64,000 bases of DNA from Nitrosomonas cryotolerans ATCC 49181 (GTDB lineage Bacteria > Pseudomonadota > Gammaproteobacteria > Burkholderiales > Nitrosomonadaceae): assembly GCF_900143275.1 (NCBI RefSeq), contig NZ_FSRO01000001.1:2250116-2314115 (forward strand), in the 5' to 3' direction. Below the pieces are notes generated by a model. The model was given only the letters and a program-made list of their open reading frames with translations, was not told the origin of the DNA and searched no databases. Shown here one piece after another: positions 1 through 64,000 of this stretch. Every line of letters starts with the position of its first letter. Within the stretch, counting starts at the first letter, position 1. A program made the translations under genes and the position numbers.

Positions 1-319
1 TTGGAATCCGTTTTAAAGGCTGTTTTTTATCAAAACCGTCTTTGAACGCTTTTTCTAAGTTTTTTAAGGCTTGTTGCAACGGTTGAGAATGAACGGTTTT
101 TAGAAATCCATAATCTTCTGAGGATTTCCATAGCTTTAGCCAAAATGACAACTCGTTGTACCAAAGCAATGGCTGTTTCTGCTCTAATCTGAACAGATTC
201 ATTGCTAAGGCTTTATTCCAAACAAACCGATTAGCACCCGCAAACTCAACCATCTTCTGTACTTGGTCAGAATTTGGATTGAGTCGAGATTTAAAGGCTT
301 TGCGTATAATCTGCTTCAT
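1..319 (-). CDS. tnpB: TnpB RNA-guided nuclease (IS605 type), N-terminal part only; runs off the window
   Basis: Only the first 106 or so codons are visible because the window starts inside the gene. The start at 319 gives MKQIMRKAFKFRLNPN, the usual TnpB opening, and it aligns codon for codon with the complete copy at 59975-61207. A few substitutions separate the two copies. The truncation at position 1 is a window effect, so nothing can be said about whether the RuvC residues are intact. The paired tnpA is dead, so the element could move only with help from another copy. Confidence 0.85.
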   Translation of the reverse strand, partial: MKQIIRKAFKSRLNPNSDQVQKMVEFAGANRFVWNKALAMNLFRLEQKQPLLWYNELSFWLKLWKSSEDYGFLKTVHSQPLQQALKNLEKAFKDGFDKKQPLKRIP

Positions 320-463
320 GGTTATAATTATACAAAAAAGGAATTGATCTATGCAAGTTAATAACGATGTAAGAACAGGAAGACATTGAATTTTTAATCT
401 TCATGTTCATTTGGTCTTTGTAACAAAATACCGTAGAAATGTTTTCTCCGGAAGGGTATTAAT

Positions 464-1738
464 AAGACTACTGCACAACTCCCCCGTCAGCGCAATAACC
501 GACTAAAATAGTGACAAGCAGAAGACATTTGGAGCAAGAGATGCAGATGAGTTTTGGAACACTGGAATTGGCACAGCGATTGAGACGAGACAGTGTGCTA
601 ATGAAGATTGATGTCCTGATTGACTGGGAGGAGTTACGTTCGAAGCTTACAGGTTTATACAAGCGCGAGTTATCGCATGGTGGAGGACAGGAACCATTTG
701 ATAGGTTGATGATGTTTAAGGCGATTCTGCTGGGACAGTGGCATAGTTTGTCGGATGCTGCGTTGGAGCAAGCACTGTATGTTCGGATTGATTTTCTACA
801 ATTTTGTGGTTTGTCCTTGTCGGATGCGATACCGGACGAAACCACCCTGTGTCGGTTTCGCAACCGATTGGTGTCCGGCGATCGGTTAGACGATCTGCTA
901 GCCTCGATCAATGAACAGCTTCAATCACACGGATTGATGATCAAGGGCGCAACGGGAGCGGTAATTGATGCCACGCTGATTGAGTCAGCGGCACGCCCCA
1001 AAAAGGCTATCCTGCTTGAAGTGGATACCGAAGGTAAGGCTGTTCAGTTTGAGGATGGCAGCCAACCAGGAATCACCTGTATTGAAGAACAAAGCGCGGA
1101 TCGGGATGCGACCTGGCTAAAAAAAGGCAAGAAGTCGCAATTTGGCTACCGCAGTTACCTGGTAGTAGATGCGCAAAACGGCTATGTGCGCGGAGTTCAC
1201 ACGGCCCCTGCCAACCAGAGCGAAATGATACATTTCGAAGCAGCTATCAAGGGTGCGCACATCAAGGCAAATCGGGTATATGCCGACAAAGGATCAGCCA
1301 GCAACGCCAATCGGCAGTTTCTAAGAAAGTACAAAATCAAGAGCGCAATTATGCATCGCGCGTACAAGAACAAACCACTCTCGGCACGCCAGAAGCTGGC
1401 GAATAGATTGATCAGCAAAAAACGCTATATTGTTGAACAGTGTTTTGGCACGGCCAAACGCCTATTCGGAATGGGCCGCGCCAGTTACTTCGGCACGGCG
1501 AAAGTCAACGCCCAAGTTATGCTGAAAAGCATCTGCATAAATCTAAAAAAAGCGGCCAACAAAATTTTCGTGGACAAGCCACCAAGGGGAGTAGTCCGTC
1601 CAAATGCTACATAAAGGGGGAAACTCCCTTTAAAAAGAGGAAAAACCTCATTTTTTTCCAAGATAGCACGCATAAAAAATGTCATTTGGGCATTTTTTCC
1701 ATTGTCACAGTAAATTTACGCAGTTGTGCAGAGGTCTT
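464..1738 (+). mobile_element. IS5-family insertion sequence, copy A (1275 bp)
   Basis: The element is bounded by imperfect terminal inverted repeats, AAGACTACTGCACAACT on the left and AAGACCTCTGCACAACT as the reverse complement of the right end. It is flanked by a direct 5-bp target duplication, TTAAT, at 459-463 and 1739-1743. Removing the element and one TTAAT restores the intact tnpA sequence seen at 61238-61654. It carries one transposase gene. A second copy of identical length lies at 38631-39905. Confidence 0.95.
541..1614 (+). CDS. IS5-family DDE transposase (copy A)
   Basis: A DDE transposase of about 357 residues that cuts and pastes its own element. The catalytic signature is visible: the first Asp in AVIDATLIES, the second Asp in VYADKGSAS, and the Glu in VEQCFGTAKR, with the family-typical YREK-like region around it. 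The ATG at 541 was preferred to the GTG at 511 because GGAG lies at 531-534, six bases upstream. It differs from copy B by about six residues, such as D/N after VSG and K/E after AHI. Both copies look intact. Confidence 0.9.
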   Translation: MQMSFGTLELAQRLRRDSVLMKIDVLIDWEELRSKLTGLYKRELSHGGGQEPFDRLMMFKAILLGQWHSLSDAALEQALYVRIDFLQFCGLSLSDAIPDETTLCRFRNRLVSGDRLDDLLASINEQLQSHGLMIKGATGAVIDATLIESAARPKKAILLEVDTEGKAVQFEDGSQPGITCIEEQSADRDATWLKKGKKSQFGYRSYLVVDAQNGYVRGVHTAPANQSEMIHFEAAIKGAHIKANRVYADKGSASNANRQFLRKYKIKSAIMHRAYKNKPLSARQKLANRLISKKRYIVEQCFGTAKRLFGMGRASYFGTAKVNAQVMLKSICINLKKAANKIFVDKPPRGVVRPNAT

Positions 1739-2101
1739 TTAATTGATTTGGAAGAAATATTTAAAAACGTGTGTTTGGATTTTGAAGCAGAATTGGTGGA
1801 ATTTAACGGTGAGCATGATCATATTCACCTTTTAGTTAACTATCCACCAAAAATTGCTATTTCTAACTTGGTAAATAGTTTGAAAGGCGTTTCAAGCCGA
1901 CTTATTCGCAAAAAGAATTATCCCGAAATTAAGAATAAGCTTTGGGGTAATATGCTTTGGAGTCCAAGCTATTTTGCGGGTAGTTGTGGTGGAGCACCAC
2001 TCTCGATTATTAAGCAATATATTGAACAACAGCAAAGACCGCATTAAACAGGCTTCGCCTGTGCGCTTATATCTCCGCCCTGAAGGACGAAGTTTTACGC
2101 G

Positions 2102-2203
2102 CTATTTGATAAATATTTCATTAAGTATCTGCTTAAAATAACGGTAAGGGTGATCAGGAGGAACTAAATCCTCCAGTGAAATCATTTTAACTTGACGGGA
2201 CAT
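2102..2203 (-). pseudogene. Remnant of an IS1182-like transposase N-terminus
   Basis: The minus strand from the ATG at 2203 reads MSRQVKMISLEDLVPPDHPY and continues RYFKQIL, a typical opening of IS1182-like transposases. The frame then runs into the right end of the IS605 element and stops at 2102. The most economical reading is that IS605 copy A inserted into this older transposase gene and removed or displaced the rest. The family assignment rests on about 30 residues. Confidence 0.6.
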
Positions 2204-2362
2204 GGCTGTTTTTCCAGTAATAGTCCTACCTCTATTTTAACAAATCAATGCATCGCATACCTTGATTTCGGGATATTTCGAGACAGGCCCATTACCTAAG
2301 AAAAATCCTATGGATTCAAAGTATTTCGGTACTCGAATTAGTTAACCAGCATGAAAAATATG

Positions 2363-2453
2363 GGCAGACTTTTGCAAAAGCCCTCGCCAGAAGTTTTAGG
2401 CCATTGATTATAAATAATTAATTTTTAAACTGCTGGGGTTTTGCAAAGGTCTC
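2363..2453. repeat. Short inverted-repeat element, copy 1 (MITE-like, about 90 bp)
   Basis: A stretch bounded by AGACTTTTGCAAAAGCCC on the left and GGGGTTTTGCAAAGGTCT on the right, which are imperfect inverted repeats of each other. It is clearly similar along its whole length to 49501-49594, including the internal GCCAGAAGTTTT and ATTGATTATAAA blocks. It contains no ORF. No clean target duplication was found. The size, ends and lack of coding capacity fit a non-autonomous element; the termini differ from those of the IS5-family element in this window. Confidence 0.7.
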
Positions 2454-2474
2454 ATAGGATCTATTGTCACAAGA

Positions 2475-2699
2475 ATGACATATGGATATCAGATAATGCA
2501 TTCGTTTCTAATAGCAATGAGTGTAGAAATGGAAAAGGATTATGATGATTACATTGGCTCCGAAGCCATCTTGCCCATCGAGATTATTGATTTATTAGCT
2601 CACTACAAAACAGTATCTAAGGATCAGTTTCAGAAAAATACAGTGATAGACGATGCTCAACTACTTTTAGATGAACATGAGCTCGCCATGATCGAATAA
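2475..2699 (+). CDS. Hypothetical small acidic protein
   Basis: A 74-codon frame with an ATG start, directly after a MITE-like repeat. The product is acidic (MEKDYDDYIGSEAILP, LLLDEHELAMIE) and shows no signal peptide, membrane segment or recognised motif. No convincing ribosome binding site precedes it. It could be a real small gene or the tail of a gene removed by the transposon activity upstream. Confidence 0.35.
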   Translation: MTYGYQIMHSFLIAMSVEMEKDYDDYIGSEAILPIEIIDLLAHYKTVSKDQFQKNTVIDDAQLLLDEHELAMIE

Positions 2700-2752
2700 T
2701 ATGCGTTCTAATAAATAAACGGCAAAAAACGGTCCAGGAAAAATAAAATACT

Positions 2753-3109
2753 TTATTTGTTTTTTAACCGGCTTTTGAGATCAGCAAACGGGTTGAAAGT
2801 AGCGGCTGTTTCCATATTTCCACCAGAGGTACGGCCCATTGAATCCTTGATCTTGGCATGCTCATTCTCATGGCAGTAGGTACACAATAGCTCCCAGTTG
2901 CTGCCGTCAGAAGGATTGTCGTCATGATTGTGATTTTTGTGATGTACTTCCAGCAGTTGAAGCGTTCTGTGATCAAAGGTACGCGCGCAGCGGCCACAAA
3001 CCCAGGGAAATAGTTTAAGCGCTCGTTCACGATATCCCATCGCACGCTTGTCTGCATTTCTCCTCGCTTCAAGCACCACTTTGTCAAGCTTATTGATTTC
3101 TTTTACCAT
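2753..3109 (-). CDS. yajD: YajD-family HNH nuclease
   Basis: A 118-residue protein of the YajD type, close to the usual family length of about 115. An HNH endonuclease core is visible: CGRCAR near residue 38, LEVHHKNHNHDDNPSDGSNW in the middle, and LCTYCHENEH after it. The two CxxC pairs likely bind zinc and the HH...N...H residues form the metal-dependent active site. The biological role of YajD proteins is not settled. It stands alone, downstream of the thioesterase operon and on the same strand. Confidence 0.9.
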   Translation of the reverse strand: MVKEINKLDKVVLEARRNADKRAMGYRERALKLFPWVCGRCARTFDHRTLQLLEVHHKNHNHDDNPSDGSNWELLCTYCHENEHAKIKDSMGRTSGGNMETAATFNPFADLKSRLKNK

Positions 3110-3221
3110 GAACGTTTTCCGAATAAAAATTCCTAAATTAAGTTGATAATCAGACGGATTTATCTGAAATCAATCCAGCGGGCTAAAAGTATAAAAATTC
3201 GGATACCAGAATATTCGTCGA

Positions 3222-3638
3222 CTATTCAGATGGGACTATTCTGGGCTTTCTATTCCGATCTACCGCCACATAAGTTAGTACGGCTTCCGTCACCTTGATA
3301 CAGATTTCCTCGCTTCCTTCGCGCAAACCGCGTTGTGCATACACCGCTACACTGACCGTGACTGAAGTACGACCTACTTTAATGACCTCAGCGTAAAAGC
3401 TAACCAAATCACCCACAAATACCGGCTGTTTGAATACAAAAGAATTGACAGCCACTGTTACTACTCGTCCATGAGCACGTCGGATTGCCGGCAGACTCCC
3501 TGCCGTATCAACGTGTGCCATAATCCAGCCACCAAATATATCGCCAGCATAATTTGTATTAGATGGTGTTGCCACGATACGCAATACGGGTTCACATCTT
3601 GCGGGTAGTGATACTGATATTTCTGAATGTGTATTCAT
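3222..3638 (-). CDS. yciA: YciA-type hotdog acyl-CoA thioesterase
   Basis: A 138-residue single hotdog-fold protein that would hydrolyse acyl-CoA to free acid and CoA. The segment NTNYAGDIFGGWIMAHVDTAG holds the conserved Asn and Asp of the acyl-CoA hydrolase family, followed by VTVAVNSFVFKQPV and GRTSVTV. It starts 2 bp after the stop of the acyl-CoA ligase gene, so it is very likely the third gene of a fadE-ligase-thioesterase operon. YciA is the nearest family match by eye; other medium-chain hotdog thioesterases are possible. Confidence 0.85.
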   Translation of the reverse strand: MNTHSEISVSLPARCEPVLRIVATPSNTNYAGDIFGGWIMAHVDTAGSLPAIRRAHGRVVTVAVNSFVFKQPVFVGDLVSFYAEVIKVGRTSVTVSVAVYAQRGLREGSEEICIKVTEAVLTYVAVDRNRKPRIVPSE

Positions 3639-3640
3639 TG

Positions 3641-5479
3641 CTAACGACCTTCATAAAGTCTGGCTATCTCAACTTTATAATGATCTAGAATCGTGGCTCG
3701 TTTGAGCTTCATAGTAGGCGTCAGCATCTCATTTTCAATCGTCCAGGGTTCATGAATGAAGGCTACGCGGCGTATTCTGGCATAGCCTGGAAACTCACGG
3801 GTCTGACAAGTAATTCTATCTAATAAGATCTCTTCTATTCGTTGTTCATTTGCCTGATTACTCGAATTCAAATCAAGCTGATATTGCTGAACAATATGAG
3901 CCCACTGGGTCGCGTTCAAAACAACCAATACGCTTAAATAAGAACGTGCTTCACCAATTAATAAAGCCTGCTCAAATAACGCATCACGCAAAATGGCTGA
4001 TTCAATGTCTGCAGGTGGCACTTTTTCGCCTGTAGACAGAACAATAATTTCTTTCAAACGACCGGTAATCGTCACCCGACCTTCCGCATCGAGATGCGCT
4101 ATATCGCCAGAATTCAGCCAACCATCCGATGTTAACACTGCCTTGGTCGCTTCGGGATTATTCCAATAGCCCAACATCACATTCGGACCACGAATCAGCA
4201 GCGCATCATTTTCACCCAGCTTCACTTCCACACCAGGAATAGGCGGACCGACACTGGTAGGCAGATTATTCTCTAACCTGTTCGCACACACGACCGGACT
4301 ACTTTCAGTCATTCCATAACCCTGTAGAATCGGTAAACCCAGGCCAATAAATACACGCGAAACAGCTGCTGACAGAGGTGCCCCGCCACTCATCACATGC
4401 CGTAACCGACCTCCCAGTTTAGCCATCACTTTACTTGCCACCAGTTTGTTGAGCATTGGCCACAGCAAGTGGGAAAGGCGCCAAGGGCCACGCCCCTGTT
4501 GATATTCAAATTGACTGTAACCGACCGCCACCGCAAGAGTAAATAACCACTGGCTCAATTTCGGACTTTCCGCCAGCTTAGCGTTCATACCGGCATAGAC
4601 CCTTTCATAAATACGGGGCACTGAGATAAGCGTCGTTGGACGAATCGTCAGCAAATCTTCCTGTAATAACGGAATTGAGCGGGCATAAGCAATGGTCGCC
4701 CCACACATCATCGGAACATAGTAACCCGTGGTACGCTCAAATGTATGGGATAGGGGCAGAAATGAAAGCAGCTTATCTTCAGGTGAGATTTGTATTACCT
4801 GTAAGCAGCTATAGGCATTACTTAATATATTATGGTGACTGAGCATGACACCTTTCGGTCGGCCTGTGGTACCAGAAGTATAGATGATCGTAGCCAGACT
4901 ATGGGAATCAGTATTCATATGCTGAACTTCACCAGCCCTGCCTGGTAACCAGTCGGCCAATAAAATAAGCAGACCCTCATCCGGTTGATCAAAAACATTG
5001 CCATCCAGATTACTCATCATCACCACACGTTGCAGGCTTTTAAGTTGATCATATACTCCGGAAAAACCTTGCCACTGCTGTGGTGTCTCCAATAACAGTA
5101 ATTTAACACCGGCATGATTCAATATATAAGCTGCATTCTCAGCACGATCATCTGTATAAAGTGGCACAACGACGAGTCCCAGGCCTAATGCTGCCTGCTC
5201 AAACATAACCCACTCCGGGCAGTTTTTCAGCATTACCGCAATACGATCACCTGGAACCAGTGCTTCTCTGGAAAGTGCGGCTTGCCAGCGTGCAACAGCC
5301 TGGTCCATTTGCGTCCATGTATAATCACACCACTGTTCATGCAACTGATTGTAATACCGGTAAGCCACGGAATGCGGTGACAGTTTCACTCGTTCACTAA
5401 ATAAACCATCCAGCGTCTTCGCTTGTTCTGCTGAAATAACGTTGCTCATCGTATTTTGCCTAATTTGCATAGTTGTCAT
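3641..5479 (-). CDS. Long-chain acyl-CoA synthetase (AMP-forming)
   Basis: A 612-residue ANL-family ligase that activates fatty acids as acyl-AMP and then acyl-CoA. The P-loop IIYTSGTTGRPKGVMLSH sits near residue 200. GYGMTESSP and the hinge region around SGDIAHLDAEG, GRLKEIIVLSTGEKV and a C-terminal Lys-containing segment (TPTMKLKR) follow. The length and SFLPLSHTFERTTGYY match the FadD15-like long-chain group. An alternative start is Met11. It lies 113 bp downstream of fadE and 2 bp upstream of the thioesterase gene, so the three probably form a fatty-acid operon. Confidence 0.92.
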   Translation of the reverse strand: MTTMQIRQNTMSNVISAEQAKTLDGLFSERVKLSPHSVAYRYYNQLHEQWCDYTWTQMDQAVARWQAALSREALVPGDRIAVMLKNCPEWVMFEQAALGLGLVVVPLYTDDRAENAAYILNHAGVKLLLLETPQQWQGFSGVYDQLKSLQRVVMMSNLDGNVFDQPDEGLLILLADWLPGRAGEVQHMNTDSHSLATIIYTSGTTGRPKGVMLSHHNILSNAYSCLQVIQISPEDKLLSFLPLSHTFERTTGYYVPMMCGATIAYARSIPLLQEDLLTIRPTTLISVPRIYERVYAGMNAKLAESPKLSQWLFTLAVAVGYSQFEYQQGRGPWRLSHLLWPMLNKLVASKVMAKLGGRLRHVMSGGAPLSAAVSRVFIGLGLPILQGYGMTESSPVVCANRLENNLPTSVGPPIPGVEVKLGENDALLIRGPNVMLGYWNNPEATKAVLTSDGWLNSGDIAHLDAEGRVTITGRLKEIIVLSTGEKVPPADIESAILRDALFEQALLIGEARSYLSVLVVLNATQWAHIVQQYQLDLNSSNQANEQRIEEILLDRITCQTREFPGYARIRRVAFIHEPWTIENEMLTPTMKLKRATILDHYKVEIARLYEGR

Positions 5480-5592
5480 ACAGTTTTTCTATATCAATGC
5501 TTGCCTGATCATCATACTTGAAAACAATCGGCTCACATTTCCCTTCCAGGTTCAAAAAGGTCTTGCTTTATTTCTTATTACACGAAAAAGCA

Positions 5593-7908
5593 TTAACCCT
5601 GGCCAAGATCGGGCGGAAAATCATCTACCATAATGACACGCCGCCGCAATTCTTTCATGCTTTTAAGTAATGTCGCTTCAGAAGGCGTTATAATATTTTG
5701 TGTCAAGGCTTCTGCAATCTTCTGTTCACCTCGCGCAGCAATTCGCCCGGCCTTAACAGCTTGTCGCAATTTGACTTCTACTGCTTCACACGCTACCGCA
5801 CACTGTAACGCCTGCTCCAGATCGGCCAGCGGCTCATTAGCCGTTTCTGGCACATAAATACCTGTGGTCAGGCGATCGCGGGCCTCGCTGGGCTCCAGCA
5901 GCAATCTGGCCACCTGATGCGACAGGGTATCTGCTGGTGGCACGTGACATTTGCCCAGCGGAAAAACAAGTAATCGCAGCCACCATGATAATGCGGCATT
6001 ACCCGGAAAATTATTTAAGAGTTCATCAAAGGCTTGCTGCATACGGTAAATCGCATCCTGCATGGACCAATGTAATAACGGCAAATCTGCTTCCGGCCGA
6101 TGATCGCCTTCAAAACGCTTGAGTGTCGCTGAACATAAATAAAGCATACTGAGGATATCACCCAGCCTGGCAGAAAGACGTTCTTTACGTTTCAGCGATC
6201 CACCCAGTTTTAAAAGCGCCACATCTGCCAGCATTGCAAAGCTGGCCGAAAATCGTGTCAACTGACGATAGTAATGGGCTGTTTCAGGCATTATTCCAGC
6301 AGGAACACAGCCATTCATATACTTACCAAACAAACCATAGATCAGACTCATCATACTGTTACGCATACTAAAAGCAACATGCCCAACCAGCGCTTGATCA
6401 AACGCCCGGGAAGCATGTGCTTTATTTTCATCCTGTACCGCATTAATTTCTTGCAGGATATAAGGATGACTCCGGATCGCGCCCTGGCCAAAAATAATCA
6501 TGCTACGCGTCAGAATATTCGCACCTTCTACCGTAATACTCACGGGCATATGTTGATAAGTTCGTCCCAGATAATTACTCGGACCGAGACAAATGCCCTT
6601 ACCACCTTGTATATCCATCCCATCGTTTACTACCTGTCGAGCGCGTTCAGTCAAATGGTATTTTACAATCGCTGAAATCACCGCCGGTTTCTCACCCAAA
6701 TCAACTGCACCCGCCGTCATCACGCGGGCAGCATCCATCATATAGGTATTGCCACCGATACGCGCCAATGCTTCTTCGACACCTTCAAAATAGCCAATTG
6801 GTGTCTTGAACTGTACCCGTACTCTACTATAAGCACCAACAGTACGTGCGGCCAGCTTAGCTGCGCCCAAACTGGTTGCCGGTAACGATATGGAACGCCC
6901 GGCAGCAAGACAATTCATCAGCATAGGCCAGCCGTTTCCAACGCCTTCCTGTCCACCGATTACCCATTCCATCGGAATAAATACGTCGGTACCGGAATTA
7001 GGGCCGTTCTGAAATACCGCATTAAGTGGAAAATGGCGGCGTCCAATATGAACACCGGGCGTATTCGTGGGAATTAATGCCAGGGTAATTCCCAGATCCA
7101 CTACATCACCTAATATCTTATCCGGATCACGAAGCTTGAATGCCAACCCCAGTAAAGTTGCAACCGGACCCAAGGTAATATAACGCTTTTCCCAGGTAAC
7201 CCGCATGCCCAATACATCTTGCTTACCATCGTGCTCAGCACGGCATACAATACCAAAATCAGGCATTGCGCCCGCATCCGATCCTGCATCTGGCGAGGTC
7301 AGAGCAAAGCAAGGCACTTCCATACCCTTGGCAAGACGAGGCAGATAGTAATTTTTTTGTTCATCGGTACCGTAATGCAAGAGTAATTCTGCCGGCCCCA
7401 ATGAATTGGGAACCATAACTGTCACCGCTGCAGTACCGCTACGCGAGCCAATCTTCATGACCACTTCAGAGTGCGCTAATGCTGAGAAACCATAGCCACC
7501 ATACTGTTTAGGGATAATAAGCCCAAAAAAACCCTTATCCTTGATGAATTGCCAAGCATCCGGCGGCAGATCTCGTAATTCGTGTGTAATTGTCCATTCA
7601 TCCAGCATGGCACATAACTCTTCAACAGGCCCGGCGAGAAAAGCAGCTTCCTCCGTACTCAGCTCTGGTTTCGAATAGGCCAGTAATTTATTCCAGTCCG
7701 GCCTGCCACTGAACAGATCGCCATCCCACCAAACGGTGCCTGCATCCAGCGCCTCCTGTTCGGTCTTTGAAATCTGCGGCAGCATTTTGCGAAAAATTCG
7801 AAGTATCGAATTAGAAATAATAAAACGTCGCAGAAAAGGCACCACCAGAATTACACTAACAATGGCAATCAGTGACAAAAACACATAAAAGAAAGACAGG
7901 AGCATCAT
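5593..7908 (-). CDS. fadE: FadE-type acyl-CoA dehydrogenase
   Basis: A 771-residue membrane-associated acyl-CoA dehydrogenase for the first step of beta-oxidation, close to the roughly 800 residues of FadE. Residues 1-35 form hydrophobic segments (FFYVFLSLIAIVSVILVVPF). The flavin and substrate motifs include ALTSPDAGSDAGAMPDFG, VTWEKRYITLGP and QGGKGICLGPSNYLG with VTVEGANILTRSMIIFGQG. The FadE-specific C-terminal domain is complete. It is the first gene of an operon with an acyl-CoA ligase and a thioesterase. It may serve turnover of membrane or imported fatty acids. Confidence 0.95.
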   Translation of the reverse strand: MMLLSFFYVFLSLIAIVSVILVVPFLRRFIISNSILRIFRKMLPQISKTEQEALDAGTVWWDGDLFSGRPDWNKLLAYSKPELSTEEAAFLAGPVEELCAMLDEWTITHELRDLPPDAWQFIKDKGFFGLIIPKQYGGYGFSALAHSEVVMKIGSRSGTAAVTVMVPNSLGPAELLLHYGTDEQKNYYLPRLAKGMEVPCFALTSPDAGSDAGAMPDFGIVCRAEHDGKQDVLGMRVTWEKRYITLGPVATLLGLAFKLRDPDKILGDVVDLGITLALIPTNTPGVHIGRRHFPLNAVFQNGPNSGTDVFIPMEWVIGGQEGVGNGWPMLMNCLAAGRSISLPATSLGAAKLAARTVGAYSRVRVQFKTPIGYFEGVEEALARIGGNTYMMDAARVMTAGAVDLGEKPAVISAIVKYHLTERARQVVNDGMDIQGGKGICLGPSNYLGRTYQHMPVSITVEGANILTRSMIIFGQGAIRSHPYILQEINAVQDENKAHASRAFDQALVGHVAFSMRNSMMSLIYGLFGKYMNGCVPAGIMPETAHYYRQLTRFSASFAMLADVALLKLGGSLKRKERLSARLGDILSMLYLCSATLKRFEGDHRPEADLPLLHWSMQDAIYRMQQAFDELLNNFPGNAALSWWLRLLVFPLGKCHVPPADTLSHQVARLLLEPSEARDRLTTGIYVPETANEPLADLEQALQCAVACEAVEVKLRQAVKAGRIAARGEQKIAEALTQNIITPSEATLLKSMKELRRRVIMVDDFPPDLGQG

Positions 7909-9404
<1,496 letters not shown>

Positions 9405-9684
9405 TTTCAAATTGTTGGAATTTAACCTATATAGAAATATAATATTTATGCTTCAAAAAACAATCCCCTTCACTTCTATAAGCTTCGGTTTTTTAATATT
9501 ATTTTGTCTAAAACCATTTTTTTAACAAAGCTTGTAAAATCGTGACGCAGAGAAATACAGAAAAAGAAAGTGGTTTCACTCAGAAAAACACCTGTGACAT
9601 ATTTTAGCGAGTGTTTTCGCACGAATATGCATAGTAGCTTTGGTATTTTATCAAAAAATTAATTATTAGAAGAAAGTTAATATC

Positions 9685-10860
9685 ATGAAAAGATTATCTA
9701 TATTTTCCATTTTGTTCTTAATCTCATTGACCGTCCATGCCCAGGACGAAATGTTTCTCGCAGAGAACATCAAGCAGTCGCCGGAAGTACTTAAAAAATA
9801 TAGCGGAAGCGCTGCGAAAGCAAATTCCTCGATTTCCCCTACGAAATTCGAAATGGTTCCCGAAGGTGAGGCAGAACAAATCGCAGAAATTATCACTCTC
9901 ATCACCCAACTACAACAACAACGTTATCCCGGTAGCATGGCCAGGAGAGGGGTGCATCCCAAAGATCATGGTTGCGTACAAGCGAAGTTTACAGTCAATC
10001 CTGATCTACCAAAAGAACTCCAGGCCGGAGTGCTGGCTTCTGCGGGAAAAACCTATGAAACATGGATTCGTTTCTCCAATGCTACAGCCACGGTTAGCCC
10101 TGACATTGCTAAAGATGGTGCAAATGAAAGTAGAGGCATGGCGATTAAATTGATGGGGGTGGACGGCACCACACTACTCGGCAAACCCGGAGCCAAAACC
10201 CAGGATTTCCTGTTAATTAATCAAGCCAGGTTTGCCTTTGCCAATGTGACGGAATATTTGGAATTAACTAAGATTCAGTTAGCCAACCAAGACGCTGTCG
10301 ATTCGTTTTTCGCGCCTCCTTTGACCGCGAGAAAAAAGGAATCTTTAGATATCATTCAAGAAATCAGAAAAACTCAATTGAGCAACCCACTCGAAGGTCG
10401 TTATTTCTCTGCTTCACCCTTCTTGTTCGGCAAGGATACCGTTGCCAAGTTTGCTGTCACCCCCAGAGACCCTGTCAATACTTCGATGCCATCCAATCCC
10501 TCATCTGATTATTTGCGCGAAGCGCTTAAGAAGAGCCTAGATCCAACTAACGGCAAGCAGGCTATTTTTGACTTCCAGGTGCAGATTAGAACCACTGATT
10601 CGTTACCTATCGAAAACGCATCTTCGCACTGGGGAGAAGATATTGCTCCATTCCAAAATGTTGCCACGATCACTATCGACAAACAGGATTTCGATAACCC
10701 GTTACGCATAACAGAATGCGAACATTTGGTGTTCACTCCGTGGCACGGATTGGCCGAACATCAACCGCTGGGCGGCATCAATCGATTGCGCCTTGGGGTT
10801 TACAACGCTTCGGCGCAATATCGGGCTCAGGCAAACGAGCCTTCTGGCTTTCCAAAATGA
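9685..10860 (+). CDS. Exported catalase-like haem protein (mini-catalase / allene-oxide-synthase-like)
   Basis: A 391-residue protein with a signal peptide (MKRLSIFSILFLISLTVHAQ). It carries the reduced catalase core: RRGVHPKDHGCVQAKFTV with the distal His, TWIRFSNA, ESRGMAIKLMGV, and PLGGINRLRLGVY, whose RxxxY is the likely proximal haem ligand. Relatives act on fatty-acid hydroperoxides or are unassigned catalase-family proteins; true catalases are longer. It is followed by a terminator and then by two dihaem RoxA-like lipoprotein genes, which suggests a periplasmic oxidative role. Substrate unknown. Confidence 0.85.
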   Translation: MKRLSIFSILFLISLTVHAQDEMFLAENIKQSPEVLKKYSGSAAKANSSISPTKFEMVPEGEAEQIAEIITLITQLQQQRYPGSMARRGVHPKDHGCVQAKFTVNPDLPKELQAGVLASAGKTYETWIRFSNATATVSPDIAKDGANESRGMAIKLMGVDGTTLLGKPGAKTQDFLLINQARFAFANVTEYLELTKIQLANQDAVDSFFAPPLTARKKESLDIIQEIRKTQLSNPLEGRYFSASPFLFGKDTVAKFAVTPRDPVNTSMPSNPSSDYLREALKKSLDPTNGKQAIFDFQVQIRTTDSLPIENASSHWGEDIAPFQNVATITIDKQDFDNPLRITECEHLVFTPWHGLAEHQPLGGINRLRLGVYNASAQYRAQANEPSGFPK

Positions 10861-10919
10861 ACGCCAAAATGCCTATCGTAAGCCGCCCTTGAATAACGCT
10901 GTGTAACGCAAAATTCATT

Positions 10920-10992
10920 ATTCTCAGGACGCATTCATGTGAGCCAAGTTCATACTCTGATTTATGGTCACGCAGCGACCTGAGAATTTTTT
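10920..10992 (+). terminator. Rho-independent terminator after the catalase-like gene
   Basis: The arms ATTCTCAGGACGC (10920-10932) and GCGACCTGAGAAT (10975-10987) pair over 13 positions with one mismatch, and a run of six T follows. The loop is long, about 42 bases, so folding efficiency is uncertain, but position and T-tract fit termination of the gene ending at 10860. Confidence 0.6.
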
Positions 10993-11374
10993 ATTAAATT
11001 AAACGACAAACCCATACTGTCATTTTCCCTATAGACTGCTCCCGTTTTTCAATACTGATTGCCACCTTTCCTCAACACTTAGTCTGCCAGCTGAGAAGAT
11101 AATGCGGACATCTGGCAGCCTTGACACCCTATTGCATACATTCCATAGACAGGGAATCATTTCATCACAGTTACCCACCTAGATTCTTTTCAAGTCTTCA
11201 CCGATATCTCAGCTAGGATAAAACTTTCATAATAAACAATATGTTATATATTAACATCCTGCGATCAGATTATGTGGCGCGATATTTGCTTATATGAAGA
11301 TGAAGTGTGCTAACCCCACAATTCGCGAGCAAGACCATAATAAGATGGGTTAACAACATATTTGGAGAGCAGGA
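10993..11374. other. Non-coding stretch before the small exported protein gene
   Basis: About 380 bp with no supported gene. It should contain the promoter for the 11375-13518 gene pair. The only notable structure is the inverted repeat at 11241-11257. Confidence 0.4.
11241..11257. promoter_or_regulatory. Candidate operator, 6-5-6 inverted repeat
   Basis: ATGTTA-TATAT-TAACAT is a perfect inverted repeat with a 5-bp AT spacer, about 118 bp upstream of the small exported protein gene. Such dyads often bind dimeric regulators. AT-rich palindromes also arise by chance, and no regulator gene is adjacent. Confidence 0.3.
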
Positions 11375-11653
11375 ATGCAAACACCATTTAAGAAAATAGT
11401 CACGATTACAACTACCATCGTGCTGACACTGGCTTACGGCAGTGCAAGCGCAGCCGATAACGCGGTCATCTTTGACGCTGCCACAACCAATAACAGCACC
11501 GGTAACGCCGCCAATATCAACTCCAGCGGGGCAGACAAGATTGTATCGATCTATCAGACAGGTAGCGACGACAGAACCGGAACCACAGAAAAGAATCAGG
11601 TGGTTGAGGAAGCAGACACCACATTGACTTTAAAAAGGAAGTTAATGTCATGA
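11375..11653 (+). CDS. Small exported protein of unknown function, coupled to the dihaem lipoprotein gene
   Basis: A 92-residue product with a clear signal peptide ending near ASA at residue 27. The mature part is rich in Asn, Thr, Ser and Asp (NNSTGNAANINSSG, IYQTGSDDRTG). The Q-x-G spacing faintly recalls curlin-type repeats, but only one unit is present. GGAGAG precedes the start. Its stop overlaps the start of the dihaem gene as ATGA, so the two are probably translationally coupled. No family is recognised. Confidence 0.6.
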   Translation: MQTPFKKIVTITTTIVLTLAYGSASAADNAVIFDAATTNNSTGNAANINSSGADKIVSIYQTGSDDRTGTTEKNQVVEEADTTLTLKRKLMS

Positions 11654-13518
11654 AAAAATTAAACTTAAATAAAGGCATAAGATACCAAAATACGTCTAAT
11701 TTTATTAAAAGGTCATCTATATTTTACATACTACCCCTTTTGCTCTTAATAGGTTGCGAAGGTGAGAAGGAAATAGCCCCTGAAAAAGAAGCTTCTCAGC
11801 AGGTTGATGTGATTACTTTTGAACAAGGTTGGACCCAGGATCAAAGGTTGGATTTTTACAATACGTCACAAGGTTCGCAATTAATTCCCTATTCCTGGTT
11901 TATGGCTCTGGAACAATCAGATACTGAAAATTTGTTCCGTGCCAAAGAAAATATTGAACAGCTGGGTTATATCCCTCAACAAAAAATTCCGGGTAGAAAT
12001 CCAGACGGACTGCCTATTGGGTTTGTTAAAGATGACATTAAGGAGGATTTCCTTTCTTCTGCCTTATACGCATCTCGCTTGTCATCCAGTGACGAAGCTA
12101 TTTATAAAGAATACAGAGAGTGGCTGGGTCTGACTTGCGCAGCTTGCCATACTTCCGAAATTACCCATAATAAGCAAACGCTGAGAATTGATGGTGGACC
12201 GCCAATGGCGGATTTTCAGACCATGATTAAAATGATGTCCAAGGCATTGACCGCAACAACCTCTGATGGCGATAAACTAGCTCGGTTCGCAAAGAATGTA
12301 CTGGCTGACGGAGGCTATAACGAAACCGAGCAGCAACGCTTAAAAGCGGAAGTTATCGCTTACACTGCCTGGTTAAACAATTATATTCAGATCAATTACC
12401 ACGGCGCAATGCCTTATGGCTATGGGCGACTAGACGCATTTGGGGCTATCTTAAATCGCGTGACAGCAAGCTTTACCGGCATTGAGGACAATGCCACACC
12501 GTCCAATGCACCAGTCAGCTACCCTTTCCTATGGAATACTTCCCAACTCAGTTGGGTGCAATGGAACGGATCAGCCAATAATCATATTAGCCGTAATGTC
12601 GGTGAGGTTTCCGGTGTTTTTGCTCATACGATTGTGGATACCCCTAATGATGACGAACGCTTTTATTCCTCCGCAAAGATCGTTAATCTGGATCAGTTAG
12701 AACAGTTAATGAGCAAACTGGATTCGCCAAAATGGGGCGCGCCACTCCCTGCAATTGATGCTACCAAGGCAGCAAAAGGTGAGGCATTATTTGCGGCGAA
12801 TTGTGTGATGTGTCATAGCATCCGTGATAAAAATGGCGAATTCCCGATGACTGCTCCTAACCAGTATGATAAACAGTTCATCAAGATAACCAGAGTGGGC
12901 CTGCCTAAAATTGGTACTGATCCGCTGATGGCGGGGAACTTTGTAAATCCGGTTTTTAATGTTGATCCAGGTGTTATGCGCGAGTATCTCCCCCCTGAAG
13001 ATCAGGATAAACCCAAGGTAGCGCGAGCTAAAGTGCTATCAGCCGTTGTCGGTAATGTTATCTATAATAGATTGGCCGCGTCTAATCCGAAACTTAGCCA
13101 CGCTGAGATAATGAGTCTGATCCTCGAACTGGGCGGCTTTTATACTGAAACTATTAAACCAGAAGAATTGCTAGCTTATAAAGCAAGGCCATTAAACGGC
13201 GTTTGGGCGACAGCACCTTATTTGCATAATGGATCCGTATCCAGTTTATATCAACTGCTATTGTCAGATACTGAACGTGAAAAATCCTTTTATGTCGGTA
13301 GTAGAGAACTAGATACCAAACAAGTGGGGTTTGAGCCAAATCAAGACGGCAACAGCTTCTTGTTTAATACCGTTGACAAACAGGGTAAACCAATTCCCGG
13401 TAATAGTAATCTAGGCCATAGCGGACCAAATTATACCCAAACTCAGGAAGGTGGTGAATGGCGGGATTATACGAGTGAGGAGCGCTATCAGCTAATCGAG
13501 TATATGAAAACGCTATAA
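11650..13518 (+). CDS. RoxA/MauG-like dihaem cytochrome c lipoprotein (1)
   Basis: A 622-residue protein with a lipoprotein signal (LLLLIGC, Cys36). There are two c-type haem sites: CAACH at about residue 163 and CVMCH at about residue 385. The C-terminal part has LNGVWATAPYLHNGSVSSLYQLL, the signature of the RoxA rubber-oxygenase and dihaem peroxidase group. Relatives use a haem to activate oxygen or peroxide against hydrophobic substrates. A paralogue follows at 13600, and a catalase-like gene lies upstream. It probably acts in the periplasm, anchored to a membrane. Substrate unknown. Confidence 0.85.
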   Translation: MKKLNLNKGIRYQNTSNFIKRSSIFYILPLLLLIGCEGEKEIAPEKEASQQVDVITFEQGWTQDQRLDFYNTSQGSQLIPYSWFMALEQSDTENLFRAKENIEQLGYIPQQKIPGRNPDGLPIGFVKDDIKEDFLSSALYASRLSSSDEAIYKEYREWLGLTCAACHTSEITHNKQTLRIDGGPPMADFQTMIKMMSKALTATTSDGDKLARFAKNVLADGGYNETEQQRLKAEVIAYTAWLNNYIQINYHGAMPYGYGRLDAFGAILNRVTASFTGIEDNATPSNAPVSYPFLWNTSQLSWVQWNGSANNHISRNVGEVSGVFAHTIVDTPNDDERFYSSAKIVNLDQLEQLMSKLDSPKWGAPLPAIDATKAAKGEALFAANCVMCHSIRDKNGEFPMTAPNQYDKQFIKITRVGLPKIGTDPLMAGNFVNPVFNVDPGVMREYLPPEDQDKPKVARAKVLSAVVGNVIYNRLAASNPKLSHAEIMSLILELGGFYTETIKPEELLAYKARPLNGVWATAPYLHNGSVSSLYQLLLSDTEREKSFYVGSRELDTKQVGFEPNQDGNSFLFNTVDKQGKPIPGNSNLGHSGPNYTQTQEGGEWRDYTSEERYQLIEYMKTL

Positions 13519-13532
13519 ATTTTGCTGTTGAG

Positions 13533-13568
13533 AACAAATGGTGATGACTAAAGTCACCATTTGTTTTT
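13533..13568 (+). terminator. Rho-independent terminator between the two dihaem genes
   Basis: A perfect 12-bp stem, AACAAATGGTGA with TCACCATTTGTT, a 9-base loop and a following T-run. It lies just after the stop of the first dihaem gene and 32 bp before the start of the second, so the second gene may have its own promoter or depend on read-through. Confidence 0.85.
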
Positions 13569-13599
13569 CCTGAATAAAAACAAATCGTAGGGTTTAATC

Positions 13600-15432
13600 A
13601 TGAATAAATTACACGGTATTCTTATAGTCCTGGTGCTGATGATTAGTGCCTGCGATGGGGACAAAGCCGAAAAGGAATCCTCATCTAAAACCACCGTCGT
13701 AACGACGCCGGTGGCATCAGAAAATGCCTGGCATAAGTTGCAGCAACAGCGGCAACAACAACTCGATCAATACCTGGTACAACAGCAGGTGGCCTACCGC
13801 TGGTTTGCTGATTTTCCACTTGGAATTAACGATGGCGTTCCTTTTATCATCCTTAAACTCTTACCCAAGATAGCACCCGAATTATGGGGCAGTAACGAAA
13901 ATTTTCTGGATGTTATCGGTCTGCATCTGGATGAACGTATACCGGATTACCCAATTGCCCGCGGCATTGGTTGGAGCGGCCTGGCGCGCGACGAACCCAA
14001 TGGGGCTGTTGACTATGCTTCGTTTACCTGCGGCGCATGTCACATTGGCAGAGTAAGAACGGACGAAGGCATGGCTTATATCGATGGCGGCGTGAACGCA
14101 CATTTTAATTTGCCACAATATCGGGTTAGAGCCAGTGAGACGATAGCAAAAATTGTCGGCGATGCGAATGACCAGGAAGAAAAGATTAAGCGCATGACCA
14201 AAGCGGTTATTGCCGCATTAGATCAAGTTCACACGAATGATAAAAACTATTTTTATCGAAATTATCAATTAGGTGACAAAGTATTTGATGCAGAATACGA
14301 AGCCAACCAGGTCGCATTATTCAAACAAAATGCCCCCGCCATCATTGCGAAATTCATGGGGCGCACTGAACTGGAATTTCAGGCATTTGCGGCCTTACTG
14401 GAGAAGAATTACAACGGGTTTGAAGCAGAAATGCTGAATGGTTTTGGCGGGATGGCTGATGCAACCGGTATTAGCACTTCTTTTGGCTATGTGGTTAAGC
14501 GTGATGTTAAAAAAGATCCTGCTGCCAACCCCGAAACCGATCTTCCCCCAACGCAAGGCATAACTGATTTCATGGCGGTTTGGGAGCAAGGTAAACGCAA
14601 AGTTAGCTGGTCCGATGATCACAAGCAATTAATCAATGGTGGTGGACAATGGAACGGCAATATACCCATTCCCATGTTCAGAAACCTGGCGGCTGAATTA
14701 ACAATGGGTTTTGGCCCAGAAACGGATGTGCGCGTAGCAGCTTTCGCTCAAGAATTATTGGAAAACTTACCTGCGCCGGCTTATCCTTTCGCGGTCGATA
14801 TGAATCAAGCCGAAAAAGGCAAAGGCTTGTATCAACAGCACTGCGCTGACTGTCACCGATCACATAATGGCACGGTCTATGAAACATTGGGCACAGATAA
14901 AGGCCGGGCTCAAGTTGCCAGTGAAGCTATTACTGCCAGCGGTCGAGAGGGATTTACGGCAATCTGTTCGCCAGACACAGCTATCGACATGCCACAGGGT
15001 ACAGTCACGCCTTGTGCCGAGTTTGAGGGGGTATCTTTAGTTGGTAAAGCAGAATTTGCCATGATGGATCCGGCGCTGCATGATGGTTATAATGCCCTGC
15101 CCTTGGGCGGTATCTGGGCTCAGGCACCCTATTTACACAATGGATCAGTTCCCACCATGTATCACTTGCTGGTTCCAAATGAGCGCCCGGCTGCTTTCAT
15201 GAAAAGTCGCCTGGATTATGACCAGGAATTACTCGGCTTCTCCTGGAGAATTAACAGCGAAGCAGCGCAGACGGAAGAAGAGGGTTATCGATATGATACC
15301 AGGGCCGTTAAAGTATTCTCGAATGCAGGTCATGATAAGGACATCACTATTAAAGGGGTTACCTATAAACTAGATTGGTCTAACGATAAAGAGGGCGCAA
15401 TGGCAATTATTGAATTCATGAAGACCCTCTGA
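13600..15432 (+). CDS. RoxA/MauG-like dihaem cytochrome c lipoprotein (2)
   Basis: A 610-residue paralogue of the preceding protein. The signal peptide ends in the lipobox MISAC. Haem sites are CGACH at about residue 144 and CADCH at about residue 415. LPLGGIWAQAPYLHNGSVPT and MYHLL match the RoxA-like C-terminal signature more closely than in the first paralogue. The long central insertions differ between the two, so they are old duplicates or separate acquisitions. It may partner with the first protein or the catalase-like protein in periplasmic oxidation. Confidence 0.85.
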   Translation: MNKLHGILIVLVLMISACDGDKAEKESSSKTTVVTTPVASENAWHKLQQQRQQQLDQYLVQQQVAYRWFADFPLGINDGVPFIILKLLPKIAPELWGSNENFLDVIGLHLDERIPDYPIARGIGWSGLARDEPNGAVDYASFTCGACHIGRVRTDEGMAYIDGGVNAHFNLPQYRVRASETIAKIVGDANDQEEKIKRMTKAVIAALDQVHTNDKNYFYRNYQLGDKVFDAEYEANQVALFKQNAPAIIAKFMGRTELEFQAFAALLEKNYNGFEAEMLNGFGGMADATGISTSFGYVVKRDVKKDPAANPETDLPPTQGITDFMAVWEQGKRKVSWSDDHKQLINGGGQWNGNIPIPMFRNLAAELTMGFGPETDVRVAAFAQELLENLPAPAYPFAVDMNQAEKGKGLYQQHCADCHRSHNGTVYETLGTDKGRAQVASEAITASGREGFTAICSPDTAIDMPQGTVTPCAEFEGVSLVGKAEFAMMDPALHDGYNALPLGGIWAQAPYLHNGSVPTMYHLLVPNERPAAFMKSRLDYDQELLGFSWRINSEAAQTEEEGYRYDTRAVKVFSNAGHDKDITIKGVTYKLDWSNDKEGAMAIIEFMKTL

Positions 15433-15600
15433 ACAAAAGAGACAATTCCCAGTCATAGCAGGGTATTTATCTATTAACCAAGGTTTCGCTTGGCGGGGGC
15501 AGGATGCGCGAACATTAGGGTAAGGTCTTGTGTTTTACTATCAAAAGACAAGACTTGACCCCATTATTCTCACGACCATGTATCCGCCAAGAATCGCACA

Positions 15601-15756
15601 ACGCAATTCAAATTCGCGTGTATCGAATGTGGGTACGCAGAAAATGCAGACCTCAACGCGGCCATCAATATTCCAAGGGCAGGGCATGCCCAGCTCGCCT
15701 GCCAAGTGAACGATGCAACAATGTCGTTAGCAACAGGAACGCACCGCTGTCTTTAG
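15601..15756 (+). pseudogene. tnpB: C-terminal remnant of another TnpB (IS605 type)
   Basis: The frame reads FKFACIECGYAENADLNAAI and continues NIPRAGHAQLACQV to a TAG at 15754. This is the zinc-ribbon half and the last RuvC aspartate (NADLNAA) of a TnpB. The typical element end GGAGGATGTCAA follows at about 15762-15773. No N-terminal part is present upstream, so the element is a stub. It is of a different subtype from the complete copy at 59975. Confidence 0.75.
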
Positions 15757-16134
15757 GCGAGGGAGGATGTCAAAGACGCTGTCTTCAGCTTCGCTATCAA
15801 ATTTCATATTTCCATTTTCTCCTCAGTGTATGGATACCTTTTCCGCCAAAAATGAATGAGTCAGGCAACAGAAATAAGGTAATAGCCTGTCACCCCTTCT
15901 GAACGGCAGCCTGCATTTTCCCAGCTTGTCCACCCATTCCAGCTCACATTACATCAACCAGTTTTTTCTTCCCTGCCTCATTCAATATTTCATGATCCAA
16001 TGCGCTGTCAGCCCATGCGCATGCCCCTGCGACAATTTGTCGCGCGACAATTTGTCACATTCCCAATCAGGTTAATTTGATTTAAATTTCACGCCATCCA
16101 ATAACGATACAAGTTTTATGTACGTCCGAATCTG
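15757..16134. other. Non-coding stretch upstream of the TonB receptor gene
   Basis: About 380 bp with the tail of the tnpB remnant at the left and a tandem near-palindrome at 16029-16056. No obvious Fur box was seen. Confidence 0.4.
16029..16056. promoter_or_regulatory. Tandem near-palindromic repeat, candidate operator of the receptor gene
   Basis: GCGACAATTTGTC occurs twice, separated by GC. Each unit is nearly its own reverse complement, with only the central base breaking symmetry. It lies about 80 bp upstream of the first possible start of the TonB-dependent receptor. Two stacked dyads at this place look like a repressor or activator site; the regulator is unknown. Confidence 0.4.
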
Positions 16135-18249
16135 ATGGAAGAACATACCCACCCTGTTCTATCAAAGTCAGCAAACGATCTAAAGCTTGAGAATAAGGCA
16201 CATAGTATTGAAATGAACGTAAGAAGATACAGTGTAAAAGAATATGTAGTATTGACAATAATCGCTGCGACTACGTCTCCTTTGCTTGCTACTGAGTTAC
16301 CTCCAACAACAACACCTCGTTCAACTATTGAAGAGGGCAACACGGCTACCAGCGAATCCGTTATAAAGAGCAAGCAGTCACCAACAACCCCGTCGATTCA
16401 CCTCGCTCCGATGGAGATAACAGCCAATCCCATTATCGATCAAATTCAGGTTGATCCGTTCTCAGCTACATCAGCAGTGGTCAAGGCAGATCAACTACGC
16501 GATCAGAATGCATTTGATCTGGCTACCGCACTGCGGCGCACGCCTGGTGTGCAGATATCCCGTTACAACCCAGTTGGCGGCTTTGGCGGTGATCAAGGTG
16601 GGGCTGTTTATATTCGTGGCATGGGCGCAGGTCGGCCAGGCAGCGAAATTATGACTTATGTAGATGGTATTCCCATCTTTATGGGTGTGTGGAATCACCC
16701 CTTACTGGATTTACTGCCTGTTAACGGCATGCAATCCATCACTGTATACAAAAGCCCACAGCCTCATATTAATGGCAATAATTTTGCTTCAATTAATCTC
16801 GAAACAAAACAGGCTTATCAAGAGGGCACACTGATCAATGCCAGAGTCTCAGGTGGCTATTTCGGAACCTTTATCGAACAAGCAGACTTGGTCGGCCGCA
16901 GCGGAAATATATCGTATATGCTGGCACAGGGTCATGCGCAATCGAATGGACATCGGCGGAATGCGGATGGTGAATTGAATAATGTAATGGGGCGTGTCAG
17001 CATGCAATTAGACCCGCATTGGTCAATTGGCACCGGTTTTATTTTTGTCGACAACAAAGCTCTTGATCCAGGTGATAATCGACTACCCAGCGTAGCGGTT
17101 GCCCCGAAATATGAAACACAATCCGGTATGTCATACGCTTTTGTATCACATAACCACGACCGGTGGCAGGGTGATCTACGTGTCTACCATAATCGAGGTG
17201 AAGGTAACTGGTTAAGACAAGGCGGCATCGAAGGCAATCACTTCAACAATTTTCAAACAACCGGCGTGCGCTGGAAAGAAGTATTCTCGCCCTGGCAAGG
17301 TGGCACCATTACTGCCGGACTGGACAGTGATCGGGTTTCCGGTGATTCGCGATTTAACCGTATCGCGCCGGCTCCGCAGGATAAGGTTAATCTGCCTACT
17401 TTTCGGGTAACGTCACCCTATTTTTCTTTGAGCCAGCAGTACGCCGTCCATGAGGATTGGCTGCTGGTGCCTTCGTTCGGTGTCCGCGTCTACAATCACA
17501 GTGAGTTCGCAACCAAGACTGCACCCCATTTTGGCCTGTCATTGATTTCCGAACACATCACACTATTCAGTAATGTATCGCGCGGCATTCACTATCCAGG
17601 ACTCGAAGCACCGCTGCTTGCACATTTAATGCCGCCACTGAGGGATACGTGGAAACAGCTTTCCGCAGAAGAGCTCAGTCATGCCGAAGTCGGCATAAAG
17701 CTGACGCCTTTTAATACAACGCAAATTGATGTGAGTCTATTTATTGATCATGTGAAAAATCGATATATTTTTGGTTTTCCTCCGAATATTCCACCGCCAC
17801 CTCAATTCTTAAATCTGGGCGCTTATACCGTTCGGGGTGCCGAGTTCTCACTCAGACAGGATATTACCCGGAACTGGTCCCTGTTTGGCAGCCTGACCTT
17901 GCTTGACCCCAGTATCGATAATTTACCTTATGCGCCAAGTAGAGCGGTTACAGCGGGGATTAATGGCCAGGTTGGCCCCCTTCGCTTGACAGTAGACACA
18001 CAATATCAATCCAGCGTATTGGCATTGAGTCGCGCACGCAATCCGGCCTTTTCCAATACAGAAAAGGTAGATTCATTCGTCATCATGAATGCACGGGTTG
18101 CTTACCCATTAGCCATGCTAGGCAAACAGGGAGAAGTCTTTGTGGCCGCGGAAAACCTGCTTAACGAGCACTATGCTTATCGTTCCGGATATCCCATGCC
18201 CGGACGCTGGGGTCAAATCGGCTTCTCTGTCAGTTTGAATCTTATATAA
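16135..18249 (+). CDS. TonB-dependent outer-membrane receptor
   Basis: A 704-residue receptor for energised uptake of a metal complex or other large solute. After a signal region, a TonB-box-like PMEITANPI is followed by a plug domain (LRRTPGVQI, VYIRGMG, IMTYVDGIP, VYKSP) and a beta-barrel ending in GRWGQIGFSVSLNL. Met27 at 16213 gives a better signal peptide (MNVRRYSVKEYVVLTIIAA) and may be the true start. It heads a gene set with MoeZ, JAMM and ThiS-like proteins, so its ligand is probably a metal-thiocarboxylate complex (inference). It could also serve another siderophore. Confidence 0.88.
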   Translation: MEEHTHPVLSKSANDLKLENKAHSIEMNVRRYSVKEYVVLTIIAATTSPLLATELPPTTTPRSTIEEGNTATSESVIKSKQSPTTPSIHLAPMEITANPIIDQIQVDPFSATSAVVKADQLRDQNAFDLATALRRTPGVQISRYNPVGGFGGDQGGAVYIRGMGAGRPGSEIMTYVDGIPIFMGVWNHPLLDLLPVNGMQSITVYKSPQPHINGNNFASINLETKQAYQEGTLINARVSGGYFGTFIEQADLVGRSGNISYMLAQGHAQSNGHRRNADGELNNVMGRVSMQLDPHWSIGTGFIFVDNKALDPGDNRLPSVAVAPKYETQSGMSYAFVSHNHDRWQGDLRVYHNRGEGNWLRQGGIEGNHFNNFQTTGVRWKEVFSPWQGGTITAGLDSDRVSGDSRFNRIAPAPQDKVNLPTFRVTSPYFSLSQQYAVHEDWLLVPSFGVRVYNHSEFATKTAPHFGLSLISEHITLFSNVSRGIHYPGLEAPLLAHLMPPLRDTWKQLSAEELSHAEVGIKLTPFNTTQIDVSLFIDHVKNRYIFGFPPNIPPPPQFLNLGAYTVRGAEFSLRQDITRNWSLFGSLTLLDPSIDNLPYAPSRAVTAGINGQVGPLRLTVDTQYQSSVLALSRARNPAFSNTEKVDSFVIMNARVAYPLAMLGKQGEVFVAAENLLNEHYAYRSGYPMPGRWGQIGFSVSLNLI

Positions 18250-18406
18250 AAAGCGGAATTGATACGGACATGATGCCTGATTCTCTTCGCATGTATTTCG
18301 ATACACATAGGATTTATCCTGTTTGTTTTGTCAGTCCCAGCATCACTCGCAAGTCAAGTTGCCAATTGAAGTGAAGTAATCATTTAATTTAAAAATGGAG
18401 TATCTG

Positions 18407-19573
18407 ATGCAATTACCCCCATTAGTCGATCCAGCAGCAGATTTAAGTAAAAATGAAATTGTACGGTACAGTCGCCATTTATTGATTCCTGAAGTCGGTC
18501 TGGAAGGACAGAAGCGTCTTAAGAACAGTAAGGTTCTAGTCATCGGTGCCGGTGGCCTGGGCTCGCCAGCCCTCTTATATCTGGCTGCGGCCGGTGTCGG
18601 TACGCTGGGAATTATTGATTTCGATAGGGTCGATGAATCAAATCTGCAAAGACAGATTATTCACGGGCAATCCGATATTGGCAGATTAAAGTCAGAAAGT
18701 GCACGGGATACGATTAAGGCATTAAATCCCTATGTTCTCGTACAACTACACAGTGAGCGACTTGAAGCGGCCAATGCCGCAGCCATCATATCGGGCTATG
18801 ACCTGATAGTGGATGGAACAGATAATTTTGCAACACGTTATCTTGTTAATGATGCCTGTGTATTAGCAGGAAAACCTTATGTCTGGGGTTCTATTTTCCG
18901 GTTCGAGGGACAGGTTTCTGTCTTCTGGGAGAATGCGCCAGGTGGCGTGGGATTGAATTATCGCGATTTATATCCTGAGCCCCCTCCAGCAGGAATGGCC
19001 CCTTCTTGTGCGGAAGGCGGTGTACTGGGCATTCTTTGCGCTTCAATCGGAGCCATGATGGCAACAGAAGCTATCAAATTAATCACCGGATTAGGCGAAA
19101 CACTGCTGGGTCGACTGGCTGTCTATGACGCGCTTGATATGAACTACCGATTTATTCCGCTTCGTCCGGCACCGGTGAGAACGCCTATCACTCAATTAAT
19201 TGACTATCAAGCATTCTGTGGATTACAGCCATCACCACCCCACTCTGATGTGCCGGTGATTAGTGCGCGAGAACTTAAGACTATGCAAGAAAGCGGCACG
19301 AATCTACAGCTTATTGATGTACGCGGAATCGAAGAATGGAACATCGTCCATATCGAAGGCGCCACCCATATTCCAAAGCATAAAATAATGTCTGAAGCAA
19401 TATTAGCGAATATGAATCAGGAAGGTCTCATTGTCCTCCAATGCAAAATGGGGGCACGCTCTCGAGATGTTCTGATCGAAATGCAAAAACAAGGCTTTAC
19501 GAATGTCAAAAGCCTGGAAGGCGGAATTCTGGCATGGATAAAAGACGTTGATCCCTCACTGCCCAGCTACTGA
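18407..19573 (+). CDS. moeZ: MoeZ-like sulfur-carrier adenylyltransferase with rhodanese domain
   Basis: A 388-residue E1-like enzyme. The N-terminal ThiF/MoeB domain has YSRHLLIPEVGLEGQKRL, the nucleotide motif VIGAGGLGSPALLYLAAAG, and TDNFATRYLVND. A C-terminal rhodanese domain carries the active Cys in LQCKMGARSRD. Such proteins adenylate the C-terminal Gly of a ThiS/MoaD-like carrier and transfer sulfur to form a thiocarboxylate. The start at 18407 gives the family opening LPPLVDPAADLS and has GGAG upstream. Equivalents are QbsC and the MoeZ-like Pdt protein. Here it neighbours a JAMM protease and a carrier protein. Confidence 0.93.
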   Translation: MQLPPLVDPAADLSKNEIVRYSRHLLIPEVGLEGQKRLKNSKVLVIGAGGLGSPALLYLAAAGVGTLGIIDFDRVDESNLQRQIIHGQSDIGRLKSESARDTIKALNPYVLVQLHSERLEAANAAAIISGYDLIVDGTDNFATRYLVNDACVLAGKPYVWGSIFRFEGQVSVFWENAPGGVGLNYRDLYPEPPPAGMAPSCAEGGVLGILCASIGAMMATEAIKLITGLGETLLGRLAVYDALDMNYRFIPLRPAPVRTPITQLIDYQAFCGLQPSPPHSDVPVISARELKTMQESGTNLQLIDVRGIEEWNIVHIEGATHIPKHKIMSEAILANMNQEGLIVLQCKMGARSRDVLIEMQKQGFTNVKSLEGGILAWIKDVDPSLPSY

Positions 19574-19735
19574 ACGAATAATGCGGCCGATTGATTCTTA
19601 TAACCCGCATTTATGTTTCATCAGGTTCTTGAATTTTTTAAAACGACACTTTTGAATGCGCCCTTTTAAACCAATAGCAATGGTTTGTTTGAGTAAGAAA
19701 ATCTTTAGCTATTTAACTTCCAGGAGATCAGAAAT

Positions 19736-20176
19736 ATGCTGACAATACATACGAAACTAGTGAATGCAATGATCGCTCAGGCACGGCAGGATCATCCCAT
19801 CGAAACCTGCGGGATTATTGCCGGTCCCGTCAAATCCAATCTTCCACTACGACTGATTCCCATGCGCAATATTGCACAATCGGAAGATTTCTTTGAATTC
19901 GATTCGCAGCAGCAGCTACAAGTCTGGAGAGAAATGGAACAGCGCGATGAAGAGCCAATCGTTATCTACCATTCCCATACGCATTCACAGGCATACCCCA
20001 GTCATACCGATGTTCAATATGCCACTGAGCCTCAAGCCCACTACATCATTATTTCGACTGATCAAACTTATGAAGACGAAATACGCAGTTTTCGTATTGT
20101 AGAGAAAATGGTGATTGAAGAACGGGTCAGAATAGTCAAAACATATCAGTCTGATCTGGAATTGATGTTGGCCTGA
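19736..20176 (+). CDS. JAMM/M67 metalloprotease that trims the sulfur carrier
   Basis: A 146-residue JAB1/MPN+ metalloprotease. The full JAMM signature is present: Glu23, then H79-x-H81-x7-S89-x2-D92. Relatives (Mec+, QbsD) cut extra residues from the C-terminus of a small sulfur carrier so that Gly-Gly becomes terminal, or release product from it. It lies between the MoeZ-like gene and the carrier gene. In this locus the carrier already ends in Gly-Gly, so a role in release or regulation is also possible. Confidence 0.9.
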   Translation: MLTIHTKLVNAMIAQARQDHPIETCGIIAGPVKSNLPLRLIPMRNIAQSEDFFEFDSQQQLQVWREMEQRDEEPIVIYHSHTHSQAYPSHTDVQYATEPQAHYIIISTDQTYEDEIRSFRIVEKMVIEERVRIVKTYQSDLELMLA

Positions 20177-20268
20177 TGCTTACGACAGACTAAACAGGCC
20201 ATTCCACACCACTCTTTTTGTTTTATTAAAACGCTACATTACGCCTATTTTTTGAAAAAGGAGCAAGC

Positions 20269-20541
20269 ATGCCAATCACCGTCAGTATTCCAACTATTTT
20301 AAGACCCTTAACGAATAACCAAAAGAGGGTTGAAACGCATGGCATCAATGTGCTGGATGCGATCAATCAGATGGAACAAGCATATCCTGGTATTAAAGAA
20401 AAATTGATCTCCAAGGAACAAGCTCACCGTTTTATCAATATATATATTAATGATAACGATATTCGCTTTCATGATGGCCTTTCAACAAGCCTTCAGGACG
20501 GTGATTTATTAACCATTTTACCTGCCGTTGCTGGAGGATAG
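20269..20541 (+). CDS. ThiS/MoaD/CysO-like sulfur-carrier protein
   Basis: A 90-residue ubiquitin-like carrier ending in AVAGG, the di-glycine tail that is adenylated and thiocarboxylated by the MoeZ-like partner. FINIYINDNDIRF and LQDGDLLTILP are typical of the MoaD/CysO fold. AAAGGAG precedes the start. It follows the JAMM gene and precedes the CoA-transferase and ligase genes. The gene order fits sulfur delivery to an activated carboxylic acid, rather than molybdopterin or thiamine synthesis. Confidence 0.92.
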   Translation: MPITVSIPTILRPLTNNQKRVETHGINVLDAINQMEQAYPGIKEKLISKEQAHRFINIYINDNDIRFHDGLSTSLQDGDLLTILPAVAGG

Positions 20542-20565
20542 CCCCGACTCAATCTTTTTTTATAT

Positions 20566-22476
20566 ATGAAAAATATGAATATCCATCAACCATTGGCTGG
20601 ATGCACGATCACTGGTTCTCTGAGAAATTCCATTCCGGATTTCTCAGCAGTCGCCTCTTCACTACGCTACCAATCCAGGGCATTGGGTGCGATGATCCAG
20701 TCAACTGAAGATAACGATGATTCCGCTACTGCATCCTTGTCCTTTGAATTTAAAACGCCCCATACCAAACCCGTTATCTGCAAGATAACCAAATGGGATA
20801 AATCTGCCAAGCAGACGGCCGTGACTGAAAACATTATTCAGGCCGCTTGTGGATTGATGTCAGTACATGGACGCGTTAGCGGGAAACCTCAGTCGCTCGG
20901 ATTAGATTATGTGTCGACTTTAACTGCAACGCTTGCTTTGCAAGGGGGTGCCGCGACCGCGTTAGGACAACTGCGAGGCCTTTCAGCAACCAGCAACCAT
21001 GTTTCAATGGCCGCCGCCGCTCTATTAAGTATGGGGCAATATATCGCCGGCGCAACCGCAACAGAATCACCAGAAACTTTGTTTCCGGGCAGCATATCAC
21101 ATCCAGCCGCGCCGCCTTTTATTTCATCCGATGGCATTATTTTTGAACTCGAAACGTTAAATGTCGAACCCTGGCAACAGTTCTGGGCCCAGATTGGCAT
21201 CCACCCAACGCTGGCCGGCAATGGGTGGACCGCTTTCCTGTTGCGTTATGCCAAAGCCATCGCGCCTATTCCCGATGCACTCATCAGTGCACTTTCAAAA
21301 CATACTTTTCGTCAGATTTCAGAAATAGCCATCAATACAGGGATGTCCATTTGTTCCATACGCACTATTGATGAAAGAATCCTGGACAAACACTTCGCAC
21401 AGGAATGGCGGCAAGGTCCCTGGGCATTTCAAGCTGGCCCTGGCCTTAGTAGTCCGGCTTTCCCCAAACAAGGCAGGCATACTCTGCCACTGAGCGGCCT
21501 TACCGTCATTGAGTCTTGTCGACGCATTCAAGGACCGCTAGCCGGACATTTACTTACATTTCTGGGTGCTAGGGTAATCAGGATAGAGCCGCCTGGCGGA
21601 GATCCTCTACGTGGAATGCCGCCCATGGCAGACGGCTGTTCTGCGCGCTTTGATGCACTCAATCAAGGCAAAATTATTCGAGAGATCGATATCAAATCTT
21701 CGGCGGGTAAAGCCGAGATAAAAAATATAGTTCGAACAGCAGATGTCTTCTTACATAATTGGGCACCCGGCAAAGCAGCCCAACTCGGTCTTGACTACAG
21801 CGATCTTACCGATTTGAATCCGGCCTTGGTCTACGGCTATGCTGCTGGCTGGTCAACCCATGAAAAAACGCCTGCCGCCCTGCATGCAACACCGGGGACA
21901 GATTTTATGGCGCAGGCTTATTCCGGAGTTGCAAAAAAAATTGCCCATTCATCTGGCACCAATGGCGGTTCGTTATTTACAGTACTGGATATATTAGGCG
22001 GCGTGGTCGCAGCACAAGGAATCACAATCGCATTACTCAGTCGCCACCTTAACAATATGGGTGTAAGGGTGACTTCATCACTCATGAGTAGTGCAACGTT
22101 ATTATGTAACGATGATTTTCAGGACCCAAAACAATTACCTGATACACGTTCAAGCTCGAAGCCTGTCATTAATAACATTTATCCTACCCGGCACGGAAAA
22201 ATTGCCATTGAGTGTCGTGATTATCCCACAACGACACGATTAATCCAGGCACTCGATATTGCAATCGATACTGAAGAAATTGATTTTCAACAATCCCTGA
22301 CAAAATACCTTTTTTCTAAAACAGCGGATGAATGGGTCACAATCTTCGAACAAGCCGGCATACCCGCTGCTGTTGTCATTGAAGACCTGACAGAACTGCA
22401 AACCCAAGCTCGACTGAAATCACATTTCAATCCGGGTTCTTATACCCGGGTTAAATCTCCCTGGAGTTTTAAATGA
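20566..22476 (+). CDS. CaiB/BaiF-type (family III) CoA-transferase-like protein, double domain
   Basis: A 636-residue protein with two family III CoA-transferase-like halves. The C-terminal half is canonical: LSGLTVIESCRRIQGPLAG, GARVIRIEPPGGDPLRG, and VLDILGGVVAAQGI with the likely catalytic Asp. The N-terminal half, about 280 residues, is divergent (TENIIQAACGLMSVHGR) and may be structural. Its stop overlaps the start of the AMP-ligase gene by ATGA, so the two are coupled. It probably handles a CoA ester or carrier intermediate of the locus product; a catalytic role is inferred. Confidence 0.85.
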   Translation: MKNMNIHQPLAGCTITGSLRNSIPDFSAVASSLRYQSRALGAMIQSTEDNDDSATASLSFEFKTPHTKPVICKITKWDKSAKQTAVTENIIQAACGLMSVHGRVSGKPQSLGLDYVSTLTATLALQGGAATALGQLRGLSATSNHVSMAAAALLSMGQYIAGATATESPETLFPGSISHPAAPPFISSDGIIFELETLNVEPWQQFWAQIGIHPTLAGNGWTAFLLRYAKAIAPIPDALISALSKHTFRQISEIAINTGMSICSIRTIDERILDKHFAQEWRQGPWAFQAGPGLSSPAFPKQGRHTLPLSGLTVIESCRRIQGPLAGHLLTFLGARVIRIEPPGGDPLRGMPPMADGCSARFDALNQGKIIREIDIKSSAGKAEIKNIVRTADVFLHNWAPGKAAQLGLDYSDLTDLNPALVYGYAAGWSTHEKTPAALHATPGTDFMAQAYSGVAKKIAHSSGTNGGSLFTVLDILGGVVAAQGITIALLSRHLNNMGVRVTSSLMSSATLLCNDDFQDPKQLPDTRSSSKPVINNIYPTRHGKIAIECRDYPTTTRLIQALDIAIDTEEIDFQQSLTKYLFSKTADEWVTIFEQAGIPAAVVIEDLTELQTQARLKSHFNPGSYTRVKSPWSFK

Positions 22477-24113
22477 ATCATGCAGGCATTATCGATTTAG
22501 TCCCGCCTGAAATCCGAAATCAGTGGATTCAAAATGGCATCTATCCGAATAAATCTGTTTATACGCTATTCCACGAGCATGTGCAGAAAACACCGGACAA
22601 GCCAGCCGTGATCGCTCTGGATGAAACAATGACCTATGCGGATTTATTCGATAAAGTGCAGCGCCTGGCGGCCAGCTTCAGCGCATTAGGCGTTGTCCCA
22701 GGTGATGTGATTGCATATCAACTCCATAATAGCTGGAGGAGCTGTGCTATTGATCTTGCGACTGCTGCACTGGGCGCTATTGTGGCTCCTTTTCCGCCCG
22801 GACGTGGACGACTGGATATTCAATCCTTGCTAAGAAAATGTGACGCGCGTGTCATCATTGTGGAACAGGAATCGATGGGCATTGATCAGTGCGAGCTCAT
22901 CGAATCCATAAGGCCCACTCTGCTGTCACTTCGTATATTGATTGTGAACGGGACAGCACGAGATAACTGGCACACACTGGATAATTTATCCCAAGCCCGG
23001 CCAATTGAACCTGGCCAGTTAATGACAATTTGTCCCAACGCACCCGTTCGTTTCCTCATTTCGTCGGGAACAGAATCTGATCCAAAATGGGTTGCCTATT
23101 CTCACAATGCACTGATAGGTGGACGAGGACGTTTTCTACAACACATACATCCAGATGGCCACACCTTTAAAGGACTTTATCTGATGCCACTTGGCACAGC
23201 CTTTGGTTCAACGGCAACATTCGGTGTTTTATCCTGGCTGGGTGGATCAGTTCTCATTTTACGACAATTCGATGTTACAGCAGCCATTCAGGCTATTAAC
23301 GAACACCAACCGAATTATATTTTTGGTGTCCCTACCATGTTCCAGCGCATTGCCGCTGACCCGGCTTTATCGCAGATTGACACCAGCAGTCTGATCGCAA
23401 TCATCAACGGAGGAGCCAAAATTGATGTCGCGTCCATACAACGATGCACCCACGCATTTCGCTGCGGTTTTATCAGCTTATACGGTTCCGCAGACGGTGT
23501 GAATTGCCATACTTCACTCGATGACAGTCCAGAGACCATTTTACATACAGCCGGACGGCCTAACCCGGATATTTGCAGCATTAAAATTGTTGATGACCGA
23601 AAGCAGGAAATAACACCGGGTCAAATCGGTGAAATCGCCGCAAGAGGTCCCATGAGTCCTATGCAATATGTTAATGCACCCGATCTGGACGAACTGTACC
23701 GGGATCAGAATGGCTGGGTCTACACTGGAGATCTGGGATACATCGATAATGATGGCTATCTAATACTAACCGGGCGCAAGAAAGAAATCATTATTCGCGG
23801 TGGTGTCAACATTAGCCCCGCACAAATAGAAAGTATTGCAGTCTCGCATCCGGCTGTCGTCAGCGCCGCCTGCATACCGATTGCCGACCCCGATCTAGGG
23901 CATCGGATTTGTCTGTGTCTGGTTCTACGGGAGGGTGTTGAACATCCATCATTATCTCAAATGACCCGCTACTTGCATGAACAAGGCTTGGAAATCAACA
24001 AACTGCCCGAATATCTACGCCATTTCCGGCAATTACCACTGAGTCCAGCAGGAAAAATAGACAAAAAAAAGCTCGCAGCCGAATTAGCCATTCCCATGCA
24101 CATTAGTAATTAA
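22473..24113 (+). CDS. AMP-forming acyl ligase (ANL family) of the locus
   Basis: A 546-residue adenylating enzyme that would activate a carboxylic acid. FLISSGTESDPKWVAYSHNA is a degenerate P-loop. YGSADGVN, GWVYTGDLGYIDNDGYLILTG and RKKEIIIRGGVNISPAQIE follow, and a C-terminal Lys lies in LSPAGKIDKKKL. The start overlaps the CoA-transferase gene. Equivalent ligases in pdt and qbs loci activate the ring acid before thiocarboxylate formation. The substrate cannot be read from the sequence alone. Confidence 0.88.
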   Translation: MNHAGIIDLVPPEIRNQWIQNGIYPNKSVYTLFHEHVQKTPDKPAVIALDETMTYADLFDKVQRLAASFSALGVVPGDVIAYQLHNSWRSCAIDLATAALGAIVAPFPPGRGRLDIQSLLRKCDARVIIVEQESMGIDQCELIESIRPTLLSLRILIVNGTARDNWHTLDNLSQARPIEPGQLMTICPNAPVRFLISSGTESDPKWVAYSHNALIGGRGRFLQHIHPDGHTFKGLYLMPLGTAFGSTATFGVLSWLGGSVLILRQFDVTAAIQAINEHQPNYIFGVPTMFQRIAADPALSQIDTSSLIAIINGGAKIDVASIQRCTHAFRCGFISLYGSADGVNCHTSLDDSPETILHTAGRPNPDICSIKIVDDRKQEITPGQIGEIAARGPMSPMQYVNAPDLDELYRDQNGWVYTGDLGYIDNDGYLILTGRKKEIIIRGGVNISPAQIESIAVSHPAVVSAACIPIADPDLGHRICLCLVLREGVEHPSLSQMTRYLHEQGLEINKLPEYLRHFRQLPLSPAGKIDKKKLAAELAIPMHISN

Positions 24114-24134
24114 TCCGAGACCCAGCTTTTCCTT

Positions 24135-25337
24135 ATGTTAACAATCAATAGAAGATCAACACACACCATTCTGGCCCAATCGCTTGCAAACGAGGTTAGA
24201 AGATTTGTTGATGAGCTGATTATCCCAAACGAGCCACAATTAGCGTGTAAGGAGAATCAATCAGCCCAATTACAATCCGAACTGGCTGAAAAGGCACGCT
24301 CGGCAGGACTATGGGGCTTATTTTACCCTGCCTCTTATGGTGGAAAAATAACCGCTCTGGAGGATTATCTATTAGTTGCTGAGCAAGAGGCGCGCACCGA
24401 ATTTTCATCAGATATCTTCGGCAGTCATTCAGCGCTGGATGCACATATGCTGCTTAAATTTGGTAATCATGAGATTCGCAAGCAATTTCTAGAGCCCATG
24501 ATTTCCGGAAAAACCATTCCCAGCTATGGCATGACCGAACCGGAACACAGTGGCTCAATTCCTGATTTAATCACCACCTCAGCTCATTTATCCAATGGGA
24601 ACTGGCATATCAACGGAAGAAAATGGTTCGTCTCGAATGCACACAAAGCAACCTTTATTACTGTTTTAGCCCGCACTGGGGAAAAAGATGCTCTCCTCAG
24701 CAGCGCACTCTCAATGATCATTGTTCCAGCCAATACGACAGGGCTCAAAGTGGAGCGACCTATCCCGATCGCAGGCAGCTCTCTTGATCAGAGTGAAATT
24801 TCATTCAATGCCGTGCAAGTACCTGAACATTACCTGTTAGGCGGCTGTGGGAAAGGTCTCGAGTTAATGAATCAACGGCTCGGAATCGGTCGATTATTGC
24901 GCGCCATGAGCTGGGTGGGATTAGCCCAAAGATGTCTGGATTTAATGGGTGCACGCATTAATTCAGCACATGGAAGATCAGCACGATTGCCTGAAAAGCA
25001 ACTGGTACGCCAGCACATTGGCAATACCTATCAAGCAATCGCAAGCGCGCGCGCACTCATCCGTATTGCTGCACGCGGCGTCGATACCCAGTGTTCTAGC
25101 CATATTGAAATCAATACTGCCAAGATGGCGGCATCTCGGGCTTTATGTATCGCCTCTGACTCAGCCATACAACTTTATGGTGCCGAAGGCATCAGTGATC
25201 TCACTCCCCTTTCCGGTATCAGTAAAATTGCGCGAGCATCACGCATCCTCGACGGCACGGAAGATTCATTGATCAGTTCGATAGGTCGCCAATTGATCCA
25301 TTTTTATCAACAAAAAAGCACCTACTCCTTTGATTAA
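24135..25337 (+). CDS. Acyl-CoA dehydrogenase family protein
   Basis: A 400-residue flavoprotein of the acyl-CoA dehydrogenase fold. GLWGLFYPASYGG, GMTEPEHSGS, WHINGRKWFVSNAHKATF and IQLYGAEGISDLTPL are the usual motifs, with a C-terminal RILDGTEDSL in place of the catalytic Glu segment. It starts 21 bp after the AMP-ligase stop, so it is in the same transcription unit. In this context it may oxidise or dehydrogenate the CoA- or carrier-bound acid. A general fatty-acid role is less likely because fadE lies elsewhere. Confidence 0.88.
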   Translation: MLTINRRSTHTILAQSLANEVRRFVDELIIPNEPQLACKENQSAQLQSELAEKARSAGLWGLFYPASYGGKITALEDYLLVAEQEARTEFSSDIFGSHSALDAHMLLKFGNHEIRKQFLEPMISGKTIPSYGMTEPEHSGSIPDLITTSAHLSNGNWHINGRKWFVSNAHKATFITVLARTGEKDALLSSALSMIIVPANTTGLKVERPIPIAGSSLDQSEISFNAVQVPEHYLLGGCGKGLELMNQRLGIGRLLRAMSWVGLAQRCLDLMGARINSAHGRSARLPEKQLVRQHIGNTYQAIASARALIRIAARGVDTQCSSHIEINTAKMAASRALCIASDSAIQLYGAEGISDLTPLSGISKIARASRILDGTEDSLISSIGRQLIHFYQQKSTYSFD

Positions 25338-25429
25338 TCAAATTCTTATCCATTCGGCTTTATGCGTGTGTTTTATTTCTATCCATTACAGTCCATACGA
25401 CGATTTCTTATCAATCGGGTGTCTTAATT

Positions 25430-26656
25430 ATGTCGACATTAACTAGTCCCGCTTACCATACGGCTATGGTTAACAATCTGCTCCGAATTGTTCTGGTATT
25501 TGCAATGACCTTACCCATGCTGATTTTATATGCAACCAGCACACTTGGACCCGTTCTTAGTCTGGATTTAAAATTTGATATTACATGGTTGGGTTATCTC
25601 ATCATGAGTGCTTTCGGTCTGGCCGCCATTTTGTCGCTGTGGGCCGGTGCTATCGTGAACACCATTGGAACACGATACGCACTGCTCATCATTTTCTTTG
25701 CTATCACCCTTGCTTTTACACTCATTGCAAATACTCAGGATTTTTATGGTTTGATGATTGCTGCTGCCATTTGCGGCATTGCACAAGCCCTTGCAAATCC
25801 GGTTACAAACTTATTAATCACACAGCAAATTCCAGCAGAAAAAAGAGCCTTTATGGTGGGGCTCAAACAATCCGGCGTTCAGCTGGCAGCACTTTTCGCA
25901 GGTCTAGTGCTCCCCGGTATCGCCTTTCAATATGGCTGGCGCGTGGCATTCGGCGTAATTGTTCCTGTCGCCCTGTTATTTTGCATCGCAACCCTTTATG
26001 TTACGCCGAAACAACCAACCAAAAGCAGCCAGGCACCCACCCGGTCTTTTCCTAATTCACTGACACAGTGGCTGATGAGTATTCAATTTTGTGTGGGCCT
26101 ATCACTTTCTGCATTTGTCACTTTTCTACCCACTTTTGCAATGCAGCAAGGCATGTCACTCTCTCTGGCCGACAGCTTAATTGGCATCTTTGGCATCACG
26201 GGCATGCTCTCCAGAATCGTATTAACCCCACTGGGATCAAAACTTGCAGATGAATCCCGGCTTTTATTTATTCTTTCGGCTATTGCCGCTGGCGCAATCG
26301 CCTTCACAATGTTTGCAGATCCAGAGCATCATTGGTGTCTATGGGTCGGTGCCATCGGTGTTGGACTGAGCGCAGTGGGCACCAATGCAATCGCAATGAG
26401 CATGCTCATACGTGATTCAGCTTTCGGTCCTGTAACCACCACATCCGGCTTTGTTTCAGTCTCTTTTTTTGCCGGTTTCGCGTTAGGTCCGCCGCTCTAT
26501 GCTTCCCTTGCTAATTATTCTGGCAGTTTTCTACTCGGCTGGAGCACCTTAATAGGCATATTGATGACCGCCTGTATCTTGACATGGGCTTTGGCATCAG
26601 CGCGCCGCCAACAAGAGACGGCGCAATTATCAGCAAGAATAAGCCACTCTAGTTAA
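25430..26656 (+). CDS. MFS transporter, probable exporter or permease of the locus product
   Basis: A 408-residue protein with 12 predicted membrane helices in two halves joined by a loop around KQPTKSSQAPTRS. KQSGVQLAALFAG and the conserved TP-containing second half (IVLTPLGSKLADE) place it in the major facilitator superfamily. It ends the run of genes that starts with the TonB receptor. Export of the free thiocarboxylate or inner-membrane uptake of its complex are both plausible. Confidence 0.85.
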   Translation: MSTLTSPAYHTAMVNNLLRIVLVFAMTLPMLILYATSTLGPVLSLDLKFDITWLGYLIMSAFGLAAILSLWAGAIVNTIGTRYALLIIFFAITLAFTLIANTQDFYGLMIAAAICGIAQALANPVTNLLITQQIPAEKRAFMVGLKQSGVQLAALFAGLVLPGIAFQYGWRVAFGVIVPVALLFCIATLYVTPKQPTKSSQAPTRSFPNSLTQWLMSIQFCVGLSLSAFVTFLPTFAMQQGMSLSLADSLIGIFGITGMLSRIVLTPLGSKLADESRLLFILSAIAAGAIAFTMFADPEHHWCLWVGAIGVGLSAVGTNAIAMSMLIRDSAFGPVTTTSGFVSVSFFAGFALGPPLYASLANYSGSFLLGWSTLIGILMTACILTWALASARRQQETAQLSARISHSS

Positions 26657-26672
26657 CCTATCACGATGCTGA

Positions 26673-27452
26673 CTATCGAAAAAATTCGATCACTTCATGA
26701 GCGAACAAATCAGGTGCTGTCCTCATCGCACCATGTTGTTGTCCTGGGAGAATTTTGATTTGGCTACCACAAAGACTCCGACACAATACTTCAGCAGCCT
26801 GATAGCGACGCGCGGGACTATCCTCTCCCAACAGGAGCATGATCGGAATTCGAAGGGAATCAAATCGATGTGGATTAAAATCATATTTATCAACGGATTG
26901 CAATTCTCTCAAAATAGTATGCGCAGTTGCAACACGCCCTGGCCAGTTCGATCCGGCTTGCATGGCCGCAATCTCATGAGGCGCTGCTTTGAGAATGTCA
27001 CGAAAGAAAAGAAGCACTGCTTCTTCCCAATTTCCAGAGATCAGCAGGTTCTGCAAGGTCGCTTCACGCATTTCCGACCAACCGCTGCCGGCCAGAGAAA
27101 TAGGAGCCTCATAAAGCATGAGTTTGCCGATGTTTGAAGTTAGCAATATTGCCTCCAGGGCACAGAGCCCTCCAAAGGAATGTCCCAGAAGATGTACGCG
27201 ACCGCCAATCACATCAATGATAGTCGCGATATCTTCACACTCACGCTCAAACGCATAGCTGCCGGAATCACCGCTATAGCCCCGTCCCCTGCGATCCAGG
27301 GTCCATACACTAAAATGGTGTTCCAGCGCAGCCAGCACCGATGTCCAGACAAGATGATCACTGGTCGTACCGTGCACAAGTAATAAGGGATCTCCCGCCC
27401 CACGCTGCCAGCTGGCAATCGGCGTGCCATCCCTTGATGTTATCAACTCCAT
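26673..27452 (-). CDS. Alpha/beta-hydrolase
   Basis: A 259-residue hydrolase. The oxyanion region LLVHGTTSDHLVW, nucleophile elbow GHSFGG with the Ser near residue 93, an acidic residue near LLLGEDSP, and the catalytic His in GQQHGAM are all visible. There is no signal peptide, so it acts in the cytoplasm. It converges on the MFS gene with a 16-bp gap and is divergent from the porin gene. It might act as a thioesterase or release enzyme for the metallophore-like locus, but this rests only on position. Confidence 0.85.
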   Translation of the reverse strand: MELITSRDGTPIASWQRGAGDPLLLVHGTTSDHLVWTSVLAALEHHFSVWTLDRRGRGYSGDSGSYAFERECEDIATIIDVIGGRVHLLGHSFGGLCALEAILLTSNIGKLMLYEAPISLAGSGWSEMREATLQNLLISGNWEEAVLLFFRDILKAAPHEIAAMQAGSNWPGRVATAHTILRELQSVDKYDFNPHRFDSLRIPIMLLLGEDSPARRYQAAEVLCRSLCGSQIKILPGQQHGAMRTAPDLFAHEVIEFFR

Positions 27453-27592
27453 GATTCTATGTATTTCAGTTTACTGAGTTAAAAACAAAATCATACGAAT
27501 AAAAAAACTCAAGTACAACCCTGTGAACAATCAGGTTACCTGTCAGGCATCACTGAACGACTATTTATATGAAGTAAAGGCATGAAATTGCA

Positions 27593-29131
27593 ATGACTTT
27601 TTTAACCATACCCATCCCCAGAGGCATCCTTTTATTTGTAATCCGAAACCTGAAATGCTTAATCATTTTGAGTGTTATAAGTACTCTCCTACTCATCAGT
27701 GGCGCGCTCAGCGCAAAGGAAGCCAAAGATGTGGGTCAGATTAATCAATATCTGCGAATTAACGGCGAATTAATGGGTAGTTACGAGCGATGGCATTTTT
27801 TCCGGCCTGAACCTGCCATCAATAATAACCATACCTATGATTTATCAGTATTACGTGCCAGGCTCGGTGCACAGCTGACAACTCCCTATGTCGATGGTTA
27901 CATACAGGGACAATATATCGGCCTCTTTGGACTCCCGGATAATTCGGTTGCTGTTCCCGGCGGACCTTTGGGTTTGGGAGGCGGTTATTTTCTGGCTAAT
28001 CAGTCTACTAATTCCGCCAACATTTTTCTAAAACAAGGCTATCTTGATTTCAAATTCAACTCATTAGGTATACCCGGGCTGTCTTTAAAAGCAGGCCGTT
28101 TCGAATTCATGGATGGAATGGAATATCGTACCGGCATTACCAAACTCGACACATTAAAGAAAAGACGCATTTCACAACGCCTCATCGGCGGATTTAATGT
28201 CATTTATATCGGGCGAAGTTTTGATGGTTTTTCCGCTGTCTACGACCGACCAGAGCTTAATTTGACTATCAGTGGCATGCGCCCAACACAAGGAGGTTTT
28301 ACAGTTCAGGGGCAAAAACAAATCAGCGATATCAATCTACTTTATACCGCGCTCACCAGTAAGCAGAATACCTGGCTACCTGGAACAGAGAGCCGTCTTT
28401 TCTATATACATTACAATGACAAACGCGATACACAGATTATCGATAACCGCCCACCGGATGCAAGACCACGGCTAAACAACCAGAATCTGGCTATTCATAC
28501 ACTGGGCGCCCATTTCTTATCCTTGCACCCATTGAAATCAGGCAGTATCGATAGTTTATTGTGGGGAGCCTATCAGTTCGGTGATTGGACTGATCAGAAG
28601 CACCAGGCCTGGGCGATCTCAGCTGAATTAGGTTATCAATGGACTCAGATACGTTTCAAACCATGGTTACGCGCTATTTATTATCAAAGTTCAGGCGACA
28701 ACAACGCCCAGGACAATAAACATCAAACCTTTCTCACACTGCTTCCGAGCGGACGGCTCTATTCCAAATTTCCATTTTACAATCAAATGAATATTCGGGA
28801 TTCTTTCATAGAAATGATTGTATCGCCTACCCCAAAGACTCAGATAAACATAAATTTTCATCACCTGTCGCTCACTAACTCAAATGACCTTGCTTACCGA
28901 GGCCTGGGCGCAACCACAAACTCAGGCGCATTTGGCTATTCAGGCAAATCTTCTGGTGGGAGTAAAAATGTGGGTCAGTTAATTGATATCAGTTTCACGC
29001 ATGCTGTCAGCAAACATTTCTCATGGCGACTTTACTATGGTCATGCTTTCGCTGGCAGTGTGATTAAAAATAATTTCCAGGGGAATAAGCACGCGCATTC
29101 ATTCTGGGCAGATTTTAATCTGGTTTTCTGA
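27593..29131 (+). CDS. Outer-membrane porin with alginate-export-like barrel
   Basis: A 512-residue protein with an extended signal region ending near GALSA. It is followed by many alternating beta-strand segments (LRINGELMGSYERW, LGAQLTTPYVDGYIQGQYIG, LSLKAGRFEFMDG, LPGTESRLFYIHY), resembling the alginate-export family of outer-membrane channels. It precedes a GH88-like hydrolase gene by 14 bp. The pair suggests passage and processing of a small glycoside or acidic compound, but the substrate is open. Confidence 0.8.
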   Translation: MTFLTIPIPRGILLFVIRNLKCLIILSVISTLLLISGALSAKEAKDVGQINQYLRINGELMGSYERWHFFRPEPAINNNHTYDLSVLRARLGAQLTTPYVDGYIQGQYIGLFGLPDNSVAVPGGPLGLGGGYFLANQSTNSANIFLKQGYLDFKFNSLGIPGLSLKAGRFEFMDGMEYRTGITKLDTLKKRRISQRLIGGFNVIYIGRSFDGFSAVYDRPELNLTISGMRPTQGGFTVQGQKQISDINLLYTALTSKQNTWLPGTESRLFYIHYNDKRDTQIIDNRPPDARPRLNNQNLAIHTLGAHFLSLHPLKSGSIDSLLWGAYQFGDWTDQKHQAWAISAELGYQWTQIRFKPWLRAIYYQSSGDNNAQDNKHQTFLTLLPSGRLYSKFPFYNQMNIRDSFIEMIVSPTPKTQININFHHLSLTNSNDLAYRGLGATTNSGAFGYSGKSSGGSKNVGQLIDISFTHAVSKHFSWRLYYGHAFAGSVIKNNFQGNKHAHSFWADFNLVF

Positions 29132-29145
29132 AAAGGATATTTCTT

Positions 29146-30279
29146 ATGCATACGATTCATAAAACTAATCAGCAGCAATCAAGCCATGCAGAAATAGAAT
29201 CAGCGATTGAAGTCATGATTTGCCATATGATACATATTGACAGCCTCTGTACCGATGGTTTTCCACTTTACTCACCGAGCACAAGTAATCAGTGGACCAT
29301 TTCACCCGGTGGTTCCTGGGTTGGCGGATTCTGGAGTGCATGGTGGTGGCTGCGGGCACACATCACAAAGTCAGTATCTGACCAGTGTAAGGCATCGGAA
29401 CTCTGTCAACGCTTATTACCCAAAATAGATACGGATTCTGTTAATCGTAGCCTTGTTTTCTGGTATGGCGCTTCGCTTGGAAATATCTGGTTTCAGGATG
29501 TACCTGCACGCAGGCTTGCACAGCAATCGATGATCGCACTCGCAGCTGCCTATGACCCGAAAACGCATTGCATCCCTCTCGGTATAGATATGGGAGGTGG
29601 AGAAAAAGGAAAGCAACTGATCTCGATAGACAGCCTTGCCGCGTTAATACAACTTTTCAGGCAAGACAAATCCAGGGAATATGAAGATATCCTGCGATCT
29701 CACACCGATACCTTAATAGCGGCCTGCTGCGATACCCAGGGTGCATTCCACGCAACCGCTCATTTTAACCACGGAAGCTTTCAACCGATTGGTCAAGCGG
29801 GTGCATGGTCTCGCGGTCAAGCCTGGGGCATGTTGGGACTGAGTCGAGCAGCCATACAATGGGGAGAACCTTACCTTACATATGCTCAGTCTGCTTGTGA
29901 ATACTGGAAAAATTCACGCTCCGAACTCCTGCCACTGAACAGACTGGATAATCCCAATGGACTCTACGATCCCTCCGCCTCTGTCATTGCGTCTCTTGCC
30001 ATGCTTTCCCTGGCCAATCTCGTACCGAATGGCCAGCAATGGCATAGATACGCGCATCAACAGATTACCGCGATCATACGTAGTCAATACTTTACGGGTA
30101 TCCGATCCAGCAATCATTCAAAAAAACATAAAGCTAACATGGATTCCGGAATATTCTGGGGAAGCTGCTACAAAACTCATCCAGATAAGGAAGCATTGGT
30201 TGAAACAACTTGGGGTAGCTTTCTTCTGATGGCAGCACTTTGCATTTTGGTTCATCGCATTGAACCTGATCAGATATAA
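29146..30279 (+). CDS. Glycoside hydrolase family 88/105-like protein
   Basis: A 377-residue alpha/alpha-toroid protein resembling unsaturated glucuronyl hydrolases. GGSWVGGFWSAWWWLRAH, GAWSRGQAWGMLGLSRAA, LYDPSASVIASLAML and VETTWGSFLLMAAL match the GH88 pattern. No signal peptide is obvious, so it may be cytoplasmic. It follows the porin gene by 14 bp. Polysaccharide-lyase products are an odd food for an autotroph, so action on a glycosylated metabolite of the neighbouring cluster should be considered (inference). Confidence 0.75.
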   Translation: MHTIHKTNQQQSSHAEIESAIEVMICHMIHIDSLCTDGFPLYSPSTSNQWTISPGGSWVGGFWSAWWWLRAHITKSVSDQCKASELCQRLLPKIDTDSVNRSLVFWYGASLGNIWFQDVPARRLAQQSMIALAAAYDPKTHCIPLGIDMGGGEKGKQLISIDSLAALIQLFRQDKSREYEDILRSHTDTLIAACCDTQGAFHATAHFNHGSFQPIGQAGAWSRGQAWGMLGLSRAAIQWGEPYLTYAQSACEYWKNSRSELLPLNRLDNPNGLYDPSASVIASLAMLSLANLVPNGQQWHRYAHQQITAIIRSQYFTGIRSSNHSKKHKANMDSGIFWGSCYKTHPDKEALVETTWGSFLLMAALCILVHRIEPDQI

Positions 30280-30423
30280 CGGGAAATAAGCCCGGGCATA
30301 CTTGGGCTTACGCCCGCTCTAAAAATCATCGGCCAGATTTAAAAACAGGCAAACCATTACTTAAGATTCCAGGCCAATTCGAATCAATCCCTGTGACGCT
30401 TTTATTAACCTATGGAGAATTAA

Positions 30424-31740
30424 ATGATCAAACATATTTTTATAAAAATTTTAATACTGCTCAAACAAATTAGATCTGGTTGGATACTGATTTTGCTCGT
30501 CTTTTTTCCCATCTTTGCCGTGGCGCAGGACATAAAATCCATACCCATTCTGCTGCATGCTGCCCGTATTTTTGATGGAGAGCAAATCAAAACGAACACC
30601 TCAGTACTGATAGAAAATGGACAGATTTCACGCATAGGCACACGCGAGTCATTTAAAACCACGGCTGCCGTAAAAATTATCGATCTGGGTGAAGCAACCA
30701 TACTGCCCGGCTTGATCGAACTACATGCACACCTTTCATTTCAAAATGTGCCAGCAGACACTGTTTTAAAACACGGCATCACAACCATTCGAGATTTAGG
30801 TGGTCCCGTACATCAGCCATATGGCGGTAATGGTAGCCTGCGCGTTCTCACCTCCGGACCGATTATCACGGCAGCCCATGGCTACCCCATTCCCATCCTT
30901 GGTGCTAGCGATATTGCCATCGCTGTTTCAACTGAAGAAGAAGCGCGACGTACTGTTCGCAACCTCATTAATCAGGGTGCCGTCATCATCAAAATCGCCT
31001 TGGAACCCGGGGGCGAGATTGGTGCACCCTGGTCTGCTCATCATGATCATCCACATCATGGGCATCAACATCCTGCGCACTCGGATAAGAAACAAATTCA
31101 TTCACATCAAGCACTCACTGATCATCCTGCTTCCAACGTCAAGCAGGAATGGCCGCTATTATCAGAAGAAATAGTCAGAGCGATTGTGAGTGAAGCGCAT
31201 CAGCATAACCGGAAAGTAACCGCACATATTGCAGAAGTCAGGGGCGCACAGATTGCAATTAACGCAGGGGTTGATGAGTGGGCACACATGCCTTGTAACC
31301 AGATCCCCAGGCAATTATTAGAAAAAGCCGTATCACAGCATGTAAAAATCGTTACTACACTGGATACGTTATCCAAATGCACGGGTATCGAACATAATAC
31401 CCGCACCTGGTCAGCTTTGGGTGGGGAATTGCTATACGGTGCTGAAATTGCACATCCTGACATCCCGCGAGGAATCGACGCTCAGGAACTGATCTATATG
31501 ATGAAAATGGCAGGAATGGAGCTGGCAGCAGTTTTGCGTGCGGCCACATCTAAAGCCGGTCAACAACTGGATATTCCGTTACTGGGCACCTTACAACCCG
31601 GCGCACCGGCCGATATCATTGCCGTGCAGGGCGACCTTCACCACCAATTAAAAAACCTGGAGTATCCCGACCTGGTTATTTCGGGCGGTAAAATCATTGT
31701 CAATAATTTCGAAACAGCCCAAAAAGAGATGATTCAGTAA
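30424..31740 (+). CDS. Exported amidohydrolase with a histidine-rich loop
   Basis: A 438-residue metal-dependent hydrolase of the imidazolonepropionase-like group. A signal or anchor sequence (LVFFPIFAVAQ) precedes the fold. Metal-site motifs are LHAHLS, the carboxylated-Lys region VIIKIALE, TAHIAE and DEWAHMP. A loop in mid-sequence (HHDHPHHGHQHP, HSDKKQIHSHQ) holds about ten histidines and would bind Cu, Zn or Ni. It may be cleaved or bind metal in the periplasm. Its reaction is unknown; amide or lactam hydrolysis is family-typical. Confidence 0.82.
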   Translation: MIKHIFIKILILLKQIRSGWILILLVFFPIFAVAQDIKSIPILLHAARIFDGEQIKTNTSVLIENGQISRIGTRESFKTTAAVKIIDLGEATILPGLIELHAHLSFQNVPADTVLKHGITTIRDLGGPVHQPYGGNGSLRVLTSGPIITAAHGYPIPILGASDIAIAVSTEEEARRTVRNLINQGAVIIKIALEPGGEIGAPWSAHHDHPHHGHQHPAHSDKKQIHSHQALTDHPASNVKQEWPLLSEEIVRAIVSEAHQHNRKVTAHIAEVRGAQIAINAGVDEWAHMPCNQIPRQLLEKAVSQHVKIVTTLDTLSKCTGIEHNTRTWSALGGELLYGAEIAHPDIPRGIDAQELIYMMKMAGMELAAVLRAATSKAGQQLDIPLLGTLQPGAPADIIAVQGDLHHQLKNLEYPDLVISGGKIIVNNFETAQKEMIQ

Positions 31741-31805
31741 ACAGAAGCATTACATCCCCGTTTTCCATTAGGATAGCTAAAAGACTGCCGTATTCAAAGG
31801 CTGTT

Positions 31806-32471
31806 CTAATGGTTCTTAACTGCGCGATAGAGCGCCATTGTGCCCAAAATTGTATTAAAAGATCGTGACGTTTCAACCTGGCTGAAGCTCGCTTGTTCCA
31901 ATAAGTCCACCAGCTTTCCGGTAACATTGTCTTGTGTATTTTTGAAGCCATCGAATAACTGTACAGCAAGAAACACACTCCGCATTAACCCATTATCAGC
32001 GCGCCCCCAATCCGCAATATGAAATTCGCCACCGGGTTTCAACACTCGATAAACCTCGCTCACGGCACGTCTTTTATCTTCCCACGTTAAATGGTGAAAA
32101 AATAAACTGGATACAACCCGATCATAGTACGCATCAATATAGGGTAAATGATCCGAAAACGCACAATCAAACTGGATCTCAACCCCGGCTCGGTTGGCCT
32201 TATGCTCAGCAAGCGATAAAACAGTTCGATCACAATCAACCGCAGTTACACTGATATCGGATACATCACGCTTGATAAGAATAGCCAGTGTACCCGTCCC
32301 GCATGCGAGATCCAAAACGTTCTGTCCTGCTTCGAAACGGGCTTGCTGAATCAATGCTTGCTTAATAACGCTATCACGGGTAGTTAAGTTAACTACGCGA
32401 TCATAATAGGGTGTTAGCCAATGATATCCCAATGCGGGCACATAGCTTCTCTCTCGCAGTGGTTCCGTCAT
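31806..32471 (-). CDS. SAM-dependent methyltransferase (UbiE-like)
   Basis: A 221-residue class I methyltransferase. The SAM motif VLDLACGTGTLAIL, VTAVDCDRTVL, and the UbiE-like motifs DRVVSSLFFHHL and RVLKPGGEFHIADWG are present. It converges on the amidohydrolase gene and diverges from the beta-propeller gene. It could modify the locus product or a quinone or phospholipid. The methyl acceptor cannot be deduced. Confidence 0.85.
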   Translation of the reverse strand: MTEPLRERSYVPALGYHWLTPYYDRVVNLTTRDSVIKQALIQQARFEAGQNVLDLACGTGTLAILIKRDVSDISVTAVDCDRTVLSLAEHKANRAGVEIQFDCAFSDHLPYIDAYYDRVVSSLFFHHLTWEDKRRAVSEVYRVLKPGGEFHIADWGRADNGLMRSVFLAVQLFDGFKNTQDNVTGKLVDLLEQASFSQVETSRSFNTILGTMALYRAVKNH

Positions 32472-33098
32472 AAAGCTTTACCTCCACACAAGTGCTCATC
32501 TAAAACAAAAAAACCCCATTGCAGTGTATTCACATCCCGTCAAAATATTTTTTGATTGCTTATAATAAATTCACTCCGGATTTATCAAATCACACCCAAT
32601 GTACCGGATACATCCTGATTGCACGGACACGTCCATCCATCCAGACACATCCATGAAGTTAAGCAGATGAATAGCTGCAGTCTGTTTTCCTTACCTTCTC
32701 CAAACAAACAGTTTAATCATTGAATGCAGAACAAACCCGGCCATCTGCCGATGTTCTCTTCAAAGCATCAATCTTATTGTAATGTACCGCGATGTATTTA
32801 TTCCTTGAATATAGTCTTTAATTGTTATAGAGTCTTCCGATTTTTTTATCGAGATGAATGTGTGTGTTTTCTCACAGAAAACCATCATTCACATCATTTA
32901 CTATAAAACAACAGCTTGATCGTTGCGTTGTAATTCAGGATTGAGCATAAAGCAATACAAGTTCAATCAGACATTCCAATCCAACTATCGATCAAAACTA
33001 AAGTAATCGGTATTTTTAACCGAGGTTCTTACAAGCTGAGAAAATCAATTTTTTCAGCGCATTAGTATCAACAACCCAAATAGGAGATCTTTTTTTCA
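32472..33098. other. Long non-coding stretch before the beta-propeller gene
   Basis: About 630 bp between divergent genes. ORFs inside it are short and lack codon character. Short C-rich repeats of ACATCC/ACGTCC occur around 32600-32650. No terminator, riboswitch or operator was recognised. It must contain the promoters of both neighbours. Confidence 0.4.
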
Positions 33099-34406
33099 AT
33101 GAATAAACGCGTCCATATTTATCTATTAACCTTAATATGCCTGTTCATATTGCCGCTAAGCTCGGTAAATGCAAATACTTATAATCAATACCTGCAGCCT
33201 CTAGCAACGGCCATTGATTATCACACTCGCATGATTTATCTCTTCAACCACGAAGAAGACAAGGTAATTACTATTGATCCTTTTAATATCAGCGGCTGGC
33301 CCGGCGACGTTCCATTGCAGCATACTCTGACTCTACCGGAGGGCAACCGGCTTTATATAACGACAGACAATACAGCTGATCATCCTGCTTATGTGATTGC
33401 CTTGAGTGTCAACAATATTAATTGGGATACAGGCGCAGCAGAACTCGTTCTGGATAATGTATTAGCTGTAGATGTTCCAGGTACACCGGCCGAACTGCCT
33501 TTTGTAGAATCAATTAATGGCAAGCAGGCTGTACCAAATTGGATCCTGGCAGGCGCAACCCAGATTCACGGCCCCACGATACTGCCTTATTCTGATTTTA
33601 TTTATTTCACCGAATGGACCAACGACAGAGTTCGGGTGATCAATACCAAAACAAATCAGTTTGCTTCGGTTGATCCAATCAGCATACCCGGTTATACAGA
33701 GCAAACACACGGTATCATGTTCAACAAATCGGGAACGCTTGGACTGGGAACCGGCTATTTCTTTGATAACAGTATCATCGATCTATATAAAGTAGATAGA
33801 GTCACCGGTCAATTGGAAACACTGAGTCAAATCATGCTCGGTAACGAGAAGAAACATGCCGCATTTTCTCATTTCATATCCTGGCTGGATGAACGCTATG
33901 CGCTCACCGCGACAATGCAATTTGATAAAACCTCCTTAACGCCACCTACGACACATAAAATCATTCCACCGAGCGTTTGGCTCATTGATGCCTGGGAAGG
34001 AACAGCTACGCAGATTATCAAAGATACCAAAAAGGTTAATGGTAAAGGTATCTTTCGTTCCGCATCCGATCTGGCTGTTATCGGAGATAAACTCTATATT
34101 GCAGAAGAGGATACGATTGATCATACCTTTGCGGATGACGGGTATATTTCCATTTTCGATATCAGCGATCGTTATAAACCACGCTTCATAAAAAGACTCA
34201 AACCGGGTGTCGAACTGCCTCAAGGCTTTGCTGTTGCACATACCCTCAGCCCCACCCCTGACAACCGGTATCTGATGCTGGCTAGCTGGGCTTCAGGATA
34301 CGTGATTAAAATCGATACCTTAACCGACACCGTTGTGAAGGTATTCGGACCCAACGAAGGTCTCGTCAAGCCACATGGCATCCATGCAGCAGGTGGCCTG
34401 CGGTAA
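33099..34406 (+). CDS. Exported beta-propeller-like protein
   Basis: A 435-residue protein with a signal peptide ending near SVNA. The mature part has recurring blade-like segments (TRMIYLFNHEEDKVITID, DFIYFTEWTNDRVRVINTKT, LYIAEEDT, GYISIFDISDRYKP, RYLMLASWASGYVIKIDTL). This suggests a YVTN/NHL-type propeller in the periplasm. AGGAG precedes the start. It stands before a SCO-type copper gene. A binding or enzymatic role is not determinable; propellers of this kind often bind ligands or metals. Confidence 0.7.
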   Translation: MNKRVHIYLLTLICLFILPLSSVNANTYNQYLQPLATAIDYHTRMIYLFNHEEDKVITIDPFNISGWPGDVPLQHTLTLPEGNRLYITTDNTADHPAYVIALSVNNINWDTGAAELVLDNVLAVDVPGTPAELPFVESINGKQAVPNWILAGATQIHGPTILPYSDFIYFTEWTNDRVRVINTKTNQFASVDPISIPGYTEQTHGIMFNKSGTLGLGTGYFFDNSIIDLYKVDRVTGQLETLSQIMLGNEKKHAAFSHFISWLDERYALTATMQFDKTSLTPPTTHKIIPPSVWLIDAWEGTATQIIKDTKKVNGKGIFRSASDLAVIGDKLYIAEEDTIDHTFADDGYISIFDISDRYKPRFIKRLKPGVELPQGFAVAHTLSPTPDNRYLMLASWASGYVIKIDTLTDTVVKVFGPNEGLVKPHGIHAAGGLR

Positions 34407-34553
34407 TTTTTAATTATCATCGTATTTTTGCTATATAACCGGCCGGGTAGCTTTCTGTGCATCACAATTCATACCCGCAAATGGGTAATCTGGCCGGTTG
34501 CCTGAAACCAGGTAACACAACGACATACATTGAAAAGAAAGGAATATATAAAA

Positions 34554-35150
34554 ATGAAGCGCAGTCTGTTGCGTAATCGTCACATCCTGACTGTAATCAT
34601 GATTCTTCTTCTATTTACCCAAACACATGCCTCTGCCCTGACTCTGGTACTGACACAACCGGTCATTCTAGAAAAAGAATCACTGGGATACTTAAGACAG
34701 GCTCATGCGAACGATAGTGAATCATGGCAGCTAATTGTCTTTGGGTTCACCCATTGCAAGGATGTTTGCCCTCTGTCACTGGCTAATTTTTCCCTTCTCA
34801 TGGCAGCAGGCGCCGCGAAACAAATTAAGCTTAAAGGTATTTTTGTTACCGTCGACCCCGATAGAGACAGCGATGCCGCCTTAACCAGTTATACGGAAAA
34901 TTTTGGCACAGATATCGCCCATCTGCGTCTGGAAGACGAAACACTGGAACGCTTTAAGTCCGCATTTGGCGTAGAAGCCAACTTCTATACTAAAAATACA
35001 GGCAATATGAAAAACTACCAGGTTGATCACAGCAGCACCGCCTTCTTAGTTGATCCTGAAGGAAAAATCAGAATATTGTTCGACGCATTGGAAGATGCCG
35101 ATGATATCGCAAAAATGTTACATGAAAATCCGGCATTCTTTAGGTCATGA
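34554..35150 (+). CDS. SCO1/SenC-type copper chaperone
   Basis: A 198-residue exported or anchored protein with the SCO signature FTHCKDVCPLS (CxxxC) and the downstream metal His in VDHSS. The thioredoxin-like fold is supported by FVTVDPDRDSD and AFLVDPEGKIRILF. It delivers Cu(I) to cytochrome oxidase or other copper enzymes, or acts as a thiol reductase. The start at 34554 has AAAGGA upstream and is preferred to a TTG at 34530. It overlaps the next gene by ATGA. Confidence 0.9.
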   Translation: MKRSLLRNRHILTVIMILLLFTQTHASALTLVLTQPVILEKESLGYLRQAHANDSESWQLIVFGFTHCKDVCPLSLANFSLLMAAGAAKQIKLKGIFVTVDPDRDSDAALTSYTENFGTDIAHLRLEDETLERFKSAFGVEANFYTKNTGNMKNYQVDHSSTAFLVDPEGKIRILFDALEDADDIAKMLHENPAFFRS

Positions 35151-35764
35151 ATAGAATTACGTGCCTCATATTTTTCTTGCTGACAGGCAACCTGTCGCCT
35201 GTCCTTGCCATGAATATTTATCATGATCCACGTATGCTGCCGTCTTACATGGATAAGTTTCTCACGCCTGAATATGATATCTTACGCATCACGGCAAATG
35301 CCTCACCGAATAATAACCTGGTGTTTGAAGTTAAAACCAGAGGTGAGATCCGCTCAGACAACACCAATGATTACCTGCTCTTGCATATTCTCCATGAGAA
35401 ATCTTATATTCTCCTGGTTCCTATGAATAAGACAAACGAAGATCAGCTGCTGATTTATACCCGCGATCTGCAATCTGCACACGATCTGCTCATCGCTTCA
35501 CCTCAAATATTTAGACCATTAGATCAGCAGGCAGGTTTTAGTGCCAGGCGTGTACATCACGGAATCGAGTTCTCAATACCGCTCAATTGGATCAATTTCA
35601 ATCATAACTTCGGTTACGATGCCTACACTGTGCAGGCAAACATACGGACAGATAGATTACAGATCAATGAGATTTATGATCAAGCAGGAAAAGGACGTAA
35701 AGAAGCACCACAATTTTCTGCTATAACACTACTCAACAGGCTCTGTGCAACACGAAGAAAATGA
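35147..35764 (+). CDS. Small exported protein of unknown function, coupled to the SCO gene
   Basis: A 205-residue protein with a signal peptide (LIFFLLTGNLSPVLA). The mature part has beta-rich segments (LVFEVKTRGEIRS, FSIPLNWINF) and no recognised motif. The ATGA overlap with the SCO gene indicates translational coupling and a linked role, perhaps in copper handling in the periplasm. No metal-site cluster of His or Cys was seen. Confidence 0.6.
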   Translation: MNRITCLIFFLLTGNLSPVLAMNIYHDPRMLPSYMDKFLTPEYDILRITANASPNNNLVFEVKTRGEIRSDNTNDYLLLHILHEKSYILLVPMNKTNEDQLLIYTRDLQSAHDLLIASPQIFRPLDQQAGFSARRVHHGIEFSIPLNWINFNHNFGYDAYTVQANIRTDRLQINEIYDQAGKGRKEAPQFSAITLLNRLCATRRK

Positions 35765-35814
35765 TTATATTCAGCTGGCCTTGCTACACCATAAAATAGC
35801 GTATTAAAACAGCA

Positions 35815-36495
35815 TCATGCAGGCTTGATGACACCATCTTCTAATGCCACGATTCGGTCAGCAATATCCAGAATACGATAGTCATGCGTCACCAGAAGTA
35901 TCGTCACTCCGGATTCTTTAGCTAATTGTTTAAGAATATTGACCGCCTCTTGTCCACTTTGTTTGTCTAGCGAAGCAGTTGGCTCATCAGCTAAAATAAT
36001 CTTCGGTTGCCCTACTAAAGCGCGGGCAATCGAGACACGCTGACGCTGCCCGCCTGAAAGTTGTTCCGGTTTATAGTGTAATCTGTCACCAAGCTTCACA
36101 TCCTGCAGCATCTTCGCTGCACGGTTCAGTCTTTCCCGCTCAGACAGTCCCTGATGCATTTCCAGGGTCATGCTGACATTCTGTAAGGCGGTCAGTGATC
36201 TAATCAGGTTATGTTGCTGGAAAATATAACCAATCTGCTTACGCACTTTAACTTTAACTTGTTCGCTGCTATTGATCAATTGTTCGTCAAGCACTTTAAC
36301 ACTACCTGTAGAGGCCTGACGCAAACCACCAATAATGGTTAGAAAGGTAGTTTTACCCGAACCGGAAGGTCCCGTCATCAAGACGATTTCACCTTTATAG
36401 ATGGAGATCGTAATATTCTTCAGAACAGACTGGGTCAGTTCTCCCTTGCCAAAGCTAAAGCTTAGATTAGACACATCAATTAATATCGACATCAA
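35815..36495 (-). CDS. devA: ABC-transporter ATPase, DevA-type
   Basis: A 226-residue ATP-binding subunit. Walker A GPSGSGKTT, the signature LSGGQRQRVSIARAL, Walker B IILADEPTASLD and the H-loop LLVTHD are complete. Together with the upstream permease and membrane-fusion genes it forms a DevBCA-type exporter. It overlaps the permease stop by 4 bp. In cyanobacteria DevBCA exports glycolipids; here the cargo is unknown. Confidence 0.9.
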   Translation of the reverse strand: MMSILIDVSNLSFSFGKGELTQSVLKNITISIYKGEIVLMTGPSGSGKTTFLTIIGGLRQASTGSVKVLDEQLINSSEQVKVKVRKQIGYIFQQHNLIRSLTALQNVSMTLEMHQGLSERERLNRAAKMLQDVKLGDRLHYKPEQLSGGQRQRVSIARALVGQPKIILADEPTASLDKQSGQEAVNILKQLAKESGVTILLVTHDYRILDIADRIVALEDGVIKPA

Positions 36496-37661
36496 AACAT
36501 ATCTGCCGGGTTGGCCGATTTTAATTTATGTATAGCCAAAAACCCTGCCATAGCGCACATGAACAGAATAAAAAAGAAAACAGTGACGGCCTTACTAAGC
36601 GACATGGGCATCGGCATAAATATCTGGGATTCTGCTAAATGATATAAACCAATTGAAAGTATATAGCCGGGAATAAAACCCAGAAGTGCTAGAAAAAAAG
36701 CCGATGCAAATACCACGCGAATAAAGTAGTCATGCTGATAGCCCATGGCTTTCAGTGTCGCAAATTCATAACGATGATTCGCAATATCCGTAAAAAGGAT
36801 CTGATATACAATAACCAATCCAACCACTAATCCCATTACTGTACCAAAGCCAAAGATAAAACCGATTGGTGCCGTATTTTCCCAATAGCGCTTCTCATAT
36901 TGAAGCAGCTCTTCATAAGTAAAAATATTGACAAATTCATTTAACTGACTGGCTAGATCAGCTTGTACCTGCTCAATGGCTGCGCCGGGATACAGTCTAA
37001 TCACACCTAAATCAATCCCATTCCGATTTCTATCTGGGAATATCCGCATAAAATTTAAATCACTTGTCACCACATTGCCATCAGCTGCAAATGAGACGCC
37101 CAGTCGAAAAAGATCCAGAATTGTCACCGTATAATCATTAATCTCAGTGGTATTGCGACCTGTTGCTAGCAACTGAGGCATCTGTCCAAATTCTGGACGG
37201 GAAGCTTCATCGAACAAAACCGTATCTTTTTGTCGCAGCTCACGCCGTTTGTTTTTAACAGCCGTGATATCGAATAATTGAACATCCGGATCAAAGCCAT
37301 AAACCATTAATGTTCTTTTGACTTTGGTTTTTATGTTTTTAAAGGAAGCCAGGGCCAAATAAAGCGGTGCAACTTCAGCAACAGCCGGGTGCCCTAATGC
37401 GCGCATCAGTTCATTGCGTTCAAAGTGAGTCGAACGCCACATCGCTTCACTTTGTTTATGCATCAGGAATAGATCACCATCCAGTTTTAAAGGCGCAGAA
37501 GCAGCACTGGCATAAAGTGAATCTTTAAACCCTAACTGCATGAATACCAGTACACAAGCAAATAAAACACCACAAATAGCCGCAATCAATTTGGCCCGAT
37601 CATCAATCAGTTGTCGCCAGGCAAGCCGTGCTGGAAAATAGAACCAAGTAATTATATTCAT
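36492..37661 (-). CDS. devC: ABC-transporter permease, DevC/FtsX-like
   Basis: A 389-residue permease with an N-terminal helix, a large periplasmic domain and three C-terminal helices (IGFIFGFGTVMGLVVGLVIVY, FASAFFLALLGFIPGYILSI, VTVFFFILFMCAMAGFLAI). This is the MacB/FtsX-type layout of DevC proteins. Its ends overlap both neighbours by 4 bp, so the three genes are one operon. Confidence 0.88.
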   Translation of the reverse strand: MNIITWFYFPARLAWRQLIDDRAKLIAAICGVLFACVLVFMQLGFKDSLYASAASAPLKLDGDLFLMHKQSEAMWRSTHFERNELMRALGHPAVAEVAPLYLALASFKNIKTKVKRTLMVYGFDPDVQLFDITAVKNKRRELRQKDTVLFDEASRPEFGQMPQLLATGRNTTEINDYTVTILDLFRLGVSFAADGNVVTSDLNFMRIFPDRNRNGIDLGVIRLYPGAAIEQVQADLASQLNEFVNIFTYEELLQYEKRYWENTAPIGFIFGFGTVMGLVVGLVIVYQILFTDIANHRYEFATLKAMGYQHDYFIRVVFASAFFLALLGFIPGYILSIGLYHLAESQIFMPMPMSLSKAVTVFFFILFMCAMAGFLAIHKLKSANPADMF

Positions 37662-38557
37662 GGCTCAATTCGTACCTGGACCTGCCGAAAAATCTGGTGT
37701 CGCAGATCAACAACTGCTTTAGGTTCTAGAGTCAGGCGGACTTCTATGATGCGATTATCCCTATCTGCCAACGGATCGGTATCATTTAAATCATTCTTCC
37801 TGACCTGAAACCCTAATTCTCTGACTCGAGCATGATAAGGGTGTCTGAAACCCGGAGCAGTGATGTAGGCTTTCTGTCCTACCTTGACTCGTGGCAAATC
37901 AGATTCATAGATCTCTGCGACGACATCAAGTTGCGTTAGGTCAGCCATTTCTAAAAGACCACTATCTCGGATCCGCTCTCCTGGCCAGGCTAATATTTTC
38001 AGAATGGTGCCTGTAATCGGTGCATAAATGAACGTATTCTCCAATTCCGCTTCTGATATTCGCAGTTCCAATTCAGCGCTGGCTATTTCGGCAGATAAGC
38101 GTTTCAAATTTGCCTCAGATTGCTCAAACGCTAAACGTTTCGTATCGGCCAATGAAATACTGGCGACAGAATTCTGTTTTAAGGATTCAAAACGGAGATG
38201 TTCTTTCTTATTAAAAGCCAGAGTCACCTGTTCCACGACCCGCTGTGCTTTCAACACATTAACACGTGCCTTAGCAGCTTCAACCTCTGCCTTTCTCTTA
38301 ACATAGTCCGAAAGGACGGCTAATTTTCCACCTGATTTCACCAGATCTGCTTCCCGAAAAAATAACTGAGCCACTCTAGCGCCTTCCGGACCGGCGTTAT
38401 GGGAAACCTTAATAACTCGAGAGCGCGGCTCAATACGCCCTAAAGAACCAATTCCCCGGTCTGTATTAAGCGGATAAGTTATTTCGGCATACGCACTGAA
38501 ATTAATCAAAACAAAACTTATTATGATAAAAAGGTAATGCAGCATCTTACGATACAT
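37658..38557 (-). CDS. devB: HlyD-like membrane-fusion protein, DevB-type
   Basis: A 299-residue adaptor with a signal peptide (FIIISFVLINFSAYA), a lipoyl-like half (GIGSLGRIEPRSRVIKV), a long coiled coil (KRKAEVEAAKARVNVLKA onward) and a second lipoyl half (APITGTILKILAWPGERI). It is shorter than cyanobacterial DevB. It is the first gene of the operon. The IS5-family copy B inserted only 73 bp upstream of its start, which may have altered its promoter. Confidence 0.85.
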   Translation of the reverse strand: MYRKMLHYLFIIISFVLINFSAYAEITYPLNTDRGIGSLGRIEPRSRVIKVSHNAGPEGARVAQLFFREADLVKSGGKLAVLSDYVKRKAEVEAAKARVNVLKAQRVVEQVTLAFNKKEHLRFESLKQNSVASISLADTKRLAFEQSEANLKRLSAEIASAELELRISEAELENTFIYAPITGTILKILAWPGERIRDSGLLEMADLTQLDVVAEIYESDLPRVKVGQKAYITAPGFRHPYHARVRELGFQVRKNDLNDTDPLADRDNRIIEVRLTLEPKAVVDLRHQIFRQVQVRIEP

Positions 38558-38630
38558 GAATAATGGCTCATTTTAGATCAACAATAAGAGATTATTCGCT
38601 AATCTACGATCAATCAACAGTTCCAATCCA

Positions 38631-39905
38631 AAGACTACTGCACAACTCCCCCGTCAGCGCAATAACCGACTAAAATAGTGACAAGCAGAAGACATTTGGA
38701 GCAAGAGATGCAGATGAGTTTTGGAACACTGGAATTGGCACAGCGATTGAGACGAGACAGTGTGCTAATGAAGATTGATGTCCTGATTGACTGGGAGGAG
38801 TTACGTTCGAAGCTTACAGGCTTATACAAGCGCGAGTTATCACATGGTGGAGGACAGGAACCATTTGATAGGTTGATGATGTTCAAGGCGATCCTGCTGG
38901 GACAGTGGCATAGTTTGTCGGATGCTGCGTTGGAGCAAGCACTGTATGTTCGGATTGATTTTCTACAATTTTGTGGTTTGTCCTTGTCGGATGCGATACC
39001 GGACGAAACCACTCTGTGTCGGTTTCGCAATCGATTGGTGTCCGGCAATCGGTTAGACGATCTGCTAGCTTCGATCAATGAACAGCTTCAATCACACGGA
39101 TTGATGATCAAGGGCGCAACGGGAGCGGTAATTGATGCCACGCTGATTGAGTCAGCGGCACGCCCTAAAAAGGCTATCCTGCTTGAGGTGGATACCGAAG
39201 GTAAGGCTGTTCAATTTGAGGATGGCAGCCAACCAGGAATCACCTGTATTGAAGAACAAAGCGCGGATCTAGATGCGACCTGGCTAAAAAAAGGCAAGAA
39301 GTCGCAATTTGGCTACCGCAGTTACCTGGTAGTAGACGCGCAAAACGGCTATGTGCGCGGGGTTCACACGGCCCCTGCCAACCAGAGCGAAATGATACAT
39401 TTCGAAGCAGCTATCAAGGGTGCGCACATCGAGGCGAATCGGGTATATGCCGACAAAGGATCAGCCAGCAACGCCAATCGGCAGTTTCTAAGAAATCACA
39501 AAATCAAGAGCGCAATCATGCATCGCGCGTACAAGAACAAACCGCTCTCGGCACGCCAGAAGCTGGCGAATAAATTGATCAGCAAAAAACGCTATATTGT
39601 TGAACAGTGTTTCGGCACGGCCAAACGCCTATTCGGAATGGGCCGCGCCAGTTACTTCGGCACGGCGAAAGTCAACGCCCAAGTTATGCTGAAAAGCATC
39701 TGCATGAATCTAAAAAAAGCTGCCAACAAAATTTTCGTGGACAAGCCACCAAGGGGAGTAGTCCGTCCAAATGCTACATAAAGGGGAAAACTCCCTTTAA
39801 AAAGAGGAAAAACCTCATTTTTTTCCAAGATAGCACGCATAAAAAATGTCATTTGGGCATTTTTTCCATTGTCACAGTAAATTTACGCAGTTGTGCAAAG
39901 GTCTT
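38631..39905 (+). mobile_element. IS5-family insertion sequence, copy B (1275 bp)
   Basis: Same length and ends as copy A. It is flanked by a 5-bp target duplication ATCCA at 38626-38630 and 39906-39910. The right end reads AAGACCTTTGCACAACT as its reverse complement, one base different from copy A. It separates the devBCA operon from a decayed tnpB. Copies A and B are nearly identical, so the movements are probably recent. Confidence 0.95.
38708..39781 (+). CDS. IS5-family DDE transposase (copy B)
   Basis: The catalytic residues match copy A (AVIDATLIES, VYADKGSAS, VEQCFGTAKR). The start was chosen as in copy A, with GGAG just upstream. About six residues differ, for example LDA for RDA after SAD and NHK for KYK after FLR. 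The frame is intact, so it may be active and may also mobilise the MITE at 48276. Confidence 0.9.
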   Translation: MQMSFGTLELAQRLRRDSVLMKIDVLIDWEELRSKLTGLYKRELSHGGGQEPFDRLMMFKAILLGQWHSLSDAALEQALYVRIDFLQFCGLSLSDAIPDETTLCRFRNRLVSGNRLDDLLASINEQLQSHGLMIKGATGAVIDATLIESAARPKKAILLEVDTEGKAVQFEDGSQPGITCIEEQSADLDATWLKKGKKSQFGYRSYLVVDAQNGYVRGVHTAPANQSEMIHFEAAIKGAHIEANRVYADKGSASNANRQFLRNHKIKSAIMHRAYKNKPLSARQKLANKLISKKRYIVEQCFGTAKRLFGMGRASYFGTAKVNAQVMLKSICMNLKKAANKIFVDKPPRGVVRPNAT

Positions 39906-40002
39906 ATCCACATTTGCCGAGAGAAAATTAGCGAATTCAATTGACTGCTCCCCTCCGCAAACGAAGGGGATTCCCAATTCAACGAATCCAATCCGGACGC
40001 AC

Positions 40003-40807
40003 CTAGATGTAAACAGGACTTACAGATTCTCCAAGGGCTGGCACCGCCAGTCCAGCGGACAAAACATTACGCGCTGCGTTGATGCCTCGATCATGGATTA
40101 ATCCGCATTCCAGACAAGTCCATTCGCGCACATTCAAAGGCATCTTGTTTACGGTATGCCCACATCCTAAACAGCATTTGCCGCTTGGATACCATCGCTC
40201 AATACCCCCACAAGCTCTCACCCGTAGAAAGAACGGTGAAATGCGTCAATCCTAAGTCAATGCCGACTTTACCGCTAACCTTTGACTTTAACGCAATAGA
40301 GTCGTCGCAAAGCATGGAAATGTGGTATCGATCCGCTGAGTCTTTAGAGACCGTCGCAGTGGTTAGTTTTGTTGCCTTAGGAAGGGTGCGTAACTATCTG
40401 ATATTCAGCGGATCTTTCATCTTTGCCAGCTTCAGAGACTTGCCGCCCCACTTGAAGGCGCTGGATGTGTATTCAGCCGATTGCCTGTCATGCTTCTTAC
40501 GCTTGAATGACGGATATTGGATTCGTTTGGCAAAGAAATTGTCGAATGTCGTTTGCAGGTGGCGGAGAGATTGCAGCACAGAAACACTGGAAACTTTGTT
40601 CAGCCATTCAAATTCGGGCTCTTTTTTTAACGCAATCAACAAATAGGAGCTAGCATGATACCCGATTCCTTTTTTCTCGCTATACCCAGCATCAGAGCGA
40701 ACGCGCAACCTGCGATTATAGACAGATCTAGTGCACCCGAATGTTTGAGCCAGAATAGTTTCTTGCCCAAAAGTTGGGTAAAACCTGAATTTGTATGCGC
40801 GCTTAAT
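40003..40807 (-). pseudogene. tnpB: Decayed tnpB with lost start codon and internal deletion
   Basis: The minus strand reads KRAYKFRFYPTFGQETIL, then TFGCTRSVYNRRLRVRSDAG and on to KVGIDLGLTHFTVL, an N-terminal and central TnpB. The codon at the expected start is ATT instead of ATG. After STGESLWGY the frame stops, and the zinc-ribbon part (SGKCCLGCGH, CLECGLIHDRGINAARNV) continues in another frame. The middle, with the RuvC Glu, is missing. A terminal hairpin with CCCCTCCG/GAAGGGG lies near 39945-39965. No tnpA is adjacent. Confidence 0.8.
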
Positions 40808-40963
40808 TTATATTCACACGCTTTAACAGAAACAGGTGAAAACACAGGCTTTAGTATCAGCGAAGCTGACTCCCTATCCATCTCCGGCCTAAAGGCCGAA
40901 ATTTGCCGGGAGTTGAGATGATAAAAGTCATGCTCATATAGCTCAGTACTGTTCAGTCTCTGA

Positions 40964-41007
40964 GACTAGTGGCAAATAAGCGGGATTTCGCTTATCTGCC
41001 ACTAGTC
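40964..41007. terminator. 19-bp hairpin after the CADD-like gene
   Basis: GACTAGTGGCAAATAAGCG pairs with CGCTTATCTGCCACTAGTC around a 6-base loop, with a single mismatch. It begins 12 bp past the stop of the pABA-synthase gene. It lacks a T-run on either strand, so it may slow or stop RNA polymerase poorly, or protect the mRNA end. A transposon-related palindrome is also possible. Confidence 0.5.
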
Positions 41008-41018
41008 AATATCAAATG

Positions 41019-41765
41019 CTAATGTAATGTAGCGGCAGTCTCCTGCTCACAAATAAGATTCTGACAATATTTATTGTGAATGCCATCCAGGAAACCCCAA
41101 AGTGCATCACATGCCTTTTGGGTAGCAGCCAGCACTTCTTCTTGCTTTTCTGGTGTATCAGCAAAGCGTTCTATGAGCGCCCATTCTGTTTGAGAATGAT
41201 ACACATCCGCCTTCTGGTGAACCGTAAAGAATTCATAATCATTTGGATTATGCATACCATAGAATTTCGCCAAGCCATCAATTTTAACTGCTGCAATCTC
41301 AGGAACTTGAGACTCAAAAGCATGCAATGCCGCCAGACCCGCATAAAATGGCTGATTCAGGCAAATATCCCGGAATGTTTCAACCAAATTCTGGGTATCT
41401 GGCAATGCAGTCGCATTAGCCAGACTCTTATCATTTGAACCTAAAGCAAAAGCAAAGGCTTTCCATAAGGCAGGGTGATTCTTTTCACCATGTTCTTCGT
41501 CAATCAGATTCTGCAGTACTTCTTGTCGTACACTGATATTACCGCTATCAGTTTCAGAGTGCATGTGGGGTGTATTGAAATGTACCGCACTCAAGTAAGT
41601 TGGCTCAGCCAATACATTATGAAAATATTGTTCTGCATAATACCGTAATTGTTCTTTGGACAGCTTGCCTTCCGTCCACGCAACATAAAAAGGGTGCTTG
41701 AGTAAACTTCTGGCACCAATAATGGCGTTAATTTTTTGTTTAAGTGTTATGTTCATTGTCATCAT
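41019..41765 (-). CDS. CADD-type para-aminobenzoate synthase
   Basis: A 248-residue haem-oxygenase-like dimetal protein of the TenA/PqqC/CADD superfamily. HPFYVAWTEGKLSKEQLRYYAEQYFHN, NLIDEEHGEKNHPALW, LAALHAFESQVPE and FFTVHQKADVYHSQTE carry the metal ligands and tyrosines of CADD. In Chlamydia and in Nitrosomonas europaea such a protein makes para-aminobenzoate for folate in place of PabABC, using its own Tyr as the source. Met4 (MNITLKQ) may be the real start. It is the strongest pointer to the host lineage. Confidence 0.9.
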   Translation of the reverse strand: MMTMNITLKQKINAIIGARSLLKHPFYVAWTEGKLSKEQLRYYAEQYFHNVLAEPTYLSAVHFNTPHMHSETDSGNISVRQEVLQNLIDEEHGEKNHPALWKAFAFALGSNDKSLANATALPDTQNLVETFRDICLNQPFYAGLAALHAFESQVPEIAAVKIDGLAKFYGMHNPNDYEFFTVHQKADVYHSQTEWALIERFADTPEKQEEVLAATQKACDALWGFLDGIHNKYCQNLICEQETAATLH

Positions 41766-42053
41766 TCTTTCCTCTTAAGCAGAGATGGATAAAAAGCTCG
41801 GCTATCATCGCTAAATAACGTTCCCAAGTCAAATTTCAACGCATGAAATCCATTCATATACCCATCTAAATACCAAACTAATTAATTACTTAAAAATATT
41901 TTCGGACACGATCGGTATTGATAGAACTGCTCACATCCAACCCTAAAAAAACAATTTATCTCAATATTTCAAAAAATTACTCGCAAGCATGCACAAAATC
42001 ATAAAACATCCGGGTTAAACTAGCGCACTTTAGATTCTAAGCAACTTCGTTAT

Positions 42054-42473
42054 ATGGATGAACAATCAAGCCTGTTGGCATTATTTATCAGTAGTTTTTT
42101 GGCCGCAACCTTATTACCTGGCGGTTCTGAGGCAGTCTTGATAGCCGTTTTAATAGCCTATCCTGAACTTCAATGGTCTGCACTTGTGCTGGCCACAGTG
42201 GGAAACACGCTAGGTGGCATGAGCTCTTACCTTATTGGTCGATTTCTACCTAATGAGCGAGCACTTCTCAAAATATCGGGTAATCGTATACGCGAACTGG
42301 AATGGGTTAGCCGTCATGGTGCCCCGATATTATTATTATCGTGGACACCGCTAATCGGCGATGCGCTGTGCGTTGCAGCAGGGTGGCTCCGGATTAATTG
42401 GTTCTGGACCATGTTATTCATGGCTGCCGGAAAACTTGCACGTTACTGGGTTGTCGCCATCGTAATTAATTAA
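42054..42473 (+). CDS. yqaA: YqaA-family membrane protein
   Basis: A 139-residue protein with about four membrane helices. ATLLPGGSEAVLIAVLI, VGNTLGGMSSYLIGR and LLSWTPLIGDALCVAAGWLR are typical of YqaA, a DedA-like family of unknown function. It lies alone between the CADD gene and grxD, which face the other way. Confidence 0.85.
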   Translation: MDEQSSLLALFISSFLAATLLPGGSEAVLIAVLIAYPELQWSALVLATVGNTLGGMSSYLIGRFLPNERALLKISGNRIRELEWVSRHGAPILLLSWTPLIGDALCVAAGWLRINWFWTMLFMAAGKLARYWVVAIVIN

Positions 42474-42525
42474 ATCAATCACTTAGACTCAGAAATTATC
42501 CGCAGGTAATAACTAATATACCTTG

Positions 42526-42834
42526 TTATTCCTTTATTAATTTCTGTAGTTCACCGCTCTCATACATTTCTGTGACAATATCAGAACCACCAACAAATTC
42601 ACCATTAACATAGAGCTGCGGAATTGTTGGCCAGTTTGAATAATCCTTAATACCTTGCCGAATCTCTGGATCAACCAGCACATCCACAGAAAAAATATTC
42701 TCTATACCACACGCATTAAGAATATTTACGGTATTAGCAGAGAAACCACATTGTGGCTGCTGTAATGTCCCTTTCATATAAAGCACTACCGGATGGGTGG
42801 TAATCTGTTGCTCGATTGTATCTTCTACACTCAT
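42526..42834 (-). CDS. grxD: Monothiol glutaredoxin
   Basis: A 102-residue Grx4-type protein. The CGFS active site, VVLYMKGTLQQPQCGFS, WPTIPQLYVNGEFVGGSDI and TEMYESGEL are all family features. It binds and carries [2Fe-2S] clusters with glutathione. It is downstream of prmC on the same strand, 90 bp apart, a gene order known in betaproteobacteria. Confidence 0.95.
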   Translation of the reverse strand: MSVEDTIEQQITTHPVVLYMKGTLQQPQCGFSANTVNILNACGIENIFSVDVLVDPEIRQGIKDYSNWPTIPQLYVNGEFVGGSDIVTEMYESGELQKLIKE

Positions 42835-42924
42835 ATCTAAACCCCCTTAAAATAAAAATAACCCCAAAATCTTTTTGTTGTATGGAAATTATTCATTCTT
42901 AGTCGTTGTATCCCAACAACCTTC

Positions 42925-43779
42925 CTATGGAGAACAATTATATTGTCCGCCACTAACCCGTATTATGCCTGCCAAATCTGGTTGGGAAAATATATTACTA
43001 AAACTCTCATCGATTAACAATTGCCTGCATGCCGCCGCTTGATTGTATCCATGTTCTAATAACAACCAGGCATCCGGGTGCAGATGGATCGGCGCAGCTC
43101 TAATAATATCGCGAATACAGGCCAAGCCATCATCATCCGATGTCAGCGCTATCCGCGGTTCAAAACGCAAATCGCCCTGTTCAAGATGAGGATCATGTAC
43201 TGCAATATAAGGTGGATTAGAAACAACCAGATCAAACTTTTCACCAATAAGGCCATTAAACCAATCCCCCTGAATAATACTAATATTATTTATATCCAGC
43301 TTATTAGCATTTATTCTGGCTATAGAAACCGCATCAACTGATAAATCAATCGCAACCACATTCGCGCACGGACGATGTTTAGCAATGGTAACTGCGATTA
43401 TACCGCTACCCGTTCCAAGATCCAGGACCCTACAGGTCTCATTGATAGGAATTCTCGCTAATGCTAAATCAACCAATAACTCGGTCTCCGGGCGAGGAAT
43501 TAAAACAGCGGTTGTTACATTAAAGACTAGATCATAAAACGCACGCTCATTAGTCAGATAAGCAACAGGCATGCCCTCAATACGTTGTATCACCAACTGG
43601 TAGAAACACTCTGATTCCGTCGACGAGAGCACTTGATCAGGATGTGTCAATAAAAAAGCATGGTTCACCTGCAACACATACTCTAGCAGTATACGGGCAT
43701 CTATTCTATCGATATTCTGATATGCCCATCGCAGTATCTGCGCGATCGTAACGAGCTGCAATTTATCATTACCAAACAA
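42925..43779 (-). CDS. prmC: Peptide-chain-release-factor glutamine methyltransferase
   Basis: A 284-residue SAM methyltransferase that methylates the Gln of the GGQ motif of release factors. RALLIPRPETE-like text (VLIPRPETELLVDLAL), VLDLGTGSGIIAVTIA and the NPPY motif (VVSNPPYIAV) are visible. Its substrate gene prfA lies directly upstream, 15 bp away, so the pair is an operon with hemA. Confidence 0.95.
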   Translation of the reverse strand: MFGNDKLQLVTIAQILRWAYQNIDRIDARILLEYVLQVNHAFLLTHPDQVLSSTESECFYQLVIQRIEGMPVAYLTNERAFYDLVFNVTTAVLIPRPETELLVDLALARIPINETCRVLDLGTGSGIIAVTIAKHRPCANVVAIDLSVDAVSIARINANKLDINNISIIQGDWFNGLIGEKFDLVVSNPPYIAVHDPHLEQGDLRFEPRIALTSDDDGLACIRDIIRAAPIHLHPDAWLLLEHGYNQAAACRQLLIDESFSNIFSQPDLAGIIRVSGGQYNCSP

Positions 43780-43794
43780 TGTATCTCACTCTAA

Positions 43795-44874
43795 TTATTC
43801 CGCCATCGTCGCGGCCAATAGCTCAGCCTGATGCTCGGCTATCAATGCAGAGCAAAGATCATCAATATCACCATCCATAATTTGATCCATTTTATAGAGT
43901 GTCAAATTAATACGATGGTCCGTAACACGCCCTTGTGGGAAATTATAAGTACGAATACGTTCTGATCGCTCACCGGTACCTACAAGAGATTTTCGAGTTG
44001 CCGCTTGTTCAGCCTGCTGTGCTCTCATTTGTTTATCATGGATACGCGCAGCCAGAACACTCATTGCTTGTGCTTTATTTTTATGTTGCGAACGGCCATC
44101 TTGACATTCGACCACTATCCCTGTTGGCAAATGGGTAATGCGTACTGCCGAATCAGTTTTGTTGATATGCTGACCACCGGCACCAGAAGCCCGATAGGTA
44201 TCAATTCGTAATTCGGCCGGATTCAGCACCACATCACTAATTTCATCAGCTTCCGGGATAACGGCCACAGTACAGGTAGAAGTATGAACACGCCCCTGTG
44301 TCTCGGTAACGGGTACACGTTGAACTCGATGCCCACCAGATTCAAATTTAAGTCGCGAATAAGCACCATGACCAATTATTTTGACGATAATCTCCTTGAA
44401 ACCACCGATATCTGATAGACTTTGTGAAATAATCTCTACTTGCCAGTGCTGTCGTTCAGCAAAACGAGAATACATACGAAACAGGTTGCCTGCGAATAAT
44501 GCAGACTCATCTCCGCCCGTGCCTGCACGAATCTCCAGGAAAATATTACGTTCATCATTCGGATCCTTGGGTAATAGCTGCTTTTGTAAATCTGCTTCAA
44601 TCCGTATGAGTTTCTCTTTCCCCGCCTGTATCTCAGCTTCGGCAAATTCACGCATCTCCAGATCAGCACTCATCTCCCGAGCTGTCTGGATATCACGCTC
44701 ACTTTGCTGATAAGCATGGTAAAGCTCAACAATGGGAATGATTTCCGCATGTTCTCGCGTCAGCTTACGATACTTATCGAGATCAACTGTCGCCGCCTCA
44801 CTGCTCAGCAATTGGTTTAATTCCTCCAAACGCACACTTAACTGCGTGAGCCTGCTGGCAATACTCTTATTCAT
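43795..44874 (-). CDS. prfA: Peptide chain release factor 1
   Basis: A 359-residue RF1. [18 protein letters not shown] has the GGQ loop, and [14 protein letters not shown] holds the RF1 codon-recognition PxT-type region. [22 protein letters not shown] is the family core. It overlaps hemA by ATGA and precedes prmC, so it is the middle gene of the hemA-prfA-prmC operon. Confidence 0.97.
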
Positions 44875-46124
44875 TGCGGACGATGCAACTGATACAATCG
44901 ATTCACTAACTCCACCAAATCATCACGTTCCTCAGCAGGCGCATGATTCAATGCACTAGAGGGTGCGTGCAAAAACTTATTGGTTAGACCATTACTCAGT
45001 GATTCAATGACTTCTTGTGGATCCTTACCCTGCGCCAGCAACTTGCCAGCACGCGCCAATTCATGGCGACGATAGCGCTCGGCCTGGTCACGCAGTGCAC
45101 GGATAGTAGGAACTAACTCGCGCGACGCCATCCAACGCATAAAATTGACCACATTGGAGTCAATAATTGTTTCTGCCTGCGCCACGGCACTCTGACGCGA
45201 ATCCAATCCCTCTTTAACAATATCGGCCAGATCATCTACATAATAAAGAAACACATCATCCAATTCTGCCACTTCTAATTCAACATCGCGCGGCACAGCC
45301 AAATCAACAATAAAAATAGGGCGATGTTTACGTATTTTGATAGCACGTTCCACCATACCTTTCCCAAGTATCGGAAGCGGGCTTGCAGTACATGTCACCA
45401 CAATATCATGCAATGCTAATTCTTCTGGCAAATCGCCCAATGTAATTGCTCGTGCATTAAAACGATTAGACAGTAATTCTGCGCGCTCAGCCGTACGGTT
45501 CGCAACTGTAATGCACTTTGGGTGTCGTGCCGCAAAATGACTGGCACATAGTTCAATCATTTCACCCGCACCAATGAATAATACACGTTGCTCACCAATA
45601 TCACCAAAAATCCGTTCTGCCAAACGGGCTGCAGCTGCAGCCATAGAAATCGAATTGGTACCGATCTCAGTAGAAGTGCGCACTTCCTTGGCAACAAAAA
45701 AAGTACGCTGGAACAATTTGTGCAATAACAGACCAAGCGTGCCCGCATGTTCCGCCGATTTCACCGCATTTTTTAATTGTCCCAGGATTTGTGGCTCACC
45801 CAGCACCATGGAATCCAGCCCGCTCGCTACCCGAAAAGCATGTTTAACAGCTTGCTCCCGCGACAATTTATAAAGATACGGATCCAGCTCATGCACAGGC
45901 ATATGATGAAAATCTGCCAACCAATGCATTGCTATTTCAGGTTTGTCGGTACTACAGTAAACTTCTGTACGATTACAAGTAGAAACAATCGCTGCTTCTT
46001 TTATTGGATTACGTCCAACCAGATCATGCAGAGCATGTTCCATTGTATTTTCAGGAAATGTAACCAACTCACGCACACCCAACGGCGCAGTATGATGGTT
46101 GATACCAAAGGCAAATAGCTGCAT
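44871..46124 (-). CDS. hemA: Glutamyl-tRNA reductase
   Basis: A 417-residue enzyme that makes glutamate-1-semialdehyde for tetrapyrrole synthesis. [25 protein letters not shown] with the catalytic Cys, [13 protein letters not shown] and the NADPH region [13 protein letters not shown] are complete. The ATG at 46124 gives the family start [11 protein letters not shown] and was preferred to the TTG at 46142. Haem supply is important in an organism rich in c-type cytochromes. Confidence 0.97.
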
Positions 46125-46327
46125 GGAAGATAATGTAGGCAATTGGTAAGAGATCAGAAAAGCCTGTGATTATAATACTTTAAGAATTCAAATACCATCA
46201 ATGTAAGCAATTTTATATCACGTTTTCTGACAGGCGGGATTAAACAAAGAAACTATTTACTAATCAATAAATAATTTCTACTTGAAAATCCATGCCCTCC
46301 GTTTTTCACTTATTTATTTTTGATACA

Positions 46328-46819
46328 TCAGGGCCATGGCATAATCGGAATCGTTGAGATACTGTTTTTTGGTGATCCTTCAATAATTCTATCGCTATAC
46401 GTTAAATAAATCAGCACATTACGCTTGGGATCATAAAAACGAACGACCTGTAGCGATTTGAATAACAGTGAGGTGCTTTTCTTAAATACCTCTTCACCAT
46501 CCGCTTTGCCATTTTTAATGTTCTTCGGTAACGTAATAGGCCCAACCTGACGGCATGCAATGGAAGCATCAGAAGTATCTTCAGCAATGCCCACAGCCCC
46601 ACTGACTCCCCCTGTCTTGGCTCGACTTAAATAACAGGTCGCCCCGCGGATATCCGGATCATCAAAAGCTTCAATAATAATCTTGTCATTAGCTCCCAAC
46701 ATTTTGAATTTCGTTGAGACACTGCCAATTTCCTCCGCCATAATCAGCGTAGGAAACAGTAACGTCAAAACCAACATAGCATATCCTGTACGCTTCAGCA
46801 TTCTTGCAAAACTAGTCAT
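46328..46819 (-). CDS. creA: CreA-family exported protein
   Basis: A 163-residue protein with a signal peptide ([18 protein letters not shown]). The mature region reads [21 protein letters not shown] and [17 protein letters not shown], the CreA family pattern. The function of CreA is not known. It stands alone. Confidence 0.9.
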
Positions 46820-47161
46820 TGATGCACTCTCCTATTGATGAGATATTATCTCACTGAATTTACCATTACAATTCAAGCGATGTTAGCAATTACCTTCATC
46901 ATCTCTATGATCGAACTGTATCACCTCTACAAACAAATAAAAACCATGAAGGCTTAAGCTATTCAGATAGAGCTAAAGAAGAATGACACATGAATTCAAA
47001 GCCAGAATACAACAACGAATATAATTAATCAGGCTAATTATTTATCGATAAAAGACCTTAAATCACAGGAAAAAGTTCCAAACTAAATTGGCTTAATTAA
47101 TTTCGCGCCAATAAAAGCAAATCATTTGACACAAAAAACCACCACCCTATTAGCTATTAGT
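46820..47161. other. Non-coding stretch upstream of creA
   Basis: About 340 AT-rich bases. It should carry the creA promoter and the end of the L,D-transpeptidase transcript. No clear terminator or repeat was found. Confidence 0.4.
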
Positions 47162-48162
<1,001 letters not shown>

Positions 48163-48275
48163 TTATTTTTATCTATAATCGTAGATCGATAGGGTATAGA
48201 TTTTTATGCTACATTCCAACTACAGCGTTATCCATTAAAGCTATATCGATTCCAATTTGTTTTAACTACATTGTA

Positions 48276-48385
48276 AAGACCGCTGCATAACTGGTTATCT
48301 CGGGCTGGCAAGGTTTTTAAGTGTTTGATTTATCAATGCTGCAAGTAATCAGAAAAGCTCAAAAACATAGTTATGCAGAGGTCTT
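48276..48385. mobile_element. 110-bp MITE with IS5-type termini
   Basis: The ends are AAGACCGCTGCATAACT and, as reverse complement, AAGACCTCTGCATAACT, matching at 16 of 17 positions. They match the right end of the 1275-bp IS5-family element in this window at 16 of 17. A 5-bp direct duplication TTGTA flanks it at 48271-48275 and 48386-48390, the same size as the duplications of the full elements. It encodes nothing. It lies 63 bp before the prmB start. Confidence 0.88.
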
Positions 48386-48448
48386 TTGTATAAAACAGGT
48401 GGATACTCTTTTTCAAACCCTAAATTATTATTGACTCCTCAAAATCTC

Positions 48449-49342
48449 ATGATTACCCAGGCTCAGTCTCAGCTTTACACAATTCGTGATCTATTACGCT
48501 TCGCAGTCAGTCAATTTAATAAATCAGATATTTTTTTTGGTCATGGATCTGCTACCGCCTATGATGAAGCGGCCTATCTTATTCTGAGTGCATTACATTT
48601 GCCACTTGATCAACTCGAACCATTCCTGGATGCACGCCTCATCGACAACGAACGAGAACAAGTATTGAATCTGATTAAACGCCGGGTAATCGAGAAAATT
48701 CCTGCCGCTTATCTTACCAATGAGGCCTGGCTCGGAGACTATCGTTTTTATGTCGACCAGCGTGTCATCGTACCGCGCTCATTTATCGCAGAGTTATTAC
48801 AAACACAGCTTGCTCCCTGGATAATCGATCCAGATAACATCTATTCAGCATTGGATCTTTGTACCGGATCAGGCTGTCTTGCCATATTATTGGCACACAG
48901 TTTTAACAATGCCATCATAGATGCCTCAGATATCTCGGCGGATGCATTGGAAGTTGCACGTAAAAATGTAACGGATTATGACTTAGCAGAAAAAATTCAT
49001 CTCATTCAATCCGATTTATTGAACCAGTTACCGAAACGCCGCTATGATCTTATCATCAGTAATCCGCCTTATGTCAACGCTGAATCTATGGCGAGATTGC
49101 CTGAGGAATATCGCCATGAACCACGCCACGCGCTCGCAAGTGGCGAAGACGGACTGGATGCAATCCGGACAATACTCCAGCAGGCAACAGATTATCTAAC
49201 CGAAGAAGGATTATTAATCGTTGAAATTGGTCATAACCGATCCGCCCTGGAACAAATCTTTCCCAGGGTGCCCTTTACCTGGCTTGAAACCAACGCGGGT
49301 GATGAATTCGTTTTCTTGTTAAAACGCGATCAAATTCCATAA
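48449..49342 (+). CDS. prmB: Ribosomal protein L3 glutamine methyltransferase
   Basis: A 297-residue relative of PrmC, with VPRSFIAELL, ALDLCTGSGCLAILLA and SNPPYVNAESM. The PRSFI sequence and FGHGSATAYDEAAYLIL near the start mark PrmB rather than PrmC. The ATG at 48449 gives MITQAQSQLYTIRDLLRF. A longer frame starts inside the MITE target site and is unlikely. The MITE may have changed its promoter. Confidence 0.92.
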   Translation: MITQAQSQLYTIRDLLRFAVSQFNKSDIFFGHGSATAYDEAAYLILSALHLPLDQLEPFLDARLIDNEREQVLNLIKRRVIEKIPAAYLTNEAWLGDYRFYVDQRVIVPRSFIAELLQTQLAPWIIDPDNIYSALDLCTGSGCLAILLAHSFNNAIIDASDISADALEVARKNVTDYDLAEKIHLIQSDLLNQLPKRRYDLIISNPPYVNAESMARLPEEYRHEPRHALASGEDGLDAIRTILQQATDYLTEEGLLIVEIGHNRSALEQIFPRVPFTWLETNAGDEFVFLLKRDQIP

Positions 49343-49500
49343 AAACTATTAGAAATCAATCAAAGATAACACCATAATTCAGAGCGTCGATTTAAAAGCA
49401 GTTTTTATGAATTATCGAACATCCCCCTTAAATTAAGTAAACTAGTGCACGCATAAGGTAGATTAATAGATCAATAGCTGACGCATAAACAATGATATAG

Positions 49501-49594
49501 GCAGAGGCTTTTGCAAAAGCCCTCGTCAGAAGTTTTCTGGCTATTGATTATAAAGGGTTAATTTTTCAATTATTGGGGTTTTGCAAAGGTCTCG
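49501..49594. repeat. Short inverted-repeat element, copy 2 (MITE-like)
   Basis: This is the second copy of the element at 2363-2453. The ends GAGGCTTTTGCAAAAGCCC and GGGGTTTTGCAAAGGTCTC are imperfect inverted repeats. Interior blocks are shared with copy 1 while scattered bases differ, so the copies are not recent twins. It lies between the convergent genes prmB and rluB. Confidence 0.7.
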
Positions 49595-49635
49595 TGGTTT
49601 ATAAAACAATGTTTCTTATCGAAATATTTATACGA

Positions 49636-50454
49636 CTACGCCACCAGATTTAATAAACGCCTCGTCTCTTTTTCATCCAGCTCTAGCCACTTTCCTCGCT
49701 TGATACGCGGCGGTAAGTTAATGGGACCAAAACGTACACGCATCAAACGACTCACTGACAAACCCACGGCTGCAAACATACGACGCACCTCACGGTTCTT
49801 TCCTTCTTTTAAGACGACGTGATACCAATGATTAGAGCCTTCACCACCCTGATCTGATAAGCGATTGAATTTTGCAAAGCCATCCTCTAACTCGATACCA
49901 GTAGTCAATAGCAAGATCTGTTCTGCCGTCAACCTCCCAATCAAGCGCACCGCATATTCTCTTTCTACTTCAAACCGGGGATGCATTAATCGGTTTGCCA
50001 AAACGCCATCCGTAGTAAATATCAATAGTCCGCTAGTATTAAAGTCCAATCGGCCAATCGCTATCCATTTAGATGATTTAAGATGTGGCAGTTTATCAAA
50101 TACCGACGGACGTCCTTCCGGATCATTGCGACTCACAATCTCGCCTTCTGGCTTGTGATATAACATTACCCGCGGAAGCGATGGTTCACTTAAACTGAAA
50201 CGAATGATACGTTTGCCAAGTCGCACAATATCTTCTGGCCCAACCCGATCACCAGTCACTGCCACTTTCCCATTGATGCTCACTTGGCCAGCAGCAATCA
50301 ATGCCTCCATTTCGCGTCGCGAACCGAGTCCTTTCTGTGCCAGTAACTTATGCAGCTTATGGGTAATAGCGAGTACCGATACATCTGCCGCATTGGCGCC
50401 CGATGATGCCGGCGATTTCTTTTTTACCGGTCTGATCGGTCTGCTTGCGCTCAT
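49636..50454 (-). CDS. rluB: 23S rRNA pseudouridine synthase
   Basis: A 272-residue RsuA/RluB-type enzyme. An S4 RNA-binding domain (KLHKLLAQKGLGSRREMEAL) is followed by the catalytic motif GRLDFNTSGLLIFTTDG with the active Asp. LKEGKNREVRRMFAAVG and the RluB-like C-terminus are complete. It probably makes pseudouridine 2605 in 23S rRNA. A basic, Ala-rich tail at the N-terminus is common in betaproteobacteria. Confidence 0.93.
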   Translation of the reverse strand: MSASRPIRPVKKKSPASSGANAADVSVLAITHKLHKLLAQKGLGSRREMEALIAAGQVSINGKVAVTGDRVGPEDIVRLGKRIIRFSLSEPSLPRVMLYHKPEGEIVSRNDPEGRPSVFDKLPHLKSSKWIAIGRLDFNTSGLLIFTTDGVLANRLMHPRFEVEREYAVRLIGRLTAEQILLLTTGIELEDGFAKFNRLSDQGGEGSNHWYHVVLKEGKNREVRRMFAAVGLSVSRLMRVRFGPINLPPRIKRGKWLELDEKETRRLLNLVA

Positions 50455-50537
50455 CTATTGATTAATCTCCTGATCTGAAAAACGATGGTGCTGTCTTACT
50501 ACAGTTAACTATTAGTATAGTAACCACTTATACGAAT

Positions 50538-50861
50538 TTAAAATGGTAATTTCATTCCTGGTGGCAAACCCAATCCAGTGGTAATCTCTGCCATCTTTTC
50601 CTGTGTCGTCGACTCAACGCGCCGTACCGCATCATTGACAGCCGCCGCAATCAGATCTTCCAGCATATCCTTATCATCACCAATCAAACTGTCGTCAATA
50701 CTGATGTTTTTCACATCGTGACGGCAAGTCATGACAACTTTGACCATCCCTGCTCCGGATTGGCCTTCAATTTCTACTGTTGCTAATTTATCCTGCATTT
50801 CCTTCATATTTTCTTGCATCTGTTGCGCCTGTTTCATCAGGTTACCCAAGTTGCCTCTCAT
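50538..50861 (-). CDS. ebfC: YbaB/EbfC nucleoid-associated protein
   Basis: A 107-residue protein. [20 protein letters not shown] and [14 protein letters not shown] are the YbaB/EbfC family pattern. The start at 50861 has GGAGGT upstream and is preferred to a longer frame that overlaps dnaX. It lies 13 bp downstream of dnaX in the usual dnaX-ybaB order. Confidence 0.95.
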
Positions 50862-50874
50862 TATATTACCTCCA

Positions 50875-52458
50875 CTATTGAATAGGTTTGATTGAAGAAA
50901 CAATTAATCGTGCATCAAAATCTTCCATTAGCTCCTGCACAATGGGGTCTTGCTCAATCGCTGCGACAGCTTGCAGCTGTTTTGTTTCCTTCTCACGATC
51001 TTGTAATGCTGCGGGTGTCATGCCTGTGATATTTCCCACAGAAAACTGTAATGCGACGGATTGGCCAAAGTATGTGTCCAGCGCCGCCTGGATTTTATCC
51101 TGGTATGCTTTCTCCAGTAGATATTTATGTATTTCCGGTACGCATAATTCAATTCTATTCGCAGAAAAAAACTTTGCTTCACTATGTTGTGCCAACATTT
51201 TTGTCATGCCCGTCAGTTTCAATTGATTTGCCAACGTCGGCCAATCATCAACACTTTTGTTTACTGACCTACCTGCATCTGCATCCGGCTTTGTTGTTAA
51301 GTTCACAGGTGCTACCCTATGTTCTACGCCCCTGTCAGTCACAGGTGAATGACTATGTTGTGACATACTTTCCGGCATAAAGATCAGCATGCGCATTAAT
51401 GTCATGGTAAAGCCCGCATACTCATCAGGCGCTAGACTCAAATCGGTGCGCCCATGTAAACAAATCTGATAAAATAACTGAATGTCGTCTGGAGTAAAAG
51501 TTTTCGCAAGCGTAAAAAGACGCTTATGATCTGGAATACTTTCATCAATCGCTTCTGGCACCGTCTGAGCCAGAGTGATGCGATGCAGCAATGCAGCTAA
51601 CTCCTGTAAAGCATTATCGAATGAAAGACAGCACGCTTCCATTTCATCCGCCAAACGTATTATTTGGGAACCGCTCTTTTGTGCCAGCGCATCCAGTAAA
51701 TCATAGAGATAATGCTGATCAATAATACCGAGCATCTCGCGTACAATAGCCTCTCCAACTTTTCCCTGACCAAAAGCAATTGCTTGATCAAGCATACTTA
51801 AGGCATCTCTCATACTACCCTGTGCCGCGCGCGCCAATAACTGCAATGATGCCTCATCATCACAGCTAATCCCCTCTTGTGTCAGTATATATTTAAGATG
51901 AGTAACAATCTGCGTGACCGGGATTTGTTTCAGATTAAATTGTAAACAACGAGACAAGACGGTGATGGGGATCTTCTGCGGGTCAGTTGTGGCCAGTACA
52001 AATTTAACATGTGCAGGTGGTTCTTCCAAAGTTTTCAGCATTGCATTAAAAGCTGACTTGGAAAGCATATGTACTTCATCAATAATATAAATCTTATAGC
52101 GAGAGCTGGTCGGTGCATAAAGTGCATTTTCAAGCAGCTCCCGCATACTGTCCACCTGGGTATTGGAAGCCGCGTCCAGCTCGATCATATCAACAAAATG
52201 GCCACCATCTATGCTAGTGCAGGCCGTGCATATTCCACATGGCATAGACGTAATACCTGCTTCGCAATTAAGCGCCTTGGCCAGAATACGTGCAATTGTT
52301 GTTTTGCCTACACCCCGTGTACCAGTGAGCAAATAGGCATGATGCAGCCTGTTTTGTTCAAGCGCATTAGTAAGCGCCCTAACTACATGATCTTGTCCAG
52401 AGAGCTCTGAAAAGTTTTTGGGACGCCATTTGCGAGCAAGGGCTTGGATTTGGAGCAC
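50875..52458 (-). CDS. dnaX: DNA polymerase III subunit tau/gamma
   Basis: A 527-residue clamp-loader ATPase. [20 protein letters not shown], Walker [13 protein letters not shown], zinc cysteines ([16 protein letters not shown]), Walker [11 protein letters not shown] and sensor 1 [12 protein letters not shown] are complete. The start is taken as the GTG at 52458, because the longer frame would run through the ffs gene. No A-AAA-AAG slippery site was seen, so gamma may not be made. Confidence 0.95.
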
Positions 52459-52550
52459 GATATTTCTTGAATAAGTAGGAAAAACAAATAAGAATATTTC
52501 AAGCCAGCAAATACTACTGAAACCCAATAGATGCAAAGAAAGAAGTAGGG

Positions 52551-52647
52551 TGGCGAGCCAGACCCCCGGCACTTGTAAAAACAGCTGTGGCTGCTTCCTT
52601 CCGGATCTGACCAGATTCACTATCTTACAATGCGGGGAGGCCCGCCA
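52551..52647 (-). ncRNA. ffs: Signal recognition particle RNA (4.5S)
   Basis: The minus strand holds the SRP apical loop core GGTCAGATCCGGAAGGAAGC followed by AGCCA, with near-perfect conservation. The ends GGCGGGCCTCCCCGCA and TGCCGGGGGTCTGG-CTCGCC pair to a long stem. Its length of about 97 nt fits the small bacterial form. It lies just upstream of dnaX, the common position in betaproteobacteria. End points are approximate. Confidence 0.93.
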
Positions 52648-52965
52648 TAAAAACTATTACAAATCAATCTACTAATTCGATATCAATAAAACCCGGTTTC
52701 TGCTATTCACTGATACAGGCCTTATTGTGCACTGAGTTGGTATCAACGTCCAGCGCCATCAACAATCTATTTCATTAATGCCACGATACCATACAAAAAT
52801 CTTATAGCAGAAAGCATACGTGCAGTATACCAGCACATCGTCAATAACTCCAAGGCCGGCTATAGCATTTATCTCCCGCTTGCCAGTCGGAATTTAAAAG
52901 CCGACATCGCCATGCCCTGTAGATTCAATAAACATCAATTATGCGATGACCATCAGATAACACAG
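52648..52965. other. Non-coding stretch upstream of ffs
   Basis: About 318 bp without a supported gene. It should contain the ffs promoter and the 3' end of the OmpA-like operon. No specific element could be named. Confidence 0.4.
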
Positions 52966-53766
52966 CTATCGCCCTAATATATTTCTACCATCCTGATTAG
53001 CAATAACTATCTCCACACGCCGGTTTTTCTGCCTACCCGCATTCGTTTCATTCGAAGCAATTGGATAAGCCTCTCCCAAACCAACTATACCAACCCGTCT
53101 GGAATCAACGCCATGCCTAATCAGAGATTGCTCAACCGCTTCAGCACGCTGCCTAGATAGCTCAAGATTATATGCTTCGCTTCCAATATTATCCGTAAAG
53201 CCTTCAACCAATATATGGCGCTGAGGATAATCGTTCAGATACTGAGCAATCCGTGCAACCGTTCTATCTCCGTTAGGTTGTAGCATCGCGCTGTTAAACG
53301 CAAAAACAATATTCTCCAACGTCAGAATAATCCCTCGTTCAGTTTGCTCGGCCTGAAGTGCATCCAGCTCAGCAGCCAGTTTCATTGCCTCCATTCTGGC
53401 CGATTTTACTTCTTGCGATCTGGCTTGCAAAAGTAACTGTTGGCGTTTTTTATTTGCCTCCTCAATTTCTAGTTCTGTTTGCTTCAAACGGTGACGCTCT
53501 TGTGCTATCTCCGTATTTTTAATTGAAATAGTTGCGTAATGATCAACCAGATATTTATCCTTATTATTTTCCTGCAACTGCTTTGCTTTACCAAGCGCCT
53601 CTTTTGCCTCGCCCATTTTTTGAGCGTCCGTGTTAAAAATACCCTTGATCATGCGTGCCGATTCATATTGATTCTCAGCTTCATTTAATATCAGACTGGG
53701 TTGATTACTGGCACAGGAAATCAGTAAAAATAGCAATGAAATAATGATAATAGACTTGATCTTCAT
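52966..53766 (-). CDS. OmpA-domain lipoprotein with DUF4398-like N-terminus
   Basis: A 266-residue lipoprotein (LLFLLISC). A helical DUF4398-like segment (ALGKAKQLQENNK) and a coiled coil (EEANKKRQQLLLQARSQ) precede a C-terminal OmpA domain with VEGFTDNIGSEAYNLELSRQ and RRVEIVI. The OmpA domain binds peptidoglycan, so the protein links the outer membrane to the wall. It is the last of three same-strand genes. Confidence 0.88.
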   Translation of the reverse strand: MKIKSIIIISLLFLLISCASNQPSLILNEAENQYESARMIKGIFNTDAQKMGEAKEALGKAKQLQENNKDKYLVDHYATISIKNTEIAQERHRLKQTELEIEEANKKRQQLLLQARSQEVKSARMEAMKLAAELDALQAEQTERGIILTLENIVFAFNSAMLQPNGDRTVARIAQYLNDYPQRHILVEGFTDNIGSEAYNLELSRQRAEAVEQSLIRHGVDSRRVGIVGLGEAYPIASNETNAGRQKNRRVEIVIANQDGRNILGR

Positions 53767-53851
53767 GGTAACCTCCTGACATTACATATGTTGACACTGT
53801 TGCATCCGGTTCTTTCATAAAATAGTTGATTCAAATGCCCGTACCGAAGCA

Positions 53852-54259
53852 CTAATGATCTAATTCTTCTTGTAATGTATTCAGCCCCGCATTAATTGCA
53901 TCAAGCGCTTTTTGTGAACGCGCGCTTAGTGCGCGAGATTCTGCTAGCTGCGCATGCAGTTCTGCTTCTTTAAGTAACCGCAACGCCTTTTCACGATCGC
54001 CAGCTTTATCCGCCCTGCGGGCATCCTCGAATTTTTTCTGGGCCGCATAAAGCTCCGCGCCCGCCAACTCATCAGCCTTTATCTTTTTGGCATCATCAAT
54101 CCGTACTTGTACACTTGAATAGAAATTCTCGCTGACTGGTGTCGATCCGCAAGCCACTAGCATCAAGTACACTGCCAGTATCACACTCTTCTGTAAAATG
54201 ACCTTTATTTTTCGTATCTCAGAATCATATAGCGTAATATTCTCATTCATTGAAAGCAT
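53852..54259 (-). CDS. DUF4398-type lipoprotein
   Basis: A 135-residue product with a lipobox (LMLVAC) after an unusually long N-terminal stretch. Met4 may be the start. The mature part is helical and charged (ADELAGAELYAAQKKFEDAR, ALRLLKEAELHAQLAES), matching DUF4398. It probably pairs with the OmpA-like lipoprotein downstream. Confidence 0.8.
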   Translation of the reverse strand: MLSMNENITLYDSEIRKIKVILQKSVILAVYLMLVACGSTPVSENFYSSVQVRIDDAKKIKADELAGAELYAAQKKFEDARRADKAGDREKALRLLKEAELHAQLAESRALSARSQKALDAINAGLNTLQEELDH

Positions 54260-54277
54260 GATATCTTCTCCTGTTTA

Positions 54278-54502
54278 TCAAACTGATGAATCAAACCGAG
54301 CTGCATCAATAATAGACCAAAGATGAAAAATACCCCCGATAATCGCAGGAATAATTAATACCGCAAAAAAATAATTAATCCCCACCATTACAAAAAATAG
54401 CAAAGCAGCTAATATACGACCCTGAACTAATTGACCTAGGCCAGGGATAAAAAAACTACAAATTGCTGCGAGTACGTTTCCGCTAGAGTTTTGTCCTGAC
54501 AT
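54278..54502 (-). CDS. Small TM2-like membrane protein
   Basis: A 74-residue protein with two membrane helices. ICSFFIPGLGQLVQGRILAA and FHLWSIIDAARF resemble the TM2-type GLGQ turn found in many small envelope proteins. It leads the three-gene envelope group and lies 18 bp from the next gene. Confidence 0.75.
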   Translation of the reverse strand: MSGQNSSGNVLAAICSFFIPGLGQLVQGRILAALLFFVMVGINYFFAVLIIPAIIGGIFHLWSIIDAARFDSSV

Positions 54503-54763
54503 ACCAATTCTCCAGGTTTCTAATACAAATAGCTATTAGGTATTGAACCTATTGCACTAATTAATCGATACCGTTTCTAACTAAATAGTTATTTGACTAT
54601 CCATAGAATAGAAGGCTTTTCCTGTGAAGTCTACGATTATGAGATTATTCTCTGCCATTAGTCTCCACAAAAAAACAAATTTTTTCTATAACTTTATCCG
54701 ATATGGAGCCAATACGTAATAAGCGCTTGAATACAGCCCACCAGAACATCATTCTCAGTTATC

Positions 54764-56302
54764 GTGTCTGATAGTATACGCTGTGATGCTTATACGCTTA
54801 GAACAAGGATAAGAAAACCGGTGATCCTCAATAAATCTGCTCAGAATCTCATTAAACCCAGCGATGCCACATCCTGGATCTCATGTATCCGTCGTACCTG
54901 GCTCAATAAACATCAAAGCAAAAATATCGAGATTGAGATCGGCGGCTTCGAAAAACTTTTACTCGATATCGGGCTGGCACACAAAATAGCCATACTCACC
55001 AAACTACAACAACAATACGAGGTACATCAGGCCGATTCAGTAAAACATACACGCACACTCATGCAGCGAGGTACTCCAGTCATTTATCAAGGTCAACTCC
55101 TGGATGAACAAGAAGGCATTATCGGATATCCTGATTTTCTCATCCGGCATGAAAGTGGCCAATATCAGCCAGCGGATGCCAAGCTATCGCATAGTGAAAA
55201 CAAAAAAGGAATCCAGATACAGCTGGGCTTATATCGACGTATACTCGCTAATCATCTGCCTGCGATGGTATTTCTCGGCAATGGCAGAACAGCTACCCTC
55301 GGCGATGAAATCAATCCATTGGTAGACACCTTCGTCATGAATATGAAGCAGCTATTCACCATGCATGAACAACCAATGGCGCATTATAGTCATAGCAAAT
55401 GTCGTATCTGCCCCTACTATACTCACTGTCGCCCCGAGTTTGAGGCAAAAGAAGACCTGTCGCTGCTGCATGGGATTCATGGTCGCACAGCGAGCAACCT
55501 TGCAGCGGCCGGCATCTCGACTATTACCCAGTTCTCGAACAGCAGTGCTGAAACGATACCAGATACACCTTATCTCAAAGGACACAAAAGAAAGCAGCGA
55601 GCCATTCTACAGGCCAGATCCTTTCTGACAGGCCAAGTATTTCAGCTTGATTCCATTACCTTACCTAAGGGCACTTGGGTACATTTTGACATTGAAGACA
55701 ACCCTCTGACATCCTCTCGCAGGCGCCATGTCTATCTCTGGGGATTACTCACACCCTCCTACTCCAGTAAAGATTTTGAATATATCTGGACTGATGACGA
55801 GACTCAAGACTACACAGGCTGGATCCATTTTCTGGAGAAAATTGAACAATATCGTAAACAATATTCATCTTTGATATTGGCTCATTATTCCAATCACGAA
55901 AAAGCGACCATCAGGAAATATGCCGAACGTTACGATATGGAAGATCATACAACTGTTTTATGGTTACTGGGAGATAACAGTCCTTTGTTTGACCTACAAA
56001 AACCCGTACAAGAGCAACTGATCTTGCCCTTACAGGGCTATGGTCTGAAAGATATCTGCAAACATAAGGATTTGGTGAATTTTCAGTGGAAGAACAAGCA
56101 TTCAGGATCGCAGTGGTCTGTAGTACAATTCAATCGCTTTCTAATCGAAACCGACCCTAAAAAAAAGGGCAAGTTGAAGACGGAAATCCTGGACTATAAC
56201 CGTGATGATGTCACAGCCACATGGCAACTTGAGAAATGGCTCCGGAATTGTTTTCAAACGCACACTCATTTCACGCCACAATCACTTATAAAGCTGAAAT
56301 AA
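54764..56302 (+). CDS. TM0106-family RecB-like nuclease with RNase H-like domain
   Basis: A 512-residue protein. A PD-(D/E)xK nuclease core is seen in GYPDFLIRHESGQYQPADAK, and CRICPYYTHC supplies cysteines typical of RecB-like Fe-S sites. A C-terminal DEDD-type exonuclease-like domain follows (WVHFDIEDNPLTS, YNRDDVTATWQLEKWL). This is the TM0106 layout. A GTG start was assumed and is uncertain. Its role in DNA repair or defence is not known. Confidence 0.82.
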   Translation: MSDSIRCDAYTLRTRIRKPVILNKSAQNLIKPSDATSWISCIRRTWLNKHQSKNIEIEIGGFEKLLLDIGLAHKIAILTKLQQQYEVHQADSVKHTRTLMQRGTPVIYQGQLLDEQEGIIGYPDFLIRHESGQYQPADAKLSHSENKKGIQIQLGLYRRILANHLPAMVFLGNGRTATLGDEINPLVDTFVMNMKQLFTMHEQPMAHYSHSKCRICPYYTHCRPEFEAKEDLSLLHGIHGRTASNLAAAGISTITQFSNSSAETIPDTPYLKGHKRKQRAILQARSFLTGQVFQLDSITLPKGTWVHFDIEDNPLTSSRRRHVYLWGLLTPSYSSKDFEYIWTDDETQDYTGWIHFLEKIEQYRKQYSSLILAHYSNHEKATIRKYAERYDMEDHTTVLWLLGDNSPLFDLQKPVQEQLILPLQGYGLKDICKHKDLVNFQWKNKHSGSQWSVVQFNRFLIETDPKKKGKLKTEILDYNRDDVTATWQLEKWLRNCFQTHTHFTPQSLIKLK

Positions 56303-56310
56303 CAATAAGT

Positions 56311-57543
56311 TTACATTCTTCTCAGAATATCAGCCGTTACGGGTTGCGAGAAAAAATGCCCCTGTCCATAATCACAACCGGCTGCGCTTAGCAACTTATG
56401 TTGTTCTATCGTTTCCACTCCTTCCGCAATTACTTTTAGACCTAACTTATGAGCTAGGGTAATAATGGCTTCGCATAGCACCATATCATTTAAGCAATCG
56501 ACTGAATTCTGCACAAAAGATTGATCTATTTTCAGAAAATTAATATCAAATTTTTTAAAATAAGACAGCGAAAAATAACCCGTCCCAAAGTCATCAATCG
56601 CAATTTGAATACCTGCATCGCGGAGAGCCAGTAATTTACTAGTACCAATCTCTCCCATTTCCAATAAGAGCTTTTCCGTAATCTCTATAATCAGGCATTC
56701 GGCTGGCAAATCTAATTGTTTTAAATACGGCAACCACTCCTGAAAAAAGAGTGAATGACTGCAAAACTGTATCGGTGATTTATTAATGCTGATCTGAAAT
56801 TCGGGATGGCCTGTTGCACGTAAAAATTTAACCTCCTGGACAGCCTCTCTGAACACCCAATTTCCAATCTCAATAATGATTCCACTTTCTTCTGCGAGGG
56901 GAATAAATTCTGCAGGACTAATCCAGCCTCGTTTAGGATGACACCAACGTAATAATACTTCGGCTTTTTGAATCGCTCCGTTCGCTAATTTAATAATCGG
57001 CTGATAATGCAAAACAAACTGTTTGGTTGACAAAGCATCGCGCAGATCATTAATCAGCTGAGAGCGTTTTTGCGAGGCTTTCTGTAGGGCAGCAGTAAAA
57101 TAACTAAAACGATTACGTCCTGCATTCTTAGCTGTATACATCGAATGATCCGCATTGGCCATCAGTGATTCGGGTGTTTTAGCATCATCCGGGAAAAGCG
57201 TAATGCCGATACTCGCAGAAATAAAAGCAATCTTACCATCCAGCTTGAATGGAATTGCCAGACTATCAATTATATGCTGCGCGACACGTTCGACCTGATT
57301 CGCTTCCTCCAATTCAGACAAAATTACCGTGAACTCATCTCCGCCCAGTCGGGCAACGGTATCTGACTCTCGCACACAGTGACTGATGCGCCGTGCAACT
57401 TCAACAGGAAGACGATCACCGGTAGTATGACCTAGTGAATCATTCACCTCTTTGAATCTATCCAGATCAATGAACATTAATGCCATTTTTCGCTTAATGC
57501 GATGAGATTTCTTAATTTCTTGCTCCAGACGATCCTGAAACAT
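56311..57543 (-). pseudogene. C-terminal half of a GGDEF/EAL protein, cut off by an IS3-family element
   Basis: The frame carries the rest of the GGDEF domain (MALMFIDLDRFKEVND, RLGGDEFTVIL) and a full EAL domain. The EAL signature is EVL in KAEVLLRW, with IDDFGTGYFSLSYFKKF and EGVETIEQ retained. It joins the fragment at 58806-59864, and the codon for Met at the junction is the 3-bp target duplication. That ATG could start translation of this half, but without the DVLTGLSNR part of GGDEF. Confidence 0.9.
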
Positions 57544-57610
57544 TGAAGTGGTACCGCAAAACTGGACAAATTGTTAAGCTCTGATATGAAATAAATAGAG
57601 AGACATAATC

Positions 57611-57892
57611 ATGAGCAAGAAACGTATGCAATATTCAACAGAATTCAAAGCCAAAATAGCCTTGGCAGCAATACGTGGAGAAGAAACGGTACCACAACTA
57701 GCCGCTCGTTATCATATCCATCCTACGCAGATTAATAGCTGGAAACGTCATTTGATTGAAAAAGCCAGTGATTTGTTTGGCAAGAATAGTGACGCCAATA
57801 ATAAGAATGGTCATAGTGCCGACGATTTACATCGCGTGATTGGGCAATTGACGGTGGAACGCGATTTTTTAGCCAGAAAGCTCGATCATTAA
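57611..57892 (+). CDS. IS3-family OrfA (helix-turn-helix protein)
   Basis: A 93-residue DNA-binding protein. STEFKAKIALAAIRGEETVP and the HTH region QLAARYHIHPTQINSWKRHL are typical. A slippery heptamer T-TTT-TTA at 57865-57871 near its end would let ribosomes slip by -1 into orfB, giving the OrfAB transposase. AGAGAG precedes the start. Confidence 0.9.
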   Translation: MSKKRMQYSTEFKAKIALAAIRGEETVPQLAARYHIHPTQINSWKRHLIEKASDLFGKNSDANNKNGHSADDLHRVIGQLTVERDFLARKLDH

Positions 57893-57912
57893 GTGTTGCT
57901 GAGCGCAAAACA

Positions 57913-58740
57913 ATGATCGAGCACCACGAGAAACTAAGTCAATCGCGTCAATGCCATTTACTGGGTGTTGCACGCTCGTCGTATTATTATCAGCCACAAC
58001 CCACAGATGGGAGTGAGTTAATCTTGTTGCGTCAAATGGATGAGCAGTATTTGAAAACACCACAGTATGGTTCACGTAGTTATGCCACGTGGTTCAGGCG
58101 CCAGAGGATGATGATAGGCCGCAAGAAAGCCACTTCAATGATGAAGATGCTGGGCATTATTAGCACAGCACCAAAGCCCAAAACTAGTATTCCGGCCAAG
58201 CAGCACAAGAAATATCCTTATCTGCTCAAAGATAAGGCCATTAGTCGCCCCAACCAAGTTTGGGCGACTGATATCACTTACGTACCGATGGAAAAAGGTT
58301 TTGGCTATCTTGTTGCTATTATGGACTGGCATTCGCGTAAAGTACTGAGCTGGCGCTTATCCAACACACTGGACGCTGATTTCTGTGTCCAGGCTTTGGA
58401 AGCTGCCATCCAGGATCATGGCTGTCCGAAAATCATGAATAGTGATCAGGGTGTGCAGTTTACCAGCGAGGCATTTACATCAATACTAAAAACCAATGGT
58501 ATACAGATCAGCATGGATGGCAAGGGCTGCTACTATGACAATATTTTTGTTGAACGACTATGGCGTACAGTCAAATACGAACATTTATATACCCAGGAAT
58601 TCAATAACCTAAAGGAGGTAAGAAAAAGTTTAAATGTTTGGTTCAACTGGTACAATCAAGAACGTTTTCATCAAAGTCTTGATAATCTAACACCAGATGA
58701 AGTTTACTATCAGAAGTATGCAATTCCTCAAGCTGCCTGA
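57913..58740 (+). CDS. IS3-family OrfB transposase (rve integrase core)
   Basis: A 275-residue integrase-core protein. WATDITYVPMEKGFGYLVAI, NSDQGVQFTSEAF and the Glu in YYDNIFVERLWRTVKYEH form the DDE triad. The ATG at 57913 is the first in the frame. The same frame is open from the slippery site at 57865, so the active form is probably the frameshift product OrfAB. Confidence 0.92.
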   Translation: MIEHHEKLSQSRQCHLLGVARSSYYYQPQPTDGSELILLRQMDEQYLKTPQYGSRSYATWFRRQRMMIGRKKATSMMKMLGIISTAPKPKTSIPAKQHKKYPYLLKDKAISRPNQVWATDITYVPMEKGFGYLVAIMDWHSRKVLSWRLSNTLDADFCVQALEAAIQDHGCPKIMNSDQGVQFTSEAFTSILKTNGIQISMDGKGCYYDNIFVERLWRTVKYEHLYTQEFNNLKEVRKSLNVWFNWYNQERFHQSLDNLTPDEVYYQKYAIPQAA

Positions 58741-58805
58741 GCTTGATTAACCAGCCATGTTAGAGCTTAATTTATCTTCAGGTTGTCTAGTTAAAGGAGG
58801 CCACT

Positions 58806-59864
58806 TCACATACTACGATTGGACAAGCCTGTTAAAACATCATAATTAGCCTGGTGCCAGATTAATTTATTAGAAAGCTTTTTTCTTTCTTCAGTCAATT
58901 TATGTTCAATAGTCAAGCTCGCAAGACGCGTAAAAAATGTAATGCCATTAAATTGATCCTGAGTTGGTGATATAACGCTATGATGGTAGATTGCAAGCAC
59001 TCCCAGCACTCGGCCCTGTGCAGACAATATGGGTTCCAACCAGCACGACATCAAATCGGCTTCCCTGGCCACCTCTTTGAAATAAACCCAGTAAGGATGT
59101 GTCTGTATATTTTTAACAATCGTACGTTTTCCGATAAACACGGCATGACCGCTAACATCTATATCTGTATTCAGGGCGATGCTGCCAATAGTGTCGCTAT
59201 AGGATTCCGGTAAACTCGGTGCTGAACCGACCCAAAGGTGTCTGCCATCGGTTGAGAGTAATAAAATTGAGCAGCGCCAGTCTGGATCTTCGGCTTCTAT
59301 TTCACGCGTAATCGTATCAAGTACCGTGTTGAATGGTTGAGCACTGGCCACCACCTCAAGCACACGTTTCTCCCTGGCCAGTCTACGTTCGACTAATTGC
59401 CGCTCAGCGATCTCATTTTGCAATTGAATATTTTGTATATCAACTTCTTCTTGCGTTAATTGATAATTTTTCTCCATCAAAACAAACCACCAGACACCCA
59501 CACTCAGAAATATAAAAACTGCCGCATAGGCCCTAAAAAATATATCTTTCAGACTATCCAGTGCATTCGGTGCTAAAGACGCTGTAATGACTTGCTGATA
59601 AAAAATTAACCCAAAAATGGCCCCCATGAAGCTTATAAGAAGCAGAAAAATACTGATAAAACGAAAAACATGCGTTTGCATTTTCACTCCAATCCAGCCA
59701 TTGTCCAGATCAATCGATTCATGCTTTTTTACGCGCATCCAATGTACAACATAGCGAACAGATGGTCTCATCACATACGAGACAAAATAGGTTACCCTGG
59801 ATTGTATATCGCTGTTCACAAACAATGCACTTACTGTCCAATCTAAAACTACTCTGTCGCGCAA
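58806..59864 (-). pseudogene. N-terminal half of the GGDEF/EAL protein with GAF domain
   Basis: The fragment has two membrane helices (FLLLISFMGAIFGLIFY, AYAAVFIFLSVGVWWFVLM), a short coiled coil, a GAF domain (PDWRCSILLLSTDGRHLWVG, LGVLAIYHH) and the first residues of GGDEF (DVLTGLSNRSM). The stop codon at 58806-58808 comes from the end of the IS3 element. The intact protein would have sensed a signal and made or broken c-di-GMP. The start is uncertain; MQTHVF is an alternative. Confidence 0.88.
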
Positions 59865-59974
59865 TATAGTATTGGCTTCATGTTACAAGTGCGATTACCA
59901 GTACGAATATAATCGCCAGACCTAACCCGTTGACATCCTCCCCTTCCTAAACGAAGGGGATTCCTAGCGACTTA

Positions 59975-61207
59975 TTAAGCCGTTAAGAGTAGGTTTGTAT
60001 TGCTACTGCCTACTGGTTCCTGCTTCTTAGACGAAACTAACGTTTCAACTCCACAGGCTAACAAGCGATGTCCTCGCTCAAGTACATTCAAGGCACCTAC
60101 CAAGTCGGCATTGGCTTTAAATCCACATTCTGTACATTCAAAAGCACTTTGGCTTTTACGATTGTCACGACTAACATGTTGACATCTAGGGCAGGTTTGA
60201 GAGGTGTATTGAGGGTTTACCTTCAATACATCCCCGCCTGAACAAGCCTGTTTATACTCCAAGAACGAAACGAACATTCCCCATCCTTGGTCAAGAATGG
60301 ATTTGTTTAGACCCGATTTCGCTTTGACGTTTTTACCATGCTTTTCAACACTGCCCTTGGCACTCTTAGACATGTTTCCTATCTTTAAATTCTCAACTAC
60401 GACCATTGCGTGATTTTTGCTGATTTCGGTTGAGGTTTTGTGTAAGAAGTCTAAACGAGCATTGGCAATACGCTCATGCAGTCGGGTAATGATTTGTTTC
60501 TGCTTTTTCCAGTTAGCAGAGAAACGGACTTTTTTAGACAGCTTACGCTGTTCAAAAGCCAGTTTCTTTGATAACTTTCTGAAACTGTTTAAAGGTTCTA
60601 CGTATGAGCCGTCTGACAAGGTTGCAAAGCGGGTAACGCCCATATCAACACCAATCATACTGGTTGAGCTATGACGCTTTAGCTCGGTCTCGTACTCAGT
60701 CTGAATCGACACGTACCAATAACTGCCTTTACGGGAAATCGTCATATTTTTAACGTCACCAATGACTTGGCGTGAATTACGATATTTCACCCAACCGATT
60801 TTAGGCAAGAACACTTTGCTAGACTCTTGCTCCAGCTTAAATCCTTGTGGATAACGAAAGCTGTCACTCAAACCTTTTTTCTTGAATTTTGGAATCCGTT
60901 TTAAAGGCTGTTTTTTATCAAAACCGTCTTTGAACGCTTTTTCTAAGTTTTTTAAGGCTTGTTGCAACGGTTGAGAATGAACGGTTTTTAGAAATCCATA
61001 ATCTTCTGAGGATTTCCATAGCTTTAGCCAAAATGACAACTCGTTGTACCAAAGCAATGGCTGTTTCTGCTCTAATCTGAACAGATTCATTGCTAAGGCT
61101 TTATTCCAAACAAACCGATTAGCACCCGCAAACTCAACCATCTTCTGTGCTTGGTCAGAATTTGGATTGAGTCGAAATTTAAAGGCTTTGCGCATAATCT
61201 GCTTCAT
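59975..61207 (-). CDS. tnpB: TnpB RNA-guided nuclease (IS605 type), intact
   Basis: A 410-residue TnpB. It carries the RuvC Asp in IGVDMGVTRF, the Glu in VVVENLKIGNM, the final Asp in NADLVGALN, and the zinc ribbon CPRCQHVSRD with CTECGFKAN. TnpB proteins use the RNA from the element end as a guide to cut DNA next to a short target motif, which keeps the element in place. The start at 61207 was chosen because the longer frame lacks family similarity. All catalytic residues are present. Confidence 0.94.
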   Translation of the reverse strand: MKQIMRKAFKFRLNPNSDQAQKMVEFAGANRFVWNKALAMNLFRLEQKQPLLWYNELSFWLKLWKSSEDYGFLKTVHSQPLQQALKNLEKAFKDGFDKKQPLKRIPKFKKKGLSDSFRYPQGFKLEQESSKVFLPKIGWVKYRNSRQVIGDVKNMTISRKGSYWYVSIQTEYETELKRHSSTSMIGVDMGVTRFATLSDGSYVEPLNSFRKLSKKLAFEQRKLSKKVRFSANWKKQKQIITRLHERIANARLDFLHKTSTEISKNHAMVVVENLKIGNMSKSAKGSVEKHGKNVKAKSGLNKSILDQGWGMFVSFLEYKQACSGGDVLKVNPQYTSQTCPRCQHVSRDNRKSQSAFECTECGFKANADLVGALNVLERGHRLLACGVETLVSSKKQEPVGSSNTNLLLTA

Positions 61208-61237
61208 GGTTATAATTATACAAAAAGGAATTGGTCT

Positions 61238-61654
61238 ATGCAAGTTAATAACGATGTAAGAACAGGAAGACATTGTGTTTTTAATCTTCATGCTCATTTG
61301 GTCTTTGTAACAAAATACCGTAGAGATGTTTTCTCCGGAAGGGTATTAATTGATTTGGAAGAAATATTTAAAAACGTGTGTTTGGATTTTGAAGCAGAAT
61401 TGGTGGAATTTAACGGTGAGCATGATCATATTCACCTTTTAGTTAACTATCCACCAAAAATTGCTATTTCTAACTTGGTAAATAGTTTGAAAGGCGTTTC
61501 AAGCCGACTTATTCGCAAAAAGAATTATCCCGAAATTAAAAATAAGCTTTGGGGTAATATGCTTTGGAGTCCAAGCTATTTTGCGGGTAGTTGTGGTGGA
61601 GCACCACTCTCGATTATTAAGCAATATATTGAACAACAGCAAAGACCGCATTAA
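61238..61654 (+). CDS. tnpA: TnpA Y1 HUH transposase (IS605 type)
   Basis: A 138-residue single-strand transposase. The HUH pair is in GEHDHIHLLVNYPP and the catalytic Tyr in IIKQYIEQQQ. It starts at the ATG 61238 after AAGGA. The protein is short and complete, unlike copy A. It excises and inserts the element as single-stranded DNA. Confidence 0.93.
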   Translation: MQVNNDVRTGRHCVFNLHAHLVFVTKYRRDVFSGRVLIDLEEIFKNVCLDFEAELVEFNGEHDHIHLLVNYPPKIAISNLVNSLKGVSSRLIRKKNYPEIKNKLWGNMLWSPSYFAGSCGGAPLSIIKQYIEQQQRPH

Positions 61655-61794
61655 ACAGGCTTCGCCTGTGCGCTTATATCTCCGCCCTGAAGGACGAAGT
61701 TTTACGCGCTATTTGATAAAATATGAATAGTTCAGCTGAGAGCCAAACCAGCATAGGATTAATTTCAAAGCATTCAAGCCGGGTCTCCAGGTTT

Positions 61795-61828
61795 TTCCAA
61801 AAAAAAACCCGGACCAGCCGGGTTTTTT
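61795..61828 (-). terminator. Rho-independent terminator of the cold-shock gene
   Basis: On the minus strand AACCCGG-CTGGT-CCGGGTT is followed by a run of nine T. It begins 21 bp after the stop of the cold-shock gene. Runs of A and T lie on both sides, so it could also act from the right. Confidence 0.9.
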
Positions 61829-61848
61829 ACTACCACTCTATACAGCTC

Positions 61849-62052
61849 TTATTCAGGCCGAATATTCGATGCCTGTTGACCTTTAGGGCCTGCTGTCACA
61901 TCAAACGTAACGCGCTGAGCTTCGCGCAACGACTTAAAACCTTCACTACTGATCGCAGAAAAATGTGCAAATAAATCTTCTCCACCTGCATCTGGCGTAA
62001 TAAAACCAAAACCTTTAGCATCATTAAACCATTTTACAATACCTGTTGCCAT
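61849..62052 (-). CDS. Cold-shock protein (CspA family)
   Basis: A 67-residue single-stranded nucleic-acid binding protein. The RNP1 motif KGFGFI and RNP2 motif DLFAHF are perfect, with [18 protein letters not shown]. It acts as an RNA chaperone. The upstream region is longer than 250 bp and AT-rich, as is common for csp leaders, but no cold box was confirmed. Confidence 0.96.
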
Positions 62053-62355
62053 GTTACTTTCCTTAATAATAAATTTACGCTTACGGTTATCCGTATGTGG
62101 CCATCGAATATCAAGGAAAAAAGGTTACCAGAGGTGACACATTCAACAGCTTGAATCCAAAAGACCGTAGTAAGATACACTTTATTTAGATAAGTTCAAG
62201 CTTTTATTAAAATAAATTACAATAATTTGATTTGATTAAATATTTATTTATTCAATCTAACAGCCCATTGATTCCAACACGACTTCATTGTAACTTTAAT
62301 ATCGACCAAATTACTCGCCATAGCCCGATTGATTATTAGGCGAATATTTTCAGTA
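62053..62355. other. Non-coding stretch between the divergent csp and diguanylate-cyclase genes
   Basis: About 300 bp. It should include the csp leader and promoter and the promoter of the cyclase. No repeat or hairpin of note was found. Confidence 0.4.
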
Positions 62356-63837
62356 ATGTTAAGCTTGCCGGTTTTTCGCTCTCTTCAATTAAGAAACTGT
62401 GACGTGAATCATCGAAAAACCCGCTTTATTGTTCTTGTTACACTGTTACTGATCGCCGGTTTCTCCGCCACGAGTCTGATCAGTTACTTTGTCGCTAATC
62501 ATGCATTGCAAGTACATATACGCTCCAATACCCTGCCGCTGACCAGTGACAATATTTACTCTGAAATTCAACGAGATATGCTCCCAACCATCATCATTTC
62601 TTCATTGATGGCGCAAGATACCTTTGTCAAGGCGTGGATACTCATGGGAGAACAAGACAGCAAACAAATAGTTCAATATCTCAAATCAATACAGGAACAC
62701 TATAAGACCACCACCGCCTTTTTTGTCTCGGCCAGCAGCCATTACTACTACCATTCTAGCGGTGTATTGAAACAAATCAAAGCCGAAGATCCGCAGGATA
62801 AGTGGTACTTTCGATTTAGCGATAGCCATGACAATCTTGCAATTAATGTTGATATCGACACCGCCGACATGTCACGCACCAATTTTTTTGTCAATCACAA
62901 GATCCATGACTTTGACGGTCGTTACCTGGGTGCGATTGGTGTCGGTCTATCTTCCAGTATCGTACAAGAAATGATCGAGTTATACCAAACGCGTTATTCT
63001 CGTCAGGTGTATTTTATAGATCAAAGCGGCAATATTGCCCTGCGTGGCAACTACTATCAAGGGGTGGATAACATTCGTCAGGCACCAGGGCTTAGTGCAA
63101 TAGCGACGCGGATATTGACTAGCCCGGGCGGCTCTTACACCTATCAGCGCGGCGATCAGGAAGTCTTTCTAAAAACCCGATTGATACCCGAGCTAAACTG
63201 GTTCTTGCTGGTAGAACAAATCGATCAGACCGAGTCGCAAATCCAAAATACCCTGTGGGTCAATTTAATATTCAGTCTAGCAATTACACTGATAGTACTG
63301 ATGCTGATCCACCTTACCATTAGTAAATACCAGCAGCGCTTGGAAAATATGGCTACTAAAGACAAGCTCACCGGTCTTGATAACCGACAAATCTTTGAGA
63401 CCAGAATCACTCAAATATTACGTCTCGCCAATCGACGCAGGGAGTCATTGTGCGCATTACTGGTTGATATCGATTACTTTAAGCAGATCAATGATCAATT
63501 TGGTCATTTGATTGGGGACCAGGTTATTACTGGCGTAGCCCATTTCTTAAAAGGAAAGCTGCGTCAATCAGATTTAATCTGCCGCTGGGGCGGTGAAGAA
63601 TTTTTGATTCTATTGCCCGCCTGCTCAGTTGAGCAAGGATTGCTGCAGGCGGCTAAGCTGCAACAAGGAATAGAGAGTCAAGGCATTGACATTCCAGGAA
63701 AACATATCGTGGTAACAATCAGTATTGGTGTAAGTGAATATATCTACAATGAATCAGCGACAGCGCTATTTCAGCGTACCGATCAAGCCTTGTATCGGGC
63801 CAAAACAGAAGGTCGAAATCGGGTGATCCAATATTAG
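62356..63837 (+). CDS. Diguanylate cyclase with periplasmic sensor domain
   Basis: A 493-residue membrane protein. Helices at RFIVLVTLLLIAGFSATSLI and LWVNLIFSLAITLIVLML enclose a periplasmic dCache-like domain. The GGDEF domain begins DKLTGLDNRQIFETR and has the active motif CRWGGEEF, with an RxxD-like site upstream not clearly visible. It makes c-di-GMP. The ATG at 62356 is preferred to a TTG at 62329. Confidence 0.9.
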   Translation: MLSLPVFRSLQLRNCDVNHRKTRFIVLVTLLLIAGFSATSLISYFVANHALQVHIRSNTLPLTSDNIYSEIQRDMLPTIIISSLMAQDTFVKAWILMGEQDSKQIVQYLKSIQEHYKTTTAFFVSASSHYYYHSSGVLKQIKAEDPQDKWYFRFSDSHDNLAINVDIDTADMSRTNFFVNHKIHDFDGRYLGAIGVGLSSSIVQEMIELYQTRYSRQVYFIDQSGNIALRGNYYQGVDNIRQAPGLSAIATRILTSPGGSYTYQRGDQEVFLKTRLIPELNWFLLVEQIDQTESQIQNTLWVNLIFSLAITLIVLMLIHLTISKYQQRLENMATKDKLTGLDNRQIFETRITQILRLANRRRESLCALLVDIDYFKQINDQFGHLIGDQVITGVAHFLKGKLRQSDLICRWGGEEFLILLPACSVEQGLLQAAKLQQGIESQGIDIPGKHIVVTISIGVSEYIYNESATALFQRTDQALYRAKTEGRNRVIQY

Positions 63838-63867
63838 CCACTAACCGACGATCCACAAACACCTAGA

Positions 63868-64000
63868 TCAAACATCATTCAAATAAAAATAGGTCAGACC
63901 ATTCAATCTTTCCTTCACCTTCTCCCAATGAGGCATCACCTGTTTCATTAGCCGATAGAAACGTTCGGAATGATGATGTTCGGCAATATGACAAAGTCCG
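63868..64000 (-). CDS. YgjP-like M48/SprT-type metallopeptidase, C-terminal part only
   Basis: The minus strand reads LCHIAEHHHSERFYRLMKQV and then MPHWEKVKERLNGL with a stop at 63868. This is the C-terminal zinc-binding part of the YgjP/DUF45 hydrolases, which begin their motif as HELCH. The gene continues past the right window edge. Confidence 0.75.
   Translation of the reverse strand, partial: GLCHIAEHHHSERFYRLMKQVMPHWEKVKERLNGLTYFYLNDV

Follow-up and report, generated by a model that had tools for sequence, protein, structure and literature searches.

Compounds of the pyridine-dithiocarboxylate (PDTC) type are ligands for copper, iron and zinc and also dechlorinate carbon tetrachloride. 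For the ptm cluster, the sections of Dong et al. 2018 (PMC6006322) on the PtmA3/PtmU4 cassette describe thioacid chemistry with a sulfur carrier, for which a MoeZ homologue and a JAMM protease are required, and show that such a cassette also serves antibiotics, here thioplatensimycin. In the neighbourhood survey of Iyer et al. 2006 (PMC1779556), as far as its tabulated entries go, Nitrosomonas and Nitrosospira are already found among pdt-type neighbourhoods, with the five-gene core of row 4a present in N. europaea and N. multiformis. The Nitrosomonas cluster that we describe is conserved and pdt-related, is without PdtL/PdtM and has extra genes.

We analyzed a stretch of 64,000 nucleotides of Nitrosomonas cryotolerans ATCC 49181 (contig NZ_FSRO01000001.1), hereafter the window, in which the original prediction had placed an eight-gene, one-strand cluster at positions 16135-26656. 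All eight genes are intact, lie on the plus strand and are supported by Pfam domains, bearing out this claim: a TonB-dependent receptor (16135..18249; Plug), a MoeZ/PdtF-like adenylyltransferase-rhodanese (18395..19573; ThiF and Rhodanese), a JAMM/JAB peptidase resembling PdtG/QbsD (19736..20176; Prok-JAB), a ThiS-like sulfur carrier resembling PdtH/QbsE with a free Gly-Gly end (20269..20541; ThiS), a two-domain type III CoA-transferase (CoAT) resembling the PtmU4/PdtI/QbsK thioacid synthases (20566..22476; CoA_transf_3), an aryl-acid AMP/CoA ligase resembling PtmA3/PdtJ (22473..24113; AMP-binding) whose gene overlaps that of CoAT by 4 bp, an acyl-CoA dehydrogenase-like flavoprotein (ACAD, PdtO by gene order; 24135..25337) and an MFS transporter (PdtN by gene order; 25430..26656). 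The predicted end at 26656 did not hold; because an AlgE-type outer-membrane barrel (Alginate_exp; 27593..29131, plus strand) and X377, a GH88-like protein (29146..30279, plus strand), co-distribute with CoAT, the unit goes on past this point, and both are members of the cluster. Two further genes with Pfam matches are less certain but probably also belong to it, which takes the unit to about 31740: an alpha/beta hydrolase (ABH; 26673..27452, minus strand), a Nitrosomonadaceae accessory present at 25 of the 34 other cluster loci (three of the nine misses being contig or stretch ends), and an amidohydrolase with a signal-like N-terminus (Amidohydro_1; 30424..31740, plus strand), kept next to X377 wherever the compared stretch extends far enough. 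The row 4a entries of PMC1779556 cited above name no ACAD, MFS, X377, barrel or amidohydrolase. We read the locus, with a probability of about 0.7, as a pdt-type locus that starts from a small carboxylic acid, probably a heteroaromatic one, and makes from it a thiocarboxylic acid, most likely a metal chelator; the basis of this reading is gene families, active-site motifs, gene order, co-distribution, joint decay and kinship to pdt.

The sulfur-transfer proteins retain their signatures. MoeZ of the window carries both active-site motifs, SCAEGG and CKMGARS, which 32 of the 33 other loci also have (L051, the one miss, is a script read-out failure), and is 63-70% identical to the Pseudomonas pdt-type copies. 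The JAMM peptidase has the complete E...HSHx7SxxD motif, as do all 33 other cluster loci having the gene, and is predicted to expose the Gly-Gly of the carrier; AVAGG is present in 33/33 other cluster carriers, 22 of them free, 10 capped and one fused to CoAT. CoAT, at 636 aa and with two CoA_transf_3 stretches, is therefore of the two-domain type, and the Asp of its GTDF motif (Asp446 in the window), which would correspond to D430 of PtmU4, is kept in 34/34 Nitrosomonadaceae copies and in 13/14 others, the exception being the stop-broken L110. The pairing of a ligase with a two-domain type III CoA-transferase that draws on a sulfur carrier is as in the ptmA3/ptmU4 cassette, a likeness at the level of protein families, whereas here the Gly-Gly carrier, the MoeZ homologue and the JAMM peptidase are all three within the cluster. 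The closest solved structures to the ligase are DHB- and salicylate-AMP ligases, and its stretches near what we take to be the substrate-pocket positions are pdt-like rather than qbs-like. Remnants, fragments or overlapping copies (L068, L070-L075, L112 and L113) were left out of the pocket comparison and of the trees below.

To compare the locus with pdt, we used 12 Pseudomonadaceae CoAT loci gathered via a PrrF RNA search, those named pdt-type being so called by gene order, not by product. Their layout agrees with the pdt genes published for strain F113. The order MoeZ-JAMM-carrier-CoAT-ligase-ACAD-MFS-X377 recurred in 9 of the 12, with homologues of PdtF, G, H, I and J completing the sulfur-transfer core and counterparts of PdtO and PdtN, by gene order, plus X377 in the same order. 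Identity to pdt-type loci was 61-65% for the ligase and 44-51% for CoAT; the MFS protein matched at 43-53% in 11/11 Pseudomonas loci and ACAD at 46-53% in ten, with 28% in the eleventh. In the CoAT tree the 33 Nitrosomonadaceae rows form one clade (100/100), and together with 11 pdt-type Pseudomonadaceae rows a 44-row group (99/99), within which Pseudomonadaceae are not a single supported clade: two groups of them meet Nitrosomonadaceae at an open fork. A quick ligase tree placed the Pseudomonadaceae rows in one group (support 92); roots are midpoints, for drawing only. These families, motifs, order and tree, together with the decay of remnants, lend good support, as judged from sequence, to the predicted synthesis of a thiocarboxylate of the pdt/qbs kind, and the product likely chelates metal. 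Set against pdt, the Nitrosomonas locus has additional ABH, barrel and amidohydrolase genes and another receptor. Neither PdtL nor PdtM (PigD/PigE-like) matched anything in the window or in 43 Nitrosomonadaceae stretches; the PdtM search gave matches in 125/125 genomes, and those listed all fell within residues 360-819 of 844, i.e. the class III aminotransferase part only, so that full PdtM is read as absent. Among the Nitrosomonadaceae loci PdtE had no match and PdtK a single weak one (L069, E 5e-4), and the pdt methyltransferase and regulator were not found at the Nitrosomonas locus. Given that these genes were not found, the product need not be PDTC.

The original prediction had seen no ring-forming enzyme and considered that the product may be new. 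PdtL/PdtM were indeed not found, but ACAD and X377, both common to pdt-type loci, are candidates for ring work. The best solved match of ACAD is ACAD11, and its NCBIfam matches include the prolyl-carrier dehydrogenases PigA/RedW, all far under cut-off. The window X377 has no Pfam match and shares remote homology and fold with the GH88 unsaturated glucuronyl hydrolase (UGL; 1VD5), as indicated by a profile match to 2ahf/1vd5 and by Foldseek, where a low-confidence model (mean pLDDT 51.8, 3-row alignment) matched 1vd5 with E 1.6e-10; since this structure is weak, the GH88 assignment comes mainly from the profile. Of Asp88 and Asp149, which we take to be the catalytic residues of UGL, X377 keeps the latter as Asp162, with an equivalent in 53/53 aligned rows, whereas the place of Asp88 is held by Ser102 in one alignment and by Asn100 in the other.

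We infer the following route, including its substrate, transport roles and metal binding. The ligase would activate the acid through AMP to CoA, and ACAD, perhaps with X377, would dehydrogenate or reshape the ring while it is a CoA ester. MoeZ would adenylate the carrier and its rhodanese domain would give sulfur, yielding the Gly-Gly thiocarboxylate; JAMM would uncap capped or fused carriers, the window carrier being already free; and the two-domain CoA-transferase would swap CoA for carrier sulfur. The MFS protein would then move the product across the inner membrane, and the outer membrane would be served by the AlgE-type barrel and, in N. cryotolerans, also by the TonB receptor. Our best guess for the substrate, at somewhat less than even odds, is dihydrodipicolinate or its lysine-pathway precursor, giving PDTC or a close relative. 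Dipicolinate synthase DpaA was not found in the genome. A less probable version is a thiocarboxylate other than PDTC made by a short route, in which X377 and ACAD would reshape a cyclic precursor as the CoA ester (a cyclic imino acid, for instance, or the DapA product 4-hydroxytetrahydrodipicolinate), the GH88 fold would have a non-glycosidase role and the product would usually cross the outer membrane through the barrel rather than a TonB receptor. If the pdt-type reading is true, some ammonia oxidizers produce their own sulfur-based metal chelator despite the reported lack of siderophores in their best-known member and, given the metal binding and dechlorination by PDTC-like compounds, nitrifier metal supply and pollutant chemistry could therefore depend on this locus. 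The comparison also names conserved, uncharacterized parts of pdt-type loci (ACAD, X377 and MFS), and a smaller version of the cluster without PdtL/PdtM makes the origin of the PDTC ring directly testable.

The product might instead be a thiocarboxylate that is no metallophore, an antibiotic-like or signalling compound comparable to thioplatensimycin, which we regard as unlikely even though it fares best among the rivals. An orthologue of the TonB receptor adjoins 16 of 35 clusters, those of the window and of all 15 cluster-bearing genus g3 genomes (67-74% identity), and was found beside none of the other 19, all genus g1 (in L070 the contig starts inside CoAT). The window receptor is not a PdtK orthologue, since the PdtK-like receptor of L109 matched nothing in the window. 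Upstream of the cluster no Fur box was convincing, the best places matching 11/19 before the receptor and 12/19 before MoeZ, a weak negative because a single consensus was used. In the 64-kb scan 26 places matched at least 13 of 19, and two of the eight gaps reached 13, that between MoeZ and JAMM (19691) and one where the barrel gene ends (29130), neither of which precedes the cluster's first gene; promoter-like sites numbered 26 versus 32.1 (sd 5.5) in shuffles. The 19 clusters and the Fur result speak for this alternative and weaken the predicted recapture of the product. MFS and barrel would suit simple export, and the ptm cassette, in the sections of PMC6006322 cited above, serves an antibiotic. 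Against this, the closest loci by sequence and order are pdt-type, with a PdtK-like receptor in L107, L109 and L110 and a PdtE-like permease in several, and a receptor adjoins the window copy and 15 others. Two observations concern individual members of the family. L069, a genus g1 cluster locus, has a different receptor-like ORF. Counting, if its operon is complete, against a siderophore reading, N. europaea, which the table of PMC1779556 lists with such an operon, is given as a non-siderophore-maker, CAS assay included, in the relevant section of PMC3050691.

CoAT is carried by 35 of 125 Nitrosomonadaceae genomes and missing from 90, and in a 369-genome class sample only its own genome matched. 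X377 was found in 35/35 CoAT genomes versus 4/90 others, and the barrel in 33/35 versus 1/90, that single copy having seven stops (Fisher tests, p 7e-27 and 1e-26, which ignore relatedness and are descriptive); X377 relatives on plasmids were examined in 5 of 152 matching records. Across the family, the gene order is kept in 34 further loci, with exceptions at contig ends, one insertion and a variable receptor, and this recurrence indicates that the cluster is not due to chance. The four X377 genomes lacking CoAT hold a deletion remnant in which CoAT, ligase and MoeZ are absent at the locus, all four carriers are without Gly-Gly and all four JAMM motifs are broken; they share an identical Ser-to-Arg change in JAMM and therefore probably reflect one inherited event, not four. 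The refuting condition of the original prediction therefore came out in its favour: the four relatives in which JAMM and carrier persist with neither CoAT nor ligase at the locus are those in which both have decayed. The idea that these sulfur-carrier genes serve the synthesis of cysteine, Moco or thiamine and lie by chance beside unrelated catabolic genes gains something from the NCBIfam scores, in which MoeZ falls just under the MoeZ cut-off (624 versus 647 bits) and the carrier resembles MoaD and SAMP proteins. It is nonetheless very improbable, with a unit inherited together with CoAT and ligase and decaying without them, CoAT missing from 90 of 125 relatives, and two other ThiF-family genes and another ThiS-family gene elsewhere in the genome, so that the cluster copies are not its only ones.

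A thioquinolobactin-type cluster, which would share MoeZ, JAMM, carrier, CoAT and ligase with the window, can be rejected, as the two qbs rows (L080 and L111) fall with Streptomyces outside the 44-row group of the CoAT tree, neither locus has a match to the ACAD or X377 that the Nitrosomonas locus has in addition, and tryptophan dioxygenase was not found in the N. cryotolerans genome, whereas ORFs of L080 read as kynurenine-pathway enzymes. The ligase of L080 is also longer, with a methyltransferase part.

The cluster forms a unit longer than the eight genes of the original prediction (TonB receptor, MoeZ, JAMM, carrier, CoA-transferase, ligase, acyl-CoA dehydrogenase and MFS permease; 16135-26656), all of which sequence and family profiles showed to be intact, on the plus strand and of the families named there. 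Exploring Nitrosomonadaceae genomes, we found the order MoeZ-JAMM-carrier-CoAT-ligase-ACAD-MFS, in which CoAT is the CoA-transferase and ACAD the acyl-CoA dehydrogenase-like protein, conserved in 34 other loci. There, MFS is usually followed by an alpha/beta hydrolase on the minus strand, an AlgE-type barrel, the GH88-like protein X377 (29146-30279 in the window) and an amidohydrolase. Exceptions to this order at L056, L070, L045 and others come from contig or stretch ends; L040 and L042 are without hydrolase and barrel, in L055, L058, L061 and L063 the barrel is present and the hydrolase was unmatched, and L042 carries two JAMM copies in tandem (L042:11436-12400). In L068 an insertion interrupts the ligase gene and the locus continues in L075; since this insertion of ~7.9 kb (L075:846-8777, genome G051) splits the gene, the pathway copy in G051 is probably dead. 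Counting across genomes, which covered CoAT, X377 and the barrel, placed CoAT in 35 of 125 family genomes, the source genome included (genus g1, 20; genus g3, 15). X377 was present in 35/35 of these versus 4/90 without CoAT, and the barrel in 33/35 versus 1/90, that single copy having seven stops. The window amidohydrolase (30424-31740) contains a His-rich insert (HHDHPHHGHQHPAH), and L053, L054, L075 and the remnant loci described below carry a longer paralogue (~510 aa) close to the cluster.

Within the window core, CoAT is of the two-domain type III kind and its gene overlaps that of the ligase by 4 bp. Given that the solved structures closest to the ligase are 2,3-dihydroxybenzoate- and salicylate-AMP ligases, its sequence fits an aryl or heteroaryl acid as substrate. 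In the window, the JAMM motif is complete and nothing follows the carrier's terminal Gly-Gly. The sequence AVAGG was found in 34/34 carriers accompanying CoAT, window included: 23 terminate there, 10 are capped by 1-11 residues and one, in L058, continues into CoAT as a single 737-aa open frame that has Gly-Gly where the two proteins meet, making this fusion a candidate natural substrate of the JAMM peptidase. QbsD, a JAMM-type protein, is stated to uncap its carrier (PMC6006322), and the capped and fused carriers fit uncapping by JAMM. The four genomes with X377 and without CoAT (remnants L071-L074) keep JAMM, carrier and X377; L071 also has an ACAD and L073 has scraps of one. MoeZ, CoAT, ligase and MFS were unmatched in these stretches of ~20 kb. 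All four remnant carriers have lost the Gly-Gly end (AG, AD, GN, GN), and all four JAMM proteins carry an identical Ser to Arg change in the motif, indicating that the remnants probably derive from one inherited event; the carrier changes probably came later. This pattern, AVAGG kept with CoAT but Gly-Gly and the JAMM motif decayed in the remnants, ties JAMM and carrier to the thioacid cassette.

CoAT was also found in 12 of 398 genomes of a Pseudomonadaceae sample. Nine of these 12 loci have the same order from MoeZ to MFS followed by X377, one of them (L110) with a stop within CoAT, and L111 is qbs-like. In two of the 12, L107 and L109, which presumably follow the strain KC lettering, the core is followed by a receptor and by PigD- and PigE-like genes; their extensions L112 and L113 hold MFS and X377 matches at 46-48% and 35%, and an ACAD match at 48% in L112 versus only 28% in L113. 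L107 PdtM scored 1411 against the NCBIfam PigE model (cut-off 850), and PdtL resembles PigD below the cut-off (621; cut-off 950). These PigD-/PigE-like genes (L107:265-5189) unexpectedly connect PDTC-type biosynthesis with that of prodigiosin. In L100 a methyltransferase gene comes first, next a gene for a PdtE-like permease and a pair of large genes, with F to J, ACAD and MFS after them. This fits pdtCKPELMFGHIJON, the gene list published for P. fluorescens F113 (PMC3570484; also PMC7415375); by gene order the large genes would be PdtL and PdtM, ACAD would be PdtO and MFS would be PdtN. A CoAT tree of 47 rows (33 Nitrosomonadaceae, 11 pdt-type, two qbs, Streptomyces) placed the Nitrosomonadaceae in a single clade (100/100) and, together with the pdt-type rows, in a 44-row group (99/99), with the qbs and Streptomyces rows branching outside it. 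No single clade was resolved for the 11 Pseudomonadaceae rows. On a Streptomyces plasmid, MFS, X377-like, ACAD, CoAT and ligase genes lie together (L081:8001-15533), the CoAT match ending at query residue 513.

Neither the window nor any of 43 Nitrosomonadaceae stretches gave a match to PdtL, PdtM, PdtE, the AraC-type regulator or the methyltransferase, and the PdtM matches listed for the 125 genomes were all confined to the aminotransferase part. The window receptor and PdtK are not orthologues; the former is common to 15/15 g3 loci, its orthologue was found beside no g1 locus except the window's, and L069 has a different receptor-like ORF. The PtmA3/PtmU4, Pdt and Qbs systems are the precedent from which we infer every reaction of the proposed pathway. 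The metal-chelator reading is weaker than the thioacid reading, given that no Fur box was convincing, that a receptor orthologue adjoins 16/35 clusters and that N. europaea is reported as CAS-negative (PMC3050691).

The core observation is not new, since Iyer et al. 2006 listed N. europaea and Nitrosospira multiformis among neighbourhoods of the pdt type, labelled 'siderophore biosynthesis', that contain homologues of PdtF-J (PMC1779556). Dong et al. 2018 demonstrated the chemistry of the thioacid cassette and its spread (PMC6006322). Searches of one open-access library, which prove little, found no paper joining Nitrosomonas with 'dithiocarboxylic acid' and, among the titles and abstracts listed, none on this locus. 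Added here are the real extent of the unit, its co-distribution, the common ACAD-MFS-X377 set, the lack of PdtL and PdtM, the carriers that are capped or fused, and the decay of carrier and JAMM together.

X377 had no Pfam match at E 5 and no NCBIfam match at E 0.1. A three-sequence X377 profile matched unsaturated glucuronyl hydrolase (UGL; 2ahf, E 2.6e-9), and the first Foldseek match of its weak predicted model (pLDDT 51.8) was 1vd5 (E 1.6e-10). Asp149, the general acid/base of UGL, aligns with X377 Asp162, kept in 53/53 rows, whereas UGL (GH88) Asp88 falls on Ser102 (1vd5 alignment) or Asn100 (2ahf alignment), Asp in neither. UGL acts by adding water to a double bond of a six-membered ring, adjacent to a carboxylate; speculatively, X377 might perform a UGL-like step on a lysine-pathway ring. 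Examining the plasmid neighbourhoods of five more distant relatives revealed CoA-transferase, acyl-CoA dehydrogenase, acyl-CoA synthetase and aldehyde dehydrogenase genes on Cupriavidus plasmids (two relatives), CoA-transferases, aldehyde dehydrogenase and ETF genes in Agrobacterium, and CoA-transferases, acyl-CoA dehydrogenase and aldehyde dehydrogenase in Rhodococcus. The common thread is CoA-ester chemistry, to which Bradyrhizobium is partly an exception, its flanks being sugar-transport, ribokinase and AraD1 genes plus CoA-transferase and aldehyde dehydrogenase.

Immediately upstream of the window receptor lies a tandem pair of RoxA-like cytochrome genes (11650-15432; Pfam RoxA-like_Cyt-c). 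Two near-identical 367-aa transposase-like genes (511-1614 and 38678-39781) stand in direct orientation with ~37 kb, including the cluster, between them.
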